From Mediterranea massiliensis (lineage in GTDB: Bacteria > Bacteroidota > Bacteroidia > Bacteroidales > Bacteroidaceae): a stretch of 64,000 bases of DNA. Position 1 is the stretch's first letter; each line of letters begins with the position of its first letter. The position numbers and the translations under genes were made by a program. The DNA lies in contig NZ_LT635837.1 in assembly GCF_900128475.1 (NCBI RefSeq), positions 99,641 to 163,640 of the forward strand, read 5' to 3'. The notes under the pieces are model-generated. The model searched no databases. It was not told the DNA's origin and worked only from the letters and a program-made list of their open reading frames with translations. Below, piece after piece: positions 1-64,000 of the stretch.

Positions 1-385
1 CATTTTCCAGGCCAGCAGCACCCCTGCCGCTACGGCTGCAGCACGCGAAGCGCTCCACATCATCCAGAACGAACCCGAACGCATCCAGCGCCTGTGGGAC
101 ATCACCAACTATGCTCTGGAAGCCTTCCGTAACGCAGGTTTCGAGATTGGTGATACGGAGTCGCCCATCATCCCGCTGTATGTGCGTGATACGGAGAAGA
201 CCTTTACCGTCACCAAGCTGGCTTTCGACGAAGGTATCTTCATCAACCCCGTTATTCCGCCTGCCTGCGCTCCGCAGGACACGCTGGTACGTGTAGCCCT
301 GATGGCCACGCACACCAAGGAGCAGATTGACTATGCAGTCGAGAAGCTGACCAAGTGCTTCAAGCAGCTGGACATCATCAAATAA
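1..385 (+). CDS. spt: serine palmitoyltransferase-like alpha-oxoamine synthase, C-terminal part
   Basis: Only the last 127 codons are present; the frame enters at base 2 and stops at TAA 383-385. The sequence fits the C-terminal small domain of PLP-dependent alpha-oxoamine synthases, with the tail segment INPVIPPACAPQDTLVR followed by a final helix. In Bacteroidales the closest known member is serine palmitoyltransferase, which joins serine and a long-chain acyl-CoA to make the sphingoid base; the C-terminal text resembles that enzyme more than 2-amino-3-ketobutyrate CoA ligase. The PLP lysine lies outside the window, so the exact substrate is inferred. A strong hairpin terminator follows directly. 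Confidence 0.75.
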   Translation, partial: IFQASSTPAATAAAREALHIIQNEPERIQRLWDITNYALEAFRNAGFEIGDTESPIIPLYVRDTEKTFTVTKLAFDEGIFINPVIPPACAPQDTLVRVALMATHTKEQIDYAVEKLTKCFKQLDIIK

Positions 386-416
386 AGAGAAAGGCTGTAG
401 TTTGACAAATAACGAC

Positions 417-466
417 AAGCGGCGGGCAGTTCCGGTTTTCAAGACTGTCCGCCGCTTCTTTTTTTA
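417..466 (+). terminator. Rho-independent terminator after the spt-like gene
   Basis: A GC-rich inverted repeat (arms beginning AAGCGGCGG and ending CCGCCGCTT, with one mismatch in the lower stem) encloses a loop of about 10 bases and is followed by a run of T. It lies 31 bases after the stop codon of the upstream gene. Confidence 0.85.
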
Positions 467-489
467 TAAATGAGAATAAAGGTATCTGA

Positions 490-627
490 AACTCTCCTCC
501 TTCTGGAAGGAGGAGTACCCGATAGGGGGAGGTGGTAGGTGAACACATAACGCGTTGATTGATAACCTTTCGTGAAAACCTACCACCCTGCCCTTTGGGC
601 ACCCCTCCTTCCAGAAGGAGGGGAGTT
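490..627. repeat. MITE/REP-like imperfect inverted repeat
   Basis: Two arms of about 50 bases (490-540 and 578-627) are imperfect reverse complements and each contains an inner palindrome around CCTTCTGGAAGG. The spacer is about 37 bases. No coding capacity is seen. Elements of this look are common between genes in Bacteroidales genomes; mobility is inferred only. Confidence 0.7.
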
Positions 628-668
628 AAAATAGCCTCACTTCATTTTAATACATACTCACTGTTCAA

Positions 669-1343
669 TTACAGATTTGCCTCGGCCACTACCTGTCCGT
701 CGAACAGGTTGATGACACGGTCGGCAAAGCCGGCATCGTGCTGCGAGTGCGTCACCATGACGATGGTAGTACCTTCCTTGTTCAGCTCCTTCAGCAGGTC
801 CATCACTTCCTTGCCGTTCTTCGAGTCGAGGTTACCGGTCGGCTCGTCGGCCAGAATCAGTTTCGGGTTGGCTACCACGGCACGGGCAATGGCCACACGC
901 TGCTGCTGACCGCCCGAGAGCTGCTGCGGGAAGTGCTTGGCGCGGTGGCTGATGGCCATGCGCTCCATCGCCTGCTCGATGCGCTGCTTGCGTTCGCTGG
1001 CAGGCACGCCCATATAGAGCAGCGGCAGTTCGATGTTCTCATACACGTTCAGCTCGTCAATCAGGTTGAAGCTCTGGAATACGAAGCCGATGACACCCTT
1101 GCGCAGGCTGGTGCGCTGGGCTTCGGTATATTTCGACACTTCCGTGCCGTTCAGGTAATATTCTCCCTCCGTGGGGTTGTCCAACAGGCCCAGAATGTTG
1201 AGCAGGGTGGACTTACCGCAACCCGACGGTCCCATGATGGCTACAAATTCGCCTTCGTTCACTTCGATGTTCACATTGTTCAAGGCCAATGTCTGTACTT
1301 CTTCCGTACGGAATACTTTCTGCAAGTTTACTGTCTTGATCAT
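669..1343 (-). CDS. ABC transporter ATP-binding protein (MacB/LolD type)
   Basis: This 224-residue protein is a complete MacB/LolD-class ABC ATPase. It shows Walker A GPSGCGKST (around residues 39-47), a Q-loop in VFQSFNL, the ABC signature LSGGQQQRVAIARA, Walker B LILADEPTGNLDS and the switch histidine in MVTHSQ. It is the last gene of the minus-strand efflux operon, 97 bases after the nearest permease, and is the only ATPase for the six permeases. It should sit on the cytoplasmic face and drive export by a mechanotransmission-type cycle. The substrate cannot be read from the sequence. Confidence 0.93.
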   Translation of the reverse strand: MIKTVNLQKVFRTEEVQTLALNNVNIEVNEGEFVAIMGPSGCGKSTLLNILGLLDNPTEGEYYLNGTEVSKYTEAQRTSLRKGVIGFVFQSFNLIDELNVYENIELPLLYMGVPASERKQRIEQAMERMAISHRAKHFPQQLSGGQQQRVAIARAVVANPKLILADEPTGNLDSKNGKEVMDLLKELNKEGTTIVMVTHSQHDAGFADRVINLFDGQVVAEANL

Positions 1344-1439
1344 AATCTTACTGTTTTTGTGTCTTTCCCGCTTGATGGGAAAAGACGGGTTAAATATACT
1401 GGTTAATTTATAATTATCAGTTCTTCAATGTTCTCTTTT

Positions 1440-3833
1440 TTATTCCCTCTTCATCACCTCCGCCGGATTCACCTGCGACGCACGGCGTATCTGCCACAGC
1501 ACGGTGAGCAGGGCGATGACGGCCACCGTCAGGCCCGCCACGAGGAAAATCCACAGCGAGAGCGGGGCATGATGGGGAAAGTCCTCCATATAGCGGTGGA
1601 TGGCAACGTAGGCAACAGCGGCACCCGTCACGAAGGCAGCTCCCAGCAGGACGAGGTACTTGCGCAGCAGCAGGCGGCAGATGTCGCCCACCTGTGCGCC
1701 GTGCACCTTGCGCAGGGCTATCTCGCGGTAGCGCTGGCGGATGTCGTAGAGCGACAGCCCGAACAGCCCCAGACAGGCGATGACGATGGCTATCAAGGCA
1801 AAGGTGATGACGATGCGCGTCACCTTCCGGTCATCCTCGTGCAGGCGGGCTATCTCGTCCGTGATGAACGAATACTCAAAGTCACCCCTACCCACAGCTT
1901 CCTGATAGAGGTCGCTGAGGAAGGCGATGGCTTCCTTCCGCTTGCCGGGAGCGATGGAAAGGAACGTGAAGTCGCGCCAGCCGTTCTGATAGATGAAGAC
2001 TACCGGCTGGTTTCCGCCCGACAAGTGGCCAGTGCGGAAGTCGTCCACCACACCTATGATGTCGTAGGAGGGTACCTTGTTCCAGTCGTCACCCGAACGG
2101 TACCAGAAGCGTTGGTTTGGCGTGACCTTCTCCGTCCGCCAGTCCCGGATGTGCAAGGCCTGGAGGAAAGCCCGGTTGGCTATCAGCTTGCAGGCATATT
2201 TGTCCTCCTCCCCGTTCCATCTCCGGCCTTCCAGCAGCCGGAAACCGAAGAAGTCCATGTATTCACGCGAGGTCCAGAGATGGCAGGCCTCTACCTCCTG
2301 TCCGTCGTCCGTACGGAAGCGGGTATCCGGTTGCAGATCGTAGGGCGGGATGCCATAAGTCATTCCCGTAAACAAGGGTGACTCCCCGATACGTTTTTCC
2401 AGCAGGGCAAAGGCGGCCTCTTTCTTCTTCAGCTCTTGTTCTCCGATTTCCCAGTTACTTATGGCCGCTGGGTTCTCTTTCCAAAACTGGCACTGAATGA
2501 TGTCCTCCGTGCGGTAGCCCACGTCCGTATGCAGCAGGAACTGCAAGTGGCGGCTCAGGTAGATGGCGGCCACCGTCAGGCAAAAGGCGATGACGTATTG
2601 CAGGAAGAGGAACACCGTGCGCGAGCGGGTTGCCTTACCACCTACCCCCACCTGACTGAGCGAACGCATAGGGGCGGCATGCGCATAGCGCCAGTAAGGC
2701 GGTAGCATGGTGAAAAGCGGCAGCAGGAACAACACAGCCGCGGACAGCAGCAGGTCGAAACGCAGGTCGCCTTGTACGGGAATGTCGAACCACGCGTCCA
2801 CCAACCGCCGCGTCACCTCCACCAGTAGCCAGGCCAGGAAGACGACCGCCGCATTCAGGCAGACATTCTCCGCATAGAGCTGGAGGAAGATTTGTCCCTT
2901 GCCGGCTCCCAGCACCTTCTTCATGCCCAGTTCGCGGCCCCGCTTCAGCATCACCACCGAATAGAGGTTCATGTAGTTGAGCAGGCCCACCAGCAGAATC
3001 AGCCCCGCCACCAGTCCGAGCAGCCGGAGCACGTCCGGCCGGCCCTGTGTTACCGAGTCGGCATAAGCAGATACCTGCCTGCTCAGGTAGAAGTCCTTGA
3101 GCGGAACGAGCTGGTAATAGACGGCCTGTTGCCCATAGCATAACAGTTTCATGGGCGTGCGGTTGGCCCGGTTTATCTCGTCCCCGTCCTCCGGGCGATG
3201 CAGGCGTACCACTTCGTAGCCCACGCGGCTCCAGTCCTTCATCAGGTACACGGACAAGACGACATCGAACTGGAAAGAGGACTTCGTAGAGGGCTCCTTC
3301 AGGATGCCTGCCACACGGACGGGCTTGCCCGACGACGTGACCAGCTCCTTGCCCACCGCATGCTCGGTCCCGAATATCCGCAGGGCGGCCTGTGGTGTCA
3401 GCAAGGCATCGTCGGGCTTCAGCTGCAGGCTGCCTTCCTTGCAGCCGTAAGGCATCAGGTCGAAGAACAGGCTGTCCACCACTATGGTGTTTACCGCATA
3501 GCGATAGTCGTCCTTCGTCACAAAGTCATCGTCAAACATCATAAACCGGCTGAACGCCTCCACTGCCGGATGATCCAGCGGATTGCGGTAATTGGGGTCG
3601 TTGTTCCGGTCCCCGCTCTCGCCCAGCGACCCTCTCGGTTCTCCTTCCTTGAAAACGGCTGTCAGGAAAGTCCGGTCGGCTTCGGGTACAAAATGATTGA
3701 CGGTGCGCTCCTGGTGGATGTAGCGCACCAGCACAAAGACACAACCCAGGCTCAGGGCCAGTCCCAGCACATTGATGGCGGTGTAGGTCCTGAAGCGCAG
3801 GATGGTACGGATGGATAAGAGTAATGCTTTCAT
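1440..3833 (-). CDS. MacB/FtsX-type ABC transporter permease (sixth permease in the operon)
   Basis: From the ATG at 3833 the protein has 797 residues. An in-frame ATG at 3857 would overlap the upstream gene by 8 bases, so the start beginning MKALLLSIRTIL, which aligns with the paralogues, is preferred. The layout is an N-terminal membrane helix, a periplasmic MacB-like domain, an FtsX block of three helices, a further helix near the middle, a second periplasmic domain and a second FtsX block ending in NPAEVMKRE. This doubled layout is typical of large Bacteroidetes permeases. It lies 16 bases after the previous permease and probably pairs with the ATPase downstream. Confidence 0.88.
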   Translation of the reverse strand: MKALLLSIRTILRFRTYTAINVLGLALSLGCVFVLVRYIHQERTVNHFVPEADRTFLTAVFKEGEPRGSLGESGDRNNDPNYRNPLDHPAVEAFSRFMMFDDDFVTKDDYRYAVNTIVVDSLFFDLMPYGCKEGSLQLKPDDALLTPQAALRIFGTEHAVGKELVTSSGKPVRVAGILKEPSTKSSFQFDVVLSVYLMKDWSRVGYEVVRLHRPEDGDEINRANRTPMKLLCYGQQAVYYQLVPLKDFYLSRQVSAYADSVTQGRPDVLRLLGLVAGLILLVGLLNYMNLYSVVMLKRGRELGMKKVLGAGKGQIFLQLYAENVCLNAAVVFLAWLLVEVTRRLVDAWFDIPVQGDLRFDLLLSAAVLFLLPLFTMLPPYWRYAHAAPMRSLSQVGVGGKATRSRTVFLFLQYVIAFCLTVAAIYLSRHLQFLLHTDVGYRTEDIIQCQFWKENPAAISNWEIGEQELKKKEAAFALLEKRIGESPLFTGMTYGIPPYDLQPDTRFRTDDGQEVEACHLWTSREYMDFFGFRLLEGRRWNGEEDKYACKLIANRAFLQALHIRDWRTEKVTPNQRFWYRSGDDWNKVPSYDIIGVVDDFRTGHLSGGNQPVVFIYQNGWRDFTFLSIAPGKRKEAIAFLSDLYQEAVGRGDFEYSFITDEIARLHEDDRKVTRIVITFALIAIVIACLGLFGLSLYDIRQRYREIALRKVHGAQVGDICRLLLRKYLVLLGAAFVTGAAVAYVAIHRYMEDFPHHAPLSLWIFLVAGLTVAVIALLTVLWQIRRASQVNPAEVMKRE

Positions 3834-3849
3834 ATATTCATTATTTATT

Positions 3850-6213
3850 TTATTCATTCTTCATTGCTTCCACCGGCTTCACCCGGCTCAGCATCCAGCC
3901 TTGCAGGCAGACGATGAGGGCCGACACGCCCCATACGACAACCAGCGGCCACACAAAGATGCCGGCCGAAAGCGGGGCACGGTAGGCAAACTGCTCCAGC
4001 CAGCGCTGCATCAGCCACCAGGCGACGGGCATGGCCAGCACGTAGGCCACTGCGGCGTAGAGGCAGAAGGGCTTGTTGAGCAGCCAGATAATCTGTCCGC
4101 GCGTGGCGCCGTGCACCTTGCGGATGCTGATTTCGCGTATCCGCTGGCGGGTGGCATACCAGGCGATGCCGAACAGGCCGAAGCCCGTCAGCAGCAGGCC
4201 GATGAGGGCGTAGAACGTCAGGATGCGCGACAGCGAAAGCACCTTCCCGTTGCGCTTCATGAAGTCCTGGTGCATGTCCGTGTATTGGAAGGGCTGGCCG
4301 GGATGAAGCTCGTTCCACACGGCTTCAATCTGTTGCAACGTTTCCGCACGGTTCTCGGGGCGCAGGCGGATTTGCAGGCAGAAGGCTTTCTCCAGACGGG
4401 ACATCGGCGCGATGCTGACCACCGCAGGAGCAATCTCCTCTTCCAGCGAGTTGATGGGGAAGTCGCGTATCACGCCTGCGATGACGGACAGCGTGTCGTC
4501 GGCAGCCGTGTCAAACTCACGCAGCGAACGACCGACGGGATTGCCTTCCGGCACCAGCGTGCGGACGAAGCTCTCGTTCACCAGGACCGGATAGGCGTAC
4601 CTCTGCTGAATCTGTCCGACGCTGCCGCCTTCCAGCAGTTCAAGGCCGAGGGTGCACACCAGGGTAGAGTCGCCCGCCAGCTTCAGCAGGTAGGTGCGTA
4701 TCTCTTCTCCGCCGGGACGCCGGACCGTCAGCTGGCTGATCCAGGCGTTCAGCACGGAGCTGGACGACAAGGTGACGGACTCGATGCCCTGCACGCGCTT
4801 CTCCAGCTCCGCCTTGAACGGGCCGGCGGGAGGGCTGAACATGTCGCCCGTCTCGATGCAGTTTTCGTAGCGCGAGGCCTGCCGTTCGGTCAGGGACATC
4901 TGGTTGCGCGCCACGAGGGTGGCCAGCAGCAGGCCGATGGAGATGGCAAACTGAACCGTCACCAGCACGGCCACGAAGCGCTGCTTGCGCCGTCCGCCGT
5001 AGAGCGTGCGGTACTGGCTGAACGACAGGCGCGACAGGCGGCGGCTGATGTACCAGGCCGGTATGACAGACATCACCAGGATGAACGCCAACAACCAGGG
5101 CAGCATCTGGCTGCTGAAGAAGAAGCCCATCGTGAGCCGCGAGCCCAGCAGGCCGTTGAACACCGCCAGGCAGTCGTTCACCAGCAGGATGGACAGGAGG
5201 AACGCCAGCACCACCGTCAGGAAGGCGTCGCCGAAAAGTTGCAGGCGGATGTTGCGCAGCGTGCTGCCCATCAGCTTCTCCACATGGATCATGCGGAGCT
5301 GTTGCAGCAGGCGCGAGAGGCTCATGTTGGTGTAGTTGCAGCAGGCGATGACCAGTATCAGCACCGCCGCCAGCAGGCTGATGTAGAGCGTCTGCACGGG
5401 CGTCTGGCTGATGTAGTCGAGGACTTGTTGCGAAGCGTCGTCGGGCGTGGTGAAGCAGACGGCTTCCAGCGGGTCGAGGTAATACTTCGTCTGGCCGGGC
5501 AGCATGGTGGGCACCTTGTCGGCGTTTATCTTGTCGGCCAGGCGGGCGGCATCCGTTCCCCGCGAGAGCTTCAGCAGCGTCGGGCCGCCCCAATAGTTGG
5601 CAGCCGAAGCCGTCAGCATGTCGAAGCGCAGGAGCGACTGCTCACGTTCCTTGAGCACCGCCGCCACTTCGTACGTCTGCCTGTCCCCGCCTTCCATCTG
5701 TACCTCGATGTGCTGCCCCACGGCCTCCCTGCTTCCGAAGAGCTTGTGGGCACAGGCAGCGCTCAGGGCCACCTTGTCCGGCTGGCGGAGTGCCTGCTCC
5801 AGGCTTCCTTCCGCCGCACGGTAGTCGAAGAAGCGGGTCAGCGTCGTGTCAGTCGAGAGGACGATGAAGTTGCTTTCCACCTTCTGCCCGTCCACCTTGC
5901 AACCGAGCAGGTGCAGCGTGCCCATGCGCAGGTAGTCTTCCACCTCGGCATAGCTGTTCTTCAGCCGCTGGGGGATTTCGGCAGCAGCAAAGGCTACCCG
6001 TTTTCCTTCGGTCATCGGGTCGTCCTGCCGCAGGAAGACGATGCGGTCGCGGTCGGGATTGCGCCCCTCCAGCCCGTATTCATGTACGAAGTACGTCATC
6101 AGCAGATTGGTGCAGGCCAATCCCAAGGCCAGACTGGCCACGGAGACGAGGAAGAACACCTTGTTCCGCCACCAGCTCCTGAGAATCATTTTCAGTGTTA
6201 CGTTCAGTATCAT
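3850..6213 (-). CDS. MacB/FtsX-type ABC transporter permease (fifth permease)
   Basis: This 787-residue protein has the same doubled FtsX architecture as its neighbours but is more diverged: it begins MILNVTLKMILRSWW and ends KPVEAMKNE. Membrane segments are clear near the N-terminus (FFLVSVASLALGLACTNLLM), around residues 280-400, and in the last 130 residues. A 303-base gap holding two arrays of 22-bp repeats separates it from the upstream permease, so it may have its own promoter or RNA control point. The following permease starts 16 bases after its stop. Confidence 0.88.
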   Translation of the reverse strand: MILNVTLKMILRSWWRNKVFFLVSVASLALGLACTNLLMTYFVHEYGLEGRNPDRDRIVFLRQDDPMTEGKRVAFAAAEIPQRLKNSYAEVEDYLRMGTLHLLGCKVDGQKVESNFIVLSTDTTLTRFFDYRAAEGSLEQALRQPDKVALSAACAHKLFGSREAVGQHIEVQMEGGDRQTYEVAAVLKEREQSLLRFDMLTASAANYWGGPTLLKLSRGTDAARLADKINADKVPTMLPGQTKYYLDPLEAVCFTTPDDASQQVLDYISQTPVQTLYISLLAAVLILVIACCNYTNMSLSRLLQQLRMIHVEKLMGSTLRNIRLQLFGDAFLTVVLAFLLSILLVNDCLAVFNGLLGSRLTMGFFFSSQMLPWLLAFILVMSVIPAWYISRRLSRLSFSQYRTLYGGRRKQRFVAVLVTVQFAISIGLLLATLVARNQMSLTERQASRYENCIETGDMFSPPAGPFKAELEKRVQGIESVTLSSSSVLNAWISQLTVRRPGGEEIRTYLLKLAGDSTLVCTLGLELLEGGSVGQIQQRYAYPVLVNESFVRTLVPEGNPVGRSLREFDTAADDTLSVIAGVIRDFPINSLEEEIAPAVVSIAPMSRLEKAFCLQIRLRPENRAETLQQIEAVWNELHPGQPFQYTDMHQDFMKRNGKVLSLSRILTFYALIGLLLTGFGLFGIAWYATRQRIREISIRKVHGATRGQIIWLLNKPFCLYAAVAYVLAMPVAWWLMQRWLEQFAYRAPLSAGIFVWPLVVVWGVSALIVCLQGWMLSRVKPVEAMKNE

Positions 6214-6274
6214 AGTCGTTATTGTAATATGTTGTTATTCAGTCGTTAATCAGTTTATTTTTGTTTATCCGAAA

Positions 6275-6362
6275 TAAACTGTCAGTTTAATGGCTTTAAA
6301 CTGTCAGTTTAAACGGACTAAACTATCAGTTTAAACGGAGTAAACTGCCGGTTTAAACGGGT
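6275..6362. repeat. tandem array of four 22-bp units, A+T-rich type
   Basis: Four consecutive units begin at 6275, 6297, 6319 and 6341 with an exact 22-bp period. Each carries a dyad related to TAAACTGTCAGTTTAA. The array lies between two permease genes, upstream of the one starting at 6213. No reading frame there looks coding. Confidence 0.9.
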
Positions 6363-6391
6363 TGTACTGCCGCCACGAAGCGTTTCCTTGC

Positions 6392-6501
6392 TCTGCAAAG
6401 CCGTTGCAGTGTTTCTGCAAATCCGTTACAGTGTTTCTGCAAAGCGTTTGCAATGTCTCTGCAAAACGTTTGCAACGTGTCTGCAGAACGTTTGCATCGT
6501 A
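6392..6501. repeat. tandem array of five 22-bp units, TCTGCAAA type
   Basis: Five consecutive units begin at 6392, 6414, 6436, 6458 and 6480, again with an exact 22-bp period. Each starts TCTGCAAA or TCTGCAGA and has an internal partial dyad such as TGCAAAACGTTTGCA. It ends 15 bases before the stop codon of the upstream permease gene and 30 bases from the neighbouring array, whose unit sequence is different. Confidence 0.9.
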
Positions 6502-6516
6502 GCGACAGGATGTGCA

Positions 6517-8820
6517 TCATTCTCTTTTCACCACTTCGGCCGGGTTCTCGTTCGCCGCCCGCCACACGCGCCAGCCGATGCAGAGGGCTACCAGCAGCGC
6601 CATGCCGAGGAAGATGACGGCATAGAGCCACCAGCTGAGGGGTGTCTGCTCCACATAACTCTCCAGCCAGCGTTTCATCAGCACGTAGCCCACGGGGAAA
6701 GCTACCACGGCAGCTGCGGCGAGCAGCAACAGGTATTCGCGGGCAAAGAGGCCGAGGATGTCGCCCACCCGTGCCCCGTTCACCTTGCGGATGGCCACCT
6801 CCTTGCGGCGGCGTTCGCAACTCAGGGTAATCATGGAGAAGATGCCGAAAGCAGATACCAGGATGCAGACGGTGGAGACAAAGGCCAGCAGGCGCATCAG
6901 CAGGTGTTCGGCCTTGAGATAGGCATTATACTCGTCCATGACGTTCACCAGCTGGTAATTCACCTCGGGATAATCCTTGGCAAAGAGACTGTCCACCCGA
7001 TGACGGAGTTCGGGCCAGGCGCCTTCGTGATACTTCAGCAGGATGTCGCCTCCGCTGATCCAATTAAACTGCCTTACGTAGAGCGTGGGCTGGACGGGAA
7101 TGGTCGGCGCTGTGATGTGGAAGTCGCGCACCACGCCGACCACCGTGGCTTTCTCTCCCCCGTAGTAGGTGACGGTCATGCCCACCGGGTCGGTTATCTC
7201 CATCAGCCGCACGGCCGATTCGTTCAGCATGACTTCTTTGTCGCCGCCTTGGGCTCTGGTGAAACGTCCCGCCGACAGACGGACACCGTAGAAAGCGGCC
7301 AGCGTGTCGTCCATAAGGGCCATGCGCATACCCTTTATTTCAAGGTCCGCAGGTTTGCCCTCCCAGTCGATGCTGGTGGCTCCCCGGGCTCCTTCGGGCA
7401 GAAGGCCGAAATAGCCCGTAAGCACCCGGCTGACAAACGGCATCTGGCGAACACGGTCCACAATCTCGTCCTTCGCATTGTCGGGATAAAGGAAGGTAAA
7501 GGCGGCGATGTTGCGGCGTTCCCAGCCCAGGTCGGTGTGTTGCAGATAGCTCAGCTGCTTCATCAGCACCACCGTACAGAAGATGGCCAGCAGACTGATG
7601 AAGAGCTGCAGGCCCACCATCACCTTGAGACGGCGGCCCGACCGGCTACGTTCAGGGCGCAGGGAAGAATAGCGGAAAACAAAGGGCAGCAACAGCACCA
7701 GGGAAAGCGCCAGTACCAGCAGGAAATAGAGCAGCGACTCGCCATACACATTGCCTTCCACGCCCGAAAGCCGCTGGAAGGACGGTTGCAACAGCTCGAC
7801 CAGCACAAAGCCCAGAAAGCCCGAAAGCAGGACGAGCAGGGAATATTCGGTGGTGAGCATCGTGAAGAGCCCCCTGCCGGAAGAACCACATGTGCGCCGC
7901 AAGGCCAGCTCGCGACGGCGGATGTCCATGCGCGAGAGGAACAGGGCCAGGTGGTTGAACAGCGAGCAGAGAATGACCAGACCGCCCGCCGCGGCAAACA
8001 GCACAAGGTAGGAGAAGCTGACCAGCCGTTCTTCGTTGAACGAGGCTTGGCGGACTTCGGAGAGGGGCATCAGGCGGAGGCGGCCGGTAATCTTGCGGTT
8101 GCGGTCATCGGTCTGCCCGGCGTAGGCGCGGAACTTCTCTTCCAGCGCCCGGGGCGAGACACCCGGAGCAAGACGTACCACCACCTCAAAGCCTCCGTTG
8201 TACCACACGTCCTGCCACTTGCGGAAGTAAGCCCCTTCATGGATGAAGCCGAACGAGAAATTGCTGTGTGGCAGGTCGCTGACGATGGCGCAGACGGTAA
8301 CCTCTTCATCATTGCACATTACGGTGCGTCCCAGCACGTCCGTTGTGCCAAACAGCCGTCGGGCCGTTCGCTCCGTCAGGGCTATTTGTCCGTTGGTATA
8401 AAGGAAATCGTTCGTGCCTGCCAATACACGGATGCCGAAGAGGTTCATGAAGCAAGAGTCCAACTGTATGCTGGGCAGCTCCACCTCAGGTTGTCCCTCC
8501 AATTCCAATTTGTCAGCTTTCGTATAGCGGGTGAAGGCACAGGCCGCCTCCACCTCGGGAAACTCCTGCTTCAGCAGGGTAGAGACGGGGTAAGGCACAT
8601 GGGGTGACAGGCCTCCGGCCTCGATGGCCGTTTCGGCGTAGAGCAGATACATGCGGTCGGCCCCCTCATGACGGCTGTCGAACGAGGCTTCGTATCGCAT
8701 CCACAGGTTGGCAAAGGCGAAGCAGGCAAAGCCAACGGCTATCCCCACCACATTGACGGCGGTCTGCATGCGGTACTTCAGCAGGTTGCGCCAGGCGATT
8801 TTCAGGTAATGTAGTATCAT
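6517..8820 (-). CDS. MacB/FtsX-type ABC transporter permease (fourth permease)
   Basis: The 767-residue product starts MILHYLKIAWRNLLKYR, the shared N-terminus of four of the six permeases, and ends NPAEVVKRE. After the first membrane helix comes a periplasmic domain (about residues 45-270), an FtsX block with the segment LALFLSRMDIRRRELALRR at its cytoplasmic turn, a helix near residue 405, a second periplasmic domain, and the closing FtsX block with CERRRKEVAIRKVNGA. The 204-base gap upstream holds an inverted repeat and the 303-base gap downstream holds the 22-bp arrays. Confidence 0.9.
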   Translation of the reverse strand: MILHYLKIAWRNLLKYRMQTAVNVVGIAVGFACFAFANLWMRYEASFDSRHEGADRMYLLYAETAIEAGGLSPHVPYPVSTLLKQEFPEVEAACAFTRYTKADKLELEGQPEVELPSIQLDSCFMNLFGIRVLAGTNDFLYTNGQIALTERTARRLFGTTDVLGRTVMCNDEEVTVCAIVSDLPHSNFSFGFIHEGAYFRKWQDVWYNGGFEVVVRLAPGVSPRALEEKFRAYAGQTDDRNRKITGRLRLMPLSEVRQASFNEERLVSFSYLVLFAAAGGLVILCSLFNHLALFLSRMDIRRRELALRRTCGSSGRGLFTMLTTEYSLLVLLSGFLGFVLVELLQPSFQRLSGVEGNVYGESLLYFLLVLALSLVLLLPFVFRYSSLRPERSRSGRRLKVMVGLQLFISLLAIFCTVVLMKQLSYLQHTDLGWERRNIAAFTFLYPDNAKDEIVDRVRQMPFVSRVLTGYFGLLPEGARGATSIDWEGKPADLEIKGMRMALMDDTLAAFYGVRLSAGRFTRAQGGDKEVMLNESAVRLMEITDPVGMTVTYYGGEKATVVGVVRDFHITAPTIPVQPTLYVRQFNWISGGDILLKYHEGAWPELRHRVDSLFAKDYPEVNYQLVNVMDEYNAYLKAEHLLMRLLAFVSTVCILVSAFGIFSMITLSCERRRKEVAIRKVNGARVGDILGLFAREYLLLLAAAAVVAFPVGYVLMKRWLESYVEQTPLSWWLYAVIFLGMALLVALCIGWRVWRAANENPAEVVKRE

Positions 8821-8845
8821 ATCTTTATTTTTTTATTATTTATGC

Positions 8846-9017
8846 GAATCAGGAGTTAAAGGAGTTATCGCTTCGCTGGGAGTTAAGAAGTTAAGCCGAA
8901 TGCTCCGACTAAAGCTCGATATACGCTCCTTGTATCCGGAGTTACAATAGCATTTGGCTTAACTCCTGAACGGAGCGAAGCGGAGTGCTAACTTCTTTAA
9001 CTTCTTAACTCCTGATT
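8846..9017. repeat. imperfect inverted repeat between permease genes
   Basis: The left arm begins AATCAGGAGTTAAAGGAGTT and the right arm is its imperfect reverse complement, ending AACTTCTTAACTCCTGATT. Both contain GCTTCGCT near the middle. The element fills nearly the whole 204-base gap inside the operon and has no coding capacity. It differs in sequence from the inverted repeat at 490-627. Confidence 0.75.
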
Positions 9018-9024
9018 GGCATTA

Positions 9025-11406
9025 TTATTCACTCTTTATCACTTCCGCCGGATTCTCGTTCGCCGTCTTCCAGATGCGATGACCGATGCTGGCAGCCACA
9101 CAGGCGGCAATGCCGGCAAAGATAAGCAGAAACGGTAGTACGCCGATTTCCACTTGACGGTTATAATTCTCTATCCAGCGCTTCATCGCCCACCAGGCGG
9201 CGGGGAAAGCGATCAGTGAGGAAACGACCAGCAACAGGGCATATTCGCGGAAGAACAGGGCGAGAATGTCCCTCACCGTGGCACCGTTCACTTTGCGGAT
9301 GGCAATCTCCTTGCGGCGCCGTTCGCAGGCCAGCGTCACCAGCGAGTAGATGCCGAAGATGGAGATGAGGATGCACACCACCGACGAGAACCCGAGCAGC
9401 GACGACAGGGCGTCTTCCGACTTCAGATAGTTGTTGTAACATTCTTCTTCACTATAAAGGAAGAGTTTGCGGTCGGGCAGTTCGGCTCGCTGCATCTCCT
9501 CGATGCGACGGCGGCATTCGTCCCACGTACCCGGACGGTATTTGAAGAGGACGAAGCAACGGGCATGCATCCACTCCATCCGGTCGGTGTTGACAAATAC
9601 CGTGTTGGGCAGTTCGGCGGTGGGCGACTTGTAAGCACAGTCCTTCACCACGCCGATGACGGTCATCGGCTCTGATTCTCGGTTGACGAAGAACAGTTGT
9701 TTGCCTACTGCCTCTTCGGGACTCCAACCCATGCGGCGGGCCGTACTCTCCATGATGTTCACCTGCCGGTACTCCGACTTGGCCGATACCCATTCACCGG
9801 CCAGCAGCTGCATGTCGTAGAAGCGGAAGAACTCTTCACCTGCCAGCACTTCGTCGAAAGTCAAGGGCTGCTCCAGTCGGCCTTCCATGCCCGTGCATCC
9901 ATCTATCTGGTACGACGAATAAGCCCCCTCGCCCAACAGCGGCCAATAGGCCGGGCGTACCACTTCCGTTACCATAGGAAGAGCCTTGATTTTCTCGGCC
10001 CACACGTTCATGTCCACACCCATCCAGATGCTCATGGCCGCCCGTCCGCGATAGTCCAGCCCTGTATCCACACTACGCAAATGGTGCAGCTGCATCTGCA
10101 TGGCCACCGTACAGAAGATGAAGGCCAGGCAGACCGTCAGCTGAAGGACGACACTCCCCTTGCGCCAGACCGTGCCCGAGAGGGCGTTACCCGTGTGGAT
10201 GTTGCCGTGCAACGACCGCTTCTGGAACAGCCACACCGACAGGACAACAACGGCCATCATGACTGCCGAGACGCACGTGATGTAGAGCAGCGCCGAACGA
10301 TAGACCGAGAAATCGGCGTCCTGAATGAGAGAATAGCGCAGGAAAGCCGGCATCAGCAATTCCACCAGTACCATGCCCACCACCAGCGAGGCCAGCACGG
10401 TGAGCAGAAAGTCGGTGCAGAGCAGGGCTACCAGCGAACGCAGGCCTGCTCCGCAGATCTGCCGCAAAGCCATTTCCCTGCGACGCGTACAGAAGCGGTC
10501 GGCGTAGATGGTCAGGTAATTGAGGAAGGCACAGACGATGATGAGCACACCCACGGCGGCAAACCAGGTGATGTAACGGAACTGCACCGTCTGATTGTTT
10601 TTGAGGATAAAGCCCTCCGTGGCACGAAGACCCGTCAGCGGTTCCAGATAGAAACGGGTCAGTCCTGTAGTTGCCCGGTACTTGCTTTTGGTCAGCTCTT
10701 CGGGGAAGTGGGCATTCATCTTCTCCAGCAGACGGGAGACATCCGTACCCGGCTTCACCTTGACAAGCGTCCGGTAGGTGTAGTCGTCCCAACCTGTTCG
10801 GCTGCTTCCGTTGCCCAGGAAGGCATAGGGAAAATTGGTGTGTACTCCCCAGTCGCTCACTACGGAACCGATGGTGTATTCCTTGTTCCAGTTGGGGTTG
10901 GTCACGGTCTGGCCGATGACATCCGTCGTGCCGAACAGCAGGCGTGCGGTTTTCTCAGTAATGGCGATACGGCTGTCTGCCTCACTGGCGGAGCGGAGGA
11001 AACTCTCGTCACCGTCCAGCGTCCGGATATCCAGCATACGCAGGGTGGTAGTGTCGGGCTTGAGCATAGGAAGCTCCAGCATCCGGTTGTCTTTTACGAC
11101 AAAAAGCATACTTGTTTCAAACAGACAATAGTCCTCAATTTCGGAATAGTGTTCTTTCAGGTAACGGCCCAGCGCTTGGGGCGTGTAGCTTGCGGAGGAG
11201 CCTCCGAAACTGTCATCGTTCACCCCGACCAGATACAGGCGGTCGGCATCGCGGTGAAAACTGTCATAAGTCATCTCGTAGTGCACCCAGAAGGCCGAAA
11301 GGGCAAAACAGGCCAGGCCCACGGCCAGTCCCAGGATGCTGACGACGCTCTGTGTGCGGTACTTCAGCAGATTGCGCCAGGCGATTTTCAGGTAGTGTAG
11401 TATCAT
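9025..11406 (-). CDS. MacB/FtsX-type ABC transporter permease (third permease)
   Basis: The preferred start is the ATG at 11406, giving 793 residues beginning MILHYLKIAWRNLLKYR like the neighbouring paralogues. A frame open to 11541 would overlap the upstream gene by more than 100 bases, so that extension is rejected. The doubled MacB/FtsX layout is complete, and the last block contains CERRRKEIAIRKVNGATVRD and ends NPAEVIKSE. It lies 17 bases after the preceding permease, which suggests co-transcription. Confidence 0.9.
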   Translation of the reverse strand: MILHYLKIAWRNLLKYRTQSVVSILGLAVGLACFALSAFWVHYEMTYDSFHRDADRLYLVGVNDDSFGGSSASYTPQALGRYLKEHYSEIEDYCLFETSMLFVVKDNRMLELPMLKPDTTTLRMLDIRTLDGDESFLRSASEADSRIAITEKTARLLFGTTDVIGQTVTNPNWNKEYTIGSVVSDWGVHTNFPYAFLGNGSSRTGWDDYTYRTLVKVKPGTDVSRLLEKMNAHFPEELTKSKYRATTGLTRFYLEPLTGLRATEGFILKNNQTVQFRYITWFAAVGVLIIVCAFLNYLTIYADRFCTRRREMALRQICGAGLRSLVALLCTDFLLTVLASLVVGMVLVELLMPAFLRYSLIQDADFSVYRSALLYITCVSAVMMAVVVLSVWLFQKRSLHGNIHTGNALSGTVWRKGSVVLQLTVCLAFIFCTVAMQMQLHHLRSVDTGLDYRGRAAMSIWMGVDMNVWAEKIKALPMVTEVVRPAYWPLLGEGAYSSYQIDGCTGMEGRLEQPLTFDEVLAGEEFFRFYDMQLLAGEWVSAKSEYRQVNIMESTARRMGWSPEEAVGKQLFFVNRESEPMTVIGVVKDCAYKSPTAELPNTVFVNTDRMEWMHARCFVLFKYRPGTWDECRRRIEEMQRAELPDRKLFLYSEEECYNNYLKSEDALSSLLGFSSVVCILISIFGIYSLVTLACERRRKEIAIRKVNGATVRDILALFFREYALLLVVSSLIAFPAAWWAMKRWIENYNRQVEIGVLPFLLIFAGIAACVAASIGHRIWKTANENPAEVIKSE

Positions 11407-11423
11407 ATCTTTGTTTTTAATTA

Positions 11424-13697
11424 TCATTCTCTCTTTATTACTTCCGCCGGATTGAGTCTCATGACTTGCCAAATCTTCATACCTAAGGTAACGACTACCA
11501 GACTGCCTACCGAAACGAACATCAGCAAGGGCCATTCCCAACGATAAATGCAGTCCAGGGTATAACGGCCCAGCACCGTTTTCATGGAGAGGAAAAGCAG
11601 CGGATAGACCAGGAGGAAAGTGAAGGCAAACAGCAGGATGTAAACCTTGCCGAACATCCAGGCAATGTTTCTCGGAGTGGCTCCGTTGATTTTACGGATG
11701 GCCACTTCCTTCAGGCGGGCTACCGTGTCCATGGAGATGGCGGAGAAGATGCTGAGTACCACTAACAGCAGGCTGATAACTGCCAGTACCGACATGGCCA
11801 CACGCATGGTCTTGATGATATTCAGACCTTCGTCGGACTCATCCAACATCATCAGGTCAATCGGCAGGGTGGACGGTACAAATTCGCGGCACAGGTCGTC
11901 CAGCCGCTTCAGGAAGGCAGGCAGGTCGGTCGCTCCGGTTACCTTTATATAATAGAGTTGTGCATCGGTACTGGGCATAAAAACAGAACCCGTGTATTTG
12001 GGGTCTTCCACCTCGTTGAACAATGCCTTGTAAATGCCTGCTATCCGATAATCCTTGTTATCCAGGCGGACAGTTCCCGTATTGCCGTCGGCATCCAGCA
12101 GCCGCTTGAAGGCTTCGCTTACATAAACCTCGCCTGAAGCATCATCGGGGACTACCTTCCCTTGCATCGGTATATGGAAGAAACGGAAGTAACGGGGACT
12201 GCCGCTGGACATGACGATACGAGCTATGCTCTTGTCCTTACGTTCGTATTCGGTGTAAACGTGGAAATTGATTGGGTTGGAAATGCAATAACTGATGATG
12301 TCTTCCACTTCGGGCATCTTGCGTACCTCTGTCAGAATGGGTTGTATGTTGTTTTCCAGGTATTGGGTCTTCAGGGGAAGCACCACAATCCGTTCCTGCT
12401 CCCCGTCGGACAAGGGATTATACATCTTGTCGAACAGCAATTCGTTCGACGCGAGCCAGGTCAGTGCGACACCCCCCGCAAAGAACATGGAGATGACCAG
12501 CTGCAGACCGATCATCGCATTGCGGAACGTGTGTCTTTTGCGGCTCTGCTGGAGGAAGGCATACAAGGACACCTGACGCAGCTTGCGCAGCGGGAAGCTG
12601 ACAATGAGCAGACAGACCGCCACGACGACCAGATAAACCTTCAGTTGGGTCAGATAGACATCCTGCAAACGGATATCCGGCACTTCGTCCATGGGCAGAA
12701 GGCTGTATGCCAGGCCGAATGTCCATTCCGTCAGCAGGAACGAGAGAAGCAGGGCGGCCGTCATCATCAGGATGACTTCCGACGCAAGCAGGCCATACAG
12801 GCCTTTGGTATCGGAACCCAGGCACTTGCGCAAGGCCAGTTCGCGCTGGCGGTTGAAGAACATCTGGATGGTGAACTTCAGGAAGTTGATCAAGCCCGAC
12901 ACCAGGATGAGGGAGACAACCAGCAGAAACAACAGCTTGGCAAGCAGGGTCTGTCCGTGCTGGCTACTTTCCGACTCGACCTGAAACTTTATCGGTTTGC
13001 CTTGCGAATCGGGCCAGGCAATCTTTTCCAATAAGGACCGGAAGCTGTTCAGGTCCATCTTTTCGGGCCGGTAGCAACTGGCGTACAGGATATGGTTGTC
13101 TGACGGTTTCGTTACAGGAAAGTAGCAGTCGGGAACCGTATTCGGATCTTTCCCCGTGGCCACACCTGCCACCTTGAACAATTGGCCCGACTGGTCGTTG
13201 ACGACGCGCAAGGTCATGCCTGTCGGATCGGTGTTACCAAAAGCTTTCCGGGCAAAGGCTTCGGACAGCACGACGTCCGTAGGTCCGAATTCATTCGTTG
13301 CCCCCGTTACCGAAATGCCGTTGTAGGTATAGTAATAGGCGTCGGCATTGCGATAACGGACCAAGAAAGGACGCTCCTGCCCTTCCGGGTCGAAGAATAC
13401 CACTTCCCGGGTACTCAATCCTTTGGAATAGGCTGTCACAGCTTCTACACCCGCATGCCGGAGTTCTTCCTCCATACGGGTAATCTGGTTGATGGAAAAC
13501 GCCCAGTTGTTTGCCAACGAAAGATTCAACCGGCGGTCGTAGTGGGGACGGTGGTCGGTGGGGGCTACCGTCTCCACAAACTGATAGGTATAGCTGAAGC
13601 ATACAATGCCGGCAGCCAGGCAGAGAGCCGATATCAGGCTCTGCATCTTGTACTTCATCAGGCTGCGGGCAGCCACTTTCAGGTAATGTAGTATCAT
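11424..13697 (-). CDS. MacB/FtsX-type ABC transporter permease (second permease)
   Basis: The start at 13697 gives 757 residues beginning MILHYLKVAARSLMKYK; an upstream in-frame ATG at 13709 adds only four residues. It is the shortest paralogue, with a smaller second periplasmic domain. The first FtsX block contains FFNRQRELALRKCLGSD and the last contains ARLKEVAIRKINGATPRN, ending NPAEVIKRE. It lies 29 bases from the first permease and 17 from the third, so the first three permeases form a tightly packed unit. Confidence 0.9.
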   Translation of the reverse strand: MILHYLKVAARSLMKYKMQSLISALCLAAGIVCFSYTYQFVETVAPTDHRPHYDRRLNLSLANNWAFSINQITRMEEELRHAGVEAVTAYSKGLSTREVVFFDPEGQERPFLVRYRNADAYYYTYNGISVTGATNEFGPTDVVLSEAFARKAFGNTDPTGMTLRVVNDQSGQLFKVAGVATGKDPNTVPDCYFPVTKPSDNHILYASCYRPEKMDLNSFRSLLEKIAWPDSQGKPIKFQVESESSQHGQTLLAKLLFLLVVSLILVSGLINFLKFTIQMFFNRQRELALRKCLGSDTKGLYGLLASEVILMMTAALLLSFLLTEWTFGLAYSLLPMDEVPDIRLQDVYLTQLKVYLVVVAVCLLIVSFPLRKLRQVSLYAFLQQSRKRHTFRNAMIGLQLVISMFFAGGVALTWLASNELLFDKMYNPLSDGEQERIVVLPLKTQYLENNIQPILTEVRKMPEVEDIISYCISNPINFHVYTEYERKDKSIARIVMSSGSPRYFRFFHIPMQGKVVPDDASGEVYVSEAFKRLLDADGNTGTVRLDNKDYRIAGIYKALFNEVEDPKYTGSVFMPSTDAQLYYIKVTGATDLPAFLKRLDDLCREFVPSTLPIDLMMLDESDEGLNIIKTMRVAMSVLAVISLLLVVLSIFSAISMDTVARLKEVAIRKINGATPRNIAWMFGKVYILLFAFTFLLVYPLLFLSMKTVLGRYTLDCIYRWEWPLLMFVSVGSLVVVTLGMKIWQVMRLNPAEVIKRE

Positions 13698-13726
13698 TCT
13701 TTGTATCATTATTTATTCTGTGTTTA

Positions 13727-16123
13727 TCATTCTCTCTTTATCACCTCCGCCGGATTCTGTCGCGCCGTACGCAGGATGCGGAAGATAACCGTCAGCGCCG
13801 TAACAGCTGCCACCAGAACAAAGACGCCGGTCCAGTAGAAGAAACCGCAGTCGAAGAACACGATGTACATCCGCTTCCATTGCTGCAGTGCGAATCCGAC
13901 CAGCGGGAAGGCCAGCAGGGCACTGACGGTCAGCAGCACGATGTACAGGCGGGCGAAGAGCAACATGATCTGCGGCACCCCTGCTCCGTTCACCTTGCGG
14001 ATGGCTACCTCCTTCTGCCGGCGTTCGGTGTCGAGCGTGATGCTCGAATAGACGCCCAGCAGCGTGATGAGGATGCTGACCACGGCAAAGAACAGCACGA
14101 TGTTCTTCATCGTATATTCCAGCGGCTGACGGTCGTGGATGTCGTCGAGCAACGTGCCTACCCGTACAGGCACGCTTTCGGGCAAAGCCTCACGGAGCAG
14201 TTGTTCCACCCGTGCCTGGACTTCCTGTACCTGGCCACTGTGGCACTTCAGATAGCAGTGCCCGATGTAGTCGGACGGATTGTAAAGGAGGAAGACGTAA
14301 CCGATGCTCTTCGAATAGGTGTCGGTCTGGAAAGGCGCACAGATGCCGCATACGGTATAGTCGTGTTGCGAGTCGTAAAGAGGCATCCCCAGTATGTCTT
14401 TCTCCATCCGTTGCTGCCAGGTACGGTCGGCCACGATGTCGGCTTCCGTCTTCGGAGCGCGTCCCTGCTCCAGCGGGATATTCATGAAGGAGAAGAAATT
14501 GGCGGGGACACGCATCACCTCAACTTCTATCCATGAGTTGTCGTTGCCTTTCTCGGTCATCATCAGGTTGCCCGACGAACCTCCCAGATAACTGACGTCT
14601 GCCAGCAGGGCATCTTCCACTGCAGCCAGGCTCTTGAAGCGGCCGACCAGGCTCTGCTTTTCCGCATTGTTCAGGCAGGAGTAATCCAGCGGGATGCTGA
14701 GGATGGAAGCCTTCTCCTGCATGGAGAGGGTGTGCAGCAGGGTGCCGCTTGTCTTCTCGGACTGCAGGTAGAGGGCTGCTGACAGCGCGACAAACAGCCA
14801 GCAGAGAAAGAACTGTACCCCCAGCATGAAGTTGCGCCCCCGATGGCTCTGCCGTCTGCGCCGTCCGCCGCCAAGTCCGTCCTGCACCGATATGCGGCGG
14901 ATGCGCAGCGTGGCCACCAGGCAGATACCTGCGCAAAGCAGTACCAGCAACCCGATGTATTGGACGGCATGACGCATGAGCAGCGACTTGCTGAACGTCA
15001 TCGACATGAATTCGACGGAATAGTCCAGCCGTCCGTCGGTCACTTCGATGCCCCAAAGCATCAGCAGCGAGGCTGCCAGTACCACCAGCAAGGATTGTAC
15101 GAAGAGCAGGGTAAAGAGCTGCCCGCCGCTGCATCCGTTCACCTTCATCACGCTGAACTCTTTCGTGCGGTTGAAGTAGGAACCGATCAGGAAATGGAAG
15201 AAGTTGAGCAGACCCACCAGCAGGATGAGCAGTCCCATGGTGCCTGTAATCCAGCTGGTGACGGACAGTTGCCTGTGCTCGTAGGGAAAGCGGCCGATGG
15301 GAAATACTTGTGCTTCATAGTCCCTGTCGTACAGCCGCCAGCTGTAGTCGCGCTGCATGAACTGCTCTTCCAACTGACGGATGTCGGCATCGGGTGCCAG
15401 CAGGGCAAATGTGTTGCCTCCCGTCATCTCGTGGCGTCTGTTGCTTTGCAGCAGGCCTTCGCTGTCGTTCAGCACCAGCATGTCCATCGTCTCCATGAAG
15501 TGGAGGGAATTGTTGAGCGGCGTGTCGTCCATGACGGCCTGCACGGTATAGGTGATGCCTCCGTCGCGGGGAGTGGTCGACGGCGAAGTGGGCAGCCGGC
15601 GGGTCATGACACACGTCTTTCCGATGGCTTCGGCCTCGCTGCCGAAGATGCGGACAGCTGTCGAACGGCTCATCACCAGCGCGTTGGGCGTATGGCTGGC
15701 CGTCTGCCAGCTTCCGGCCACGATGCGGGGCGTGAAGATGCGGGCATAGATGCTGTCCGTCTCCATCCGCTTCAGCTCGTAGGGCAAGATCTTGCCTGGC
15801 CTTACCTCGATGTCGAAGGGCATTTGGCGGGGATAGGTGACAAACGAAAGGGCCTCTACCCCCTTTGCCCAGCCGTGCATGTCCTCGCAGAGCGGTGCGG
15901 GTGTGCCGGAGAAATAATGGTTCTGTTCGCTATCATACAAACTAACCAGTACAATCCGCTTGTAATTGTCGAAACAATGGTTGGTAGACTGTATGAAACG
16001 GCTGCAATACAGGCAGACGCAGAAGCTGAACAGGCCCACGGCCAGCCCGATGATGGAAATGATGTTCTGTGTTCTGTATTTCAGCAGGTTTCTGATGGCA
16101 AGTGTAAGGTAATGTAGTATCAT
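13727..16123 (-). CDS. MacB/FtsX-type ABC transporter permease (first permease)
   Basis: The 798-residue protein begins MILHYLTLAIRNLLKYR and ends NPAEVIKRE. Its first periplasmic domain runs to about residue 285 and is followed by the helices TMGLLILLVGLLNFFHFLIG and two more. A basic stretch (GGGRRRRQSHRGR, about residue 425) precedes the mid-protein helix on the cytoplasmic side. It is 71 bases downstream of the adaptor gene, so it directly follows the periplasmic part of the machine in the transcript. Confidence 0.9.
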   Translation of the reverse strand: MILHYLTLAIRNLLKYRTQNIISIIGLAVGLFSFCVCLYCSRFIQSTNHCFDNYKRIVLVSLYDSEQNHYFSGTPAPLCEDMHGWAKGVEALSFVTYPRQMPFDIEVRPGKILPYELKRMETDSIYARIFTPRIVAGSWQTASHTPNALVMSRSTAVRIFGSEAEAIGKTCVMTRRLPTSPSTTPRDGGITYTVQAVMDDTPLNNSLHFMETMDMLVLNDSEGLLQSNRRHEMTGGNTFALLAPDADIRQLEEQFMQRDYSWRLYDRDYEAQVFPIGRFPYEHRQLSVTSWITGTMGLLILLVGLLNFFHFLIGSYFNRTKEFSVMKVNGCSGGQLFTLLFVQSLLVVLAASLLMLWGIEVTDGRLDYSVEFMSMTFSKSLLMRHAVQYIGLLVLLCAGICLVATLRIRRISVQDGLGGGRRRRQSHRGRNFMLGVQFFLCWLFVALSAALYLQSEKTSGTLLHTLSMQEKASILSIPLDYSCLNNAEKQSLVGRFKSLAAVEDALLADVSYLGGSSGNLMMTEKGNDNSWIEVEVMRVPANFFSFMNIPLEQGRAPKTEADIVADRTWQQRMEKDILGMPLYDSQHDYTVCGICAPFQTDTYSKSIGYVFLLYNPSDYIGHCYLKCHSGQVQEVQARVEQLLREALPESVPVRVGTLLDDIHDRQPLEYTMKNIVLFFAVVSILITLLGVYSSITLDTERRQKEVAIRKVNGAGVPQIMLLFARLYIVLLTVSALLAFPLVGFALQQWKRMYIVFFDCGFFYWTGVFVLVAAVTALTVIFRILRTARQNPAEVIKRE

Positions 16124-16194
16124 ATTCTATTCTGCAATATTCTTCTTATAGTCCTTTTTCTGAAAAGTGTCAAAATCGAAATGGTATGTCCCGT

Positions 16195-17442
16195 TTACAA
16201 CACCAACTCCTCGGCGTCGCCAAAGTTGTCGTATCCGGTTGTAATCACCCAGTCGCCGGGCTGGAGGCCGTCGGTCACTTCGTACTGCTGCGGGTTCTGT
16301 CGGCCGATGGTGAGAGGCATGCGCACGGCACGCGTCTTATCCTTGTTCAGCTTGTAGATCCACTGCCCGCCCGTAGCCTGATAGAAGTTGCCGCGGGGAA
16401 TGACGAGGGCATCTTCGGGCTGCCCCAGTTCGATCTGTACGCGGAAGCTCTTGCCCACGCGGACGTTGTCGGGCATGTCGGCAGTGAAAACGAGGTCGAC
16501 GTCGAACATGCGGTCCTTCACTTCGGGCACCACCTTGGTGATCTTCAGCGGATAGCGCTTTCCCTGATAAAGGATGGTGGCGGGCAGGCCGGTAGTGATG
16601 CGGTCGATGTAGTATTCGCTGAGCGAGGTGTGGACCTTGAACTGGTCGAGCACCTTGATTTCGCCGATGCTCTCGCCGGACTGTACCTGCTGACCGGGCG
16701 TCACGCTGACGAAGCTGAGCTGCCCGCTGATGGGGGCGCATACTACCAGGTCGTTCAGACGTTGGCGCGAACGTTCGTACTTCTTCTGTTCACGGTCGCG
16801 GTCGTTCAGCAGCAGGTCGCGGCGGATGATGGAGACAGCCGAATCGTGGCGCAGGCTCTGGCGTTGCAGGCGGGCTGTCTTTTCCTTGTAGCGGTACTCG
16901 TCTTCGGAGACTTGGAGCTGAGCCTTGCTCTTGATACCCATGCGAAACTCTTCTTTCTCCAGTTCAAAACTCTTGCGCAGCTTCTCCAGTTCGTAGTCAG
17001 TTTGCAGGGCTTGTTGCTGTAGGGTGAGGCTTTGTTGTTCCATTTCGATTTCCTTCTCGCGGTAGGTAATGAGCTGTTTTTCCCACTCGTCGCGTTGGTC
17101 TTCGATGGTACGCAGCAGATCGAGATTCTCCAGCACGAGGATGGTATCGCCTTTCTTCATCATGTTGCCTTCTTCGCCCACAATGCGGCTCACACTACCT
17201 GCCTCACGGGCGTTGACCTTGATGGTGAGGATGGGCTGCACGAGTCCTTCGACATCGACATATTCCATGAATTTGTCGTTCTTCACTTCAGCCATTTGCA
17301 GGCTCTCGGGGTCGATACGCAGCTTGCGCGGTCCGGCCGAGAGGATGATAACGTAAATCAGGAAGGCGGCAAATACCACTCCGCCTGCCAGATAGTAACG
17401 GTAACGGATGTACCAGGGTTTCTTTTCGAGTTTGATATCCAT
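16195..17442 (-). CDS. HlyD/MacA-family periplasmic adaptor of the efflux system
   Basis: The 415-residue protein has a short cytoplasmic N-terminus, a membrane anchor (YYLAGGVVFAAFLIYVIIL, about residues 12-31), a barrel-sandwich half-motif, and a long alpha-hairpin (about residues 110-225, rich in E, K, R and L, predicted coiled coil). The second half-motif contains CAPISGQLSFVSVTPGQQV, and a membrane-proximal beta domain ends in QYEVTDGLQPGDWVITTGYD. This is the usual order in adaptors that link a MacB-type inner-membrane pump to a TolC channel. It lies between the outer-membrane component and the first permease. Confidence 0.92.
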   Translation of the reverse strand: MDIKLEKKPWYIRYRYYLAGGVVFAAFLIYVIILSAGPRKLRIDPESLQMAEVKNDKFMEYVDVEGLVQPILTIKVNAREAGSVSRIVGEEGNMMKKGDTILVLENLDLLRTIEDQRDEWEKQLITYREKEIEMEQQSLTLQQQALQTDYELEKLRKSFELEKEEFRMGIKSKAQLQVSEDEYRYKEKTARLQRQSLRHDSAVSIIRRDLLLNDRDREQKKYERSRQRLNDLVVCAPISGQLSFVSVTPGQQVQSGESIGEIKVLDQFKVHTSLSEYYIDRITTGLPATILYQGKRYPLKITKVVPEVKDRMFDVDLVFTADMPDNVRVGKSFRVQIELGQPEDALVIPRGNFYQATGGQWIYKLNKDKTRAVRMPLTIGRQNPQQYEVTDGLQPGDWVITTGYDNFGDAEELVL

Positions 17443-17496
17443 TTTATTAATTGATAATTGAAAATTGATAATGGGATACTATTTTGTAGTGAGAAT

Positions 17497-18969
17497 TTAT
17501 TTGATAAGTCGTTCCAAATCTTCCTCCAACGGCCGGTCCTGCCCGAAGTCGTAGAGCGTAAGGCTGCGCAGGGTGTAGTACAAGCTCCAATAGTCGTAGA
17601 GGGCTGTCACATAATTGCGGCGGGCAGAATCTTTTTCGGTAATGGAAGCATTGAGGTCGAGGATGGTGGACTGTCCCAACAGGTAGAGGCGGCGGGCTAC
17701 GTCGGCACGACGCTGTGCGGTAGCGTCTGTACGGGCGGCAATGTGTACGCGTTGGGCTTGCAGATTGAATTGCTTCACCAGTTTGCGGATGTTCAGGTCG
17801 AAATCAGTCTTGTCCTGTTCCACTTGCGTATGTACCAGGTCGCGGTTGCTCTTGGCTACGCGTACCTGGCCCTTGCCACGTCCCCAGTCGAGGATAGGCA
17901 GCGAGATGCCTAGGCTGACGTATTGCTGGTCCATGGGGTTGCGCCAGGCGTTCTTCCAGCGGTCGGCAGTCTGCGTCAGGCCGAAGCGCAGGTAGATGTC
18001 GGCTTTCAGGCCGGCGTTGGCACGAGCCTGGGACACGGCGCTTTCACTTTCCAACTTGCGGCGCTGCATGTTCTCGATGTCGGGGCTATTCTGGGCGGCC
18101 AGCAGTAGCGCCTCGTTGAGGTCGATTTGAAGATCGGGCACAAAGTCCTCGATGCGGACCTTCAGTTCCACGTCCTGCTGGATGCCCAGGTACGAACGGA
18201 GTTCCTGCATGGCGTTGTCTACTTCGATGCGGGCGTTCATGCGGTTGGTCTCCTCGGTAAGCTTGTTGATTTCGAGTTGCAGCATCTCATTCTCGCTGAT
18301 GGTACCGATGTCGTAACGGCCGCGCGCATACATATACAGCGTGTCGGCATTGGCGTAGTTGGTGCTGGCTATCTCGTAGTTGCTCTGTGCTGTGGCCAGG
18401 GCGAAGAACTTCTGCGTGGCGGCAGCGGCTACCAGCTCCAGTGTCTCAACATAACGTTTGCGTGCCTCGCGGTAGCGCACAGGTTCTATGCGGCGGTCCC
18501 ACTTCAGGGAATTGTATCCGAAGAGCGACTGGCGGTAACCAATGTTGACGGGCGACGTCTGGTACGAGTGGCTATCGTCGCTGAAGAGATCGATGCGTTG
18601 GGCCGAGGTTTCCACAAAGAAGGTACCGCCTGTCCAGGGTACATTTTGCGTCAGGCTCAGGGTGAGGTCGGTGGCGAGCAGATTCTGTTCCACAAACTTC
18701 ACACTGCCGTCGCCCATTGTCACCTTGTTGATGGCGCGATCCAGGTAGGGGTTGGATGTCAGCGTCAGGTTGGGCAGGTAGTTGGCTCGGTAGTAGCGAT
18801 AGTTCCAGTAGGAGGAACGGAAGCTGTGGCGGGCACTCTGTGCATCGGGCGACTTTTCCTGCGCATGGTGGATAGTCTGTTGCAGGGTCAGTTCCAGGGC
18901 CTCCTGGGCGTGGAGGACTGTCCCCATGCCGCAAGTGGCCGCTATCAGTAAAAGGATTCGTTTGAACAT
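17497..18969 (-). CDS. TolC-family outer membrane efflux protein
   Basis: The start at 18969 gives 490 residues with a signal peptide (MFKRILLLIAATCGMGTVLHA, cleavage probably before QEALELTLQQ). A longer frame to 19074 would run into the promoter region and is rejected. The mature part has the duplicated long-helix pattern of outer-membrane factors, including ARANAGLKADIYLRFGLTQT and LGISLPILDWGRGKGQVRVA. It is the first gene of the operon and should form the trimeric exit duct for the adaptor and permeases downstream. Confidence 0.92.
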   Translation of the reverse strand: MFKRILLLIAATCGMGTVLHAQEALELTLQQTIHHAQEKSPDAQSARHSFRSSYWNYRYYRANYLPNLTLTSNPYLDRAINKVTMGDGSVKFVEQNLLATDLTLSLTQNVPWTGGTFFVETSAQRIDLFSDDSHSYQTSPVNIGYRQSLFGYNSLKWDRRIEPVRYREARKRYVETLELVAAAATQKFFALATAQSNYEIASTNYANADTLYMYARGRYDIGTISENEMLQLEINKLTEETNRMNARIEVDNAMQELRSYLGIQQDVELKVRIEDFVPDLQIDLNEALLLAAQNSPDIENMQRRKLESESAVSQARANAGLKADIYLRFGLTQTADRWKNAWRNPMDQQYVSLGISLPILDWGRGKGQVRVAKSNRDLVHTQVEQDKTDFDLNIRKLVKQFNLQAQRVHIAARTDATAQRRADVARRLYLLGQSTILDLNASITEKDSARRNYVTALYDYWSLYYTLRSLTLYDFGQDRPLEEDLERLIK

Positions 18970-18996
18970 AGTTTTTCCTATTTTTACTGAATGGGT

Positions 18997-19012
18997 ATCA
19001 AATATTGTGCCA
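18997..19012 (-). promoter_or_regulatory. candidate sigma-54 promoter of the efflux operon
   Basis: Read on the minus strand the site is TGGCAC, five bases, then TTGAT. It matches the sigma-54 consensus (TGGCAC-N5-TTGCA) except that the -12 GC is GA. Initiation would fall close to 18987, about 18 bases before the first gene. The gene for a sigma-54 activator diverges from it, which supports the assignment. Confidence 0.6.
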
Positions 19013-19070
19013 AATGTGTAAACGCTTGTAATACAATTGGTAATAAGGGTTTCGCTCGAGCGATGCGCGT

Positions 19071-19093
19071 GCACTATCGCACAAAAATAGTGC
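19071..19093. promoter_or_regulatory. candidate activator binding site (dyad)
   Basis: A perfect 7-bp inverted repeat, GCACTAT and ATAGTGC, is separated by nine bases. It lies about 60 bases upstream of the candidate sigma-54 promoter and about 60 before the regulator gene. A shorter palindrome CGCTCGAGCG lies at 19053-19062. The position suits enhancer binding by the NtrC-type regulator; this is inference. Confidence 0.45.
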
Positions 19094-19126
19094 GGAAACG
19101 CACGTACAGCACACGAATATTATGTG

Positions 19127-19134
19127 TATCTTTG
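19127..19134 (+). promoter_or_regulatory. Bacteroidetes -7 promoter box for the regulator operon
   Basis: TATCTTTG matches the TAnnTTTG -7 box of the primary sigma factor. It lies 20 bases before the chosen start codon of the response regulator gene and supports rejecting the in-frame start at 19124, which would lie inside the promoter. Confidence 0.65.
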
Positions 19135-19153
19135 TGACAGATATGGAGTTATT

Positions 19154-20520
<1,367 letters not shown>

Positions 20521-20524
<4 letters not shown>

Positions 20525-21486
20525 AACGCTATTCATTCATCGTCACCCTGCACATTCTCGCCATCGCCCTGTTGGGGATAGGCGTCTATCTGCTGGTCAT
20601 CAGGGAATTGTGGTTCAGTGCCCTGATGGCGTTCCTCGTACTGGTGGCTGTGGGCATCAACCTCTACCGCATGCAGATGGTACAGATACGCATGATGCGC
20701 CACCTGGCCGAGAGCCTGCGCTTCGACGACATGATGCTCTCCTTTCGCTCGCCCTACCGCAACCGCTCGATGGAGCAGATGGTGGACGAGCTGTCCGAAG
20801 CCATGCGCAACTTCCGCACGCACGTGCTGGAGCACAACGAAATGGCCGCCTGGCAGAAGCTGATTCGCGTGCTGACGCACGAAATCATGAACTCGCTGAC
20901 CCCTATCATCTCCCTGTCCGAAACCCTGTGCGAGCGCGAAGTGGACGAGCGCAGCTACAGCCTGATGCACCAGGGCATGCAGACCATCCACCGACGGAGC
21001 AAGGGCCTGCTGGAGTTTGTGGAGAATTATCGGAAACTGACCCGCCTGCCTGCTCCTGTGCGCCGTCCCGTGTCGCTCAGCGAACTGTTGACAGACCTGC
21101 GCAAGCTCTTCCCCGAAGACTACATCCACATCGAACTTCCGACGGAAGACCGCACCTTGCAGATAGACCGCGCGCAGATTGAGCAGGTGCTCATCAACCT
21201 GATAAAGAACGCGCGCGAGGCCTGTGCCAAGCGCGAGCAGCCCAGCATCGAGGTGCGCGTGCTGCCCGCCCAGTCGTGGCAATGCCTGCTGACGGTGACC
21301 GACAACGGCGACGGCATCCTGCCCGACGTGCTGGACAAGGTGTTTGTGCCCTTTTTCACCACCAAGCCCGGCGGCCAGGGCATCGGCTTGAGCCTCTGCA
21401 AGCAAATCATGAACCGACATGGCGGAAACATCACGGTGAAGTCTACTCCCGGCCAGGGAAGCTGCTTCACGCTCCTGTTCGGATAG
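20521..21486 (+). CDS. sensor histidine kinase, partner of the NtrC-type regulator
   Basis: The 321-residue protein starts with two membrane helices (about 5-27 and 31-48) joined by a very short external turn, so it has almost no periplasmic sensor and may sense within the membrane or cytoplasm. The H-box LTHEIMNSLTP carries H120. It is followed by an N-box (NLIKNAREAC), a G1 box (DNGDGI) and a G2 box (GQGIGLSLC). The start overlaps the regulator stop by four bases, which implies translational coupling. Confidence 0.92.
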
Positions 21487-21524
21487 GCCGTGACAATCCG
21501 TCCCTAAAACACTGATTAAACGAC

Positions 21525-23162
21525 ATGAAGATACTTTGGATAGATCTGAACAGTTCATACGCCCACTCCTCGCTGGCTCTGCCCGCCCTGCATGCCCAGG
21601 TGGCCGATGACGACCGCCTGCAATGGGAAGTGGTGTCGGCCACCATCAACGAAAACGTGGGCATGGTGGTGGATGAAATCTGCCGCCACAACCCCGACAT
21701 CCTGGCCGGAACGGCCTGGCTCTTCAACCACGAAGTGCTGATGCACATCACCGCCCGCGTGAAGGCCCTGCTTCCCCAATGCTGCATCGCGTTGGGAGGT
21801 CCCGAATTCTTGGGCGACAACGAAACGTACCTGCGGAACCATCCGTTCGTGAGCTGTGTGTTCCGAGGCGAAGGCGAAGAAGTGATGCCTCAATGGCTGG
21901 CCTGCTGGGACCGGCCGGAAGCATGGGGCGACATAGCAGGCTTGTGTTACCTCGACGCCGAAGGGCGTTACCACGACCACGGTACAGCCCGCGTACTACG
22001 CTTTGCCGAGCTGGTTCCACCCGAAGAGAGCCGCTTCTTCAACTGGAGCAAGCCCTTCGTACAACTGGAGACCACACGCGGATGCTTCAACACCTGCGCC
22101 TTCTGCGTGAGCGGAGGCGAGAAGCCGGTACGCACCCTCGCCCTCGACGCCATCCGACGGAGATTGGACATCATCCGCCGGCACGGTATCCGCAACGTGC
22201 GGGTGCTGGACCGCACGTTCAACTTCAACAACCAGCGGGCTCTGGAACTGCTCGAACTGTTCCGCGAATACCATCCGTACATCCGCTTCCACCTGGAAAT
22301 CCATCCGGCCCTGCTCACAGAGGAACTACGACAAGAACTGGCACGCCTACCACAAGGACTCCTGCACCTGGAAGCCGGCATCCAAAGCCTACACGAAGAG
22401 GTGCTGGAAACAAGTATGCGGAAAGGGAAACTGAGTGATGCGCTGGACGGGCTGAAGTACCTCTGCTCCCTGCCCAACATGGAGACGCACGCCGACCTCA
22501 TAGCAGGGCTACCGCTCTACCACTTGGAACAGATCTTCGAAGACATACGCACGCTGGCCGGCTACAGGGCAGGCGAAATCCAACTGGAGTCGCTCAAGCT
22601 CCTGCCGGGCACCTACATGCGGCGCCATGCGGCCGAACTGGGCATCCGCTACTCCACCTACCCACCCTACGAAGTGCTGCAGACGAACGAAATATCGACC
22701 GCCGAACTACAGACGGCCCGACGCCTGTCGCGCCTGCTCGACGCCTTCTACAACACCCCCGCCTGGCAGAACGTCACGCGGCGCCTGATACTGGAGCAGG
22801 AAGGATTCCTGCACCGTTTCCTGGGCTATCTGACCGAAGCCAACCTGATAGACCAGCCGATGAGTCTGGAAAAACGAGGATTGGTATTGTATGAATACAT
22901 CTGCCGACACGCCCCCGAATATGCCACGGACATGAGCATTGCCTGGATAGAAGCCGGCATGTCGCTGAAGAAGCAACCGGCCGAAAGGGTACGCACCAAG
23001 CGGCAGACGCCGCCCGAGGCCTGGCAGGTGATTCGGGGTACCTACCACGAGAAACTACGCCTGTGTTTTCTTCCCACGGAAGAAGACGGCAGGCATGGCT
23101 ATTGGTTCGGATTCGAGTCGGAGATTCAGAAAGCGGCCCCCGTGTTCAAGGCACGTACCTGA
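21525..23162 (+). CDS. B12-binding-domain radical SAM protein (DUF4080-like)
   Basis: The 545-residue protein begins with a Rossmann-like cobalamin-binding domain (MKILWIDLNSSYAHSSLALP to about residue 150). A radical SAM core follows with the Cx3Cx2C cluster motif in TTRGCFNTCAFC at about residues 183-194. Downstream are a conserved EIHPALL strand and ETHADLIAGLP, as in the MiaB/BchE superfamily, and a C-terminal domain of the DUF4080 kind. It should bind a 4Fe-4S cluster and SAM; its substrate is unknown. The last 37 bases overlap the convergent repair gene. Confidence 0.88.
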   Translation: MKILWIDLNSSYAHSSLALPALHAQVADDDRLQWEVVSATINENVGMVVDEICRHNPDILAGTAWLFNHEVLMHITARVKALLPQCCIALGGPEFLGDNETYLRNHPFVSCVFRGEGEEVMPQWLACWDRPEAWGDIAGLCYLDAEGRYHDHGTARVLRFAELVPPEESRFFNWSKPFVQLETTRGCFNTCAFCVSGGEKPVRTLALDAIRRRLDIIRRHGIRNVRVLDRTFNFNNQRALELLELFREYHPYIRFHLEIHPALLTEELRQELARLPQGLLHLEAGIQSLHEEVLETSMRKGKLSDALDGLKYLCSLPNMETHADLIAGLPLYHLEQIFEDIRTLAGYRAGEIQLESLKLLPGTYMRRHAAELGIRYSTYPPYEVLQTNEISTAELQTARRLSRLLDAFYNTPAWQNVTRRLILEQEGFLHRFLGYLTEANLIDQPMSLEKRGLVLYEYICRHAPEYATDMSIAWIEAGMSLKKQPAERVRTKRQTPPEAWQVIRGTYHEKLRLCFLPTEEDGRHGYWFGFESEIQKAAPVFKART

Positions 23163-23674
23163 GGGACGTGGGCAGCCTCCAGGTCGAGCAGAAAGCGTTT
23201 GGCTTCGAGTCCTCCCGCATAGCCTGTGAGGCGTCCGCCGTGGCCCACGACCCGATGACAGGGAATGAAAAGGGAGAGTGCATTCTGCCCGTTGGCCGCA
23301 GCCACGGCACGCACGGCGCGAGGCATGCCCATCCGCTCCGCCTGAGCGGCGTAGGTACAGATTTCACCATAGGGAATCGTCAGAAGCTCTCTCCATACCG
23401 CCAGCTGGAAGTCTGTACCAACTGGCAGCAACGGTACATCGAACTCCTGTCTGCAGCCCGCAAAGTATTCGTCAAGCTGGCGGGCAGCCATAGCAAGGAC
23501 CTCGTCCGTCCCCGGCCGATATTCCGCCTGAAGCAGGCGGGCCACACGTTCCTCCACCCTTGCCCGGCAACGGCTCTCCAGCCAATCGCACAGGCAAAGT
23601 CTGCCTTCCAGGGCACCCAGAAGCAGGACACCGCAGGGGGACACGTATTGCTGAACAGTTATCAAATTCTTCAT
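23126..23674 (-). CDS. ogt: methylated-DNA--protein-cysteine methyltransferase
   Basis: The start at 23674 gives 182 residues; further upstream the frame runs into the tRNA gene and is not plausible. The active-site motif PCHRVV supplies the acceptor cysteine, preceded by the helix-turn-helix strand VWRELLTIPYGEICTYAAQAERMG and RAVAAANGQNALSLFI. The protein removes O6-alkyl groups from guanine in DNA in a suicidal reaction. Its 3' end overlaps the convergent radical SAM gene by 37 bases, so the last residues of one of the two may not be conserved. Confidence 0.92.
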   Translation of the reverse strand: MKNLITVQQYVSPCGVLLLGALEGRLCLCDWLESRCRARVEERVARLLQAEYRPGTDEVLAMAARQLDEYFAGCRQEFDVPLLPVGTDFQLAVWRELLTIPYGEICTYAAQAERMGMPRAVRAVAAANGQNALSLFIPCHRVVGHGGRLTGYAGGLEAKRFLLDLEAAHVPQVRALNTGAAF

Positions 23675-23758
23675 CGGCAACTGGAAAATAACTTTTCCCC
23701 AACTGGGGAAAAACAAGAAAAGGATGCATCCCACACAAGATACATCCTTTCTTCTTGA

Positions 23759-23831
23759 GCCTCTTGTCGGATTCGAACCAACGACCCCGAGATTACAAAT
23801 CACGTGCTCTGGCCAACTGAGCTAAAGAGGC
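23759..23831 (-). tRNA. tRNA-Thr (anticodon TGT)
   Basis: On the minus strand the 73-base gene folds as a full cloverleaf. The acceptor stem is GCCTCTT with AAGAGGC, the D-arm GCTC/GAGC, the anticodon loop TTTGTAA, and the T-arm GTTGG-TTCGAAT-CCGAC. The anticodon stem has one T-T mismatch. CCA is not encoded. It directly follows the SRP-like RNA in transcription order. Confidence 0.95.
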
Positions 23832-23931
23832 GGGTGGGTAAGCTTACTATATCGCGCCGCTACAACCAACTACCTTTGCTGCGATCAAGCCCTGGAGGAT
23901 TCGAAGGGAGCTGGCCGTATAGGACTTACCC
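23832..23931 (-). ncRNA. ffs: signal recognition particle RNA (small bacterial type)
   Basis: On the minus strand the segment starts GGGTAAG and ends CTTACCC, giving a closing stem. The apical part holds CCAGGGC, a short loop, then GCAGCAAAGG, which fits the asymmetric internal loop of SRP helix 8 that binds Ffh. The length of about 100 bases suits the small bacterial SRP RNA. No protein frame covers it, and a good promoter precedes it. The tip loop is not the usual GGAA, so a covariance-model search would settle it. Confidence 0.8.
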
Positions 23932-23944
23932 GTTTTTGCGGTTG

Positions 23945-23974
23945 CAAAGGTAGGCATTTTTTCCATACCTGCAA
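23945..23974 (-). promoter_or_regulatory. promoter of the SRP RNA / tRNA-Thr unit
   Basis: On the minus strand a TTG (-33) at 23972-23974 is followed after 19 bases by TACCTTTG (-7) at 23945-23952. Initiation would fall a few bases before the RNA. The tRNA-Thr is probably processed from the same transcript, as no second promoter is seen between them. Confidence 0.7.
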
Positions 23975-24048
23975 TACTTTCACGAAACTTTTTCAATCTA
24001 CCCCCCAACTTTAACGGAGATACAACGGGTTACATACAATATTATTGT

Positions 24049-24056
24049 TACCTTTG
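24049..24056 (+). promoter_or_regulatory. -7 promoter box for the DUF4199 gene
   Basis: TACCTTTG fits the TAnnTTTG box and lies 18 bases before the ATG at 24075. The in-frame start at 24045 would lie upstream of the transcription start and is rejected. Confidence 0.6.
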
Positions 24057-24074
24057 CGCCATATTGGAACAACA

Positions 24075-24638
24075 ATGGGAGAAAAAAGATATAACATGCA
24101 ACAATACGCGATGATATTCGGCACGTATATGGGTGTCTTCTGGATACTGAAGTTCACGCTGGTGCCGCTGGGGATGACCTCCCCCTTCCTGCTCCTGCTA
24201 TTCATCTGCCTCACCCTGTGTGTCCCCTTCATGGGATACTATTACACCAAAATCTATCGGGACAAGGTGTGCGGAGGCACCATCGGCTTTCTGCATGCCT
24301 GGGTGTTCGACATCTTCATGTATGTATGCGCGGCCCTGCTCACAGCGGTGGCCCACTACGTCTACTTCCGCTTCATCGACCAGGGATTCATGCTTGACAC
24401 CCTCCGCCAGATGCTGGACACACTGACGGCGGAAAACATGCCGGGCATGGAGGAATACATCAAGCAGATGAAAGCCAACATCGACACGATGGGCACACTG
24501 ACCCCGACGGACATCACCCTGAGCATGGTGAGCAGCAACATCTATTACTGCGCCCTGCTGAGCATCCCCACCGCCTTGATTGCCATGCGGAAAAAGAAGA
24601 AATCCGACTTCGGCACGGGCAACAACAACCCTGAATAA
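24075..24638 (+). CDS. DUF4199-family inner membrane protein
   Basis: The 187-residue protein has four predicted membrane helices: about 10-28, 32-53, 72-95 and near the C-terminus in YYCALLSIPTALIAM. A polar loop rich in M, D and E lies between the third and fourth helices, and the tail is basic. This is the pattern of the DUF4199 family, whose function is not known. It precedes a polyprenyl-phosphate-type glycosyltransferase by 34 bases, an arrangement that suggests a shared role in envelope glycosylation; that is inference. A second ATG at 24096 is possible. Confidence 0.8.
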   Translation: MGEKRYNMQQYAMIFGTYMGVFWILKFTLVPLGMTSPFLLLLFICLTLCVPFMGYYYTKIYRDKVCGGTIGFLHAWVFDIFMYVCAALLTAVAHYVYFRFIDQGFMLDTLRQMLDTLTAENMPGMEEYIKQMKANIDTMGTLTPTDITLSMVSSNIYYCALLSIPTALIAMRKKKKSDFGTGNNNPE

Positions 24639-24672
24639 ACGAAAAACGAACATATTAACCGAGATTTGAGAA

Positions 24673-25629
24673 ATGGACATTTCAGTAGTCATACCTTTAT
24701 ATAATGAGGAAGAGTCGCTGCCCGAACTCTTCAGCTGGATAGAGCGTGTCATGGAGGCCAACGGCTTCTCCCATGAAGTTATCTTCGTCAACGACGGAAG
24801 TACAGACCGCTCGTGGCAGGTCATCGAGGAGCTGAAGCAGCAACACCCCGACGTGGTGAAGGGCATCAAGTTCCGCCGCAACTACGGCAAGTCGCCCGCC
24901 TTGTATTGCGGCTTCCAGAAAGCTGAAGGCGACGTGGTGATCACCATGGACGCCGACCTGCAGGACAGCCCCGACGAGATACCCGAACTGTACCGCATGA
25001 TTACGGTCGAGGGTTACGACCTCGTGTCGGGCTGGAAGAAGAAACGCTACGACCCCCTGTCGAAGACCCTCCCCACGAAACTCTTCAACGCCACGGCACG
25101 ACGCGTGTCGGGCATCAAGAACCTGCACGACTTCAACTGCGGCCTCAAGGCCTACCGCCGCGACGTGGTGAAGAACATCGAAGTCTATGGAGAGATGCAC
25201 CGCTACATCCCCTACCTGGCCAAGAACGCGGGCTTCAAGAAAATCGGCGAAAAGGTGGTACACCACCAGGCGCGCAAGTTCGGCAAGACCAAGTTCGGCG
25301 GGCTGAACCGTTTCTTCAACGGCTATCTGGACCTGATATCCCTGTGGTTCCTCTCCACCTTCGGCATCAAGCCCATGCACTTCTTCGGCTTTCTGGGGTC
25401 GCTGATGTTCATCTTCGGCTTCATCGCCGTCATCATCGTGGGAATCAGCAAGCTGTACTACATGTACAACGGCATGCCCTACCGGCTGGTGACCGAGTCG
25501 CCTTACTTCTACCTGTCGTTGACGGCCATGATTATCGGTACGCAGCTCTTCGTGGCAGGCTTCCTGGGCGAACTGATCTCGCGCAACGCACCCGAACGCA
25601 ACAAGTATCAAATCGAGAAAACCATCTGA
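24673..25629 (+). CDS. family 2 glycosyltransferase with two C-terminal membrane helices (GtrB/ArnC-like)
   Basis: The 318-residue protein has an N-terminal GT-A domain (MDISVVIPLYNEEESLPELF) with a metal-binding DxD in MDADLQDSP near residues 95-99. The acceptor-side motif NCGLKAYRRDV follows, then two membrane helices (about 233-258 and 275-300). The family moves a sugar from a nucleotide donor to a polyprenyl phosphate at the inner membrane face. The sugar cannot be told from sequence. It sits six bases before the next gene. Confidence 0.9.
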   Translation: MDISVVIPLYNEEESLPELFSWIERVMEANGFSHEVIFVNDGSTDRSWQVIEELKQQHPDVVKGIKFRRNYGKSPALYCGFQKAEGDVVITMDADLQDSPDEIPELYRMITVEGYDLVSGWKKKRYDPLSKTLPTKLFNATARRVSGIKNLHDFNCGLKAYRRDVVKNIEVYGEMHRYIPYLAKNAGFKKIGEKVVHHQARKFGKTKFGGLNRFFNGYLDLISLWFLSTFGIKPMHFFGFLGSLMFIFGFIAVIIVGISKLYYMYNGMPYRLVTESPYFYLSLTAMIIGTQLFVAGFLGELISRNAPERNKYQIEKTI

Positions 25630-25635
25630 CCTGAT

Positions 25636-26124
25636 ATGAGAAAACTATTCCACCTGACCCTGACGGCTGCCCTGCTCTACGCCCTGACCTGCTTTCTGAA
25701 CGCCTGTTCGGAAGAGGCCGACTGCTCGATGACGAACAACCGCGGCATGATTGTGTGCAACCTCTACCACATCGACCCGTCTACAAACGTGGTGCAGAAC
25801 GACACGCTCGACTCGCTCACCGTGACGGCTGCAGGTACCGACTCGGTCATCATCAACCGCATGGGTGAAGTGAAGAACTTCTCCCTGCCCCTGCGCTATA
25901 CGGAGGACTCCACGCAATTCGTCTTCCACTATACCGGCCACATGACCGACACCGTCATCGTGCGCCACACGAACAAGCCCTATTTTGTGTCCATGGATTG
26001 CGGCTACCAGATGCAACAAAGCATCTTGAGCGTACGCTACACCCGCCGCAACCTCGACTCCATCCATATCGAAAACCCTGAAGCAAGCATCAATGGTACG
26101 GAAAATCTCAAGTTATACTATTAG
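25636..26124 (+). CDS. putative lipoprotein (DUF6452-like)
   Basis: The 162-residue product has a hydrophobic leader ending in a lipobox around C24 (CFLNACSEEADC), so it is probably lipid-anchored. The rest is beta-rich with two further cysteines. It resembles the small Bacteroidales lipoproteins now called DUF6452, usually found next to the outer-membrane-like DUF6048 protein, as here. Its 3' end overlaps the next gene by 32 bases in another frame, which points to translational coupling. Confidence 0.75.
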   Translation: MRKLFHLTLTAALLYALTCFLNACSEEADCSMTNNRGMIVCNLYHIDPSTNVVQNDTLDSLTVTAAGTDSVIINRMGEVKNFSLPLRYTEDSTQFVFHYTGHMTDTVIVRHTNKPYFVSMDCGYQMQQSILSVRYTRRNLDSIHIENPEASINGTENLKLYY

Positions 26125-26869
26125 CCTGCTCCTGTGCCTGCTCATCGCCCTGCCAGTGCACGCCCAGACGGCCAACCCGAACGACAAGCGCCCCGTGGCC
26201 CACAAGCAGGAGAAGAAGAAGGAGGACATCCCCTTCTATCCGCTCTTCAACGGCATCGACGTGGGCATCGACCTGTGGGGCCCCGGCGCCTACCTCCTGG
26301 GAAGCGACAACCTGAGCCTGGAAGTGTCTGCCAGCGCCAACCTGAAGAACCGCTACTTCCCCACCCTGGAGCTGGGTTACGGACGGGCGGACAAAGGAAG
26401 CGAAGACGGCATCCACTACCGTACGGGGGCGCCCTACCTGCGCATCGGCATGGACTATAACACCTTCTACAAGAAGAAGTTCCTGCACAAGCTGCTGGTG
26501 GGCCTGCGCTATGGAGTGAGCAGCTTCCAGTATGACGTGGAGAATCTCGACGTGCCCGACGCCGTCTGGGGAGAGAGTGTAGGAAACCCCAACCTGGAGG
26601 ACGGTATCTGGGGAGGTAGCCTGCCCTACAAGCACAAGGGCATGAAGGCCACCATGCACTGGGTGGAGGCCAACGTGGGCATCCGTGCCCAGGTGTGGCG
26701 CGACCTCTACATGGGCTGGTCCCTGCGCTACAAGATACGCCTCTCGGCCAAGACGGGTGAGTATGGCGACCCCGACTACGTGCCCGGCTTCGGCACCTAC
26801 GGCTCGAGCACTGTGGGCGTGTTCTACACCATTACGTATACATTACCTTTCTTTAACGACAAAAAATGA
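26093..26869 (+). CDS. putative outer-membrane protein (DUF6048-like)
   Basis: The 258-residue protein has a signal peptide (SYTISLLLCLLIALPVHA, cleaved near QTANPN) and a lysine-rich linker. A series of amphipathic beta strands follows (for example LSLEVSASANLKNRYFPTLELGYG and LLVGLRYGVSSFQYDV), ending in the aromatic strand VGVFYTITYTLPFF. This suggests a small outer-membrane beta barrel. The start lies inside the preceding lipoprotein gene and the stop overlaps mntP (ATGA), so the three are probably one transcript. The function is unknown. Confidence 0.78.
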   Translation: MVRKISSYTISLLLCLLIALPVHAQTANPNDKRPVAHKQEKKKEDIPFYPLFNGIDVGIDLWGPGAYLLGSDNLSLEVSASANLKNRYFPTLELGYGRADKGSEDGIHYRTGAPYLRIGMDYNTFYKKKFLHKLLVGLRYGVSSFQYDVENLDVPDAVWGESVGNPNLEDGIWGGSLPYKHKGMKATMHWVEANVGIRAQVWRDLYMGWSLRYKIRLSAKTGEYGDPDYVPGFGTYGSSTVGVFYTITYTLPFFNDKK

Positions 26870-27453
26870 CTAAGATTGAAATCTGGCTTCTGGCCGTGGG
26901 ACTTGCCATGGACTGCTTCGCCATCTCCATCGCAAGCGGCATCCTGCTGAAGCGCACCCTCTGGCGCCCCATGCTGACGATGGCCTTCTTCTTCGGACTG
27001 TTCCAGGCGCTGATGCCTCTCATAGGATGGGCCTGCGCAAGCACATTCAGCCACCTCATCGAGGACGTGGACCACTGGATAGCCTTCGGCATCCTGGCCT
27101 TTCTGGGCGGGCGCATGGTGCGCGAATCGTTCAAGGAAGAAGAGTGCCGCCACGACTTCGACCCCACCCGCCTGCGGGTCATCCTCATGCTGGCCGTGGC
27201 CACAAGCATCGACGCCCTGGCCGTGGGCGTTTCGTTCGCCTTCCTGGGCATGAAGAGCGTGTCGGCCATCCTGCCCTCCGTGGGCATCATCGGCTTCGTG
27301 TCGTTCGCCCTGTCGCTGGCGGGACTCCTGTTCGGCATCCGCTTCGGGTGCGGCATCGCCCGACGCCTGAAGGCTGAGCTTTGGGGCGGCATCATCCTCA
27401 TCCTCATCGGCCTGAAGATACTCATCGAACATTTGATACAACATTATGGATAA
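26866..27453 (+). CDS. mntP: putative Mn2+ efflux pump MntP
   Basis: The 195-residue integral membrane protein has six predicted helices arranged as two similar halves. The paired acidic motifs GLAMDCFAISIASG (D16) in the first helix and AVATSIDALAVGVSF in the fourth are the expected MntP metal-site motifs. It should export manganese across the inner membrane. It overlaps the preceding gene by four bases and the following apbE by eight. No yybP-ykoY-type riboswitch is seen, because the gene lies inside a compact operon. Confidence 0.9.
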   Translation: MTKIEIWLLAVGLAMDCFAISIASGILLKRTLWRPMLTMAFFFGLFQALMPLIGWACASTFSHLIEDVDHWIAFGILAFLGGRMVRESFKEEECRHDFDPTRLRVILMLAVATSIDALAVGVSFAFLGMKSVSAILPSVGIIGFVSFALSLAGLLFGIRFGCGIARRLKAELWGGIILILIGLKILIEHLIQHYG

Positions 27454-28471
27454 GAAGAAGACAACAAGAAATTTCCTCTGGGTGGCCCTGCTCGTGCTGG
27501 GCACCATCTGGATACTGGCACGCCACAACCAGGCGGCCCCCTACCAGAAAGACAACGGCCTGATATTCGGCACCATCTACAACATCACCTACCAGCATCC
27601 CTCCAACCTGAAGGAAGATATCGAGGCCGAGCTGCATCGCTTCGACGGCTCCCTGTCGCCCTTCAACGACACGGCCGTCATCACCCGCATCAATCGGGGT
27701 GAGGACATCGCGGCCGACACCCTGTTCTGCAACGTCTTCCGCCGGAGCATGGAGATTTCACGCGAGACGGAAGGCGCGTTCGACATCACTGTCGCCCCGC
27801 TGGTCAATGCCTGGGGCTTCGGCTTCAAGCAGGGTGAATTTCCCGACTCGGCCACGGTGGACAGCCTGCGCCAGCTGGTGGGCTATCAGAAAGTGGAACT
27901 TACGGCCGACAGACACGTGCGCAAGGCAGACCCGCGCATGCTGCTCTCGTGCAGTGCCGTGGCCAAGGGGTATGCGGTGGACGTCATTGCCCAGCTGCTC
28001 CGCCGGCGGGGTGTGAAGAACTTCATGGTGGACATCGGCGGCGAAGTGGTGGTAAGCGGACAGAACCCGCAGGAGGCCTTGTGGCGCATCGGCATCAACA
28101 AGCCTGTGGACGACTCGCTCTCGCAGAACCAGGATTTGCAGACCGTATTGACACTGACGGATGTGGGTATCGCCACCTCGGGCAACTACCGCAACTACTA
28201 CTACCACGAAGGCAAGAAGTACGCCCACACCATCGACCCGCACACAGGCTATCCGGCTCTGCACAACCTGCTCTCGGCCACGGTCATCGCCCGCGACTGC
28301 ATGAGTGCCGACGCCTATGCCACCGCCTTCATGGTGATGGGGCTGGAAAAGGCCAGAGACTTCGTGGAGGCACGCCCCGACCTGGACGCCTACTTCATCT
28401 ACACCGACTCCACAGGCCGCTACCAGACGTACATGACACGGGGCATGGAGCGGTATGTAACGAAGAAATAG
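27446..28471 (+). CDS. apbE: FAD:protein FMN transferase (ApbE family)
   Basis: The 341-residue protein has one N-terminal membrane helix (about 9-25, with no lipobox cysteine) and an ApbE domain. Family motifs are TEGAFDITVAPLVNAWGF, AKGYAVDVIAQLL, FMVDIGGEV, HTIDPHTGYP and the C-terminal DCMSADAYATAFMVMG. The enzyme covalently attaches FMN from FAD to Thr/Ser of flavoproteins such as Nqr or Rnf subunits outside the cytoplasm, with Mg2+. It closes the plus-strand operon and is followed by a strong terminator. Confidence 0.93.
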   Translation: MDKKKTTRNFLWVALLVLGTIWILARHNQAAPYQKDNGLIFGTIYNITYQHPSNLKEDIEAELHRFDGSLSPFNDTAVITRINRGEDIAADTLFCNVFRRSMEISRETEGAFDITVAPLVNAWGFGFKQGEFPDSATVDSLRQLVGYQKVELTADRHVRKADPRMLLSCSAVAKGYAVDVIAQLLRRRGVKNFMVDIGGEVVVSGQNPQEALWRIGINKPVDDSLSQNQDLQTVLTLTDVGIATSGNYRNYYYHEGKKYAHTIDPHTGYPALHNLLSATVIARDCMSADAYATAFMVMGLEKARDFVEARPDLDAYFIYTDSTGRYQTYMTRGMERYVTKK

Positions 28472-28497
28472 GTACCTTCCCCCCTTCACATAAAAAG

Positions 28498-28556
28498 AAG
28501 AGCGATGCTTTTTGTCCGACAGAACTTTGAATGGTCGAACAGAAACCATCGCTCTT
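28498..28556. terminator. terminator hairpin between convergent genes
   Basis: Arms AAGAGCGATG and CATCGCTCTT are perfect complements around a 39-base loop and are followed by T-rich sequence on the plus strand. It lies between the convergent apbE and lipoprotein genes and could serve both. Confidence 0.7.
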
Positions 28557-28578
28557 TTTTGAGACAGACTCTCTGTGA

Positions 28579-28977
28579 TTATTCCCCGTAAGTGTAGGTC
28601 TTGATAATCGTTCCTTCCGAAGGTTCTGAGGAAGAAACTATCTTACGTATGCTCATGGTACCCTCTACCTGTGGATACTTACTCTGGTGGCTCTGAAAGA
28701 TCTTGTCACAGGCTGCTATCACTTCCTCATCCTTATTAGTCGTGCAATAGTCGCCACCCATCACTTGTTTAAGGGCTGTATCGTAGTCGTCAATCACTGC
28801 CATTACAATCTCAAGACCACCGTCACCCATGACACCGATGACAGGATCAGAGGTATACATTATCAGTTGCATCTCGTTCTTTTCTTCTGAACAAGAGGCC
28901 AAACCAACGGCCATCACAACCACACACATCAGTGCGGCCATACCTCCCCAAATGCTTTTTGTCTTCATACGTCTCAT
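28579..28977 (-). CDS. small putative lipoprotein of unknown function
   Basis: The 132-residue product begins MRRMKTKSIWGG; a start at 28968 is also possible. It has a hydrophobic leader ending in a lipobox (VGLASCSEE), so lipid anchoring is likely. The mature part, about 100 residues, matches no family I recognise. Before element 1 inserted, this gene lay downstream of the DMT gene on the same strand. Two near-identical promoter modules lie directly upstream. Confidence 0.7.
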   Translation of the reverse strand: MRRMKTKSIWGGMAALMCVVVMAVGLASCSEEKNEMQLIMYTSDPVIGVMGDGGLEIVMAVIDDYDTALKQVMGGDYCTTNKDEEVIAACDKIFQSHQSKYPQVEGTMSIRKIVSSSEPSEGTIIKTYTYGE

Positions 28978-29008
28978 TGTTTATATTGGTTAGTAGTTTT
29001 AGTATTGC

Positions 29009-29040
29009 AAAGATAAGGAAAGGTGAGTGCAGAAACAAAC
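29009..29040 (-). promoter_or_regulatory. promoter module, proximal copy, of the small lipoprotein
   Basis: On the minus strand a -33-like TTTG starts a 22-bp segment (29019-29040), followed after two bases by the -7 box TATCTTTG (29009-29016). Initiation would fall about 25 bases before the lipoprotein start. Confidence 0.6.
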
Positions 29041-29091
29041 GAAAAACAAAGTTTTTCAGTTTGACTATGCCGAGCCGCGTCCTATCTTATC

Positions 29092-29123
29092 AAAAGATAG
29101 CGAAAGGTGAGTGCAGAAACAAA
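29092..29123 (-). promoter_or_regulatory. promoter module, distal copy (duplicate)
   Basis: The same 22-bp segment recurs exactly at 29102-29123, 83 bases upstream. After two different bases it is followed by TATCTTTTG, a weaker -7 box. Spacing is as in the proximal copy, so it looks like a duplicated promoter. Confidence 0.45.
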
Positions 29124-29186
29124 TGAATAGAAGAATTTTCTATCTGATCGTGCCAAACCATGTATATAGAGCCCTTCCTTTCAGCG

Positions 29187-29402
29187 TCACTTGTAGAACA
29201 CGAAGTACACGGCCAGCACCAGGCAGACGAAGGCGGCAAAGTGGTTCCAGTGCAACGCCTCGCCCTTGAAGAAGACGGTGGTGAAGAGGGTGAAAATCAT
29301 CAGTGTGATGACCTCCTGAATGACCTTGAGCTGCATCAGCGAGAAGGGACCTCCGTTCTCGACGAAGCCGATGCGGTTGGCGGGCACCTGGAAGGAATAC
29401 TC
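29187..29402 (-). pseudogene. 3' part of a DMT-family (DUF486) gene cut by element 1
   Basis: This fragment encodes residues 52-122 of a four-helix membrane protein, from GAG TAT (EY) through QVPANRIGF to VYFVFYK. It lacks a start codon and the first two helices. The missing 5' part is found at 42289-42447. Joining the two at the shared bases ATACTCG restores an uninterrupted 122-codon gene. The fragment now follows the left end of element 1 and is not expected to be made as a useful protein. Confidence 0.92.
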
Positions 29403-29403
29403 G
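29397..29403. repeat. attL core of element 1 (ATACTCG)
   Basis: The seven bases ATACTCG are shared with the right junction (42289-42295) and occur once in the reconstructed host gene, where they encode parts of E52 and Y53. Large serine recombinases leave such a short shared crossover segment. Confidence 0.85.
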
Positions 29404-29418
29404 CTTAACTAAACAGAC

Positions 29419-29449
29419 TTGCCCAAGTGAAATTTTATACCTATATTTG
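29419..29449 (+). promoter_or_regulatory. promoter of the serine recombinase gene
   Basis: TTG (29419-29421) and TATATTTG (29442-29449) are 20 bases apart. The promoter lies inside the element and partly overlaps the left arm repeat, so recombinase binding at attL could repress its own gene; that is inference. Confidence 0.6.
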
Positions 29450-29472
29450 CTTCATAATCAATATATTACATT

Positions 29473-31287
29473 ATGACAAAAATTATAGGATACGCACGAG
29501 TTTCTACTACAAAACAAGACTTATCTCGACAAAAGTTAAAGATTAAGGAGTTCTGTGAGAACAACAATTATGAGTTAATTGAAATTATTGAGGACTTTGG
29601 AATATCTGGTGTGGTTTCAGACAGAAGAGGTTATCTCGAATTACAAAGTAGAACCTACAAAGATGCAGACATGATAGTAATTTCTGAGTTATCACGTTTG
29701 AGCAGACAAGAAGATGTAACAGAAACAGTTCACAACATTCAACAGATTATTAATAAAGGATTATCTGTAATACTCTTAGATAGTCCCAGTAAAATCTATG
29801 AAGCTAATAAACTTTTAGACATTACAGAAATACTTATCCTCACTATCAAAGCATGGGCAGCAGCACAAGAAAGATTGGATATTAAAAAGAAAAACCAAGA
29901 TGGGAAGCAAGCTCTCTTCCAAGCTTATCCTTATGCAGTTGTTGACCAAAAAATACCTTATGGATATAAAGCAGTTCCTAACCCCAATGGGAAACGTCCT
30001 AAATATATTTTAGAAGAAGTACCAGAAGAAGTAGAGAATATAAAAAGACTCTTCGCTTTAGTAAACTCTGGTAAGACACTGGGAGCAGTAGCCAGATATT
30101 TCAATGAAAGGAATATTACCTTTAGAGGATATTACAGCACTGTTGCCATTTTAAGTAACTATATCCATAGTGATATTTATAGAGGAATCAGAAGAAGAAC
30201 ACAGAAATTAGGGAGAGAAGAACCCTACACTATCGAGGTCAGAATAAAACCTATTATCAATGAAGAGGATTTTATGAAAGCACAAGAGCTGATTAAAAAC
30301 AACTATAAAAATACTCCAACTGGAAAAGTCAATCATAACCCACTAAAAGGAATCATCAAATGTAGATGTGGAAGAGCCATGACTGTAAAAGACAAAAAGC
30401 CAGCAGCAGGAATTTCAAAACTAACATATAGATGTAGCTGTGTTGATAGGAAATCTCATCCAGACTTCTGTAAATATAATATTGATGAAGTTTCCTATGA
30501 CCTTACGAATGAAATATTATATAGTCTTTTCAAATCCATGCACACAGCAGAATATATCAACTTCTTTAGGAATCAAACAGACAATAGAGTTACAGAACTA
30601 CAAGAAGAAATAGCAGGAATTGAGAAACGATTATCTACTCTATATCTTGATAAAGAGAACTTATCTAATGAAAGTAAAGAGAATGCCAACAAGTTCCTAC
30701 TAACCACCAACCCCACCCTTTTAAACATTATCCAAGAGAAACAGAACCAGTTAGATGATAAAATAAAGTCTATAGATAAAGAAATTGTAAAATATAAAAA
30801 ATCGCAGAGTAAAAAAGCAGCAGACATCGAAAGGATTAAAGATAATAATGGTAAAGAGAAGCTTCAAAACCTCAGCATCGAAGAACAAGGAGAACTATAT
30901 CATAAATATTTGGAGAGAGTGAATTATATTCCTGTCACTACCATGCAGGGATATTATATTGTACAGTTCCTTAATGGAATTAAATTCTATATAGCTATTA
31001 CGAAAGTCAGAAGCATTGCAATGGCTTCTCTCCTATTAGACAACTGGACGATTGATGAAAAAGGAATTATAACAGCTAACTATGATACTTTAAAGTCCAG
31101 TGATATGAAGAACTTTAGCATAGAAATGATTAGGAAAACAAAGACTATGACTTTACAAGAATATCTTAAATCAGACCTTGCAAAAGAAAGAGCCTTGCAT
31201 CTTGACCTTAGTTATAGAGAAAGATATTTAAAAGAACTACATAAAGCAGGGTTGGATGGTAGGCTCAGACCATTAAAAAAGGAATAA
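29473..31287 (+). CDS. large serine recombinase (integrase) of element 1
   Basis: The 604-residue protein has an N-terminal resolvase domain (GYARVSTTKQDLSRQ with nucleophile S11, and ISELSRLSRQED). A recombinase domain follows at about residues 160-275, then a zinc ribbon with CRCGRAM and YRCSC (about 298-345), a coiled-coil insertion (about 375-450) and a long C-terminal region. This order is that of phage-type large serine integrases, which join attP and attB without homology. The gene is the first inside the left end, pointing inward, the usual position for such enzymes. Confidence 0.93.
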   Translation: MTKIIGYARVSTTKQDLSRQKLKIKEFCENNNYELIEIIEDFGISGVVSDRRGYLELQSRTYKDADMIVISELSRLSRQEDVTETVHNIQQIINKGLSVILLDSPSKIYEANKLLDITEILILTIKAWAAAQERLDIKKKNQDGKQALFQAYPYAVVDQKIPYGYKAVPNPNGKRPKYILEEVPEEVENIKRLFALVNSGKTLGAVARYFNERNITFRGYYSTVAILSNYIHSDIYRGIRRRTQKLGREEPYTIEVRIKPIINEEDFMKAQELIKNNYKNTPTGKVNHNPLKGIIKCRCGRAMTVKDKKPAAGISKLTYRCSCVDRKSHPDFCKYNIDEVSYDLTNEILYSLFKSMHTAEYINFFRNQTDNRVTELQEEIAGIEKRLSTLYLDKENLSNESKENANKFLLTTNPTLLNIIQEKQNQLDDKIKSIDKEIVKYKKSQSKKAADIERIKDNNGKEKLQNLSIEEQGELYHKYLERVNYIPVTTMQGYYIVQFLNGIKFYIAITKVRSIAMASLLLDNWTIDEKGIITANYDTLKSSDMKNFSIEMIRKTKTMTLQEYLKSDLAKERALHLDLSYRERYLKELHKAGLDGRLRPLKKE

Positions 31288-31335
31288 CTTCATCCTTTTT
31301 AATTATCTTTGCTTCCAAACCATATAAACAAAGAT

Positions 31336-32190
31336 ATGAGACCAATTGAAAGACTTGAAGAAACTTATTTCCCTAAAGGCATAGAGTTACTTGAATACAT
31401 GGAAGAAGTAGCTGTACTTTATGTACCAGATTATGATATAGACCATGAAACAGGAGAACAATATATTTATGGTACAACCGCCTTACCCTTATTCATAAGA
31501 AGATACAATCAGAATAAACTATATGGTAACTTCACATACGAAGATTATATAGCCAATGAGGACATACAGAATACACTGAAAGGTTTAGGAGTTGATATAG
31601 ATAAGTTCTGGTTTCTGCTCCTGTTCATCTTTGATTATACTTGTGGTACGTGTTTGGAGGGGATGAAAGCTACAGGAATTGGAATAGAGCAACTCACCAA
31701 ATTCGCCAAAGCCATAGCAGACAACCATAAGGAGATTAACCAATTTGGAGTAAGTTTTAAGAAGCCTATCACTATCTCTGTAAAGGTGGAGGGCAAGCAT
31801 CAGATAGTAATTGATAATGCCAATGCAATAGGATATTTGGCTACTACCATCATCAATAACCTAAAGGAGATAGAGGAACATCCTTGGATGCAGAGCCAAC
31901 AAGTCAGCATGAACACCCATGCAGAAGAAAAGGAATCCGTTCAGATATGGCTGTTCTATAAGATGTTCAATGACTTCTTCAATTTATCCCCATACAATAA
32001 GCAGTTTAATGTCAGACAAAAGAAAGGAAGCGCCATATCACTCAGTAAGACATTGCTCATATCAAGGCTTATCTACTTCACTAAGCTATCCAAACATAGT
32101 AAATTCTCAGATGATGAAGATGTCCTAAAAGGCTACATCAAGCAATATAAAGACAAGAGAATTGATACAGTGAATAGCATATACTTCTAA
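31336..32190 (+). CDS. hypothetical protein of element 1
   Basis: The start at ATG 31336 (MRPIERLEETYFPKG) gives 284 residues. A longer frame would begin inside the promoter, whose -7 box TATCTTTG is at 31304-31311. The protein is acidic in the first third, has a hydrophobic patch (FWFLLLFIFDYTCGTC, about residues 93-108) and a basic C-terminal part. I recognise no family. It has its own promoter 49 bases after the recombinase and is followed by a terminator, so it is transcribed alone. Confidence 0.65.
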   Translation: MRPIERLEETYFPKGIELLEYMEEVAVLYVPDYDIDHETGEQYIYGTTALPLFIRRYNQNKLYGNFTYEDYIANEDIQNTLKGLGVDIDKFWFLLLFIFDYTCGTCLEGMKATGIGIEQLTKFAKAIADNHKEINQFGVSFKKPITISVKVEGKHQIVIDNANAIGYLATTIINNLKEIEEHPWMQSQQVSMNTHAEEKESVQIWLFYKMFNDFFNLSPYNKQFNVRQKKGSAISLSKTLLISRLIYFTKLSKHSKFSDDEDVLKGYIKQYKDKRIDTVNSIYF

Positions 32191-32211
32191 CAACACACTG
32201 ATAACCAAATA

Positions 32212-32265
32212 ATTCCTACTCCGTACTATTAAGAGAGTACATAAAAGTAGGACTTTTTTTCTCTC
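32212..32265 (+). terminator. terminator after the hypothetical gene
   Basis: A stem with arms TCCTACT/AGTAGGA and inner GTACT/AGTAC is followed by a run of T from 32254. The T run merges with the first of two repeated promoter segments. Confidence 0.65.
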
Positions 32266-32295
32266 TTTTAATCCTGCCATTATATACCATCTTTG
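32258..32295 (+). promoter_or_regulatory. upstream copy of a repeated promoter-like module
   Basis: The 16 bases TTTCTCTCTTTTAATC begin at 32258, and a near -7 box CATCTTTG ends at 32295, 37 bases later. The same layout recurs 99 bases downstream. Confidence 0.4.
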
Positions 32296-32356
32296 CACCG
32301 TCAAAACGATAGCGGACGAGCTACCAATTTAGAGGGGAAGTAAAACCACTCATTAA

Positions 32357-32394
32357 TTTCTCTCTTTTAATCAGCCCAGAAGCCAGTAGCTTTG
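32357..32394 (+). promoter_or_regulatory. downstream copy of the repeated promoter module, for the DGQHR gene
   Basis: TTTCTCTCTTTTAATC (32357-32372) is repeated exactly, and the -7 box TAGCTTTG ends at 32394 with the same 37-base offset. This copy fits the consensus better and would start transcription about 50 bases before the next gene. Confidence 0.55.
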
Positions 32395-32450
32395 CAATAT
32401 CAAAATTAACAAAAGCTGGAGCGCACCAGTCTAAAAACTGCAAAGAAGAT

Positions 32451-33359
32451 ATGATGACTATTTATTTTTATGGCAGTAATCGTGAAATCGTAGCAGAGAA
32501 TGTAAAGAAGTGCTATTCAATGATTGAGAAATATGGCTTTAATGCTGCAATGGGTAAGATTAAGTTAGTTGACAGCGAGGATTTAACAGGAGAGAAATTA
32601 TTAAAGGTTTCCATTGTTCCCAAGTCCAATGCCAAACCTCTTTCAATAGACAACTGGATGCTGAATACAGAAGAGGTTACAGATGCCACTGAAAGAGCAG
32701 CAGCTAAAGCTCCAGTGGATGGACAACACAGGATGATAGCCATGTTCATACTGGAAGTGGAAGGCTATATTGATTTTAATGAAGAAGAAATGACTGAAAC
32801 CATTAAGAAACCAGAGAATATGAGTTTGGCATTATTTACAGCCTCTATCAATAACGGCAGACCTTGGAATTACAAAGACTTTAGCAAATCAAAGTTCCAA
32901 ACAGGAGACGAGAGAATTGATTATATTGAAGCACAAATTCAAGAAACAGGATTGAAGTCTGACGTAATCTATAGCTTTTATACATTAGGGCAACCAGAGG
33001 TTAAAGCTAATGTCGCCAAAGACCTTAAATTGGGCATAAACAGACTACCCAAATCTTTAAAGTTAAATGCAACAACCCAAGAGTTAGGCGATAAAGTTCT
33101 AAAGGCTTTTAAAAGCAGTAAAATCTCTGAATCCACATACGATAATGGAAGATTAGCAAAAGGATTTAAGCTGTTCTACAATGAATACAAACCAGAGATT
33201 AGCCAACTCCAGCAGTTAATCGCCATGATTAGCAAAGATGTGTGGTTTGGTAGTCAGAAGCCAGACGGTAGTGCAGAAGCCAAACAATATTACAAGAATT
33301 TTGAAAAATGGTTCCAATATATGAATGAGAGTAACAACAAGTCTGTAGAAACTGCATAA
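32451..33359 (+). CDS. DGQHR-motif protein (ParB/DndB-like fold suspected)
   Basis: The 302-residue protein carries DGQHRM at residues 90-95 inside APVDGQHRMIAMFILE. This motif marks the ParB/sulfiredoxin-like fold shared by DndB-type regulators and some phage-defence or plasmid proteins. The remainder is a mixed alpha/beta sequence with no other motif I can name. It follows two repeated promoter modules. On a mobile element it might act in partitioning, gene control or defence. The assignment rests on one motif and is tentative. Confidence 0.55.
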   Translation: MMTIYFYGSNREIVAENVKKCYSMIEKYGFNAAMGKIKLVDSEDLTGEKLLKVSIVPKSNAKPLSIDNWMLNTEEVTDATERAAAKAPVDGQHRMIAMFILEVEGYIDFNEEEMTETIKKPENMSLALFTASINNGRPWNYKDFSKSKFQTGDERIDYIEAQIQETGLKSDVIYSFYTLGQPEVKANVAKDLKLGINRLPKSLKLNATTQELGDKVLKAFKSSKISESTYDNGRLAKGFKLFYNEYKPEISQLQQLIAMISKDVWFGSQKPDGSAEAKQYYKNFEKWFQYMNESNNKSVETA

Positions 33360-33423
33360 CCAACTAACAATAAAGCCCATGTGACAGGTGGGCTTAATTC
33401 CTAACCAACTAAATAATAAAACA

Positions 33424-33741
33424 ATGAACCCATATATCATACAATCCAGTTTATATTTAAGCACTATCTACGAAGCAATAATAGCTAAGCAAGAAATACT
33501 AAGAGTTAAAATGCAGCAATATAATGATGTTAAGCTCTACCTGTTCAGTTTCATTCTCCCAGAATACAGCTCTAATGAATATATTAAGAATAGTCTCAAA
33601 CTTTATAATGAAAATGAACTGTTCCCCATTATTATAACTTCCATTACATATAAGGAAGTTAATAATCCAAGAATAGCTTTCAAGAATGAGAATGGAATTA
33701 TACACTTAGTCCTATGTTTTGAACATAACAAGGAGGATTGA
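33424..33741 (+). CDS. small hypothetical protein of element 1
   Basis: The ATG at 33424 gives 105 residues (MNPYIIQSSLYLSTIYEAII). It is a mixed helical/beta protein ending in LVLCFEHNKED, with no motif I recognise. An in-frame non-ATG start at 33388 would be only 28 bases after the DGQHR gene stop; the ATG is preferred. It lies in a run of genes in one direction and is probably co-transcribed with the DGQHR gene. Confidence 0.55.
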   Translation: MNPYIIQSSLYLSTIYEAIIAKQEILRVKMQQYNDVKLYLFSFILPEYSSNEYIKNSLKLYNENELFPIIITSITYKEVNNPRIAFKNENGIIHLVLCFEHNKED

Positions 33742-33903
33742 CAAGGAGCAGGGAAATGTGAGAGGTTTCCCTGCCTACTTAATACTTCTGAATTGTGGTC
33801 TTATCATTAGTTCCCCACTTGTGGAATTACTACTTTTACAGTAGCACAGACAGATAATCCCACCACACAGATTGACGGACTACAAACTATTCAGAATATC
33901 AAA

Positions 33904-34077
33904 ATGGAAGAATTTACCTATGAGCAGATAAGAGCTAAGGCTCTTAAACAGGGAATAAAAGATAATAAGGTTCATATTGGATTATGGGCTAATTTTAATA
34001 ACTATCTAAAGACAAGGAGAAAGAAGAATGGAAAGGTTACTACCTATTATATCTCATTGCAGAAATTGGCTTACTGA
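33904..34077 (+). CDS. very small hypothetical protein
   Basis: This 57-codon frame starts ATG GAA GAA and encodes MEEFTYEQIRAKALKQGI at its start, with a basic middle (KTRRKKNGK) and an even spread of residues typical of a real small protein. There is no Shine-Dalgarno sequence, which is normal for Bacteroidales. It may be a small DNA-binding or regulatory protein; this is unproven. Confidence 0.45.
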   Translation: MEEFTYEQIRAKALKQGIKDNKVHIGLWANFNNYLKTRRKKNGKVTTYYISLQKLAY

Positions 34078-34154
34078 CAAGATAAAAATTGAAGTAGAGA
34101 GATTCATATTGTTAAATCTTTGGGGTGTGCTTATTCACTTTTTACTGCGTGTCT

Positions 34155-34166
34155 AAACACCCCCTC
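34155..34166. repeat. 12-bp repeat AAACACCCCCTC, first copy
   Basis: The 12 bases recur exactly at 35301-35312, so that the pair flanks the small gene and the winged-helix gene between them. C-runs of this kind are rare in this A+T-rich element, and an iteron-like role is possible but unproven. Confidence 0.5.
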
Positions 34167-34263
34167 TCTACACTCCTACGCTACATTCCAATAAGACCCA
34201 TGCAATGTCCTTACGGACACCGCAAAGGTAATCTGTAAGCTGGGAGTAACTAAAATCAATGAT

Positions 34264-34449
34264 ATGTGGATTTATAACAATCATTTCTATAACAAGCTGA
34301 GCGAACTTAGGAAATCCAACAGATTAAGTTCCTCTAAAATGAGATTCTTACTAAAGACCAACCAAATCATTTTAATTAAACATATTGAGCGATTGCCTTA
34401 TGAGTTACGAGAAACTACCATTCAAGGAATATACAGTAATGAGCAATAA
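34264..34449 (+). CDS. small basic hypothetical protein, coupled to the winged-helix gene
   Basis: The 61-residue basic protein begins MWIYNNHFYNKLSELRKSN. Its stop codon overlaps the preferred start of the next gene by 11 bases, an arrangement typical of translational coupling. No family is recognised. If the next gene actually starts at 34400, the overlap would be larger and this small gene less certain. Confidence 0.45.
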   Translation: MWIYNNHFYNKLSELRKSNRLSSSKMRFLLKTNQIILIKHIERLPYELRETTIQGIYSNEQ

Positions 34450-35215
34450 TCTGATTCAGAAATTGGGTTGTGCTGATGTTTACAGGACATACGTGTTACT
34501 ATTGATAGCAAACAAATATACACTGACCACTGACACTACAATAGACGAACTTGCATCATTCGTTGGTGATAAACCTGCCAACTATAATGGTGGTAAGAGT
34601 TCCAAATCATTCAATGACAAGTTAAGAGCCACAGGGGAAGTTGCCATACAGAATAAGGATAGTGGCAGGAATGACAGGACTTGGACTGATTATATATTCT
34701 CTCCTGTCAGTTTTGGACATTACAGAAGAATTGACAGGGAGTTCTACGATTCATATAACAATACTTTGGATTTAAAACTCAGAGGATTCATCCTTAAACT
34801 GTTCAGTGCAGCAGAGCCACACAGCCATACTATTACCTTATCTGTTAGAAAACTGAAAGAGCTAATCCACATGGGGCATGGTACTATCTCCAACTATATA
34901 GAGCAACTAAGGGATATGGACTTATTGGACGAAATTGGAGATTCAATCATATTAAAGGCTAAAGGTCTTATTATAGACTTACCCAAAGATAAATATGTGG
35001 AGGAAGTGAAAACCGACCTTGAACACATGATAGCATTTAACGAGAGCAGAGGGAACCCCATTTCAAGAGAATGCATGATTTACAAGAAATACAAGGAGAA
35101 TAATTTTGAGGGAGTTAAGGATATGCACGCTCTTATGAAATCATTGTCAAGTGGGCTGGTAGGCAGAAAGCAGGAGGTAAAAGACAAAGAAGAACTGCCA
35201 GACCTATTCTTATGA
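34439..35215 (+). CDS. winged-helix protein, possible replication initiator
   Basis: From ATG 34439 the protein has 258 residues. The middle and C-terminal part reads like tandem winged-helix domains: TIDELASFVGD near the start, then SVRKLKELIHMGHGTISNYIEQLRDMDLLDEI. The pattern recalls plasmid Rep or DnaD-like proteins, but no diagnostic motif is seen. A DnaA-box-like TTATGCACA lies just downstream, and the gene is flanked by 12-bp direct repeats. This context supports, without proving, a role in replication of the excised form. An alternative start is ATG 34400. Confidence 0.5.
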   Translation: MSNNLIQKLGCADVYRTYVLLLIANKYTLTTDTTIDELASFVGDKPANYNGGKSSKSFNDKLRATGEVAIQNKDSGRNDRTWTDYIFSPVSFGHYRRIDREFYDSYNNTLDLKLRGFILKLFSAAEPHSHTITLSVRKLKELIHMGHGTISNYIEQLRDMDLLDEIGDSIILKAKGLIIDLPKDKYVEEVKTDLEHMIAFNESRGNPISRECMIYKKYKENNFEGVKDMHALMKSLSSGLVGRKQEVKDKEELPDLFL

Positions 35216-35572
35216 ATCAGTCTAAGCAACCATTAATAAGCATACTGTTGGCAGCATTTCCAATTCTAAAGAGTTATGCACAAGACACCCCTACCCACAT
35301 AAACACCCCCTCATAGCTCTTAAATAAAAAGAATGCTTTAAAAATGTAGTCTGATAGCTGACAGGAATAAGCATTCTTATTTAATCAGAGAACAGGCACG
35401 ATGCACTATTACCATAGCTGACCAATATTTACTATTACTCATAATTTCCTTTGAAAGAATCTTTAGGGAAAGACATAGAACAGCCTAAGATACAAGCGAA
35501 GAAATTCACTTGTGTTTTGGGTTTGTTCTTGTTAAATCCATTCAATCAATAACCATTTAATTCAATTTCATT
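35216..35572. other. gene-free stretch with DnaA-like site and repeat
   Basis: It holds TTATGCACA (35274-35282, one change from the DnaA box), the second copy of AAACACCCCCTC (35301-35312) and a terminator-like inverted repeat. From 35390 to the next start codon at 35573 I see no further clear signal or small gene. Confidence 0.55.
35320..35384. terminator. inverted repeat, probable bidirectional terminator
   Basis: Arms TTAAATAA...GAATGCTT and AAGCATTCTTATTTAA are complementary apart from three extra A in the left arm. The loop is 30 bases. It follows the winged-helix gene and has T-rich ends. Confidence 0.6.
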
Positions 35573-36592
35573 ATGAGAGATTTAGTAATTATGCCAGCTA
35601 TGGCACAGCGTAGAGAATCATTAAACATGGGTGAGTTTGCAGAAGAAGCAATCATTGTGGAAGAAGTTGCAGCACCCAAGAGAGTGAACCATTTCATTGA
35701 AGCCAATACACAGGAAGTAACCTTGCATCATCTGAAACATGACTGCATCATTCCCAGCTTTGCATCAATGGAAGAAACCATTAGTCACCAATCCTTTATA
35801 GGTGCAGTAGTGGATGCAGCTAAGGACTACTTTCATGGAGAGCAGTTTGATATACCAGAGATTAGAATCTCACATCCTATCAATGGAAGAATACCAAGTG
35901 CATTAGGCAAAAAGGCTTCTGAACTGACTGATGCAGAGAAAACATTGTTCTATCAAAGGATGTGCTTCTGCTTTGAAATTCCATCCATTGTGCATGATGA
36001 ATATGGCAATCGTTTGGCATTATCCATTGGTGGAGTAAGAGCATATAACGAGATTAACTTGTACAGTAAGAAATCTGTTGAGAGATTTAAAATCTTCATA
36101 GGCTTTAGAAATCGTGTGTGCTCTAATCTTATGCTTACCACTGACGGCTTGCAGGATAAGATTGAAGTTCTAAGTACACAGGAACTATATGCAGCAGCTT
36201 TGAATTTGTTCCATGCCTACAATCCATCTAAAGACCTGCACTTGTTAAGAACACTTGGGCAGATGTCAATCTCAACAAGCGAGTTCTGCCAAATAATAGG
36301 CAGGATGAGACTATTCCAAGCTCTTACACCCAACCAACAGAAACGCTTACCTCGTCTATTGTTGGGAGACAGTCAGATTAATGCAACTTGCAGAGCATTC
36401 GTTTCAGATGCAAACTTTAAAAGTACAGGAGATAGCATTACAGGCTGGCAGCTACTCAATTTGCTCAATGGTAGTGTGAAGTCAAGCTACATCGATAATT
36501 TCTTGGAGAGGAATTTGAACTGTACAGAGTTTGTACAAGGCATCCAGCGTGCCAAATTAGGAGATAATGAATACGCTTGGTTCTTGGGCTAA
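35573..36592 (+). CDS. DUF3871-family protein
   Basis: The 339-residue protein matches the DUF3871 family known from Bacteroidales mobile elements. Its features include IRISHPINGRIPSALGKKASELTDAEKTL-type text around residues 95-125, LALSIGGVRAYNEINLYSKK, and the tail TGWQLLNLLNGSVKSSYIDNFLERN. The core resembles phage-encoded DUF932-like proteins, whose role is unclear. It has its own leader of about 180 bases without a clear promoter match. The C-terminal codons overlap an open frame of the next region, but the next gene probably starts 86 bases downstream. Confidence 0.7.
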   Translation: MRDLVIMPAMAQRRESLNMGEFAEEAIIVEEVAAPKRVNHFIEANTQEVTLHHLKHDCIIPSFASMEETISHQSFIGAVVDAAKDYFHGEQFDIPEIRISHPINGRIPSALGKKASELTDAEKTLFYQRMCFCFEIPSIVHDEYGNRLALSIGGVRAYNEINLYSKKSVERFKIFIGFRNRVCSNLMLTTDGLQDKIEVLSTQELYAAALNLFHAYNPSKDLHLLRTLGQMSISTSEFCQIIGRMRLFQALTPNQQKRLPRLLLGDSQINATCRAFVSDANFKSTGDSITGWQLLNLLNGSVKSSYIDNFLERNLNCTEFVQGIQRAKLGDNEYAWFLG

Positions 36593-36678
36593 GTGGATTG
36601 TTGATTGAGAGAGGAAAGGGCATCATTGATTTGGTGTCCTTTCTTTATTTCTACCAACCTATTAAAAGATTATACATT

Positions 36679-36954
36679 ATGAATACTAATGATATTGAAA
36701 ACGCAATTAATCACATAATCTCTTTACAGGAGAAGTTGTGTTACTGTGAGAACAATCTACAATACATCAAACGCTTGCAAGCCCTTAAATATTGGCTGCA
36801 CAAGTTTGATTCATTCTTAGATAGGAGCAGCAGGCAGCATGGTGAATATGCAGCAGTTTATGAAAGCTACTTCCACACTTGCTGTGGGTTCTCATTCTAC
36901 GACAGAGTTTGTAACTCTATTCTCGTTTATGAATATGGAGACAGACCATTCTAA
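36679..36954 (+). CDS. small hypothetical protein
   Basis: The ATG at 36679 gives 91 residues (MNTNDIENAINHIISLQEKL), mostly helical, with four cysteines, two of them adjacent in YFHTCCGFSFYD. The frame is open further upstream into the DUF3871 gene, but that part has a non-protein-like composition. The function is unknown; it is often the case that such genes sit between DUF3871 and radC genes in Bacteroidales elements, so co-transfer is likely. Confidence 0.5.
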   Translation: MNTNDIENAINHIISLQEKLCYCENNLQYIKRLQALKYWLHKFDSFLDRSSRQHGEYAAVYESYFHTCCGFSFYDRVCNSILVYEYGDRPF

Positions 36955-36983
36955 TACTTGACATTATTGATATAGATTATAAA

Positions 36984-37412
36984 GTGGGTGAAGTGGAACT
37001 ATCCTACAAACCCAAATTCAAGAATCTGCATAAGGTAGTCAGTTCAGAGGATGCTTATAAATATTTGCTCCCTACATATAGAGAGGGTACAATCTGTTAC
37101 AAGGAATACTTTAAAGTCTTATTTCTTAACCAAGCCAGCCAAATCTTAGGTTACACTCTTATATCAGAGGGAGGGATAACAGACACAACGATTGATGTCA
37201 GAGTAATTCTATAAGCTGCATTACTTACCAATTCTGTAGCTCTTGTTCTTGCACATAACCACCCAAGCGGTAATCTGAAACCAAGCAGGCAGGATATTGA
37301 GATAACGAAGCAGGTTAAGGATGCAGCCCAACTTATGAGAATTACAGTAATAGACCACCTCATTCTTACAGATACAGGATATTACAGCTTCTCTGATGAA
37401 GGACAGTTGTAA
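36984..37412 (+). pseudogene. radC-like JAB/MPN-domain gene with an internal stop codon
   Basis: The frame from GTG 36984 encodes the first 76 residues of a short RadC-like protein, up to DTTIDVRVIL, then meets TAA (37212-37214). The same frame continues without a break with AALLTNSVALVLAHNHPSG through DHLILTDTGYYSF to a stop at 37410. Homologues normally have Q where TAA stands, so CAA has probably changed to TAA. The metal-site residues (HxH, then S and D in SRQD) remain in the downstream half. A sequencing error is possible; otherwise the gene is dead or needs readthrough. Confidence 0.8.
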
Positions 37413-37584
37413 GCTGTTCCTATATATAACAAGGTAAAGGACATTCAATTTCCAAGTTGGGTGTCCTTGCTTAATAATATTCACTTCTATTATTAGTGAA
37501 TGTTCCTTTAGTAATCAATGAGTTAGCAAATCCAACTCAGAATTAATATTCACTTCTATTCGTTTCATTATAAAACAGAACATT

Positions 37585-38172
37585 ATGTCACTCAAATATT
37601 CAAGCACAACCGCAGACTATCTTGTTTGGTCTGATGCAATGAACCTCATAAGGAAGTTAGCCAAAGACGAGAATTATAAAATCTCACTTCTTATAGCTTT
37701 GGGGTGTTTCACAGGATTAAGAATATCTGATATTCTATCTCTAAGGTGGAAGCAGATATTAAGTACTGACGAGTTTACAGTAATTGAGAAAAAGACAGGC
37801 AAGGTAAGAACTATCAGACTGAATCCCCAATTACAGCAGCATATCAAAGAGTGCTACGAGCATATAAACCCAGTTGGGATTAATGCACCTATCTTAGTAA
37901 GTCAGAAAGGCACTATCTTCACAGTTCAGAGAATTAACATCATTCTTAAAGAGGTGAAGAAGAAGTACAGGTTAAAGATTAAGAACTTTAGTTGCCATTC
38001 ACTTAGAAAGACATTTGGCAGGCAGGTCTATAATATGAACAGTGATAATGCTGAACTTGCTTTGGTAAAGCTGATGGAACTGTTTAATCATAGTTCAGTT
38101 GCCATTACTAAGAGATACTTGGGGTTAAGACAGGAAGAAATCTTACAGACTTATGACTGTTTGAGCTTCTAA
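37585..38172 (+). CDS. short tyrosine recombinase (catalytic domain only)
   Basis: The 195-residue protein has the catalytic residues of the tyrosine recombinase family: R in TGLRISD, the K of the beta hairpin (KKTGKVRTIRL), HxxR in HSLRKTF, H in LFNHSS and Y in KRYLGL. The N-terminal core-binding domain of normal integrases is missing, so it is about half the usual size. Since the element ends fit a serine recombinase, this enzyme may act in another reaction such as dimer resolution or inversion; that is inference. Confidence 0.8.
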   Translation: MSLKYSSTTADYLVWSDAMNLIRKLAKDENYKISLLIALGCFTGLRISDILSLRWKQILSTDEFTVIEKKTGKVRTIRLNPQLQQHIKECYEHINPVGINAPILVSQKGTIFTVQRINIILKEVKKKYRLKIKNFSCHSLRKTFGRQVYNMNSDNAELALVKLMELFNHSSVAITKRYLGLRQEEILQTYDCLSF

Positions 38173-38924
38173 TAATTGGGACAGGATTATTAAGATTCAT
38201 CTTATATAGTGGTCTGAATGGTTCTGTCCCAAATACATAAAATATTGAGCTTAGATACATCTAAAGTCCAATTTTAGTAGTTTGGCATTTCAGCCTTATA
38301 GAAGTAAGTCAATTCCATCAATTTACAGAGTTTAGAACTATCTCAACTCTTATTAGTCATGTTGGAGGTAGCACTTCTTAAATATCCAACAATATGCTAA
38401 CTTAAAGCTCATAATTCAAGATAGGTGGGAATATTCAGAATTTATCCTTATAAGGGCAGAAGTGAATTTACTACCTGCATGGATTTAGAGGGTTCAGATG
38501 CAGTTCTGATTAAAAATCTCATTCAGACCATGTTTGAAAGCAGGACATTTACTATTTCTTCTCACTTCCTACCTAATGATTTAAAACCTTTCATTATCTT
38601 TGTACCAATTTCAATGACCTAATGCGTTAGGGAGTTGGAAGGACATATTTAACGAAAGGTGTTATTGAAATTATCTTCTAAAGTCAAATTCTCGCAAAAT
38701 TTGTAACGCTGTGAAGATGGTAGCAATAGCATCCACATCATTTGTTATATACCTACCTTTTATAAGGTTTCTATATCTCAAATTGGTGTGGGGCTATTGT
38801 TTTATCCACAGCAAGGCAATGCGAGAAGCCAGACTTTAGGGTAAAACATATATAGTTCCCACACCTTTTTTATTTAGTAACGGCTTATCCACAGGGAACA
38901 GGTGAGCACAATTAAAATTATTGC
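38173..38924. other. 752-base region with two perfect DnaA boxes
   Basis: No convincing gene is seen. A 47-codon frame (38479-38622, MDLEGSDAVLIKNLIQTMF) is possible but weak. TTATCCACA, the DnaA-box consensus, occurs at 38802-38810 and at 38885-38893, in the same direction and 83 bases apart. The DNA between them is mixed, while the region upstream is A+T-rich. It could be an origin or a DnaA-controlled promoter for the gene starting at 38925. Confidence 0.55.
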
Positions 38925-39680
38925 ATGAAAGAACTATTCCAAGTTTTGAATAGAGAGGATAGAATTTCTATACTCAAAATATTGTCTTTATTGATAAATG
39001 AATCCAATAAGACAAACTACAATGATAATAGTGATTGGATTTTAGCCTTTAATGAAGTGGGATTTAGAACTGACGACATTAATATTAATGAAATCTTATC
39101 TAATATTGACATGGATGTTTATAACACTCCATTAGAAGATTGGCAAGTCCAAGCACTCAATTCGATATGCTTTCTTGAGAATATTCTAATCTTTAGATAT
39201 GTTCCAGACGATGAGCCAAAAGAAGCTATCTATATCCAACGAGAAGCGGAAACCTATCGTAAGATAGATAAGAATAGACCATTCCCCCTATGTCACTTAC
39301 CATTAATGCCAGAAGAAGTAGTTAGAATGATGACACTTCGAGCTTCAAAGCTATTTGGCAATGATACTAACATTTGGTTTGATACAGAGAATCTACGCAT
39401 TACTTTGAGTAGAGGGTTTGATAATTCATATATCTCGTTCAACGACAGAATAAATGAATTTAACATTTGGTTTGAAGACTCATTCATGAGATTTGTTGGA
39501 GGAGCAGAATGGAACACCAAAAAAGAGCCATATCGTACTTTATTTGTCAATGAATGGCTAAAGTCTGGAACAACGATTGTACTTGATAAACTATTTGAAG
39601 GCTTTTCATCAAATGGTTTAGACATTAGATACAATGCCAATGTTGGAATGGGATTACACATCATAATCAGATTAAATTAA
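38925..39680 (+). CDS. hypothetical protein of element 1
   Basis: The 251-residue protein begins MKELFQVLNREDRISILKIL and is acidic, without a signal peptide or membrane segment, so it is probably cytoplasmic. A stretch rich in aromatic residues (FNIWFEDSFMRFVGGAEWN) lies in the second half. I recognise no family. The start is 31 bases after a DnaA box, and the gene is 11 bases from the lipoprotein gene, suggesting one transcript. Confidence 0.6.
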   Translation: MKELFQVLNREDRISILKILSLLINESNKTNYNDNSDWILAFNEVGFRTDDININEILSNIDMDVYNTPLEDWQVQALNSICFLENILIFRYVPDDEPKEAIYIQREAETYRKIDKNRPFPLCHLPLMPEEVVRMMTLRASKLFGNDTNIWFDTENLRITLSRGFDNSYISFNDRINEFNIWFEDSFMRFVGGAEWNTKKEPYRTLFVNEWLKSGTTIVLDKLFEGFSSNGLDIRYNANVGMGLHIIIRLN

Positions 39681-39691
39681 ATAACTATGAA

Positions 39692-40903
39692 ATGACTATG
39701 AGAACAATAAGATTATTAGCTACCTCATTATTGGTTGCATTAAGCATGGGAGTTAGTTCCTGTGGGGATGATGAATTGGATATGCAACCAACAGTATCTT
39801 ATCCAGAGGGAAGTGAACCTTTAGATATAGTCTGTAAAGAATATGGCATTAGTGACTATGAAGACATCGAATTACTTAATTACCATAAGAACGGTTTGGA
39901 ACAAGCTAACTTCTCTGGCTTACGAGAGGACAAGCTATGGCTTGCATCATTCAATGTAAAGGATAAATCTCCAATTATAAATTGGACTGATGAGTTGCCT
40001 TTTAATAGGAATCGTAGAATTTACAAAGGCTATGGAGAATATGAAGATGTCACTATTCAACAGATAACATTGTTACAGACCATATACTTTAATCCAAGTG
40101 AATTTGTAGCATCATTAAGCTACTACTTTGATAAAGATTATGGCTACCCTGCTTTAATCTTTAGACATGATACACAAACTAAAGAAGTTCAAGTTAAGCG
40201 TAGTGAAATATTTGCAGGATTTCAATATTCTATAATAAACAATGATTGTTGTTACTCATTGTTTGGCGATACTCTCTATATAGCAGAGAAAGGCTTTGGA
40301 TATTCTAATATAGGAACTCTCTATACATCTGAACTTATATCTCATGAAGAAGCAATCTACAGTCATAGAGATAATAAAGGCTTCTTTGTGGGGAAAAGGA
40401 GTTTTAAATTGGGAGAGGATTTATGGCATATCCAAGTACCACAGCTAAATGATGAACCTGCTGATGCTAAGATTGAGGTCAGTGTAGAAGATAAATCTAC
40501 GCCAGTTTGGAAGTTCAATGTCAATATTACACATTATGATGGGACTAAGAAGAATGTAACATTTGAAGTAGATACTGATAATGGTACAATCAAAGGACAG
40601 GATGATTATGCTTCCCTTATTATAGGTAAATGGAAGAAGACAAGCGGTGATGCTATTGCTACTCATGTAACTTATAAGAACGATGGTACATTTGAATACA
40701 CAAGTTCAGAAGATAGCTCTTATAAGGAAGTTGGTAAATACAAAATAGATGGTAACAAGCTCTATGAAATGTACAGCGATGAAGATGAATGGATTATCAG
40801 TGATATTCTATTGCTTAATTCTATGACTTTATCAGTGCAGGAATTGGAAGCTGATGGAGTAACACCCAGCGGTAAGAAGTTTGCTTATCAAAGAGTGGAG
40901 TAA
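39692..40903 (+). CDS. lipoprotein with C-terminal lipocalin-like domain
   Basis: The 403-residue protein has a leader (RLLATSLLVALSMGVSSC) with a lipobox at about C24, so it should be exported and lipid-anchored. The large N-terminal region is unassigned. The last 100 residues (IIGKWKKTSGDAIATHVTYKNDGTFEYTS onward) look like the lipocalin-like domain of many Bacteroidales lipoproteins and resemble the smaller lipoprotein at 41316. It may be surface exposed, as the aspartates after the cysteine fit a lipoprotein export signal. Function unknown. Confidence 0.7.
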   Translation: MTMRTIRLLATSLLVALSMGVSSCGDDELDMQPTVSYPEGSEPLDIVCKEYGISDYEDIELLNYHKNGLEQANFSGLREDKLWLASFNVKDKSPIINWTDELPFNRNRRIYKGYGEYEDVTIQQITLLQTIYFNPSEFVASLSYYFDKDYGYPALIFRHDTQTKEVQVKRSEIFAGFQYSIINNDCCYSLFGDTLYIAEKGFGYSNIGTLYTSELISHEEAIYSHRDNKGFFVGKRSFKLGEDLWHIQVPQLNDEPADAKIEVSVEDKSTPVWKFNVNITHYDGTKKNVTFEVDTDNGTIKGQDDYASLIIGKWKKTSGDAIATHVTYKNDGTFEYTSSEDSSYKEVGKYKIDGNKLYEMYSDEDEWIISDILLLNSMTLSVQELEADGVTPSGKKFAYQRVE

Positions 40904-41315
40904 GAACTCATACATAATTGGTGGGGACAGCGTTTAAAATTATTTGAATACTGTTTCCATTCATAAAGAGGGATTACCTGCAAGTGGTGGATTGACGGCA
41001 GGTGATGTGTTTAGGCAAATATGAAACTATATGATTAAACATGAACATAGATAAGTACAAAGTGACGCAGAGGCTATTTAGATACTACCTAATCTATCAC
41101 CTTGTCTATGATTTGTACATATTAGGACAATTTATCTATTGGTACTTTTCAGCAAGCCAATCAACATGGTATCATCGAATGATGGATAACCCTATAATGC
41201 TTTAGAAGTACTAATAATAGGACCAATTTCATTAATAAGTGGAATAATTCACATTATAATTTGACTATTAAACGACATTTGAAAGAACTTATATTAACTA
41301 ATAAATTATTTAACA
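40904..41315. other. 412-base gap with one doubtful small frame
   Basis: A 54-codon frame at 41041-41205 (MNIDKYKVTQRLFRYY at its start) is rich in aromatic and hydrophobic residues and could be a small membrane peptide or a gene remnant. I see no -7 box in front of it and no inverted repeat in the rest of the gap. Confidence 0.35.
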
Positions 41316-41774
41316 ATGAAGACATTTAAATTACTTGGAATGACCTTATTAATGGTCTTGTGTGCTGTAAACTTCACTGCTTGCAGCGATGATGATGAGA
41401 ATGATAAAGCTGCGATTGAAGAAGCCAACTTGATTGGTAGATGGCAATCCACTTGGGAGAAGATTCACAAGGTAGAGAATGGCAAGGAAGTTGTTACTTC
41501 TGATGAAGCCTATACCAATGCCCTATTAGAGTTCAAAGCTGACGGTACTTGCATAGAGAGCCGCGTTGACGGTGGATACACAGAAACCAACCGCTGGTCT
41601 CTAAAGGGTGATAAGCTAACTATCTCTTACAATGATGGTTATTCTGATGTTCTTACCGTCAATGAGCTTACAGCTACCAAGTTAGTACTTGCCTTTGAAG
41701 ATTGGGACAGCACAGATGATGGAGGTGAGGAATTAGATGATATTACTACGACCACTTACAAGAAGATAAACTAA
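41316..41774 (+). CDS. small lipocalin-like lipoprotein
   Basis: The 152-residue protein has a lipoprotein leader (LLMVLCAVNFTACSDDDEND, lipid cysteine at about 23). A compact beta-rich domain follows, starting with LIGRWQSTWEK and containing FKADGTCIESR and KLTISYNDGY, typical of the lipocalin-like families in Bacteroidales. It resembles the C-terminal domain of the larger lipoprotein upstream, so the two may have arisen by duplication. A terminator follows at 41797. Confidence 0.75.
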   Translation: MKTFKLLGMTLLMVLCAVNFTACSDDDENDKAAIEEANLIGRWQSTWEKIHKVENGKEVVTSDEAYTNALLEFKADGTCIESRVDGGYTETNRWSLKGDKLTISYNDGYSDVLTVNELTATKLVLAFEDWDSTDDGGEELDDITTTTYKKIN

Positions 41775-41796
41775 TTACCCAAACTTATTTAAGACG

Positions 41797-41828
41797 GAGC
41801 AGCATTTAAGGAAACTCTTATGCTGCTC
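41797..41828. terminator. terminator between the lipoprotein and the DMT copy
   Basis: Arms GAGCAGCAT and ATGCTGCTC are perfectly complementary around a 14-base loop. It separates two convergent genes and may stop transcription from either side. Confidence 0.65.
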
Positions 41829-41838
41829 TCTTCTATAA

Positions 41839-42210
41839 CTATTTCATAAACACAAAATAGACAGCCAATATTAAGCAAACAAAGGCAGCCATGTGATTCC
41901 AATGCAAAGTTTCACCTTTAAAGAATACAGTTGTAAAGACTGTGAATATGATAAGAGTTATCACTTCTTGAATAACTTTCAACTGCATCAATGAAAATGG
42001 TCCCCCATTACCACTAAATCCAATGCGATTCGCTGGAATTTGACAAGAATACTCAAAAAAAGCAATTGACCAACTAAAAGCTATTACACCTATCAATGGA
42101 AGAGCAGCAAACCAAGGATATTCCTGTTTCATCTTTAAATGACCATACCAAGCAAAAGTCATAAAGACATTCGATACTATAAGCAATAAAATCGTGAAGA
42201 GAGCTTTCAT
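41839..42210 (-). CDS. intact DMT-family (DUF486) membrane protein carried by element 1
   Basis: The 123-residue protein has four membrane helices and is very similar, along its full length, to the host protein broken by the element. Shared stretches include FMTFAWYGHLK, PANRIGF, NGGPFSLMQLKVIQEVITL and FFKGE. Codons are more A+T-rich than in the host copy. It reads in the same direction as the host gene and starts 34 bases after the stop of the truncated host frame. It can therefore be transcribed from the host ttcA unit and replace the lost protein. The family is of unknown function. Confidence 0.9.
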   Translation of the reverse strand: MKALFTILLLIVSNVFMTFAWYGHLKMKQEYPWFAALPLIGVIAFSWSIAFFEYSCQIPANRIGFSGNGGPFSLMQLKVIQEVITLIIFTVFTTVFFKGETLHWNHMAAFVCLILAVYFVFMK

Positions 42211-42257
42211 ATTATTCTAATTCTACATACATTATTATATATATCAACGTGAAGTGT

Positions 42258-42273
42258 TAAAACTCCAGTTGGG
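42258..42273. repeat. right inner arm of element 1 (inverted partner of 29422-29437)
   Basis: TAAAACTCCAGTTGGG is the inverted counterpart, at 13 of 16 positions, of CCCAAGTGAAATTTTA at the left end. The arms lie 15 and 18 bases from the core and are the likely binding sites of the recombinase zinc domain. Confidence 0.7.
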
Positions 42274-42288
42274 TTTTTCTATTTTATT

Positions 42289-42295
42289 ATACTCG
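42289..42295. repeat. attR core of element 1 (ATACTCG)
   Basis: This is the second copy of the 7-bp segment at 29397-29403. The bases to its right continue the host gene; the bases to its left are A+T-rich element DNA. Confidence 0.85.
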
Positions 42296-42447
42296 GCCAG
42301 GGCAATGGCCCACGAGAAGAGGATGACGGCGTAGAGCGGCCAGTTGGAAATGACCTTCATCTCCTGCAACTTCAGGTGGCCGTACCAGGCGAACGTCATG
42401 AAGATGTTCGACACGATGAGCAGAAGGATGGTGTAGAATGCTTTCAT
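42289..42447 (-). pseudogene. 5' part of the DMT-family gene cut by element 1
   Basis: This fragment encodes residues 1-53 (MKAFYTILLLIVSNIFMTFA through IALAEY), about the first two helices. The frame then continues into the element for 14 foreign codons and stops at 42244. An alternative ATG three codons upstream is at 42456. It starts 26 bases after the ttcA-like gene on the same strand, so the original gene was probably co-transcribed with it. Confidence 0.92.
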
Positions 42448-42472
42448 ATCTATCAATATTAACTATATAATT

Positions 42473-43216
42473 TCAAATCTTGGGCGGGAGAAGCTCCTCC
42501 TGCACGTTCGTCATGCTGGCCCAAAGGCTATAGCGCGCCTCGGGGTTCATCTCCTCGAGGCGGCGGAGGACGTCGCGCATGTCCGAGCGGTGGGAGTCGT
42601 GCTCATAAGGGCAGTTCTTCACCTGCTTGCGGTAGGCGTGGGCGGCGGCCAGAGCCTCGAGGTCGGCCTCGTGCACCAGGCAGAGGGGGCGGACGATGGT
42701 CATGTCGAACTTCTTCATCACCAGCCGTGGAGGCATGGTGGAGAAGGCCCCCTGGAAAGTCTGGTTCATGAGGAGTGTCACGAGGATGTCGTCCATGTGG
42801 TGGCCCAGGGCAATCTTGTTGCAACCCAGTTCGTGGGCGGCGGTGAAGAGCTCCTTGCGGCGGTTCCACGAGCAGAGGAAGCAGGGCGACTTGCGCGTGT
42901 CGGTCGAGGCGTCGAACTCCGCCTCGCGCAGGACGAAGGGCACTCCCCGCTCCTCGCAAAAAGAGCGCAGGTAACCGGCATCGATACTATAAGGAATGTT
43001 GCGCATGGCCACGTGGACGGCGGTCAGCGTGAAGCGCGGACGGTAGATGCGGGCGCGTCGGGCCAGCAGCTCCGTCAAGGCCAGCGAGTCCTTGCCGCCC
43101 GAAAGGCCTACGAGGAGGCGGTCGCCGTCTTCAATGAGGCCGTAATCCACGATGCCCTTCATCAGGCGTCGCTCGATGCGCAGCATCAGTTGTTGTTCTT
43201 CCGTCCGTTTTACCAT
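42473..43216 (-). CDS. ttcA: TtcA-family tRNA thiolation enzyme (PP-loop ATPase)
   Basis: The start at 43216 gives 247 residues; the longer frame runs across the promoter and is rejected. The PP-loop motif is LSGGKDS (about residues 37-43). The paired cysteines of CFLCSWNRR and a later cysteine in KNCPYE fit the iron-sulfur TtcA type that makes 2-thiocytidine-32 in tRNA. A related PP-loop role is possible. It is the first gene of the unit whose second gene has been cut by element 1. Confidence 0.8.
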   Translation of the reverse strand: MVKRTEEQQLMLRIERRLMKGIVDYGLIEDGDRLLVGLSGGKDSLALTELLARRARIYRPRFTLTAVHVAMRNIPYSIDAGYLRSFCEERGVPFVLREAEFDASTDTRKSPCFLCSWNRRKELFTAAHELGCNKIALGHHMDDILVTLLMNQTFQGAFSTMPPRLVMKKFDMTIVRPLCLVHEADLEALAAAHAYRKQVKNCPYEHDSHRSDMRDVLRRLEEMNPEARYSLWASMTNVQEELLPPKI

Positions 43217-43237
43217 CACATTTCCGTTTTGCGGGCG

Positions 43238-43245
43238 CAAAAGTA
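43238..43245 (-). promoter_or_regulatory. -7 promoter box of the ttcA unit
   Basis: On the minus strand TACTTTTG fits TAnnTTTG, 22 bases before the ttcA start at 43216. It also supports the shorter ttcA start. Confidence 0.55.
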
Positions 43246-43308
43246 GTGCAAAAGAATGAATTGGAGAAGAAAACCGACGGCAAAGAGACATTATTTGGGA
43301 GAAATTCG

Positions 43309-43316
43309 TATCTTTG
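43309..43316 (+). promoter_or_regulatory. -7 promoter box of the TPR/PD40 gene
   Basis: TATCTTTG lies 29 bases before the ATG at 43345. The in-frame ATG at 43324 would be almost leaderless, and 43246 lies upstream of the promoter. Confidence 0.6.
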
Positions 43317-43344
43317 GACGCAAATGACCAAAGACCTTTCACGT

Positions 43345-44787
43345 ATGAAGATGATAAAGAAACAGATATGCCTGCTGGGCCTGGCCCTGATGGCAGGTAC
43401 CTCCACCATCCAGGCACAGACGCTGGCCCAAGCCCGAACGTGGTACAACGAGGGCGAATATGCCAAGGCCAAACCTGTGATGGAACGCTACTACAAGTCG
43501 CAACCCGCCAACGGCAACTACAGCCTGTGGTATGGCGTGTGCTGCCTGGAGACGGGCGATGCCGAAAAGGCCGTCAAGCCCCTCGAGACAGCTGTCAAGC
43601 GGCGTGTCACCAGCGGGCAGCTCCACCTGGCGCGTGCCTACGACGCCGTCTACCGCTTCGAGGATGCCGCCGAGGTGTGCGACGACTACCTCGCCGACCT
43701 GAAGCGCCTGCGCCGCTCCACGGACGTGGCCGAACAGCTGGCTGCACGCATCCGCAGCCACCAGCTCATGCTCAAGGGAGTGGAGCGCGTGTGCGTCATA
43801 GACAGCTTCGTGGTAGACCGCCGCACCTTCCTCCAAGCCTACAAGATAGGCCCCGAGAGCGGCACCCTGAGCCTCTATGCCGACTACTTCAAGGACAACG
43901 GACACACGGGCGGCACCGTCTACGAAACCGAACTGGGCAACAAGCTCTACTACAGCGAACTCCAGCCGGACAGCACCCTGGCCATCCTGAGCCGCTCCAA
44001 GCTCTCGGACGGATGGAGCAAGGGCACCCTCCTGCCCGGCAGCGTCAACGAGGGCGTCAATGCCGACTATCCCTTCATGATGGCCGACGGCGTGACCCTC
44101 TACTATGCCGCCGACGGCCCCGAGTCGATGGGCGGAACCGACATCTTCGTCACCCGCTACAACACCAATACGGACACCTACCTCGTGCCCGAAAACGTGG
44201 GCATGCCCTTCAACTCGCCCTACAACGACTACATGTATGCCGTCGACGAGTACAACAACCTGGGATGGTTTGCCTCCGACCGCTACCAGCCGGCAGACAA
44301 GGTGTGCATCTACGTCTTCCTCCCCAACGCCACGAAGCAGGTCTACGACTACGAAAGCATGGACAAGGACCTCCTGCTGCGCCTGGCCGCCCTGAAGGAC
44401 ATCCGTCTGACGTGGACGGACAGCACCCTCGTGGACGAAGCACGCCGGCGGCTGGCCACCGTCCTGGCCGGAGAACCCCAGGTGAAGAAAGAGAAGCGCG
44501 ACTTCGAGTTCCTCATCAACGACGAGACCACCTACTACCTGCTTTCCGACTTCCGTTCGCCCCAGGCCAAGACCCTGTTCGGCAAGTACCGCCAGCTGGA
44601 GCAAAGCTTCGCCCAACAGAGCGAAAAGCTGGAGAAGGGACGCCGCAAGTATGCCGAAGCCTCGGCAGAAGAAAAGAAGCAGCTGGCCCCCGCCATCCTC
44701 GACCTGGAGCAGCGCATACTGACCCTCCGCAAGGAGGTGAACGAAGCCGCCAAGGCCGTCCGACGGGCCGAAGCCGGAGTTCAATAA
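43345..44787 (+). CDS. exported TPR and PD40/beta-propeller-repeat protein
   Basis: From ATG 43345 the protein has 480 residues. A signal peptide (MIKKQICLLGLALMAGTSTIQA) is followed by TPR-like helices (QTLAQARTWYNEGEYAKAKPV). WD40-like PD40 strands come next (YYAADGPESMGGTDIFV and GWFASDRY), and a charged helical C-terminus (about residues 390-480) is likely to form a coiled coil. PD40 proteins of this type often act in the periplasm with OmpA-like partners. An earlier ATG at 43324 is possible. Downstream are the nfeD and floA genes. Confidence 0.75.
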   Translation: MKMIKKQICLLGLALMAGTSTIQAQTLAQARTWYNEGEYAKAKPVMERYYKSQPANGNYSLWYGVCCLETGDAEKAVKPLETAVKRRVTSGQLHLARAYDAVYRFEDAAEVCDDYLADLKRLRRSTDVAEQLAARIRSHQLMLKGVERVCVIDSFVVDRRTFLQAYKIGPESGTLSLYADYFKDNGHTGGTVYETELGNKLYYSELQPDSTLAILSRSKLSDGWSKGTLLPGSVNEGVNADYPFMMADGVTLYYAADGPESMGGTDIFVTRYNTNTDTYLVPENVGMPFNSPYNDYMYAVDEYNNLGWFASDRYQPADKVCIYVFLPNATKQVYDYESMDKDLLLRLAALKDIRLTWTDSTLVDEARRRLATVLAGEPQVKKEKRDFEFLINDETTYYLLSDFRSPQAKTLFGKYRQLEQSFAQQSEKLEKGRRKYAEASAEEKKQLAPAILDLEQRILTLRKEVNEAAKAVRRAEAGVQ

Positions 44788-44809
44788 AAACCCATAAATC
44801 CTTCATAAT

Positions 44810-45277
44810 ATGGATATTGCCATCATCGCCGTGCTGCTCATAGCAGCCATCATCCTGTTTCTGGTAGAGCTCTTCGTCATCCCCGGCATCAGCATCGCGG
44901 GCATCCTGGCAGGCGGCTGCTACCTCTATGCCAACTACTACGCCTTCACCCGTCTGGGCATGGCGGGCGGCTTCGTCACGCTGGGCATCTCGGCCGCGGC
45001 GTGTGTGGGTTCGCTCGTGTGGTTCATGCGCTCCAAGACGCTGGACCGCATCTCACTCAAGACCGACATCACCGGCACGGTGGACCGCTCGGCAGAGCAG
45101 AGCGTGCAGGTGGGCGACACGGGCATCGCCCTGACGCGCCTGGCCCTCGTGGGACGCGCCGACATCGCCGGCCGCCTGGTGGAAGTGACCTCGGCCGACG
45201 GCTTTCTGGACGAGAAGACCCCCGTGGTGGTGGTGCGCATTGCCGACGGCACTGTCTTCGTCGCCCGAAAAGCGTAA
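44810..45277 (+). CDS. NfeD-like membrane protein
   Basis: The 155-residue protein has three or four hydrophobic helices (5-27, 29-48, 52-72) and a C-terminal beta domain (TGTVDRSAEQSVQVGDTGIALTRLALVGRADI), the OB-fold of the NfeD family. It lacks the ClpP-like protease domain of long NfeD proteins. NfeD genes usually pair with flotillin-like genes, and floA follows 67 bases downstream. The pair may act in membrane-domain organisation. Confidence 0.85.
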   Translation: MDIAIIAVLLIAAIILFLVELFVIPGISIAGILAGGCYLYANYYAFTRLGMAGGFVTLGISAAACVGSLVWFMRSKTLDRISLKTDITGTVDRSAEQSVQVGDTGIALTRLALVGRADIAGRLVEVTSADGFLDEKTPVVVVRIADGTVFVARKA

Positions 45278-45344
45278 TTGTGATTTGTGATTTGTGATAT
45301 TTGTGATACTGAAAAAAAGACCATAAACTTAAAACCTGAAAACA

Positions 45345-46346
45345 ATGGACACAAGCTCTTTGTATCTGACCGCCTTCCTCGTGGTGGGAGGCATCATCTT
45401 TCTGATACTCTTTTTCCACTACGTGCCCTTCTTCCTGTGGCTCTCGGCCAAGGTGTCGGGCGTCAACATCTCGCTGGTGCAGCTCTTCCTGATGCGCATC
45501 CGTAACGTGCCGCCCTACGTCATCGTGCCGGGGCTCATCGAAGCCCACAAGGCAGGCCTGGGCAACATCACGCGCGACGGCCTCGAAGCCCACTACCTGG
45601 CGGGCGGACACGTCGAGAAGGTGGTGCACGCCCTCGTGTCGGCCGCCAAGGCAAACATCGACCTGCCCTTCCAGATGGCCACTGCCATCGACCTGGCGGG
45701 ACGCGACGTCTTCGAAGCCGTACAGATGTCGGTCAACCCCAAGGTCATCGACACCCCGCCCGTGACGGCCGTAGCCAAGGACGGCATCCAGCTCATCGCC
45801 AAGGCGCGCGTCACGGTCCGTGCCAACATCCGCCAGCTGGTGGGCGGTGCGGGCGAAGACACGGTGCTGGCCCGCGTGGGCGAAGGCATCGTCTCGTCCA
45901 TCGGCTCGAGCGAAAGCCACAAGTCCGTGCTCGAGAACCCCGACTCCATCTCGAAGCTCGTGCTCCGCAAGGGCCTCGACGCAGGCACGGCCTTCGAAAT
46001 CCTCTCCATCGACATCGCCGACATCGACATCGGCAAGAACATCGGCGCCGCCCTCCAGATGGACCAGGCCAATGCCGACAAGAACATCGCCCAGGCCAAG
46101 GCCGAAGAGCGACGCGCCATGGCCGTGGCCAGCGAGCAGGAGATGAAGGCCAAGGCACAGGAGGCACGCGCCAAGGTCATCGAAGCCGAAGCCGAAGTGC
46201 CCAAAGCCATGGCCGAAGCCTTCCGCAACGGCAACCTGGGCATCATGGACTACTACCGCATGAAGAACATCCAGGCCGATACAGACATGCGCGAAACCAT
46301 CGCCCGCCCCGCTACGGGCGGAAGCAATGCGCCGCTGAATAAATAA
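45345..46346 (+). CDS. floA: flotillin-like protein FloA
   Basis: The 333-residue protein has an N-terminal membrane hairpin (about 7-35). An SPFH/PHB domain contains [21 protein letters not shown] and [24 protein letters not shown], and a helical, alanine- and glutamate-rich stalk ([27 protein letters not shown]-type text) follows. Length and motifs fit FloA, which forms assemblies at the inner membrane and organises functional membrane microdomains. It is co-oriented with nfeD. Confidence 0.93.
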
Positions 46347-46500
46347 GCTACGAGCTACGAGTTACGAGTTACGAGTGAGACAGGTTATGAGTGGCGGGCT
46401 ACCCATCCCTTCCAACGAAAGGAAACGGCCCCCCTTGTCACTCATAGCTTGTAGCTCGTAACTTGTAGCTCGTAGCTCCTAACTCATAACCCATCAACCC
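46347..46500. repeat. short-period repeat region with inverted halves
   Basis: The segment 46348-46378 consists of runs of a near 7-bp unit (CTACGAG, TTACGAG). The segment 46438-46494 contains the complementary type (CTCGTAG, CTCGTAA, CTTGTAG), so the two halves could pair across about 60 bases. It has no coding capacity and lies between floA and the phosphorylase gene. Confidence 0.6.
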
Positions 46501-46509
46501 ATTCCGAAT

Positions 46510-47388
46510 ATGAAAAAATACTTCCCCTCTTCCGAACTGATCATCAACGAAGACGGCTCCGTCTTCCACCTGCATGTGAAACCCGAATGGCTGGCCGACA
46601 AGGTCATCCTCGTGGGCGACCCCGGCCGTGTGGCCCTCGTGGCCTCCCACTTCGAGAACCGCGAGTGCGAGGTGCAGAGCCGTGAGTTCCACACCGTTAC
46701 AGGTACCTACCAGGGCAAGCGCATCACGGTAGTGTCGACAGGCATCGGATGCGACAACATCGACATCGTGATGAACGAGCTCGACGCCCTGGCCAACATC
46801 GACTTCCAGACGCGCGAAGTGAAGCCCCAGCTCCGCCAGCTCCAGGTGGTGCGCATCGGCACCTGCGGCGGCCTCCAGCCCTACACGCCCGTGGGCACCT
46901 TCATCTGCTCGGCCAAGTCCATCGGCTTCGACGGCCTGCTCAACTTCTACGCAGGGCGCAACGCCGTATGCGACCTCGCCATGGAGCGCGCCTTCCTGAA
47001 CCACATGGGATGGACGGGCAACCTCTGCGCCCCCGCCCCCTACGTCATTGATGCTGATGCCGAACTCGTCGAACGCATCGCCCGCGAGGACATGGTGCGT
47101 GGCGTCACCATCGCTACAGGCGGCTTCTTCGGCCCGCAGGGACGCGAGCTGCGCATCCCCCTGGCCGACCCCCGACAGAACGAGAAGATCGAGCAATTCG
47201 AGTACCACGGCCTGCGCATCACCAACTTCGAGATGGAAAGCTCGGCCCTCGCCGGCCTGTCACGACTGATGGGACACCAGGCGACGACCGTCTGCATGGT
47301 CATCGCCAACCGCCTGGCCAAGGAGGCCAACACGGGCTACAAGAGCACCATCGACACGCTCATACGGACGGTGCTCGACCGCATCTGA
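46510..47388 (+). CDS. nucleoside phosphorylase (uridine phosphorylase-like)
   Basis: The 292-residue cytoplasmic enzyme belongs to the NP-I family. It shows VILVGDPGRVALV near the N-terminus (phosphate-binding region), STGIGCDNIDIVMNEL, RIGTCGGLQPYTPVGTF with the conserved phosphate-site arginine, and NFEMESSALAGLSRLMGH, which binds the ribose. It reversibly cleaves a nucleoside with phosphate. The base specificity is uncertain, although uridine-type is the closest by general layout. A strong hairpin follows the stop codon. Confidence 0.85.
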   Translation: MKKYFPSSELIINEDGSVFHLHVKPEWLADKVILVGDPGRVALVASHFENRECEVQSREFHTVTGTYQGKRITVVSTGIGCDNIDIVMNELDALANIDFQTREVKPQLRQLQVVRIGTCGGLQPYTPVGTFICSAKSIGFDGLLNFYAGRNAVCDLAMERAFLNHMGWTGNLCAPAPYVIDADAELVERIAREDMVRGVTIATGGFFGPQGRELRIPLADPRQNEKIEQFEYHGLRITNFEMESSALAGLSRLMGHQATTVCMVIANRLAKEANTGYKSTIDTLIRTVLDRI

Positions 47389-47417
47389 CGCCCGTCAAGC
47401 CTGCCCCTACAGACACA

Positions 47418-47479
47418 ACGGACGGACACACGGATCACCCCCCGAAAAAGAAGAGGGGGAAATCTCGGTGTCCGTCCGC
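47418..47479. terminator. hairpin between convergent phosphorylase and tspO genes
   Basis: Perfect 11-bp arms CGGACGGACAC and GTGTCCGTCCG enclose a 40-base loop containing a C-run and G/A-rich sequence. No clear T run follows, so termination may be weak or Rho-assisted. Confidence 0.55.
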
Positions 47480-47496
47480 ATGGTATGCGCCAGGAC

Positions 47497-47979
47497 CTAA
47501 TTGTAGAGGCACACGTAGGCGTTGAGATAGGTGGCGAAGGCCAGCCAGAGCAGGTAGGGCACGAAGCACCAGAAAGCCACACGGCTCGCCCTGCGCGACT
47601 TAAGCATGAAGACCGCCACCGCCACGAGCAGGGCCACGATGACCACCATCCCCGCCCAAGGCGAACGCGCGTAGAAGAAGCAGACGCTCCACAGGAAGTT
47701 GAGCACGCATTGCACGCCCCACCACCCCAGCAACGCCCTGCGGCGCCCGGCTGGCACATGCCACACCGCCCCGAAGGCGATGCCTATGAGCACGTACAAC
47801 GCGCTCCACGCCACAGGAAAGACCACGCCCGGCGGCGTGAGCGGCGACTTGGCCAACGACGGATACCACTCTGCCAGAGCCTCGCGCTGGAGCATCGAAG
47901 CCACCCAGCCCAAAGCCAGACACACCACGACGGCCAGCGCATAGGGCGCCACCCGTCCCCAGAAAGTTCGTGTTTTCAT
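47497..47979 (-). CDS. tspO: TspO/MBR-family membrane protein
   Basis: The 160-residue protein has five predicted membrane helices. Family motifs are present: WYPSLAKSPLTPPGVVFPVAWSALYVLIGIAFG near residues 38-70, then the helix region LLGWWGVQCVLNFLWSVCFF, and WLAFATYLNAYVCLYN at the C-terminus. TspO proteins bind porphyrins and other ligands and are linked to stress responses. Its divergent promoter overlaps that of mnmE, with 82 bases between the two start codons. Confidence 0.93.
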   Translation of the reverse strand: MKTRTFWGRVAPYALAVVVCLALGWVASMLQREALAEWYPSLAKSPLTPPGVVFPVAWSALYVLIGIAFGAVWHVPAGRRRALLGWWGVQCVLNFLWSVCFFYARSPWAGMVVIVALLVAVAVFMLKSRRASRVAFWCFVPYLLWLAFATYLNAYVCLYN

Positions 47980-48014
47980 CTCTTTATTTTCATTTCGTGG
48001 TTGAAACTCTTCCG

Positions 48015-48022
48015 CAAAGATA
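48015..48022 (-). promoter_or_regulatory. -7 promoter box of tspO
   Basis: On the minus strand TATCTTTG, 36 bases before the tspO start. It lies only 12 bases from the divergent mnmE box. Confidence 0.6.
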
Positions 48023-48033
48023 AAAATTTAGCG

Positions 48034-48041
48034 TACCTTTG
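48034..48041 (+). promoter_or_regulatory. -7 promoter box of mnmE
   Basis: TACCTTTG lies 21 bases before the mnmE start codon. Polymerase at this promoter and at the divergent tspO promoter should exclude each other. Confidence 0.65.
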
Positions 48042-48061
48042 CTTCCAAAAACAGGAAAAAA

Positions 48062-49453
48062 ATGAACCAAGATACCATCTGCGCCATCGCCACCGCCCCA
48101 GGCGGAGCCATCGGCATCATCCGCGTGTCGGGCCCCGACGCCATCGCCATCACCGGCCGCCTCTTCACACCCGCTTCGGGCAAGCCCCTGGCGAAACGGC
48201 CCGCCTACACCCTGACCTTCGGCCAAATCCTCTCGCCCGCGGGCGAAGTGGTGGACGAAGTGCTGGTCAGCCTCTTCCGCGCACCCCATTCGTACACGGG
48301 CGAGGACTCGGTGGAGATATCCTGCCACGGCTCGGCCTACATCCTCCAGCAGGTGATGCAGCTGCTCGTCGGCCAGGGGTGCCGCGCCGCAGGGCCGGGC
48401 GAATACACCCAGCGCGCCTTCCTCAACGGAAAGATGGACCTGAGCCAGGCCGAAGCCGTGGCCGACCTCATCGCCTCGACCTCGGCCGCCACCCACCGCA
48501 TGGCCATGAACCAGATGCGCGGAGGCTTCAGCCGCGAGCTGGCCCAGCTGCGCGACCAGCTCCTGCATCTCACCTCGCTCATGGAGCTGGAGCTGGACTT
48601 CAGCGACCACGAGGACCTGGAGTTTGCCGACCGCTCGGAGCTCGAGGCCATCGCCGCCCGCGTGGAGCAGGTCATCGCCCGCCTGGCGGACACGTTCAGC
48701 GTGGGCAACGCCCTGAAGAACGGCGTCCCCGTGGCCATCGTGGGCGAGACGAACGCGGGCAAGTCCACCCTGCTCAACGCCCTGGTGGGCGAGGAACGCG
48801 CCATCGTGAGCGACATCCACGGCACCACGCGCGACGTCATCGAGGACACCCTGAACCTGGGCGGCATCACCTTCCGCTTCATCGACACGGCCGGCATCCG
48901 CCAGACCACCGACACCATCGAGAGCCTGGGCATCGAGCGGAGCTTCCAGAAGCTGGAGCAGGCGGACATCGTCCTGTGGGTCATCGACGCCACCCGCGCC
49001 TGCGAGCAGTACCGCCAGCTGCGCGCCGACATCCTGCCCCGCTGCGAGGGCAAGCACCTCGTGCTGGTGCTCAACAAGGCCGACCTCCTGCCTACCGGCA
49101 GCTGTGCCCCCGCCTTCGAGGGGCTGCCGGAAGATGCCCTCGTCATGCCCCTCTCGGCCAAGAGGCGGGACGGGCTGGCCGACCTCCAGAAGCGGCTGGT
49201 GGCCTTCGCCTCCCTGCCCGACCTGTCGCAGACGGACGTGGTGGTGAGCAACGTGCGCCACTACGAGGCGCTGACCCGCGCCCTGACGGCCATCCGCCGC
49301 GTGCAGGAAGGGCTGGCTTCGGGCCTCTCGGGCGACTTCGTGAGCCAGGACCTGCGCGAGTGCCTCCACCACCTGGGCGAGATTGTGGGCGGCACCATCG
49401 AGACGGACGAGGTGCTGGGAAACATCTTCAAGCACTTCTGCATCGGTAAGTAA
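48062..49453 (+). CDS. mnmE: tRNA modification GTPase MnmE
   Basis: The 463-residue protein has the N-terminal folate-binding domain (IATAPGGAIGIIRVSGPDA and later SYTGEDSVEISCHG). A helical domain is interrupted by a G domain with G1 GETNAGKST, G3 DTAGIR and G4 NKAD, and the C-terminus is the conserved FCIGK with the catalytic cysteine. With MnmG it makes 5-carboxymethylaminomethyl-uridine-34 in tRNA. The gene is intact, but its last 18 bases match the preferred attachment site of SGI1-type islands, and mobile DNA starts immediately after it. Confidence 0.97.
   Translation: MNQDTICAIATAPGGAIGIIRVSGPDAIAITGRLFTPASGKPLAKRPAYTLTFGQILSPAGEVVDEVLVSLFRAPHSYTGEDSVEISCHGSAYILQQVMQLLVGQGCRAAGPGEYTQRAFLNGKMDLSQAEAVADLIASTSAATHRMAMNQMRGGFSRELAQLRDQLLHLTSLMELELDFSDHEDLEFADRSELEAIAARVEQVIARLADTFSVGNALKNGVPVAIVGETNAGKSTLLNALVGEERAIVSDIHGTTRDVIEDTLNLGGITFRFIDTAGIRQTTDTIESLGIERSFQKLEQADIVLWVIDATRACEQYRQLRADILPRCEGKHLVLVLNKADLLPTGSCAPAFEGLPEDALVMPLSAKRRDGLADLQKRLVAFASLPDLSQTDVVVSNVRHYEALTRALTAIRRVQEGLASGLSGDFVSQDLRECLHHLGEIVGGTIETDEVLGNIFKHFCIGK
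49436..49453. repeat. candidate attL at the mnmE 3' end
   Basis: TTCTGCATCGGTAAGTAA are the last 18 bases of mnmE. They differ at two positions from the SGI1 attachment core known from enteric bacteria (TTCTGTATTGGTAAGTAA). No second copy was found in this window, so the right end of element 2 would lie beyond base 64000. Confidence 0.5.
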
Positions 49454-49498
49454 ACATTTGATTATCAAATAGTTAAATTGATTATAATCGATTAATAT

Positions 49499-49523
49499 GG
49501 CGCTCTTTACGGGCGCCTTTTTT
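49499..49523 (+). terminator. terminator after mnmE
   Basis: Arms GGCGC and GCGCC enclose a 9-base loop and are followed by six T. It lies 45 bases after the mnmE stop and may be either host or island sequence. Confidence 0.75.
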
Positions 49524-49559
49524 GTTGCTCAAGTATCGTTGATAATCGTTGCTAAGCCT

Positions 49560-49651
49560 TTTTACGCCATTTTTTGTACCTCCTGTGTACCTCACCACGA
49601 AAATCCGAGGATTATCGTTGGCAAGATCGTGGAGAACTTTTACGCCATTTT
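49560..49651. repeat. two 14-bp direct repeats, candidate integrase arm sites
   Basis: TTTTACGCCATTTT occurs at 49560-49573 and 49638-49651, 78 bases apart, next to the putative attL. Several ATCGTTG repeats (49535 onward and near 49614) lie around them. Tyrosine integrases bind such arm sites; this role is inferred from position. Confidence 0.5.
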
Positions 49652-49703
49652 ACGGGATTTTACGGAGTTATACAAAAATATTGGAGAAATAAGGAGAAAT
49701 AAC

Positions 49704-50609
49704 ATGAGTAGCAACATTGAAATCAGACGAATCTGTGCGTGGTGCAAGCAAGAATTCATTGCGCATAAAACAACTACAACCTGTTGTTCGCACAGATGTG
49801 CAAACCTTCTGTATAAACAGAAGAAACGTGAGGCTTCTATTAAGGCTAACAACCAAATTGTTGAAAAAGTCATCAAGGAGAAGCCGATTGCAAAAATCAG
49901 AGACAAGCCTATTCTTACTATCACAGAAGCTGCCACATACATTGGAGTAACCCGCCCTACTCTTTATGGCTATCTGAAAAGAGGTGAACTAAAAGCCACC
50001 CGACTTGGATATAAATTTCTATTGAAAAAAGAAGATATCGATAACTTATTCAATAAGTCTATAGAATTTAAGATTCCGGTCAGAGACAAACCTTCCATTA
50101 ATGATTTCTACACCACAGCTGAAGTTAAGGAAAAGTATGGTGTAAAGGATTCCTGGATATTTCACATCGCTAAGGAACATAATATTCCACGAACCTTTCA
50201 CCGTGGGAAAACCTATTGGAGCAAAAAGCATATTGATGACTACTTTGCAAAGAAAGCTCCCGACCCTGAAATCAAGGAATGGTACAGCACGCAAGACATG
50301 CAGGAGAAGTTCGGCATGACACTAACGGCCATCTATTCTTTTGTATCAAAGAATGCCATTCCCAAAAAGAAAGTCGGCATCATGGTGTACTACTCCAAAA
50401 AGCATGTGGACATTGCCAAAGGTCTCATAGCTCCCGAAGAGCCCAAATACTACACCATTGCCGAAGCGATGGAGCGATTCAATTTGACGCGGGATCAACT
50501 CTACCATTATGTGAAATACCATAATATTCCCCGTATTAAGGTCGGTAAATATACCAAGATCCTGCGGGCAGAGTTGGACAAGTTCTTTGAGCCTCCAAAG
50601 ATAGAATGA
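49704..50609 (+). CDS. multi-domain HTH protein with N-terminal zinc finger
   Basis: The start at 49704 (MSSNIEIRRICAWCKQEF) gives 301 residues; the frame upstream of it is not protein-like. An N-terminal four-cysteine/histidine finger (CAWC ... CCSHRCA) is followed by four excisionase/MerR-like HTH units: LTITEAATYIGVTRPTLYGYLK, DFYTTAEVKEKYGVKDSWIF, WYSTQDMQEKFGMTLTAIYSF and YTIAEAMERFNLTRDQLYHY. It probably binds several sites at the att region or in the integrase promoter and controls excision or integration. It precedes the integrase gene by 92 bases. Confidence 0.7.
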   Translation: MSSNIEIRRICAWCKQEFIAHKTTTTCCSHRCANLLYKQKKREASIKANNQIVEKVIKEKPIAKIRDKPILTITEAATYIGVTRPTLYGYLKRGELKATRLGYKFLLKKEDIDNLFNKSIEFKIPVRDKPSINDFYTTAEVKEKYGVKDSWIFHIAKEHNIPRTFHRGKTYWSKKHIDDYFAKKAPDPEIKEWYSTQDMQEKFGMTLTAIYSFVSKNAIPKKKVGIMVYYSKKHVDIAKGLIAPEEPKYYTIAEAMERFNLTRDQLYHYVKYHNIPRIKVGKYTKILRAELDKFFEPPKIE

Positions 50610-50621
50610 GCCGAAAGTTAT

Positions 50622-50652
50622 TTTCCGGTGATAAATACCACCATTAGAACAC
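50622..50652. promoter_or_regulatory. candidate operator upstream of the integrase gene
   Basis: The segment holds CCGGTGAT and CCACCAT with the dyad GGTG-N8-CACC at 50627-50642, followed by AACACC. A closely similar segment recurs at 54318-54350, upstream of another HTH gene, so a common island regulator may bind both. Confidence 0.5.
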
Positions 50653-50701
50653 CTATTTTATTTGCAACAAAAACAAGTATTAATCAAAAAACAATATAGC
50701 T

Positions 50702-51808
50702 ATGACACTTACATGCACCAACGTAACTTTGAGACAAAAGCCATTGCGTAACGACCGCATATCTCTTTATCTGGATTATTATCCGGCCATCCGCAATCCT
50801 TATACGATGAAGATGAGTCGCCGGGAATTCCTTGGTATCTACATCTATGCCAAGCCCAAGAACGAGCAGCAAAGAATGTTCAATCAGGACATGTTGAACA
50901 AAGCAGAGGCAATCCGCTGTATCCGTGTCCAGTCGCTTATCAATGAAGAATTCGGGTTCCTGGACAAGAACAAGCAAAAGGTAGATTTCCTCGCCTACTT
51001 CCGGACAAAGGCACGGGAGAAGTATGAGAAATGGGATTGTGTTTACAACCACTTCGAGAAATTTGTCGGTGGCAAATGCACCTTTGGTGATGTCACCGTG
51101 GAGTTGTGCGAGAAGTTCAAGGATTACCTGCTCAAATGCAAACAGATCAATCATCCCAATGCTTATATCTCACGCAATTCGGCAGCCGGTTATTATTCAA
51201 CTTTCCGAGCCTTGCTGAAAATAGCCTATAAAGAAAAGATGTTGCGTGAGAACTTGAACGACTTTCTGGAAAAGATAGAATGGAAAGAGGTCAAGAAAGA
51301 GTATCTGACGCTTGATGAAGTCAAGAAACTGGCAGCTACACCCTGCAAAATTCCAGTCTTGAAACAAGCCTCCTTGTTTGCCTGCATGACCGGTCTCCGT
51401 ATCAGTGATATTCTGAAGTTGGACTGGCGTGATTTTGAAGTCGGCCCAGATCAAGGCTACTACATCCGTATCTGTACCGAAAAGACAGAAACCGAGGCCA
51501 CCCTTCCCATCAGTCAGGAAGCATTGGAGTTGTGTGGCGAATGGGGCACTGGAAAAGTCTTCAAAGGCTTAACCCGTTCCATGACCCATCATCCCCTGAA
51601 ACAATGGATTGCCGAAGCCGGAATCAGAAAGCACATAACCTTCCACTGCTTTCGTCATTCATACGCCGTCATCCAAATCTCTTTAGGCACAGACATTTAC
51701 ACAGTGTCGAAGATGCTGACGCATAAGAATGTCACCACCACACAGATTTATGCTGATTTGGTAAATTCCAAGAAGCGAGAGACGGCGAATAAGATTTCGT
51801 TGAAATAA
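50702..51808 (+). CDS. tyrosine integrase of element 2
   Basis: The 368-residue protein has an N-terminal arm-binding part, a SAM-like core-binding domain (about 100-200) and a catalytic domain. The last shows R in TGLRISDILKLDW, K in the hairpin after CTEKTE, HxxR in HCFRHSYAV, the second H in MLTHKNV and nucleophile Y in TQIYADL. It should carry out integration and excision of the island at the mnmE site. It lies near the left end, pointing into the island, and is followed by a strong terminator. Confidence 0.93.
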   Translation: MTLTCTNVTLRQKPLRNDRISLYLDYYPAIRNPYTMKMSRREFLGIYIYAKPKNEQQRMFNQDMLNKAEAIRCIRVQSLINEEFGFLDKNKQKVDFLAYFRTKAREKYEKWDCVYNHFEKFVGGKCTFGDVTVELCEKFKDYLLKCKQINHPNAYISRNSAAGYYSTFRALLKIAYKEKMLRENLNDFLEKIEWKEVKKEYLTLDEVKKLAATPCKIPVLKQASLFACMTGLRISDILKLDWRDFEVGPDQGYYIRICTEKTETEATLPISQEALELCGEWGTGKVFKGLTRSMTHHPLKQWIAEAGIRKHITFHCFRHSYAVIQISLGTDIYTVSKMLTHKNVTTTQIYADLVNSKKRETANKISLK

Positions 51809-51827
51809 GTATAAAGTTCTGTAACGT

Positions 51828-51875
51828 AAGAAGAGTCCGACATGGGGTTAAAAACTAGTCGGACTCTTCTTTTTT
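51828..51875 (+). terminator. Rho-independent terminator after the integrase
   Basis: Perfect arms AAGAAGAGTCCGAC and GTCGGACTCTTCTT enclose a 16-base loop and end in a T run. It should stop all readthrough from the integrase. Confidence 0.88.
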
Positions 51876-51972
51876 ATTCTATTGTGGCATAGATGGTATA
51901 GAAATAAGTACCATATCGAGGACAAATGCTGCCACTTTCCTGGATTTATAACATGGTATCTATGAAATGACA

Positions 51973-51980
51973 TATATTTG
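51973..51980 (+). promoter_or_regulatory. -7 promoter box of the 2-TM protein gene
   Basis: TATATTTG fits the consensus and lies 26 bases before the ATG at 52007. Confidence 0.55.
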
Positions 51981-52006
51981 CGCACAAACAATTAGCAAAT
52001 ATCACT

Positions 52007-52774
52007 ATGAATCAGAAAAGTATAGAACATATAGCACTCTATTCCCTTGTATTGGTAGGTACTCTTGTTGTTGGCGTTTTAGCTCGGCAGTTTGTTTTAT
52101 CCAAAGGTGTTGACGATTTCAGTAGCAGTGTTGCATTTTTTGCAACAGTAATTGTCTTGATGGCGATCTATGCCAGTTTACAGACAACTTTCAATCAGTT
52201 TCTGCTGCCACGTATAGAAGTTTTTCTATTGCGTTTCTCTGCTTTTCAAAAGATGAAAAATTACAATGACACCGTTTCTGCTCAGGAAGCTCTTACAATC
52301 GAAGATTCAAATCAGGCTACCCCCAATGTCATTGACCCTGCTCCTACCGCTGAAGAAACAATCTCTGAACTTTCAGAATATGAAGTTATGCGAACCAATT
52401 CTATCGCAAAAAAGAATCGCGCTATTCAAACCAAATTGGAAAAGGTTCTCAACTATACGAAGCAAACAATGGTTGCCTATATGAGTGAAGAAGACCTCAA
52501 CCGTCTATGTGCATATGTCGCAGAATATAGCTCAGGCGATACCTTACAAAAAATATCGCCTGTAAAGGTTGACTCACAGCTTAAAAGCATTGACATTATG
52601 CACTTTGGTTGGAATATAGGCAAGGCTTTTGGTAGAAAGCGTATTCATACTGCCACATTCATTAAGAATGTCTTTGCTCAAGTCCTCTGTGACTTGGAAA
52701 TTTCAACGATTGAACGTAAAATGTCACATACAGAATCTGCGTGCTACATTAAGTTAGATAAGGGAATATCGTAA
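52007..52774 (+). CDS. hypothetical inner membrane protein with two N-terminal helices
   Basis: The 255-residue protein has two membrane helices (about 10-30 and 43-62) and a long cytoplasmic part rich in E and T. A compact C-terminal domain contains NRLCAYVAEYSSGDTLQKI and HFGWNIGKAFGRKRIHTATFIKNVF. It recalls small island proteins found between integrase and mobilization genes in Bacteroides, for which I know no function. It is convergent with the reverse transcriptase gene, with 44 bases between stops. Confidence 0.65.
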   Translation: MNQKSIEHIALYSLVLVGTLVVGVLARQFVLSKGVDDFSSSVAFFATVIVLMAIYASLQTTFNQFLLPRIEVFLLRFSAFQKMKNYNDTVSAQEALTIEDSNQATPNVIDPAPTAEETISELSEYEVMRTNSIAKKNRAIQTKLEKVLNYTKQTMVAYMSEEDLNRLCAYVAEYSSGDTLQKISPVKVDSQLKSIDIMHFGWNIGKAFGRKRIHTATFIKNVFAQVLCDLEISTIERKMSHTESACYIKLDKGIS

Positions 52775-52818
52775 ACTGTTAAATATATAGTAATACATTT
52801 ACACAAGGAGTACTATAA

Positions 52819-53676
52819 TTATAGGGATCGATTTACATTTTTAATTGTTGACAAATAAGCATTTATTCCTTGCAATTTATTTTTTATAGACTTCTCTATT
52901 GGATATTTTGATAATATTGCGATTTTCTTTTTGTAGCCTAAAGGAGCGAGAAGTCTGTTGTTTTGACATATAACGCCTGTTATAATTGGATTTTTAGTTT
53001 GATAATGAGTCTTTTTATGACTAATTCTGAACCCGCTCTTTTTAATGATAGAAAGAAAATCTGGGATTAAATTTTTGAAGTCTGATTTAGATGACAATGT
53101 AATATCATCAACAAACATTGAAAATTTAATATGATGCGCCTTTGCTAACTGATCAATTTCCAAACCTGTAGGTTTAAAAACCATATTAGCAATAAATGTT
53201 GATGTTGGAATACCCTGCGGTACTTGATATTTAAGTGTTGTTAGTTTGGTTAATATTCTTGCTATAGTAGGCGTACACCCCTCTCGGAGAAACATTTGAA
53301 AAACTTGCTTATGAGAAATTGATGGAAAAAATGATTTTAAGTCAGTTGTAAAGATATATTTATTCCCTTGATGAAAACGAGCATTACGCACATTATTTTT
53401 CCCTTGAACACCACCATAAACATATTGAGGCATTTCAACTTGTTTTGACATAAAATCATATAGACGAGCTTGAACCTCTTTTAGTTTTCCTTTAGATGAA
53501 TTAATTTGTCTAGTTGCAATTTCTCCATTACTATTCTTCTTTGGTTTACCTGTAAACTTATTGAGTTTTACTCTTTCAAAAGAATAATAGTAATCTTCTA
53601 TATGTGCCAACAAGTAATCTAACTGCTCTTTGTTAACACCTAAAATATATAATAAATGCTTTTCGCTTGTTATCAT
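52819..53676 (-). CDS. retron-type reverse transcriptase
   Basis: The 285-residue protein has reverse transcriptase motifs in order: TDLKSFFPSI (D112 as first metal ligand), VPQGIPTSTFIAN (152-164), FVDD (188-191, in place of the usual YADD) and KKTHYQTKNPIITG. Two features mark retron enzymes: NAxxH (N98-H102, as NARFH) just before the first catalytic motif, and a VTG-like ITG near residues 232-234. No maturase, protease or other fused domain is seen. The gene follows a small basic hydrophobic protein and a structured non-coding region on the same strand, as in retrons. Confidence 0.8.
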   Translation of the reverse strand: MITSEKHLLYILGVNKEQLDYLLAHIEDYYYSFERVKLNKFTGKPKKNSNGEIATRQINSSKGKLKEVQARLYDFMSKQVEMPQYVYGGVQGKNNVRNARFHQGNKYIFTTDLKSFFPSISHKQVFQMFLREGCTPTIARILTKLTTLKYQVPQGIPTSTFIANMVFKPTGLEIDQLAKAHHIKFSMFVDDITLSSKSDFKNLIPDFLSIIKKSGFRISHKKTHYQTKNPIITGVICQNNRLLAPLGYKKKIAILSKYPIEKSIKNKLQGINAYLSTIKNVNRSL

Positions 53677-53702
53677 CAGAAAAAAAGAAATTAGAGAGCT
53701 GA

Positions 53703-53924
53703 TTATAACAATTCAAAAAAAGATTTGCACCATTCTATCAAAGGTCTCATTGTAATTGATAATTGAATTAGTGCTTTTAAAAGTATGACAATAGCTTTAA
53801 TCCATTTTGTCCACTTTTTAATCTTCTTCTCCTGTGTTACAATCATTGGAGAACAATGGAGGGAAACTTTGTTAGCCTTCTTCCCTCTCTTTGAAGGCTT
53901 TTTCTTTTTCTTAGCCATAAGCAT
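53703..53924 (-). CDS. small basic protein with hydrophobic C-terminal half, possible retron effector
   Basis: The 73-residue protein has a strongly basic start (MLMAKKKKKPSKRGKKANK). From residue 36 onward a hydrophobic or amphipathic helix follows (WTKWIKAIVILLKALIQLSI, then PLIEWCKSFFELL). Such a layout fits a membrane-acting toxin or a nucleic-acid-binding peptide. The gene ends 26 bases before the reverse transcriptase start, and its own start codon lies in the 3' arm of a large hairpin (53918-53989). Some known retrons use small membrane proteins as effectors; function here is inferred only from place and shape. Confidence 0.6.
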   Translation of the reverse strand: MLMAKKKKKPSKRGKKANKVSLHCSPMIVTQEKKIKKWTKWIKAIVILLKALIQLSITMRPLIEWCKSFFELL

Positions 53925-53989
53925 AATTTTTTAGTTCGGGCAATATTGCCACGTGCTAAAATCAATATGGCCTAACTAAAATATGCTTA
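53918..53989 (-). other. large hairpin covering the start of the small protein gene
   Basis: The plus-strand arms start TAAGCATA (53918) and end TATGCTTA (53989). Inside them TTTAGTT pairs with AACTAAA and CAATATTG-side bases pair around a loop of about 14 bases containing CACGTGCTAAAA. The stem is nearly 27 bp with a few bulges. In the minus-strand transcript the arm nearest the coding region includes the AUG codons at 53924 and 53918, so the fold would hide them from ribosomes. Confidence 0.7.
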
Positions 53990-54217
53990 GACATTGTTTC
54001 CATTGTACTCTCTATTTTCACGTGCTAAAAAATTTAACACTCAATTTAATGAAGCAGACATGGCATGTTCAATCAGACAATATAAAACAGCAGACAAACA
54101 AACTATATTAGATGTTCTTGTCTTCCATTCCGCCGTGTTCCAAAACTGTATCCGCCACATTTTACCAATGACTTGGTGCGATAATTCGCTTTAGGTTTTA
54201 GCATAATTTTAGTTTCC
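53972..54217 (-). ncRNA. candidate retron msr-msd non-coding RNA
   Basis: In the minus-strand RNA, a 5' segment AACTAAAATTATGCT (within 54194-54217) can pair with AAGCATATTTTAGTT (within 53972-53990) with one bulged base, like the a1/a2 repeats of retrons. After the first come two small perfect hairpins, GCGA-AUUA-UCGC and ACCAA-GUCA-UUGGU (msr-like). A longer fold with AGACAA and UUGUCU as closing pairs follows (msd-like). A promoter box TACCTTTG (54256-54263) lies upstream. The branching guanosine is not identified with confidence. Confidence 0.6.
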
Positions 54218-54255
54218 AAAGCCTTCGTCAGTCTGTCAAAGATCTAATACAATCG

Positions 54256-54263
54256 CAAAGGTA
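54256..54263 (-). promoter_or_regulatory. -7 promoter box for the retron-like locus
   Basis: On the minus strand TACCTTTG would start transcription near 54249, about 30 bases before the first long repeat. The -33 region is A+T-rich without a clear TTG. Confidence 0.5.
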
Positions 54264-54317
54264 TGAAAAATCTCATAATATATTCTATAATCACCACCAA
54301 AAGTTATCTCACAGTTA

Positions 54318-54352
54318 TATTCCGGTGATGTTTTCCACCATCAAAACACCAA
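54318..54352. promoter_or_regulatory. candidate operator upstream of the HTH gene
   Basis: It repeats the integrase-side motif: TCCGGTGAT, then CCACCAT, then AAACACC, with GGTG-N8-CACC at 54324-54339. It ends about 37 bases before the HTH gene start. It could also affect the divergent retron promoter. Confidence 0.5.
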
Positions 54353-54388
54353 TTTCCTTTGCCAGCGAACAATTAAAAACGAGTACGT

Positions 54389-54757
54389 ATGGCAAACGAA
54401 CAAATCACTTTTGATAAGCTGCCGCAGGCGGTAGGTTATCTCACTGAACAGATGGAACAAATCCGTCAAATGGTAGCGGCACTGCAACCGCAGGCTTCTT
54501 CCGACAAGCATCGTCTTATTGAAATTGACGAAGCCTGTAAAATCACACGAAAGGCAAAGCCTACCATTTACACGCTTGCGCGTAAAGGACTGATTCCGGC
54601 TTACAAACGAGGGAAAAAACTCTACTTCTATGAAGATGAGCTGCTGCAATGGATTGAGTCCGGCCGCAAGCAAATGCGGGCCATGTCACTTCAGAAACAG
54701 GCAGCGGAGATAGTACATGGGGCGAAACGCAAACCAAAGGGAGGTTATAACTTTTGA
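54389..54757 (+). CDS. excisionase-like HTH protein
   Basis: The 122-residue protein has an N-terminal helical or coiled-coil part (QAVGYLTEQMEQIRQMVAAL) and an excisionase/MerR-type HTH (IEIDEACKITRKAKPTIYTLARKGLIPAYKRGKKLYFYEDELLQWI-type text, about residues 45-90). A basic C-terminus (HGAKRKPKGG) follows. It is the first gene of the mobilization module; the DUF3987 gene starts 12 bases after its stop. In related Bacteroides units such proteins control the module or aid excision. Confidence 0.8.
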   Translation: MANEQITFDKLPQAVGYLTEQMEQIRQMVAALQPQASSDKHRLIEIDEACKITRKAKPTIYTLARKGLIPAYKRGKKLYFYEDELLQWIESGRKQMRAMSLQKQAAEIVHGAKRKPKGGYNF

Positions 54758-54768
54758 TCTGTGCGGCT

Positions 54769-56136
54769 ATGGAAACCTCCAAATTAACAGCAGAAGGTAT
54801 TATCGGCGAGGCTGTGCGTATCGGAGCCAAGATGTCCGGTGGTGAGTTCCCGATAGAGGTCTTTCCTATCAGGATTCAGCGTATCATCAGCAGTTTGCAC
54901 GATTGTCAGGGCTATCCAGTGGATTATGTTGCTGCGGCTATCCTTGCGGCTATTGGCGTGGGTATTGGCAACTCTCATCTGGTGCAGGTGAAGCGCAACT
55001 GGCTGGAAAGTCCTATTCTGTACATGGCACTGATTGGTCGCCCTGGAGCCAATAAGAGTCATCCGCTGAGTTTCGCTTTCCAGCCGTTTATTGAGCACGA
55101 CTATTGTCAGAATCAGGAGTATCAGAAGTCGTATGCCGAGTATGAACGCACTATGTCCATGAGTAAGAAGGAACGCATGGAAGCCGGTTTGGATGAGTTT
55201 CCGCAGGCTCCCGTGCGCAGACGCTTTCTTGTTTCGGATATCACTCCCGAAGGATTGAGCCTGATACACGCCCAGAATCCCAGAGGACTCTGCCTTTGGT
55301 CGGACGAGCTATCTGCCTGGTTCAAGAATTTCAACCGTTACAACAACGGTTCGGAAGAACAGTTCTGGCTTTCGGTGTTCAATGCCAAGCCTACGATTTC
55401 CGATCGCAAGAGTACGCAAAGTTCCATTTTTATCAGACGTCCCTATATCTCCGTTATCGGTACCATCCAAAAGAAAATTCTGGGCGAACTGGTCAAGGGC
55501 GAGCGTTCGAGTAACGGTTTTATTGATCGTATTCTTTTCGTGATGCCTGAATCTGTCTTGAAAAGCAGATGGAACGACCGGGAAACTCCTGAAGAACTGG
55601 AAATCCAGTGGCAACAGATTATCGACAAGCTGATCACACAGGATTGTCCGCATGACGAGAATAATGAGTTGCAGCCTCAATGCCTGCCATTCGATGAAAA
55701 TGCCAAGCAACGGCTTTACGGTTGGCAGCATGAAAATGCCCGTCAATGTGATATGGAAACCAATGATGCTTTGGTAGGTATTTACTGCAAACTGGAAATC
55801 TACATTATCCGGTTTTGTCTGATTATACAGCTTGCCCGATGGACTTGCGGAGAGTGCGACAAGCATACGATTGACCTTGAAAGCGTGAACCGTGCCATCC
55901 TGCTGGCAGAGTATTTTCGGACAACAGCCGTAAAAGTGCAGACTGCCGTCAGTCAGGAACAGTTGAGCGAATTGCACCGCAACATATACCTGAATCTGCC
56001 TCACAGATTTACAACGGCAGAAGGTATCGGCATTGCTGAAAGTTACGGGATGAAGGAACATGCTTTCAAGATGTTTCTAAAACGCCACATCGGAACATTA
56101 TTCAGAAAAGAGAATCATGGAGAATACAGTAAATAA
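54769..56136 (+). CDS. DUF3987-family P-loop protein
   Basis: The ATG at 54769 (METSKLTAEGIIG) gives 455 residues. The family signature is seen in DYVAAAILAAIGVGIGNSHLVQVK followed by LYMALIGRPGANKSHPL (a P-loop-like turn with K and S), then GLCLWSDELSAWF. DUF3987 proteins are helicase- or primase-associated P-loop proteins common on Bacteroides mobilizable units. A role with the downstream primase-like protein in replication of the excised form is likely but unproven. A perfect 22-bp inverted repeat lies directly after the stop. Confidence 0.8.
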   Translation: METSKLTAEGIIGEAVRIGAKMSGGEFPIEVFPIRIQRIISSLHDCQGYPVDYVAAAILAAIGVGIGNSHLVQVKRNWLESPILYMALIGRPGANKSHPLSFAFQPFIEHDYCQNQEYQKSYAEYERTMSMSKKERMEAGLDEFPQAPVRRRFLVSDITPEGLSLIHAQNPRGLCLWSDELSAWFKNFNRYNNGSEEQFWLSVFNAKPTISDRKSTQSSIFIRRPYISVIGTIQKKILGELVKGERSSNGFIDRILFVMPESVLKSRWNDRETPEELEIQWQQIIDKLITQDCPHDENNELQPQCLPFDENAKQRLYGWQHENARQCDMETNDALVGIYCKLEIYIIRFCLIIQLARWTCGECDKHTIDLESVNRAILLAEYFRTTAVKVQTAVSQEQLSELHRNIYLNLPHRFTTAEGIGIAESYGMKEHAFKMFLKRHIGTLFRKENHGEYSK

Positions 56137-56140
56137 ACCT

Positions 56141-56201
56141 GTTACTATGCACATTTTCGCAACCGAGGGGTTTGTGAAGTTGCGAAAATGTGCATAGTAA
56201 C
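56141..56201. repeat. perfect 22-bp inverted repeat between the DUF3987 and primase-like genes
   Basis: The left arm 56141-56162 (starting GTTACTATGCAC, ending TTTTCGCAA) and the right arm 56180-56201 are exact reverse complements, separated by 17 bases. No T run follows, and the next gene starts 19 bases after it. It could be an origin structure, a protein-binding dyad or an RNA hairpin controlling the primase-like gene. Confidence 0.92.
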
Positions 56202-56219
56202 ATCCAAACAGAAAGAAAA

Positions 56220-57293
56220 ATGAGCTACAGATTCACATTAGAACCATACAAAGGTGTCAGTACCCGGCACGCATGTCCAAACTGCCACCGCAAAAGTTGT
56301 TTCGCCAAATACATCGACACGGAAAAGCAAATCAGCTTTCCAGATTATGTAGGGCGATGCAACCATGAACAGAAGTGCGGCTACAACTATACGCCCAAAA
56401 TGTACTTTGACGAAAACCCGATTGCCAAAGAACGATTGAACGAAGAGTTTGTACCGATGTCAAAGCCTCGTATCAGTCTGCCTCCTGCACCATCCTTCAT
56501 TGAGCCGGAAATCATGAGGCAGTCCCTGAAGCTGTATCACACGAACAAACTGTTTCAATTCCTGAGTTTCCATTTCGGACAGGAAGCTACCGAAGAGCTG
56601 ATGTTGCGCTACCATGTAGGAACCTCGAAGCATTGGCCGGGAGCTACAGTCTTTTGGCAGGTCGATATTTCCGGACGGGTACGCACCGGAAAAGTGATGC
56701 TCTACAATCCTGAAAACGGAAGACGGATTAAAAAGCCGCACAACTACATCACGTGGGTACATTCCCTTTTGAAGAAAGAGAATTTCAACCTCCGGCAATG
56801 CCTTTTTGGTGAGCACCTTTTGTCCTCTGACCAGCAGCGTCCGGTTGCCCTTGTGGAAAGTGAGAAAAGCGCTTTGATATCCAGTTTCTATCTGCCACAA
56901 TATCTCTGGATTGCTTCGGGCGGAAAGAATGGAGCGTTCAATCGGGATGCCATGAGCGTATTGAGAAACCGACGTGTTCTGCTCTTCCCCGACCTAGGGG
57001 CGACCGACTATTGGACCAGTAAAATGGAGATGATTCGTAGCCTGGGAATAGAGGTTTCTCTCTTCGATTTTATGGAAAGAAACGCAACAAAAGAAGAACG
57101 TGATGCAGGTTATGACATCGCCGATTTTCTGCTGAGAGAAGAGACAAAAGAGGCTATTTTTAATCGTCTTATCACGTTGAATCCGGCCTTGAAAACGCTG
57201 GTCGAAACTTTCGATTTACAGCTTGTCAATGTGGAGAAAGCACCGCTTTCAGCAACGGTTCAACATACTCGGAAAGGACTTTTCAAACGATGA
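56220..57293 (+). CDS. primase-like zinc-finger/Toprim protein (DUF6371-like)
   Basis: The start at 56220 (MSYRFTLEPYKG) gives 357 residues. An N-terminal zinc finger has CPNC, C27 and CNHEQKC (residues 19-53), like the CHC2 finger of primases. A later alpha/beta part contains VALVESEKSALISS and RVLLFPDLGATDYW, which fit the acidic positions of a Toprim fold. It probably primes replication of the excised element or works with DUF3987. The inverted repeat upstream may regulate it or be its recognition site. Confidence 0.72.
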   Translation: MSYRFTLEPYKGVSTRHACPNCHRKSCFAKYIDTEKQISFPDYVGRCNHEQKCGYNYTPKMYFDENPIAKERLNEEFVPMSKPRISLPPAPSFIEPEIMRQSLKLYHTNKLFQFLSFHFGQEATEELMLRYHVGTSKHWPGATVFWQVDISGRVRTGKVMLYNPENGRRIKKPHNYITWVHSLLKKENFNLRQCLFGEHLLSSDQQRPVALVESEKSALISSFYLPQYLWIASGGKNGAFNRDAMSVLRNRRVLLFPDLGATDYWTSKMEMIRSLGIEVSLFDFMERNATKEERDAGYDIADFLLREETKEAIFNRLITLNPALKTLVETFDLQLVNVEKAPLSATVQHTRKGLFKR

Positions 57294-57432
57294 CTGTCAG
57301 ATGTCTGATTCACTTCTTTTTCACTGGAGCAAGTTTATGCCGGTGTATTACATTTCCCAGCCACTTGCTCACCTCAAAAAACGGTGAGACGGCTCCCGAT
57401 GGTCACAATTATTAATCTCAAAAACAAATATT
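57294..57432. other. candidate oriT region upstream of mobC
   Basis: The 139-base gap directly upstream of the mobC/relaxase pair holds a small hairpin, CTCACC (57368-57373) and GGTGAG (57383-57388), with an A-rich loop. Transfer origins are usually found here in such units. No nick site can be named from sequence alone. Confidence 0.45.
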
Positions 57433-57741
57433 ATGGACAAGAAAAATACAGTTACAATCCGTCTTACAGACGAACAATTCGGCTGGGTCAGAGCACTTAG
57501 CCGACGCAGTAAACGCAGCCAAAGCGAAGTAGTGCGTTCACTCATCGAACACGGTACAGTGCGCGAACGAATTACGAGAGAAAATCTAGACATCATCCGA
57601 AAACTGATTGGCGAAAGCACGAACCTGAACCAGCTTGCCAGACGAGCCAATGCTTACGGTTTTTATCGTGTGGCCGATGAGTGCCAGACCGCCGTTCAAC
57701 AGATTTCACAACTCATAAAACAGCTCAAGGATGATCGGTAA
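57433..57741 (+). CDS. mobC: MobC-type relaxosome accessory protein
   Basis: The 102-residue basic protein starts with a ribbon-helix-helix-like segment (VTIRLTDEQFGWVRALSRRSKRSQSEVVRSLIEHG). A helix with the MobC-type motif IGESTNLNQLARRANAYGF follows. MobC proteins bind oriT and help the relaxase to nick. The stop codon overlaps the relaxase gene start by 11 bases, the usual coupled arrangement. Confidence 0.88.
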   Translation: MDKKNTVTIRLTDEQFGWVRALSRRSKRSQSEVVRSLIEHGTVRERITRENLDIIRKLIGESTNLNQLARRANAYGFYRVADECQTAVQQISQLIKQLKDDR

Positions 57742-58669
57742 AATTGTCAAGGGCACATCGTTTTCCGGGTGCGTAAACTATGTGCTGAAAGAAGATAAAT
57801 CGCGACTGCTTAAAGCGGTTGGTGTCTACGGTTCGCCCGAAGAAATAGCGGAGCAATTCGAGTTGCAGACTTTACTGAACGACAAGGTCAAGAACAAGGT
57901 CGGCCATATATCATTGAGCTTTTCCGCAGAAGACGGGGACCGCATCCGTGACGATGACGGACTGATGCTGAAAATCGCCCACGACTATATGAAACTGATG
58001 GGAATTGAGAACACACAGTTCATCATCGCCCGGCATATCGACCGTGACCATCCGCATTGTCATATCGTTTACAACCGGGTAGATAATAACGGCCATACCA
58101 TCAGCGACAAGAACGACCGCTACCGGAACGAAAAGGTCTGCAAGATGCTGACAGCCCGTTACCGTTTGCATTTTGCTGAAGGAAAAGAGCATGTCAATTT
58201 TATGCGGTTACGTCGTCATGACAAGGTAAAGTATTTTATCTATCATGCCTTGAAAAGAGAAGTTCCGAACGCCCGAAGCTGGAGTGAGCTGCGACTGGCC
58301 TTACGGAAGTACGGAATTGATACGCAATGGAAGCTAAGTCGCACGACCGGAGAGATGCAAGGTGTCAAGTTCACATGTGACCAACTGACCTTTAGCGGTT
58401 CCAAGATTGACCGCCAATTCAGTTTTCTGAACATTGATCAGGAACTGAGGTATAACGCTCTTTCTGCTACCATGAACCAGCGTCAGGCACAGACAGAAAC
58501 CATACGCAAGGAACCTCGGCATGAATATCAGCAAGAAAATTATTCCAGTATTAGTCTGGGACTGTTCACTCCCTCTCCTACGGATTATAATACGGAGGAA
58601 GCAATACAGGCCAACCGGCTTAAAAAGAAGAAAAAGAAACCGAAGCGCAAGCGAGGTTTCAGTCTATAA
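57731..58669 (+). CDS. MobA/VirD2-family relaxase
   Basis: The 312-residue protein carries the relaxase three-histidine motif HIDRDHPHCH (residues 102-111), an N-terminal YVLK segment whose tyrosine (Y17) may be the DNA nucleophile, and a final basic tail (KKKKKPKRKRG). It would cut one strand at oriT, stay bound to the 5' end and lead it through the pore of a helper conjugative element. The length is short relative to many relaxases, and no helicase or primase domain is attached. Confidence 0.92.
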   Translation: MIGKIVKGTSFSGCVNYVLKEDKSRLLKAVGVYGSPEEIAEQFELQTLLNDKVKNKVGHISLSFSAEDGDRIRDDDGLMLKIAHDYMKLMGIENTQFIIARHIDRDHPHCHIVYNRVDNNGHTISDKNDRYRNEKVCKMLTARYRLHFAEGKEHVNFMRLRRHDKVKYFIYHALKREVPNARSWSELRLALRKYGIDTQWKLSRTTGEMQGVKFTCDQLTFSGSKIDRQFSFLNIDQELRYNALSATMNQRQAQTETIRKEPRHEYQQENYSSISLGLFTPSPTDYNTEEAIQANRLKKKKKKPKRKRGFSL

Positions 58670-58704
58670 TCAATTTTTTATTAACCATCAAAATTCAAAT
58701 TATT

Positions 58705-59109
58705 ATGAACTATTCCGATTTTATTTACGATTTCAATCTCTATTTGTGTGAGAGATTCGGTTACAGAAACTGCTGTTCCGTCATGCACAACGCCAACGGC
58801 ATTTGTGTTTCTGTCCATGTAGGCGAAATGGATTTATACATCCGTTTTTGGGAATACAGTTGCGGCGTTGGCAGCATCCCCGACTGGAGCATTATCATTG
58901 TGCGCAGCAACTTCAAACGAAACCAACAGGAGAACCTGAAAGACCTTGCCCGCTTCTTCAAGGAGTACGCCCCGCGCTATGGTTACAAACACCTCTGCAC
59001 CGAGGATGATGACTACAAGTATTATCAGACCCTTGGTCTGAAACTTATCCACCGAGGATTTTTCAGACAATATAATTATGGATTGCCGTTGAAGGAATTG
59101 AAGGTGTAA
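58705..59109 (+). CDS. hypothetical protein downstream of the relaxase
   Basis: The 134-residue protein begins MNYSDFIYDFNLYLCERFGY. It is rich in aromatic residues and has five cysteines without a regular metal-binding spacing. No signal peptide or membrane helix is seen. It lies 35 bases after the relaxase and is followed by a perfect 14-bp inverted repeat, so it is probably the last gene of the mobilization transcript. No family recognised. Confidence 0.6.
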   Translation: MNYSDFIYDFNLYLCERFGYRNCCSVMHNANGICVSVHVGEMDLYIRFWEYSCGVGSIPDWSIIIVRSNFKRNQQENLKDLARFFKEYAPRYGYKHLCTEDDDYKYYQTLGLKLIHRGFFRQYNYGLPLKELKV

Positions 59110-59121
59110 CGTGGATTTCTT

Positions 59122-59152
59122 TATGAAGGAGAGGAAAATCCTCTCCTTCATA
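59122..59152. terminator. perfect 14-bp inverted repeat ending the mobilization module
   Basis: Arms TATGAAGGAGAGGA and TCCTCTCCTTCATA are separated by only three bases. It lies 13 bases after a stop codon and is followed by AAAA, not T, on the plus strand; it is a probable terminator or RNA stabiliser. Confidence 0.6.
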
Positions 59153-59252
59153 AAACCACACCGATAAATCATCGATTAAATCTAATATCTCCATTTTGCA
59201 AAAATTATAGCAGATAATCAAAGCATATATGTAGATTATTAATTAAATATAC

Positions 59253-59260
59253 TAACTTTG
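59253..59260 (+). promoter_or_regulatory. -7 promoter box of the methyltransferase operon
   Basis: TAACTTTG lies 14 bases before the ATG at 59274, which implies a very short leader. If the second ATG at 59286 is used, the leader is of normal length. Confidence 0.55.
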
Positions 59261-59273
59261 TAAATAATACACT

Positions 59274-60575
59274 ATGGCCAAATTAATGGAAAAAACAAAA
59301 ATATATACATTCATAGATTTATTTGCTGGAGCAGGAGGACTTTCCGAAGGATTTGTAAGGGCTGGATTTACACCGCTTGCACACATTGAAATGGATAAGA
59401 ATGCCTGCAATACATTAAAGACCAGATCTGCATTTCATTATCTTCAGAAAAATGGAATGCTGTCAATTTATGAAGACTATCTCAAACATAAGGAAGAAAG
59501 AACAGACGGACAAAAATTGTGGAATCAGGTTCCCAAAAGCATAATCGATACTACGATATGCGCTACTATTGGAGAGAATACTATTGATGGCATTTTCAAG
59601 AAAGTGGATCAGCTCAAGGGAAACAACAAAGTGGATATTATCATAGGGGGGCCACCTTGTCAAGCGTATTCAGTCGCTGGAAGAGCTCGTATGGGCAAGA
59701 AGGTAGAAAAGGATCCTCGAAATGAATTGTATAAATACTATGTACAATTTATCAAGCGCTATGATCCTGAAATGTTTGTATTCGAGAATGTATTGGGACT
59801 ACTGACCGCTAAACGAGGTGAACCTTTTGCAGATCTCAAACGATTGGTTGAAGAACTTGGATATGATATGGACTGTAAAGTTCAGGTTGCGTCCCAACAT
59901 GGAGTATTACAAAACCGACAAAGGGTTATCATTGTAGGTTGGAAACGTGTTGTAAAAGGATTGAAAAGTCCATACCACTATCCGGAACTTACCGTGGAAA
60001 AGTGCCCTTACCAAGTACTGCGGGATTTGTTCTCGGATTTACCTGAGCGGAAAGCGGGAGAAGGCAAATTCTGTGAAGCCGTTTCGTATGTCAAACCTCT
60101 GTCCGAGATGCCGTACCTCGATAAGTCTGGAATACGTGGCCTGTTAAATTTTACAACTCAACACGTAGCCAGACCAACAAATGAAAATGATCGAAAAATA
60201 TACAAAATTGCTGTTGACAAGTGGTTAAATGAGCACCAGCGATTAAACTATGCGCAACTACCGATGGAGTTGCAGACTCATCGAAATACGAAGACGTTTC
60301 TTAATCGTTTCAATGTTGTTGATCCTTACGGATGCTGTCATACTGTAGTAGCGCACATAGCCATGGATGGTCATTACTATATTTATCCAACGTTAAATCC
60401 GACATTGGAAACGGTACGATCCATTACGGTTAGAGAGGCGGCTCGTCTACAATCATTTCCAGACGATTACTTTTTTGAAGGGACCCGGACATCTGCCTTC
60501 AAACAGATTGGCAATGCGGTACCCGTCGTGTTAGCATACAAAATCGCAAAGGGCATAAAGAAACTTCTATTATGA
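59274..60575 (+). CDS. DNA (cytosine-5-) methyltransferase
   Basis: The 433-residue enzyme shows the conserved motifs in order: I FIDLFAGAGGLSEGF, IV GGPPCQAYS (catalytic Cys near residue 129), VI FVFENVLGLL, VIII QNRQRVIIVG, a target-recognition region, IX RSITVREAARLQSFPDDYFF and X QIGNAVPVV. It is a complete C5 methylase of unknown target. It heads a three-gene operon; its stop overlaps the next start. Association with GHKL ATPases is known from MORC/MutL-type restriction systems. Confidence 0.93.
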   Translation: MAKLMEKTKIYTFIDLFAGAGGLSEGFVRAGFTPLAHIEMDKNACNTLKTRSAFHYLQKNGMLSIYEDYLKHKEERTDGQKLWNQVPKSIIDTTICATIGENTIDGIFKKVDQLKGNNKVDIIIGGPPCQAYSVAGRARMGKKVEKDPRNELYKYYVQFIKRYDPEMFVFENVLGLLTAKRGEPFADLKRLVEELGYDMDCKVQVASQHGVLQNRQRVIIVGWKRVVKGLKSPYHYPELTVEKCPYQVLRDLFSDLPERKAGEGKFCEAVSYVKPLSEMPYLDKSGIRGLLNFTTQHVARPTNENDRKIYKIAVDKWLNEHQRLNYAQLPMELQTHRNTKTFLNRFNVVDPYGCCHTVVAHIAMDGHYYIYPTLNPTLETVRSITVREAARLQSFPDDYFFEGTRTSAFKQIGNAVPVVLAYKIAKGIKKLLL

Positions 60576-62692
60576 ACGAAAAAATAAAAAGTGGAACATT
60601 TGTTTTTCGCCCACGGGCTCGACTTATCAAGACTATAGGCGAAGAACTTATCAGCGACGATAAAGTAGCAATATTAGAGCTGGTTAAAAATTCATATGAT
60701 GCATATTGTACATTAAATGGCGAAGGGGCAATTGTAGATATTACATTTAATGGTAATGTTCAGAGTTTACCTTCCGGAGAAAAATACATAGCCAAAGAAC
60801 AAGCCTCCATTATTATTTACGATGAAGGCATAGGGATGGATTTTGAGGTTATAAGAACCGCATGGATGGAACCTGCCACTAACTTTAAAAAGTTAAAGCA
60901 AAACCAGAATCCATTAAAAAAATATGCAGGGGAAAAGGGTATAGGACGCTTTGCCTCTGCAAAGTTGGCATCCAAATTAGAGCTTGTTACAAAGCAAGTT
61001 GGTAAAGACGAGATTTTCATCAAATTCAATTGGAATGATTTTTCTAATGAGTATGATTACTTGGATGATATTAAGATAGAATGGGAAATACGTCCCGCAA
61101 CCGAAATTCAAAAACATGGAACAATTCTACGTCTGTACGATTTGAATGAAGATTGGAGCGAATCCAAAATAAAGGATCTGCGAGTTGCCTTATCTCGATT
61201 GCTTAATCCCATTGTTCCAGTTGAAGATTTCTTAATGAGTTTAAACTTGCCAAAAGAATTTGGGGCATTATCTGGAACCATTGAGAGACCGGAAACTCTA
61301 AATCGTCCCAACTATAGTATAAAAGGCAGTATTGCAGCTAATGGTTCTCCTCAGCAGATAGTTTTTTATAGTAAAACTATTGGTCATGAAGAAATTCTTT
61401 CTTTAAACGAGAATGAATTCCGCCTTCAAAGAAAATATTTGGCCGGTCCTTTCTCATTCGAATTTAAGATTTGGAATAGAGATGCAGATGAATTAAAAGC
61501 ATTAGCCAATGAAACTGGAAATATTGTTAAGAATGTCAAGACTGACCTTGATGAATTGTGTGGCATAAGCATATATCGTGATAATATCAGAGTTCTGCCA
61601 TACGGAAACAGAAACAATGATTGGGTAAGACTTGACATGCGGAGAGTTAATAATCCAACATTGAGATTAAGTAACAATCAAATTGTAGGATATATTGCAA
61701 TAGGGATAGATAGCAATCCATTATTAAAAGATCAAAGTAACCGGGAGGGTATCGTAGAAAGCCAAGCCTTTGAAGACATCAAAGATTATATTAAACTCAT
61801 ATTAAATGAGGTGGAACAGCGTCGATATGCAGAACGTCCCCGAGAATATCAAAAGAAATCTACCAAGAGTTTGTTTGAGGCGTTCTCACTTGGCTCTATT
61901 TCTGCAACAATACAAGAAACTAACCCCAATCTCAATGAGATTCTAGATCTCATTGGTCAAAAAGAAATTGAGATAAAGCAATCCATTATAAAAGTTCAGG
62001 AAATAATCTCACGTTACCGACGATTATCTACATTGGGGCAATTAGTAGATCCCATTATCCATGATGGTCGAAATTTTCTAAATAAAATAGATTTAAAATC
62101 AGATATAATCATACAAGAAACCCAAAAAGAGATTTGTGATATTAATAAAATTGCTATTAAAGTTAATGAAATACAAACGATAAGAAAAGAATTTGCACAA
62201 TTATTTAAAAGGATTGAACCTTTTGGTGGTAGAAAACGAGGACGTCCGGAAACCATAACTATTGAAGATTCAATATCGAATATTTTCATCCTAAACAAGG
62301 ACGAACTATCCAAATTTAACATTGCTTACAAACTTCCAGATACTCGCCATCAAGTTACCATTGATGAAAGTGAGTTAGGATTAATTTTCATGAATCTAAT
62401 TCAAAATTCAATCTATTGGCTTAGCACAATTAAACCGCCAAGAAGAATAGAAGTCAATATAATTGATGAAGCAGATGGATTGTCGATTGTATTTAGCGAC
62501 AATGGGCCTGGGATCAAACATGAAATAGAAGATCGGATTTTTGAGCCCTATTTTAGCACAAAACCAGATGGAATAGGATTAGGTTTGGCAATTATAGGTG
62601 AATTAATGGCTGATTATAATGGAGAGCTCGCTTTAATTGAAAGTATGATAGGAGGAGCATCATTCAAACTAAAATTTAAATATAGAGTATGA
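60572..62692 (+). CDS. double-GHKL ATPase (MORC/Hsp90-like N-terminus, kinase-like C-terminus)
   Basis: The 706-residue protein carries two ATPase modules of the GHKL class. The first has ELVKNSYDA (36-44), DEGIGM (84-89) and GEKGIGRFA (120-128), close to MORC/Hsp90-type domains. The second, near the C-terminus, has NLIQNSIYWL, DNGPGI and GIGLGLAI, like histidine kinases, with a preceding helical part containing DPIIHDGRNFLNKID. A histidine there might be phosphorylated. It overlaps the methylase gene by four bases and the receiver gene by four, so the three act together. Confidence 0.85.
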   Translation: MNEKIKSGTFVFRPRARLIKTIGEELISDDKVAILELVKNSYDAYCTLNGEGAIVDITFNGNVQSLPSGEKYIAKEQASIIIYDEGIGMDFEVIRTAWMEPATNFKKLKQNQNPLKKYAGEKGIGRFASAKLASKLELVTKQVGKDEIFIKFNWNDFSNEYDYLDDIKIEWEIRPATEIQKHGTILRLYDLNEDWSESKIKDLRVALSRLLNPIVPVEDFLMSLNLPKEFGALSGTIERPETLNRPNYSIKGSIAANGSPQQIVFYSKTIGHEEILSLNENEFRLQRKYLAGPFSFEFKIWNRDADELKALANETGNIVKNVKTDLDELCGISIYRDNIRVLPYGNRNNDWVRLDMRRVNNPTLRLSNNQIVGYIAIGIDSNPLLKDQSNREGIVESQAFEDIKDYIKLILNEVEQRRYAERPREYQKKSTKSLFEAFSLGSISATIQETNPNLNEILDLIGQKEIEIKQSIIKVQEIISRYRRLSTLGQLVDPIIHDGRNFLNKIDLKSDIIIQETQKEICDINKIAIKVNEIQTIRKEFAQLFKRIEPFGGRKRGRPETITIEDSISNIFILNKDELSKFNIAYKLPDTRHQVTIDESELGLIFMNLIQNSIYWLSTIKPPRRIEVNIIDEADGLSIVFSDNGPGIKHEIEDRIFEPYFSTKPDGIGLGLAIIGELMADYNGELALIESMIGGASFKLKFKYRV

Positions 62693-63735
62693 AAACATTA
62701 AAAATATTATATATAGAGGACGATTCTGAGAACCGTTCAGACTTAATAGAAGCTTTATCCGGCCAAGTAATTAATGGACAAACAATAGAAATAGAGGGAG
62801 AAGCAACTTTTGAAGTAGGAATTAGGAGGATACATGATTTTCACATGGTGATATTGGATTTATATAAAGGTAAAGCCGGAGATGAAGGAGAAACAGCTGG
62901 AATTCAATTGCTTGACTTGATACAAAAAAACATGTTTATTCCAGTTATTTTTTACTCCGGTACCACTGCTAAAGTAAATGACTTCAGATCTCAAGTTATT
63001 GGTATTGCCACAAAAGGAGATGGAGGTATAGCAGAATTAAAACAAGAAATAAAACGCCTCTCGGATCACAACCTTCCTTATATCAGAGAAAAAATTCACC
63101 AGCATATTAACAATAAACTGCGAGACTATTTTTGGGAAATTATTCAAAAAAAGAAAGACATATTTAAGCCAGAGGGCCAAGATTACTCTCTGGGATATCT
63201 TCTATTAAGAAATATCGGCAATTCTTTATCTAAAAAGAATATTATTAATATTTTAGAGGATTTGTCAATTAACAAAAATGAAGAGAAAGTTCATCCCATG
63301 GAATTTTATCTATATCCAACAGATAATAGTAATGAATACGAAAGCGGAGAGATTATAACCAATATACATGATAAAGTCTTCTATGTAATTCTTACCCCGT
63401 CTTGTGATTTTATTCAAAGGAAAAATAAAGGAGGAAAACGAAAAGCTGACAACATTTTATTAGCAAAAGCCAATCCGTTAAGTACAACAGAGCCTTTCCA
63501 AAAATATAAAAAGAATAAAGACAAAGGGCCATTGTCGGAATTGATAAGATCAAAAAATGAACGGTATTTCTTCTTGCCAGGTACACCTTTTCTGCAAAAC
63601 ATGGTAGTAGATTTTCAAAATAAAATAATGGTAAATTATGAAGATTTACGTCTCAATTATGAGAGAATAGCAAAATTGGATTCTCCTTTTGCAGAAGCAA
63701 TGGCAACAAGATTTATACGATATTATAATAGATGA
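62689..63735 (+). CDS. receiver-domain protein, possibly truncated by an IS element
   Basis: The 348-residue protein starts with a receiver-like domain: acidic pair D11-D12 (YIEDDSEN), probable acceptor D57 (MVILDLY), T/S in IFYSGTTA and a lysine in ATKGDGG. The longer C-terminal part (about 130-348) has no family I recognise and no DNA-binding motif. The stop codon TGA (63733-63735) coincides with the first bases of the IS21-type end, so the natural C-terminus may be missing. The partner is most likely the double-GHKL protein upstream. Confidence 0.72.
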   Translation: MKTLKILYIEDDSENRSDLIEALSGQVINGQTIEIEGEATFEVGIRRIHDFHMVILDLYKGKAGDEGETAGIQLLDLIQKNMFIPVIFYSGTTAKVNDFRSQVIGIATKGDGGIAELKQEIKRLSDHNLPYIREKIHQHINNKLRDYFWEIIQKKKDIFKPEGQDYSLGYLLLRNIGNSLSKKNIINILEDLSINKNEEKVHPMEFYLYPTDNSNEYESGEIITNIHDKVFYVILTPSCDFIQRKNKGGKRKADNILLAKANPLSTTEPFQKYKKNKDKGPLSELIRSKNERYFFLPGTPFLQNMVVDFQNKIMVNYEDLRLNYERIAKLDSPFAEAMATRFIRYYNR

Positions 63736-63746
63736 CAGTATCGGCG

Positions 63747-63803
63747 AATCGGTACCACTGTAGCGCATGAATCGGTACCATCATAGCGCCCCAATCGGTA
63801 CCA
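63747..63803. repeat. three 23-bp-phased repeats at the IS end
   Basis: AATCGGTACCA occurs at 63747-63757, 63770-63780 and 63793-63803, exactly 23 bases apart, with TAGCGC between them. Multiple terminal repeats of this sort are the transposase binding sites of IS21 elements. Confidence 0.9.
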
Positions 63804-63844
63804 AAAAGATGTAAAGTTCTGCTCATGTATAATAATAACCGCCT

Positions 63845-63852
63845 ATCTTTGC
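63845..63852 (+). promoter_or_regulatory. -7 promoter box of istA
   Basis: TATCTTTG lies 28 bases before the istA start codon and fits the Bacteroidetes consensus. Confidence 0.6.
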
Positions 63853-63879
63853 AGAAGAATTTTTAAATCTGTATAGATA

Positions 63880-64000
63880 TGGCACAAAGTAATGTAAACA
63901 TGAGCAAATTAAAACGTTCATTTCAAATGCTAGCGGCAAAAATACCGCAACGCACCATTTGCGAGCAACTACACATGGGACGTGGCGTACTGAACCGTTA
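63880..64000 (+). CDS. istA: IS21-type transposase IstA, N-terminal part
   Basis: Forty codons are present, starting MAQSNVNMSKLKRSFQMLAA. A helix-turn-helix beginning (KIPQRTICEQLHMGRGVLNR) fits the N-terminal DNA-binding domain of IstA. The catalytic DDE domain and the partner ATPase IstB would follow beyond the window. The frame is open to the last base. Confidence 0.75.

Follow-up and report, generated by a model that had tools for sequence, protein, structure and literature searches.

A serine-recombinase element in the DUF486 gene of Bacteroidales that carries a complete orthologue of the gene it interrupts

Introduction

When an integrative element breaks a chromosomal gene, can it also bring the gene that makes good the damage? 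The question is raised by a locus of Mediterranea massiliensis, lying in a window (the whole stretch of DNA analysed) of 64,000 nucleotides, where a gene of the DUF486 family, for which we know of no function, is interrupted as follows.

42473 to 43417, minus strand: ttcA-like PP-loop gene, directly upstream of the N-terminal half of the host DUF486 gene
42293 to 42447, minus strand: N-terminal half of the host DUF486 gene, with its ATG at 42447
29403 to 42294, no strand assigned: integrated element, 12,892 bp counted from GA to GA
29187 to 29402, minus strand: C-terminal half of the host DUF486 gene

The host parts complement each other as halves of one DUF486 gene, matching positions 1-43 and 46-104 of the 104 positions of the Pfam profile DMT_6, and a search of the genome found only three DUF486 matches, these two halves and a copy inside the element. 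The best NCBIfam model for the ttcA-like gene is TtcA (E 6e-50, which lies below the curated cut-off of the model). DUF486 is dispensable for many species, which weighs against the replacement proposed below: 188 of 393 Bacteroidales genomes have no match to it, nor does G059, which belongs to the genus of the window genome.

The element and its crossover site

The boundaries were placed by comparison of the junctions in nine carriers, and these together with the symmetry of attP set the crossover at the dinucleotide GA, as read in the sense of the gene (TC on the plus strand), found in the window at 29401-29402 and 42293-42294. The span of 29397-42295 proposed in the first-pass annotation is correct to within 6 bases. 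In each of three attP sequences tested, inverted repeats centred on GA agree at 17 of 26 positions, against at most 12 of 26 at ten other centres in the same three, so that attP has a short crossover core between imperfect inverted repeats, like the sites used by large serine recombinases (LSRs). The insertion point is an invariant Glu-Tyr codon pair of the DUF486 gene. That the host gene is split had been recognised beforehand; the cut, which had been put between codons 53 and 54, falls within the codon for Glu52 in the 122-aa host protein, which corresponds to Glu53 in the copy. The genes of the element, apart from the copy and its leader, are listed below.

29473 to 31287, plus strand: LSR of 604 aa, with Resolvase, Recombinase and zinc ribbon domains
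31309 to 32190, plus strand: protein with a counterpart in the G219 element (32% identity)
32451 to 33359, plus strand: protein with a counterpart in the G219 element (31% identity)
34385 to 35215, plus strand: possible replication protein, weak DnaD-like PHROG match (E 0.0066)
35573 to 36592, plus strand: DUF3871 protein
37585 to 38172, plus strand: tyrosine recombinase of 195 aa, present in 6 of 6 close one-contig elements
38925 to 41774, plus strand: variable cargo of three proteins, missing or diverged in other close elements

The predicted LSR combines in one long protein the Resolvase (E 6.5e-22) and Recombinase (2.7e-11) domains with a zinc ribbon that scores 22.7 bits, just below the cut-off of 25.3; the LSR of the G219 element is above the cut-off for all three. 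The LSR and the DUF486 copy stand at opposite ends of the element and consequently both flank attP in the circular form. Pfam comparison of the 17 element proteins of the window, several of them without assignment and the small frames covered in part, found no relaxase, coupling protein or conjugation model, and ten proteins compared with PHROGs yielded no phage structural genes, only integrases and the one weak DnaD-like match. The element DNA has no near match in plasmids or phages, no LSR relatives occur in viral_contigs, no Rfam family was found in 28500-43600, and PADLOC gave no match among eight proteins.

The complete DUF486 copy

41839 to 42210, minus strand: complete DUF486/DMT_6 replacement copy of 123 aa, with four long helices predicted
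42211 to 42294, minus strand: element leader of 84 nt, comprising the attP right arm, an extension of the broken frame by 16 codons, a stop and 33 nt to the ATG of the copy

The complete homologue of 123 residues just inside the right end, on the strand of the host gene, was already noticed in the first reading of the sequence and is borne out by a DMT_6 match over the whole profile (E=1.1e-44, positions 1-104). The same reading held that this A+T-rich copy is no simple duplicate of the host gene, and its composition agrees, with a GC content of 34% against 55% for the joined host gene and a GC3 of 31% against 89%. Among seven elements the copies are 92-99% identical to one another while the host genes are 61-93% identical, so the copies track the element and not the host, and a coincidental duplicate is ruled out. 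Each host gene is 70-82% identical to the copy of its own element (eight carriers). Intact native genes of Bacteroides share 90-93% identity with the main copy, and a tree leaves the copies of the window and of the decayed locus G460 (see below) unseparated from native genes. A mean dN/dS of 0.115 over 21 pairs shows purifying selection on the copies, and the copy is present in 7 of 7 one-contig elements although other cargo varies.

Other carriers and a decayed locus

Nine carriers were found, the window included, eight of them with LSRs that are about 97% identical and one, G219, of a different species, with an LSR of 38% identity. All nine have the insertion in the same gene, at the same codon and in the same orientation, with both host halves and a full copy inside the right end; no other whole DUF486 gene was found in them. 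Seven carriers are on single contigs, including the named isolates B. salyersiae, B. faecalis and P. massiliensis, and in G394 and G398 the ends of the element are on two contigs. As the eight close elements share a recent ancestor they do not represent eight independent captures; independent support comes from two captures and from G460. The copy of G219 differs in origin from those of the close elements, and, judged by these sequences, two LSR lineages carry copies of different origin. In the genus to which B. faecalis belongs, 4 of 157 genomes contain the sequence of the leader plus the start of the copy, and all four are carriers. Seven LSRs of about 30% identity are located elsewhere, with no replacement visible in the portion of their DNA that was retrieved.

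G460 has the one copy found without an element. Here the LSR and most of the host gene have been lost and the element copy is intact as the sole DUF486 match, next to the attR arm and leader of the element and a shortened N-terminal host remnant, with the last codons of the C-terminal host half behind it. These four remains exclude a pre-element ancestor and identify a decayed insertion in the same gene, which indicates that the host kept the copy and not the element.

Two observations had been named in advance as weighing against a replacement, namely related elements that carry the copy in other genes, which were not encountered among the carriers searched, and insertions in the DUF486 gene without a copy. 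The latter were sought as genomes with more than one DUF486 match, some judged from match coordinates only, and none was recognised, the second matches in G869 and G899 being outside the set covered, as were genomes with a single partial match and the matchless genomes (70 of 399, 188 of 393, 16 of 157 and 7 of 61), in which decayed halves are possible. Ten candidates were rejected, none having a Glu-Tyr split with an element. The second match of G585 is distant (29%), those of G627 and G628 are contig ends, and the second gene of G769 lies 3.7 kb off and has a stop. In G089 a degenerate second gene is 19 kb off, in G100, G207 and G222 the pieces are adjacent and degraded, and G918 and G816 have two whole genes each.

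Probable expression of the copy

The copy stands behind the break in sense, at a distance of 83-85 nt in the eight close elements and 82 nt in G219, and in all nine carriers it is a full frame behind an in-frame stop, which in 8 of 8 close elements lies 32-34 nt before it. The earlier description of a copy directly after the stop of the truncated frame was accurate, with a gap in the window of 33 nt to the ATG in place of the 34 given. A Bacteroides-type promoter box is absent from the leader in the eight close elements, and this together with the leader stop suggests that their copy is likely to be expressed from the host operon; in the window we infer co-transcription with ttcA. The leader of G219 contains a promoter-like box, and its copy may therefore have a promoter of its own. 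Bacteroides promoters differ from the sigma-70 type. A promoter scan with a sigma-70 model, which may not fit Bacteroides, placed two sites in the leader on the strand of the copy (4 in the whole region against 2.1 expected); given these the copy may have its own promoter, and because of the difference in promoter type they are accorded no weight.

Proposed mechanism and alternative explanations

It is very probable that an LSR-driven element inserts at one target, the Glu-Tyr codon pair in DUF486, and lowers the cost of insertion by supplying a complete orthologue in place of the gene that it splits. The LSR would integrate the element at this one site, and the non-palindromic crossover dinucleotide would set its orientation, so that a host promoter, usually that of ttcA, would transcribe the copy. 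The stop of the element closes the broken host frame ahead of the copy, which would make the lost protein. The replacement would reduce the insertion cost, the copy staying under selection even as the remaining element decays, and the host probably keeps DUF486 function while the element settles. The idea of compensation in the original place, put forward in the first-pass annotation, is thus supported by comparative evidence, namely the nine concordant carriers, purifying selection and G460.

The copy could instead serve the element by substituting its own version of the protein, for instance one that resists a phage, bacteriocin or drug directed at the native protein, with restoration as a side effect. 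This is unlikely. The copy does differ from the gene that it replaces, and an SMR-like fold, seen as a weak match, would permit mixed dimers with the resident protein, comparable to the argument made for RecA (PMC4405046, in the part of the paper available). However, the close identity of the main copy to native Bacteroides genes marks it as an ordinary allele, and no agent is known to act on DUF486. It is less likely still that the copy is there mainly to restore attB, so that further elements can land, with its coding incidental. Of the positions invariant in the attB of seven hosts the seven close copies retain 16 of 16 and the G219 copy 15 of 16, but these positions mostly encode conserved residues, and the whole frame of 123 codons is intact at the low dN/dS given above, whereas an attB needs only some tens of bases. 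Moreover, there is no unusual DNA conservation round the attB of the copy, the longest stretch without change (11 codons from codon 17, shuffle P 0.20) misses the core, and none of the nine carriers has a tandem insertion.

A DUF486 gene picked up once by accident and playing no part in the host could account for the eight close, recently related elements, yet such a passenger is highly improbable, as the diverged LSR lineage has its own copy of other origin in the same place and orientation, and the copy is retained while neighbouring cargo changes and after the decay of the element in G460. The chance of an assembly artefact or an unrelated gene duplication is close to negligible: the two carriers with ends on two contigs would allow an artefact, against which stand the seven on single contigs, and a duplication is contradicted by copies that follow the element and not the host.

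A wider reading can be offered tentatively, though it is rather doubtful. The family would be a self-renewing system of orthologue displacement, in which a directional LSR breaks the resident gene and adds to the operon a promoterless foreign orthologue; as this carries an intact attB, the locus would remain a landing site for the next element and the next orthologue. After decay the foreign gene would remain as the only copy, as in G460, and a widespread operon gene would pass from one species to another through insertion rather than homologous recombination.

The locus would be a repeated case of a mobile element that compensates for the gene it breaks with an entire foreign version, which the geometry of the recombinase sets behind the host's own transcript. 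Such insertions would be one way for a chromosomal gene to give way to its orthologue from a different species, and in Bacteroides and Phocaeicola the locus would provide a natural site at which insertion comes with its own compensation. That elements go so far to keep DUF486 suggests that its loss is costly in the gut.

Comparison with known systems

Some islands rebuild the end of their target, a tRNA or protein gene, on integration. SGI1, for example, integrates at the 3' end of trmE (PMC8409611, available part). Like the DUF486 element such islands leave a usable target gene, but they fuse an element fragment to the host part across att, whereas the complete DUF486 frame stands by itself after a stop codon. 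Phage HK022 at torS also alters expression at its target locus; according to the available part of the report it supplies a promoter to the host gene (PMC6814406), while the DUF486 element brings a gene to a probable host promoter. The serine-integrase ICEs of streptococci share with it the type of integrase and insertion within a protein gene (rumA, hsdM, mutT or traG), but they are described as disrupting the target or swapping 3' parts with the integrase gene, and the part of the paper available mentions no replacement homologue (PMC4701971).

The first-pass annotation knew of no description of such replacement for this family; whole-gene replacement does have precedents outside it (PMC4405046, PMC5991714, both in their available parts). 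The available part of PMC7449626 contained no precedent, and a literature search for DUF486 mostly matched longer names such as DUF4867. Tn6283 resembles the DUF486 element in preferring one gene, bcp in E. coli, and carrying a homologue of its product (54.8% identity), and its authors suggest compensation, call this speculation and draw the comparison with the recA mobile element (RME); it differs in its recombinase system and also inserts elsewhere, on a plasmid (PMC5991714, available part). The RME of Vibrio cholerae S24 is site-specific, is inserted in the chromosomal recA and carries a complete divergent recA from another species, and its excision has been shown; the available part of the paper mentions a phage integrase and a recombinase of XerS type but no LSR, and describes a LexA-type promoter of its own for the recA and insertions in both orientations (PMC4405046). 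Both elements thus pair insertion in a chromosomal gene with a complete divergent homologue, but the DUF486 element has an LSR, one orientation and no recognised promoter box in 8 of 9 leaders and, unlike the RME as described there, two captures and a copy retained at a decayed locus. As its target and copy are DUF486 and not recA, it works alike without being a member of that family. Whole-gene replacement is known elsewhere, and the DUF486/LSR case, as judged from sequence, adds a variant with strong comparative evidence.

The element and its broken host gene

The host DUF486 gene (Pfam DMT_6) lies in the window as two complementary halves, matching profile positions 1-43 and 46-104 of 104, and the element between them carries a complete copy, which bears out the first-pass annotation in that the element is real and its boundaries are precise. 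The features of the locus are as follows.

29009-29055 and 29093-29139: two direct-repeat units of 47 nt at a distance of 84 nt (83% identity), a short way past the host gene's C-terminal half
29403-42294: the element
29473-31287 (+): large serine recombinase (LSR), 604 aa
36984-37214: RadC-like JAB domain fragment, 76 aa
37585-38172: tyrosine recombinase, 195 aa, a second recombinase without the usual N-terminal part
39692-40903 and 41316-41774: two lipoprotein-like cargo genes with weak TIGR03066 matches, the latter also weakly matching the BSAP-5i immunity model (E 0.002) and Lipocalin_4
41839-42210 (-): the 123-aa copy, matching the whole DMT_6 profile

A search of the window genome found no DUF486 match besides the copy and the two halves. 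The copy is indeed A+T-rich and unlike the host gene, with a GC content of 34% (GC3 31%) versus 55% (GC3 89%) in the joined host gene. The best NCBIfam model for the gene upstream of the host gene is TtcA (E 6e-50, below the curated cut-off).

The tyrosine recombinase is retained in all six close elements that sit on one contig. The JAB fragment looks truncated, as the G397 element (a close relative) has a 148-aa RadC-like version at the matching place. Cargo is variable and includes a 617-aa protein in the B. salyersiae element (L037 7878-9731) and a 350-aa lipoprotein-like protein among others in the G397 element (L042 11049-14905).

Relatives of the recombinase

The 604-aa LSR was used to scan one genome per species from 84,980 species, a single-protein query that reaches close relatives only, and six loci at 97-98% identity were recovered (Bacteroides salyersiae, B. 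faecalis, B. timonensis, Phocaeicola massiliensis and two MAGs). The C-terminal DUF486 half adjoins the LSR in all six, and a search of these genomes with the copy gives exactly three matches each, namely a complete copy (92-94% identical to that of the window), an N-terminal half and a C-terminal half. An eighth close carrier, G812, came from a genus survey and has the layout of the window and a 97% identical LSR. The ninth carrier, G219, repeats this layout within about 20 kb of a single contig, again with exactly three DUF486 matches, and its LSR is only 38% identical; when ten window element genes were tested, G219 proved to have the LSR, the copy and two others, at 32% and 31% identity. 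In G394 and G398 the element ends lie on different contigs. In answer to the check that had been proposed, all carriers of this LSR clade found in the searches (9/9, the window included) are inserted in the DUF486 gene and have an entire copy just within the right end of the element.

No DUF486 gene was found in the 12-40 kb fetched round each of seven distant LSRs of about 28-31% identity (G690 twice, the second of G393, G653, G685, G078 and G121), and for the 1.5 kb preceding the LSR no homologue was found downstream in the stretches fetched, a control that is weak because the element ends are unmapped and some contigs are short. Replacement is suggested to be a feature of the DUF486-targeting clade. 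The two LSR genes of G690 (L119 and L120, G690:C1:616885 and 2963342) have equal profile scores, each lies beside a similar-looking gene, and the upstream sequences are alike, suggesting that a single type of element occupies two related target genes.

DUF486 is present in 329/399 genomes of the family of B. faecalis, 205/393 of the order, 141/157 of the genus of B. faecalis and 54/61 of the genus of P. massiliensis, the four sets overlapping. It is dispensable for many species, since 188 of the 393 genomes of the order have no match and none was found in G059, a 99% complete genome of the window's genus, which shows that the gene can be lost. Inspection of the surveyed genomes with more than one DUF486 match, other than G869 and G899, showed halves of a gene flanking a complete copy in carriers only. 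The leader (the stretch from the crossover GA to the ATG of the copy) together with the start of the copy occurs with at most 2 mismatches in four of the 157 genomes of the B. faecalis genus, all of them carriers, and the reversed control in none of the 157. Elsewhere, L126 (G089:C85) holds a degenerate, frameshifted DUF486 gene that shares its strand with an intact one 19 kb away, possibly another replacement history, and L093 (G769:C13) holds a pair of DUF486 genes that lie 3.7 kb apart on one strand and of which one contains a stop.

Insertion site and crossover

The cut falls in the codons of a Glu-Tyr pair in all nine carriers, a pair conserved without exception in an alignment of 39 DUF486 proteins. 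Host and element sequence can be told apart to the left of GA for B. salyersiae and to its right for G812, which places the exchange at GA. Independent support comes from the attP arms of the window, B. salyersiae and G219, which form inverted repeats centred on GA with 17 of 26 positions each, versus at most 12 at ten other centres. The predicted DUF486 fold (mean pLDDT 86) has four long helices, and the cut lies within the second. Among solved structures the small multidrug resistance transporter Gdx-Clo matches best, and the assignment to this fold type is tentative, because despite a probability of 0.99 the E value is 0.23 and the TM score about 0.5.

The copy may also restore an attB. The 16 positions invariant in the attB of seven hosts are all kept in seven close copies, and 15 of them in the G219 copy; G812, which was added later, reads GAA in place of GAG, and one of the 16 is therefore not strictly invariant. 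This retention is weak evidence since the positions mostly encode conserved residues. The attB positions of the eight copies give no sign of escape from the copy's own recombinase.

Proposed expression of the copy

Of 29 native DUF486 loci, which are those that match the copy best and thus no random sample, 23 have a ttcA-like gene upstream in the same orientation, as do seven of eight hosts and G812. The gap to ttcA is 377 nt in G397, and no ttcA was found in G394. In all eight close elements (that of the window included) the truncated frame is extended by 16 codons into the element, counting from the Glu codon, and its stop precedes the ATG of the copy by 32-34 nt; the 83-85 nt leader contains no TAnnTTTG box, the Bacteroides promoter motif. 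In G219 the truncated frame adds 6 codons, the gap to the copy is 61 nt and there is one such box. It is proposed that the copy would be expressed from whatever promoter the host gene had. The two hosts without a close ttcA have a TAnnTTTG box at most 250 nt upstream of the broken gene and the other seven do not, a pattern of small numbers that would fit use of the host promoter. A promoter of its own is possible for the window copy, as its leader has two sigma-70-like sites.

Origin and retention of the copy

At the protein level the copies of seven close elements (G812 left out) are 92-99% identical, versus 61-93% for the joined host genes. Their pairwise means are dN 0.019 and dS 0.166, a ratio of 0.115 over 21 pairs (without G219 and G812), in which three close pairs with at most 3 changes have ratios of 0.29, 0.58 or undefined. 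The native genes of the B. faecalis genus are the likely donor group of the window copy, since five intact ones with ttcA upstream are 90-93% identical to it. The G219 copy is 81% identical to the native gene of B. salyersiae and 79% to those of B. timonensis and B. faecalis, and lower to the window copy (70%) and its own host gene (73%). In a tree of 46 rows (bootstrap not settled, G812 absent) it joins three native genes from a different group at 98/74 support; six of seven close copies form a supported group and the window and G460 copies are unplaced beside native genes. The nearness of the G219 copy to other natives, in identity and in the tree, is read as a sign that two diverged LSR lineages each captured a copy independently.

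G460 is related to P. massiliensis, with 90% DNA identity in the compared part of ttcA, and its locus retains ttcA, a cut-down N-terminal host remnant, the attR arm and leader of the element and an intact copy (96% identical). The copy is followed by about 40-55 bases of element-type sequence and then by about 470 bases that match nothing in the elements, beyond which the host C-terminal half is reduced to its last codons. No LSR was found in the 20 kb read, and G460 is not among the LSR profile matches from the 399 genomes of the B. faecalis family, by handles the same draw as contained it. The element copy is the sole DUF486 match in G460, and its dN/dS against other element copies is 0.04-0.09. 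With an intact copy, no LSR and most of the host gene gone, G460 is a natural experiment in which the element has decayed and the replacement has been retained.

That the element copy would stand in for the broken gene, as first proposed, is well supported by comparative sequence evidence: the nine carriers, the two captures, G460 and selection on the copy. Two points weigh against it. DUF486 is dispensable for many species, as the surveys show, and since the eight close elements are recent relatives, independent support is limited to the last three.

Comparison with known systems

The first-pass annotation knew of no description of such replacement for this family. This holds for Bacteroidales and for DUF486, for which a full-text search (subscription literature largely outside it) found no report, but not for the general idea. 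The recA mobile element (RME) of V. cholerae sits in recA and carries a divergent recA (PMC4405046). Tn6283 has bcp as its preferred target and carries a homologue at 54.8% identity, and in the speculation of its authors this would compensate for the insertion, a case that they compare with RME (PMC5991714). Streptococcal serine-integrase ICEs disrupt their targets (PMC4701971) and HK022 provides torS with a promoter (PMC6814406). RME and Tn6283 each carry a homologue of their target gene, and the Bacteroidales element does likewise with DUF486. The general idea is already known from at least two other systems, and the DUF486 element is a variation on it.
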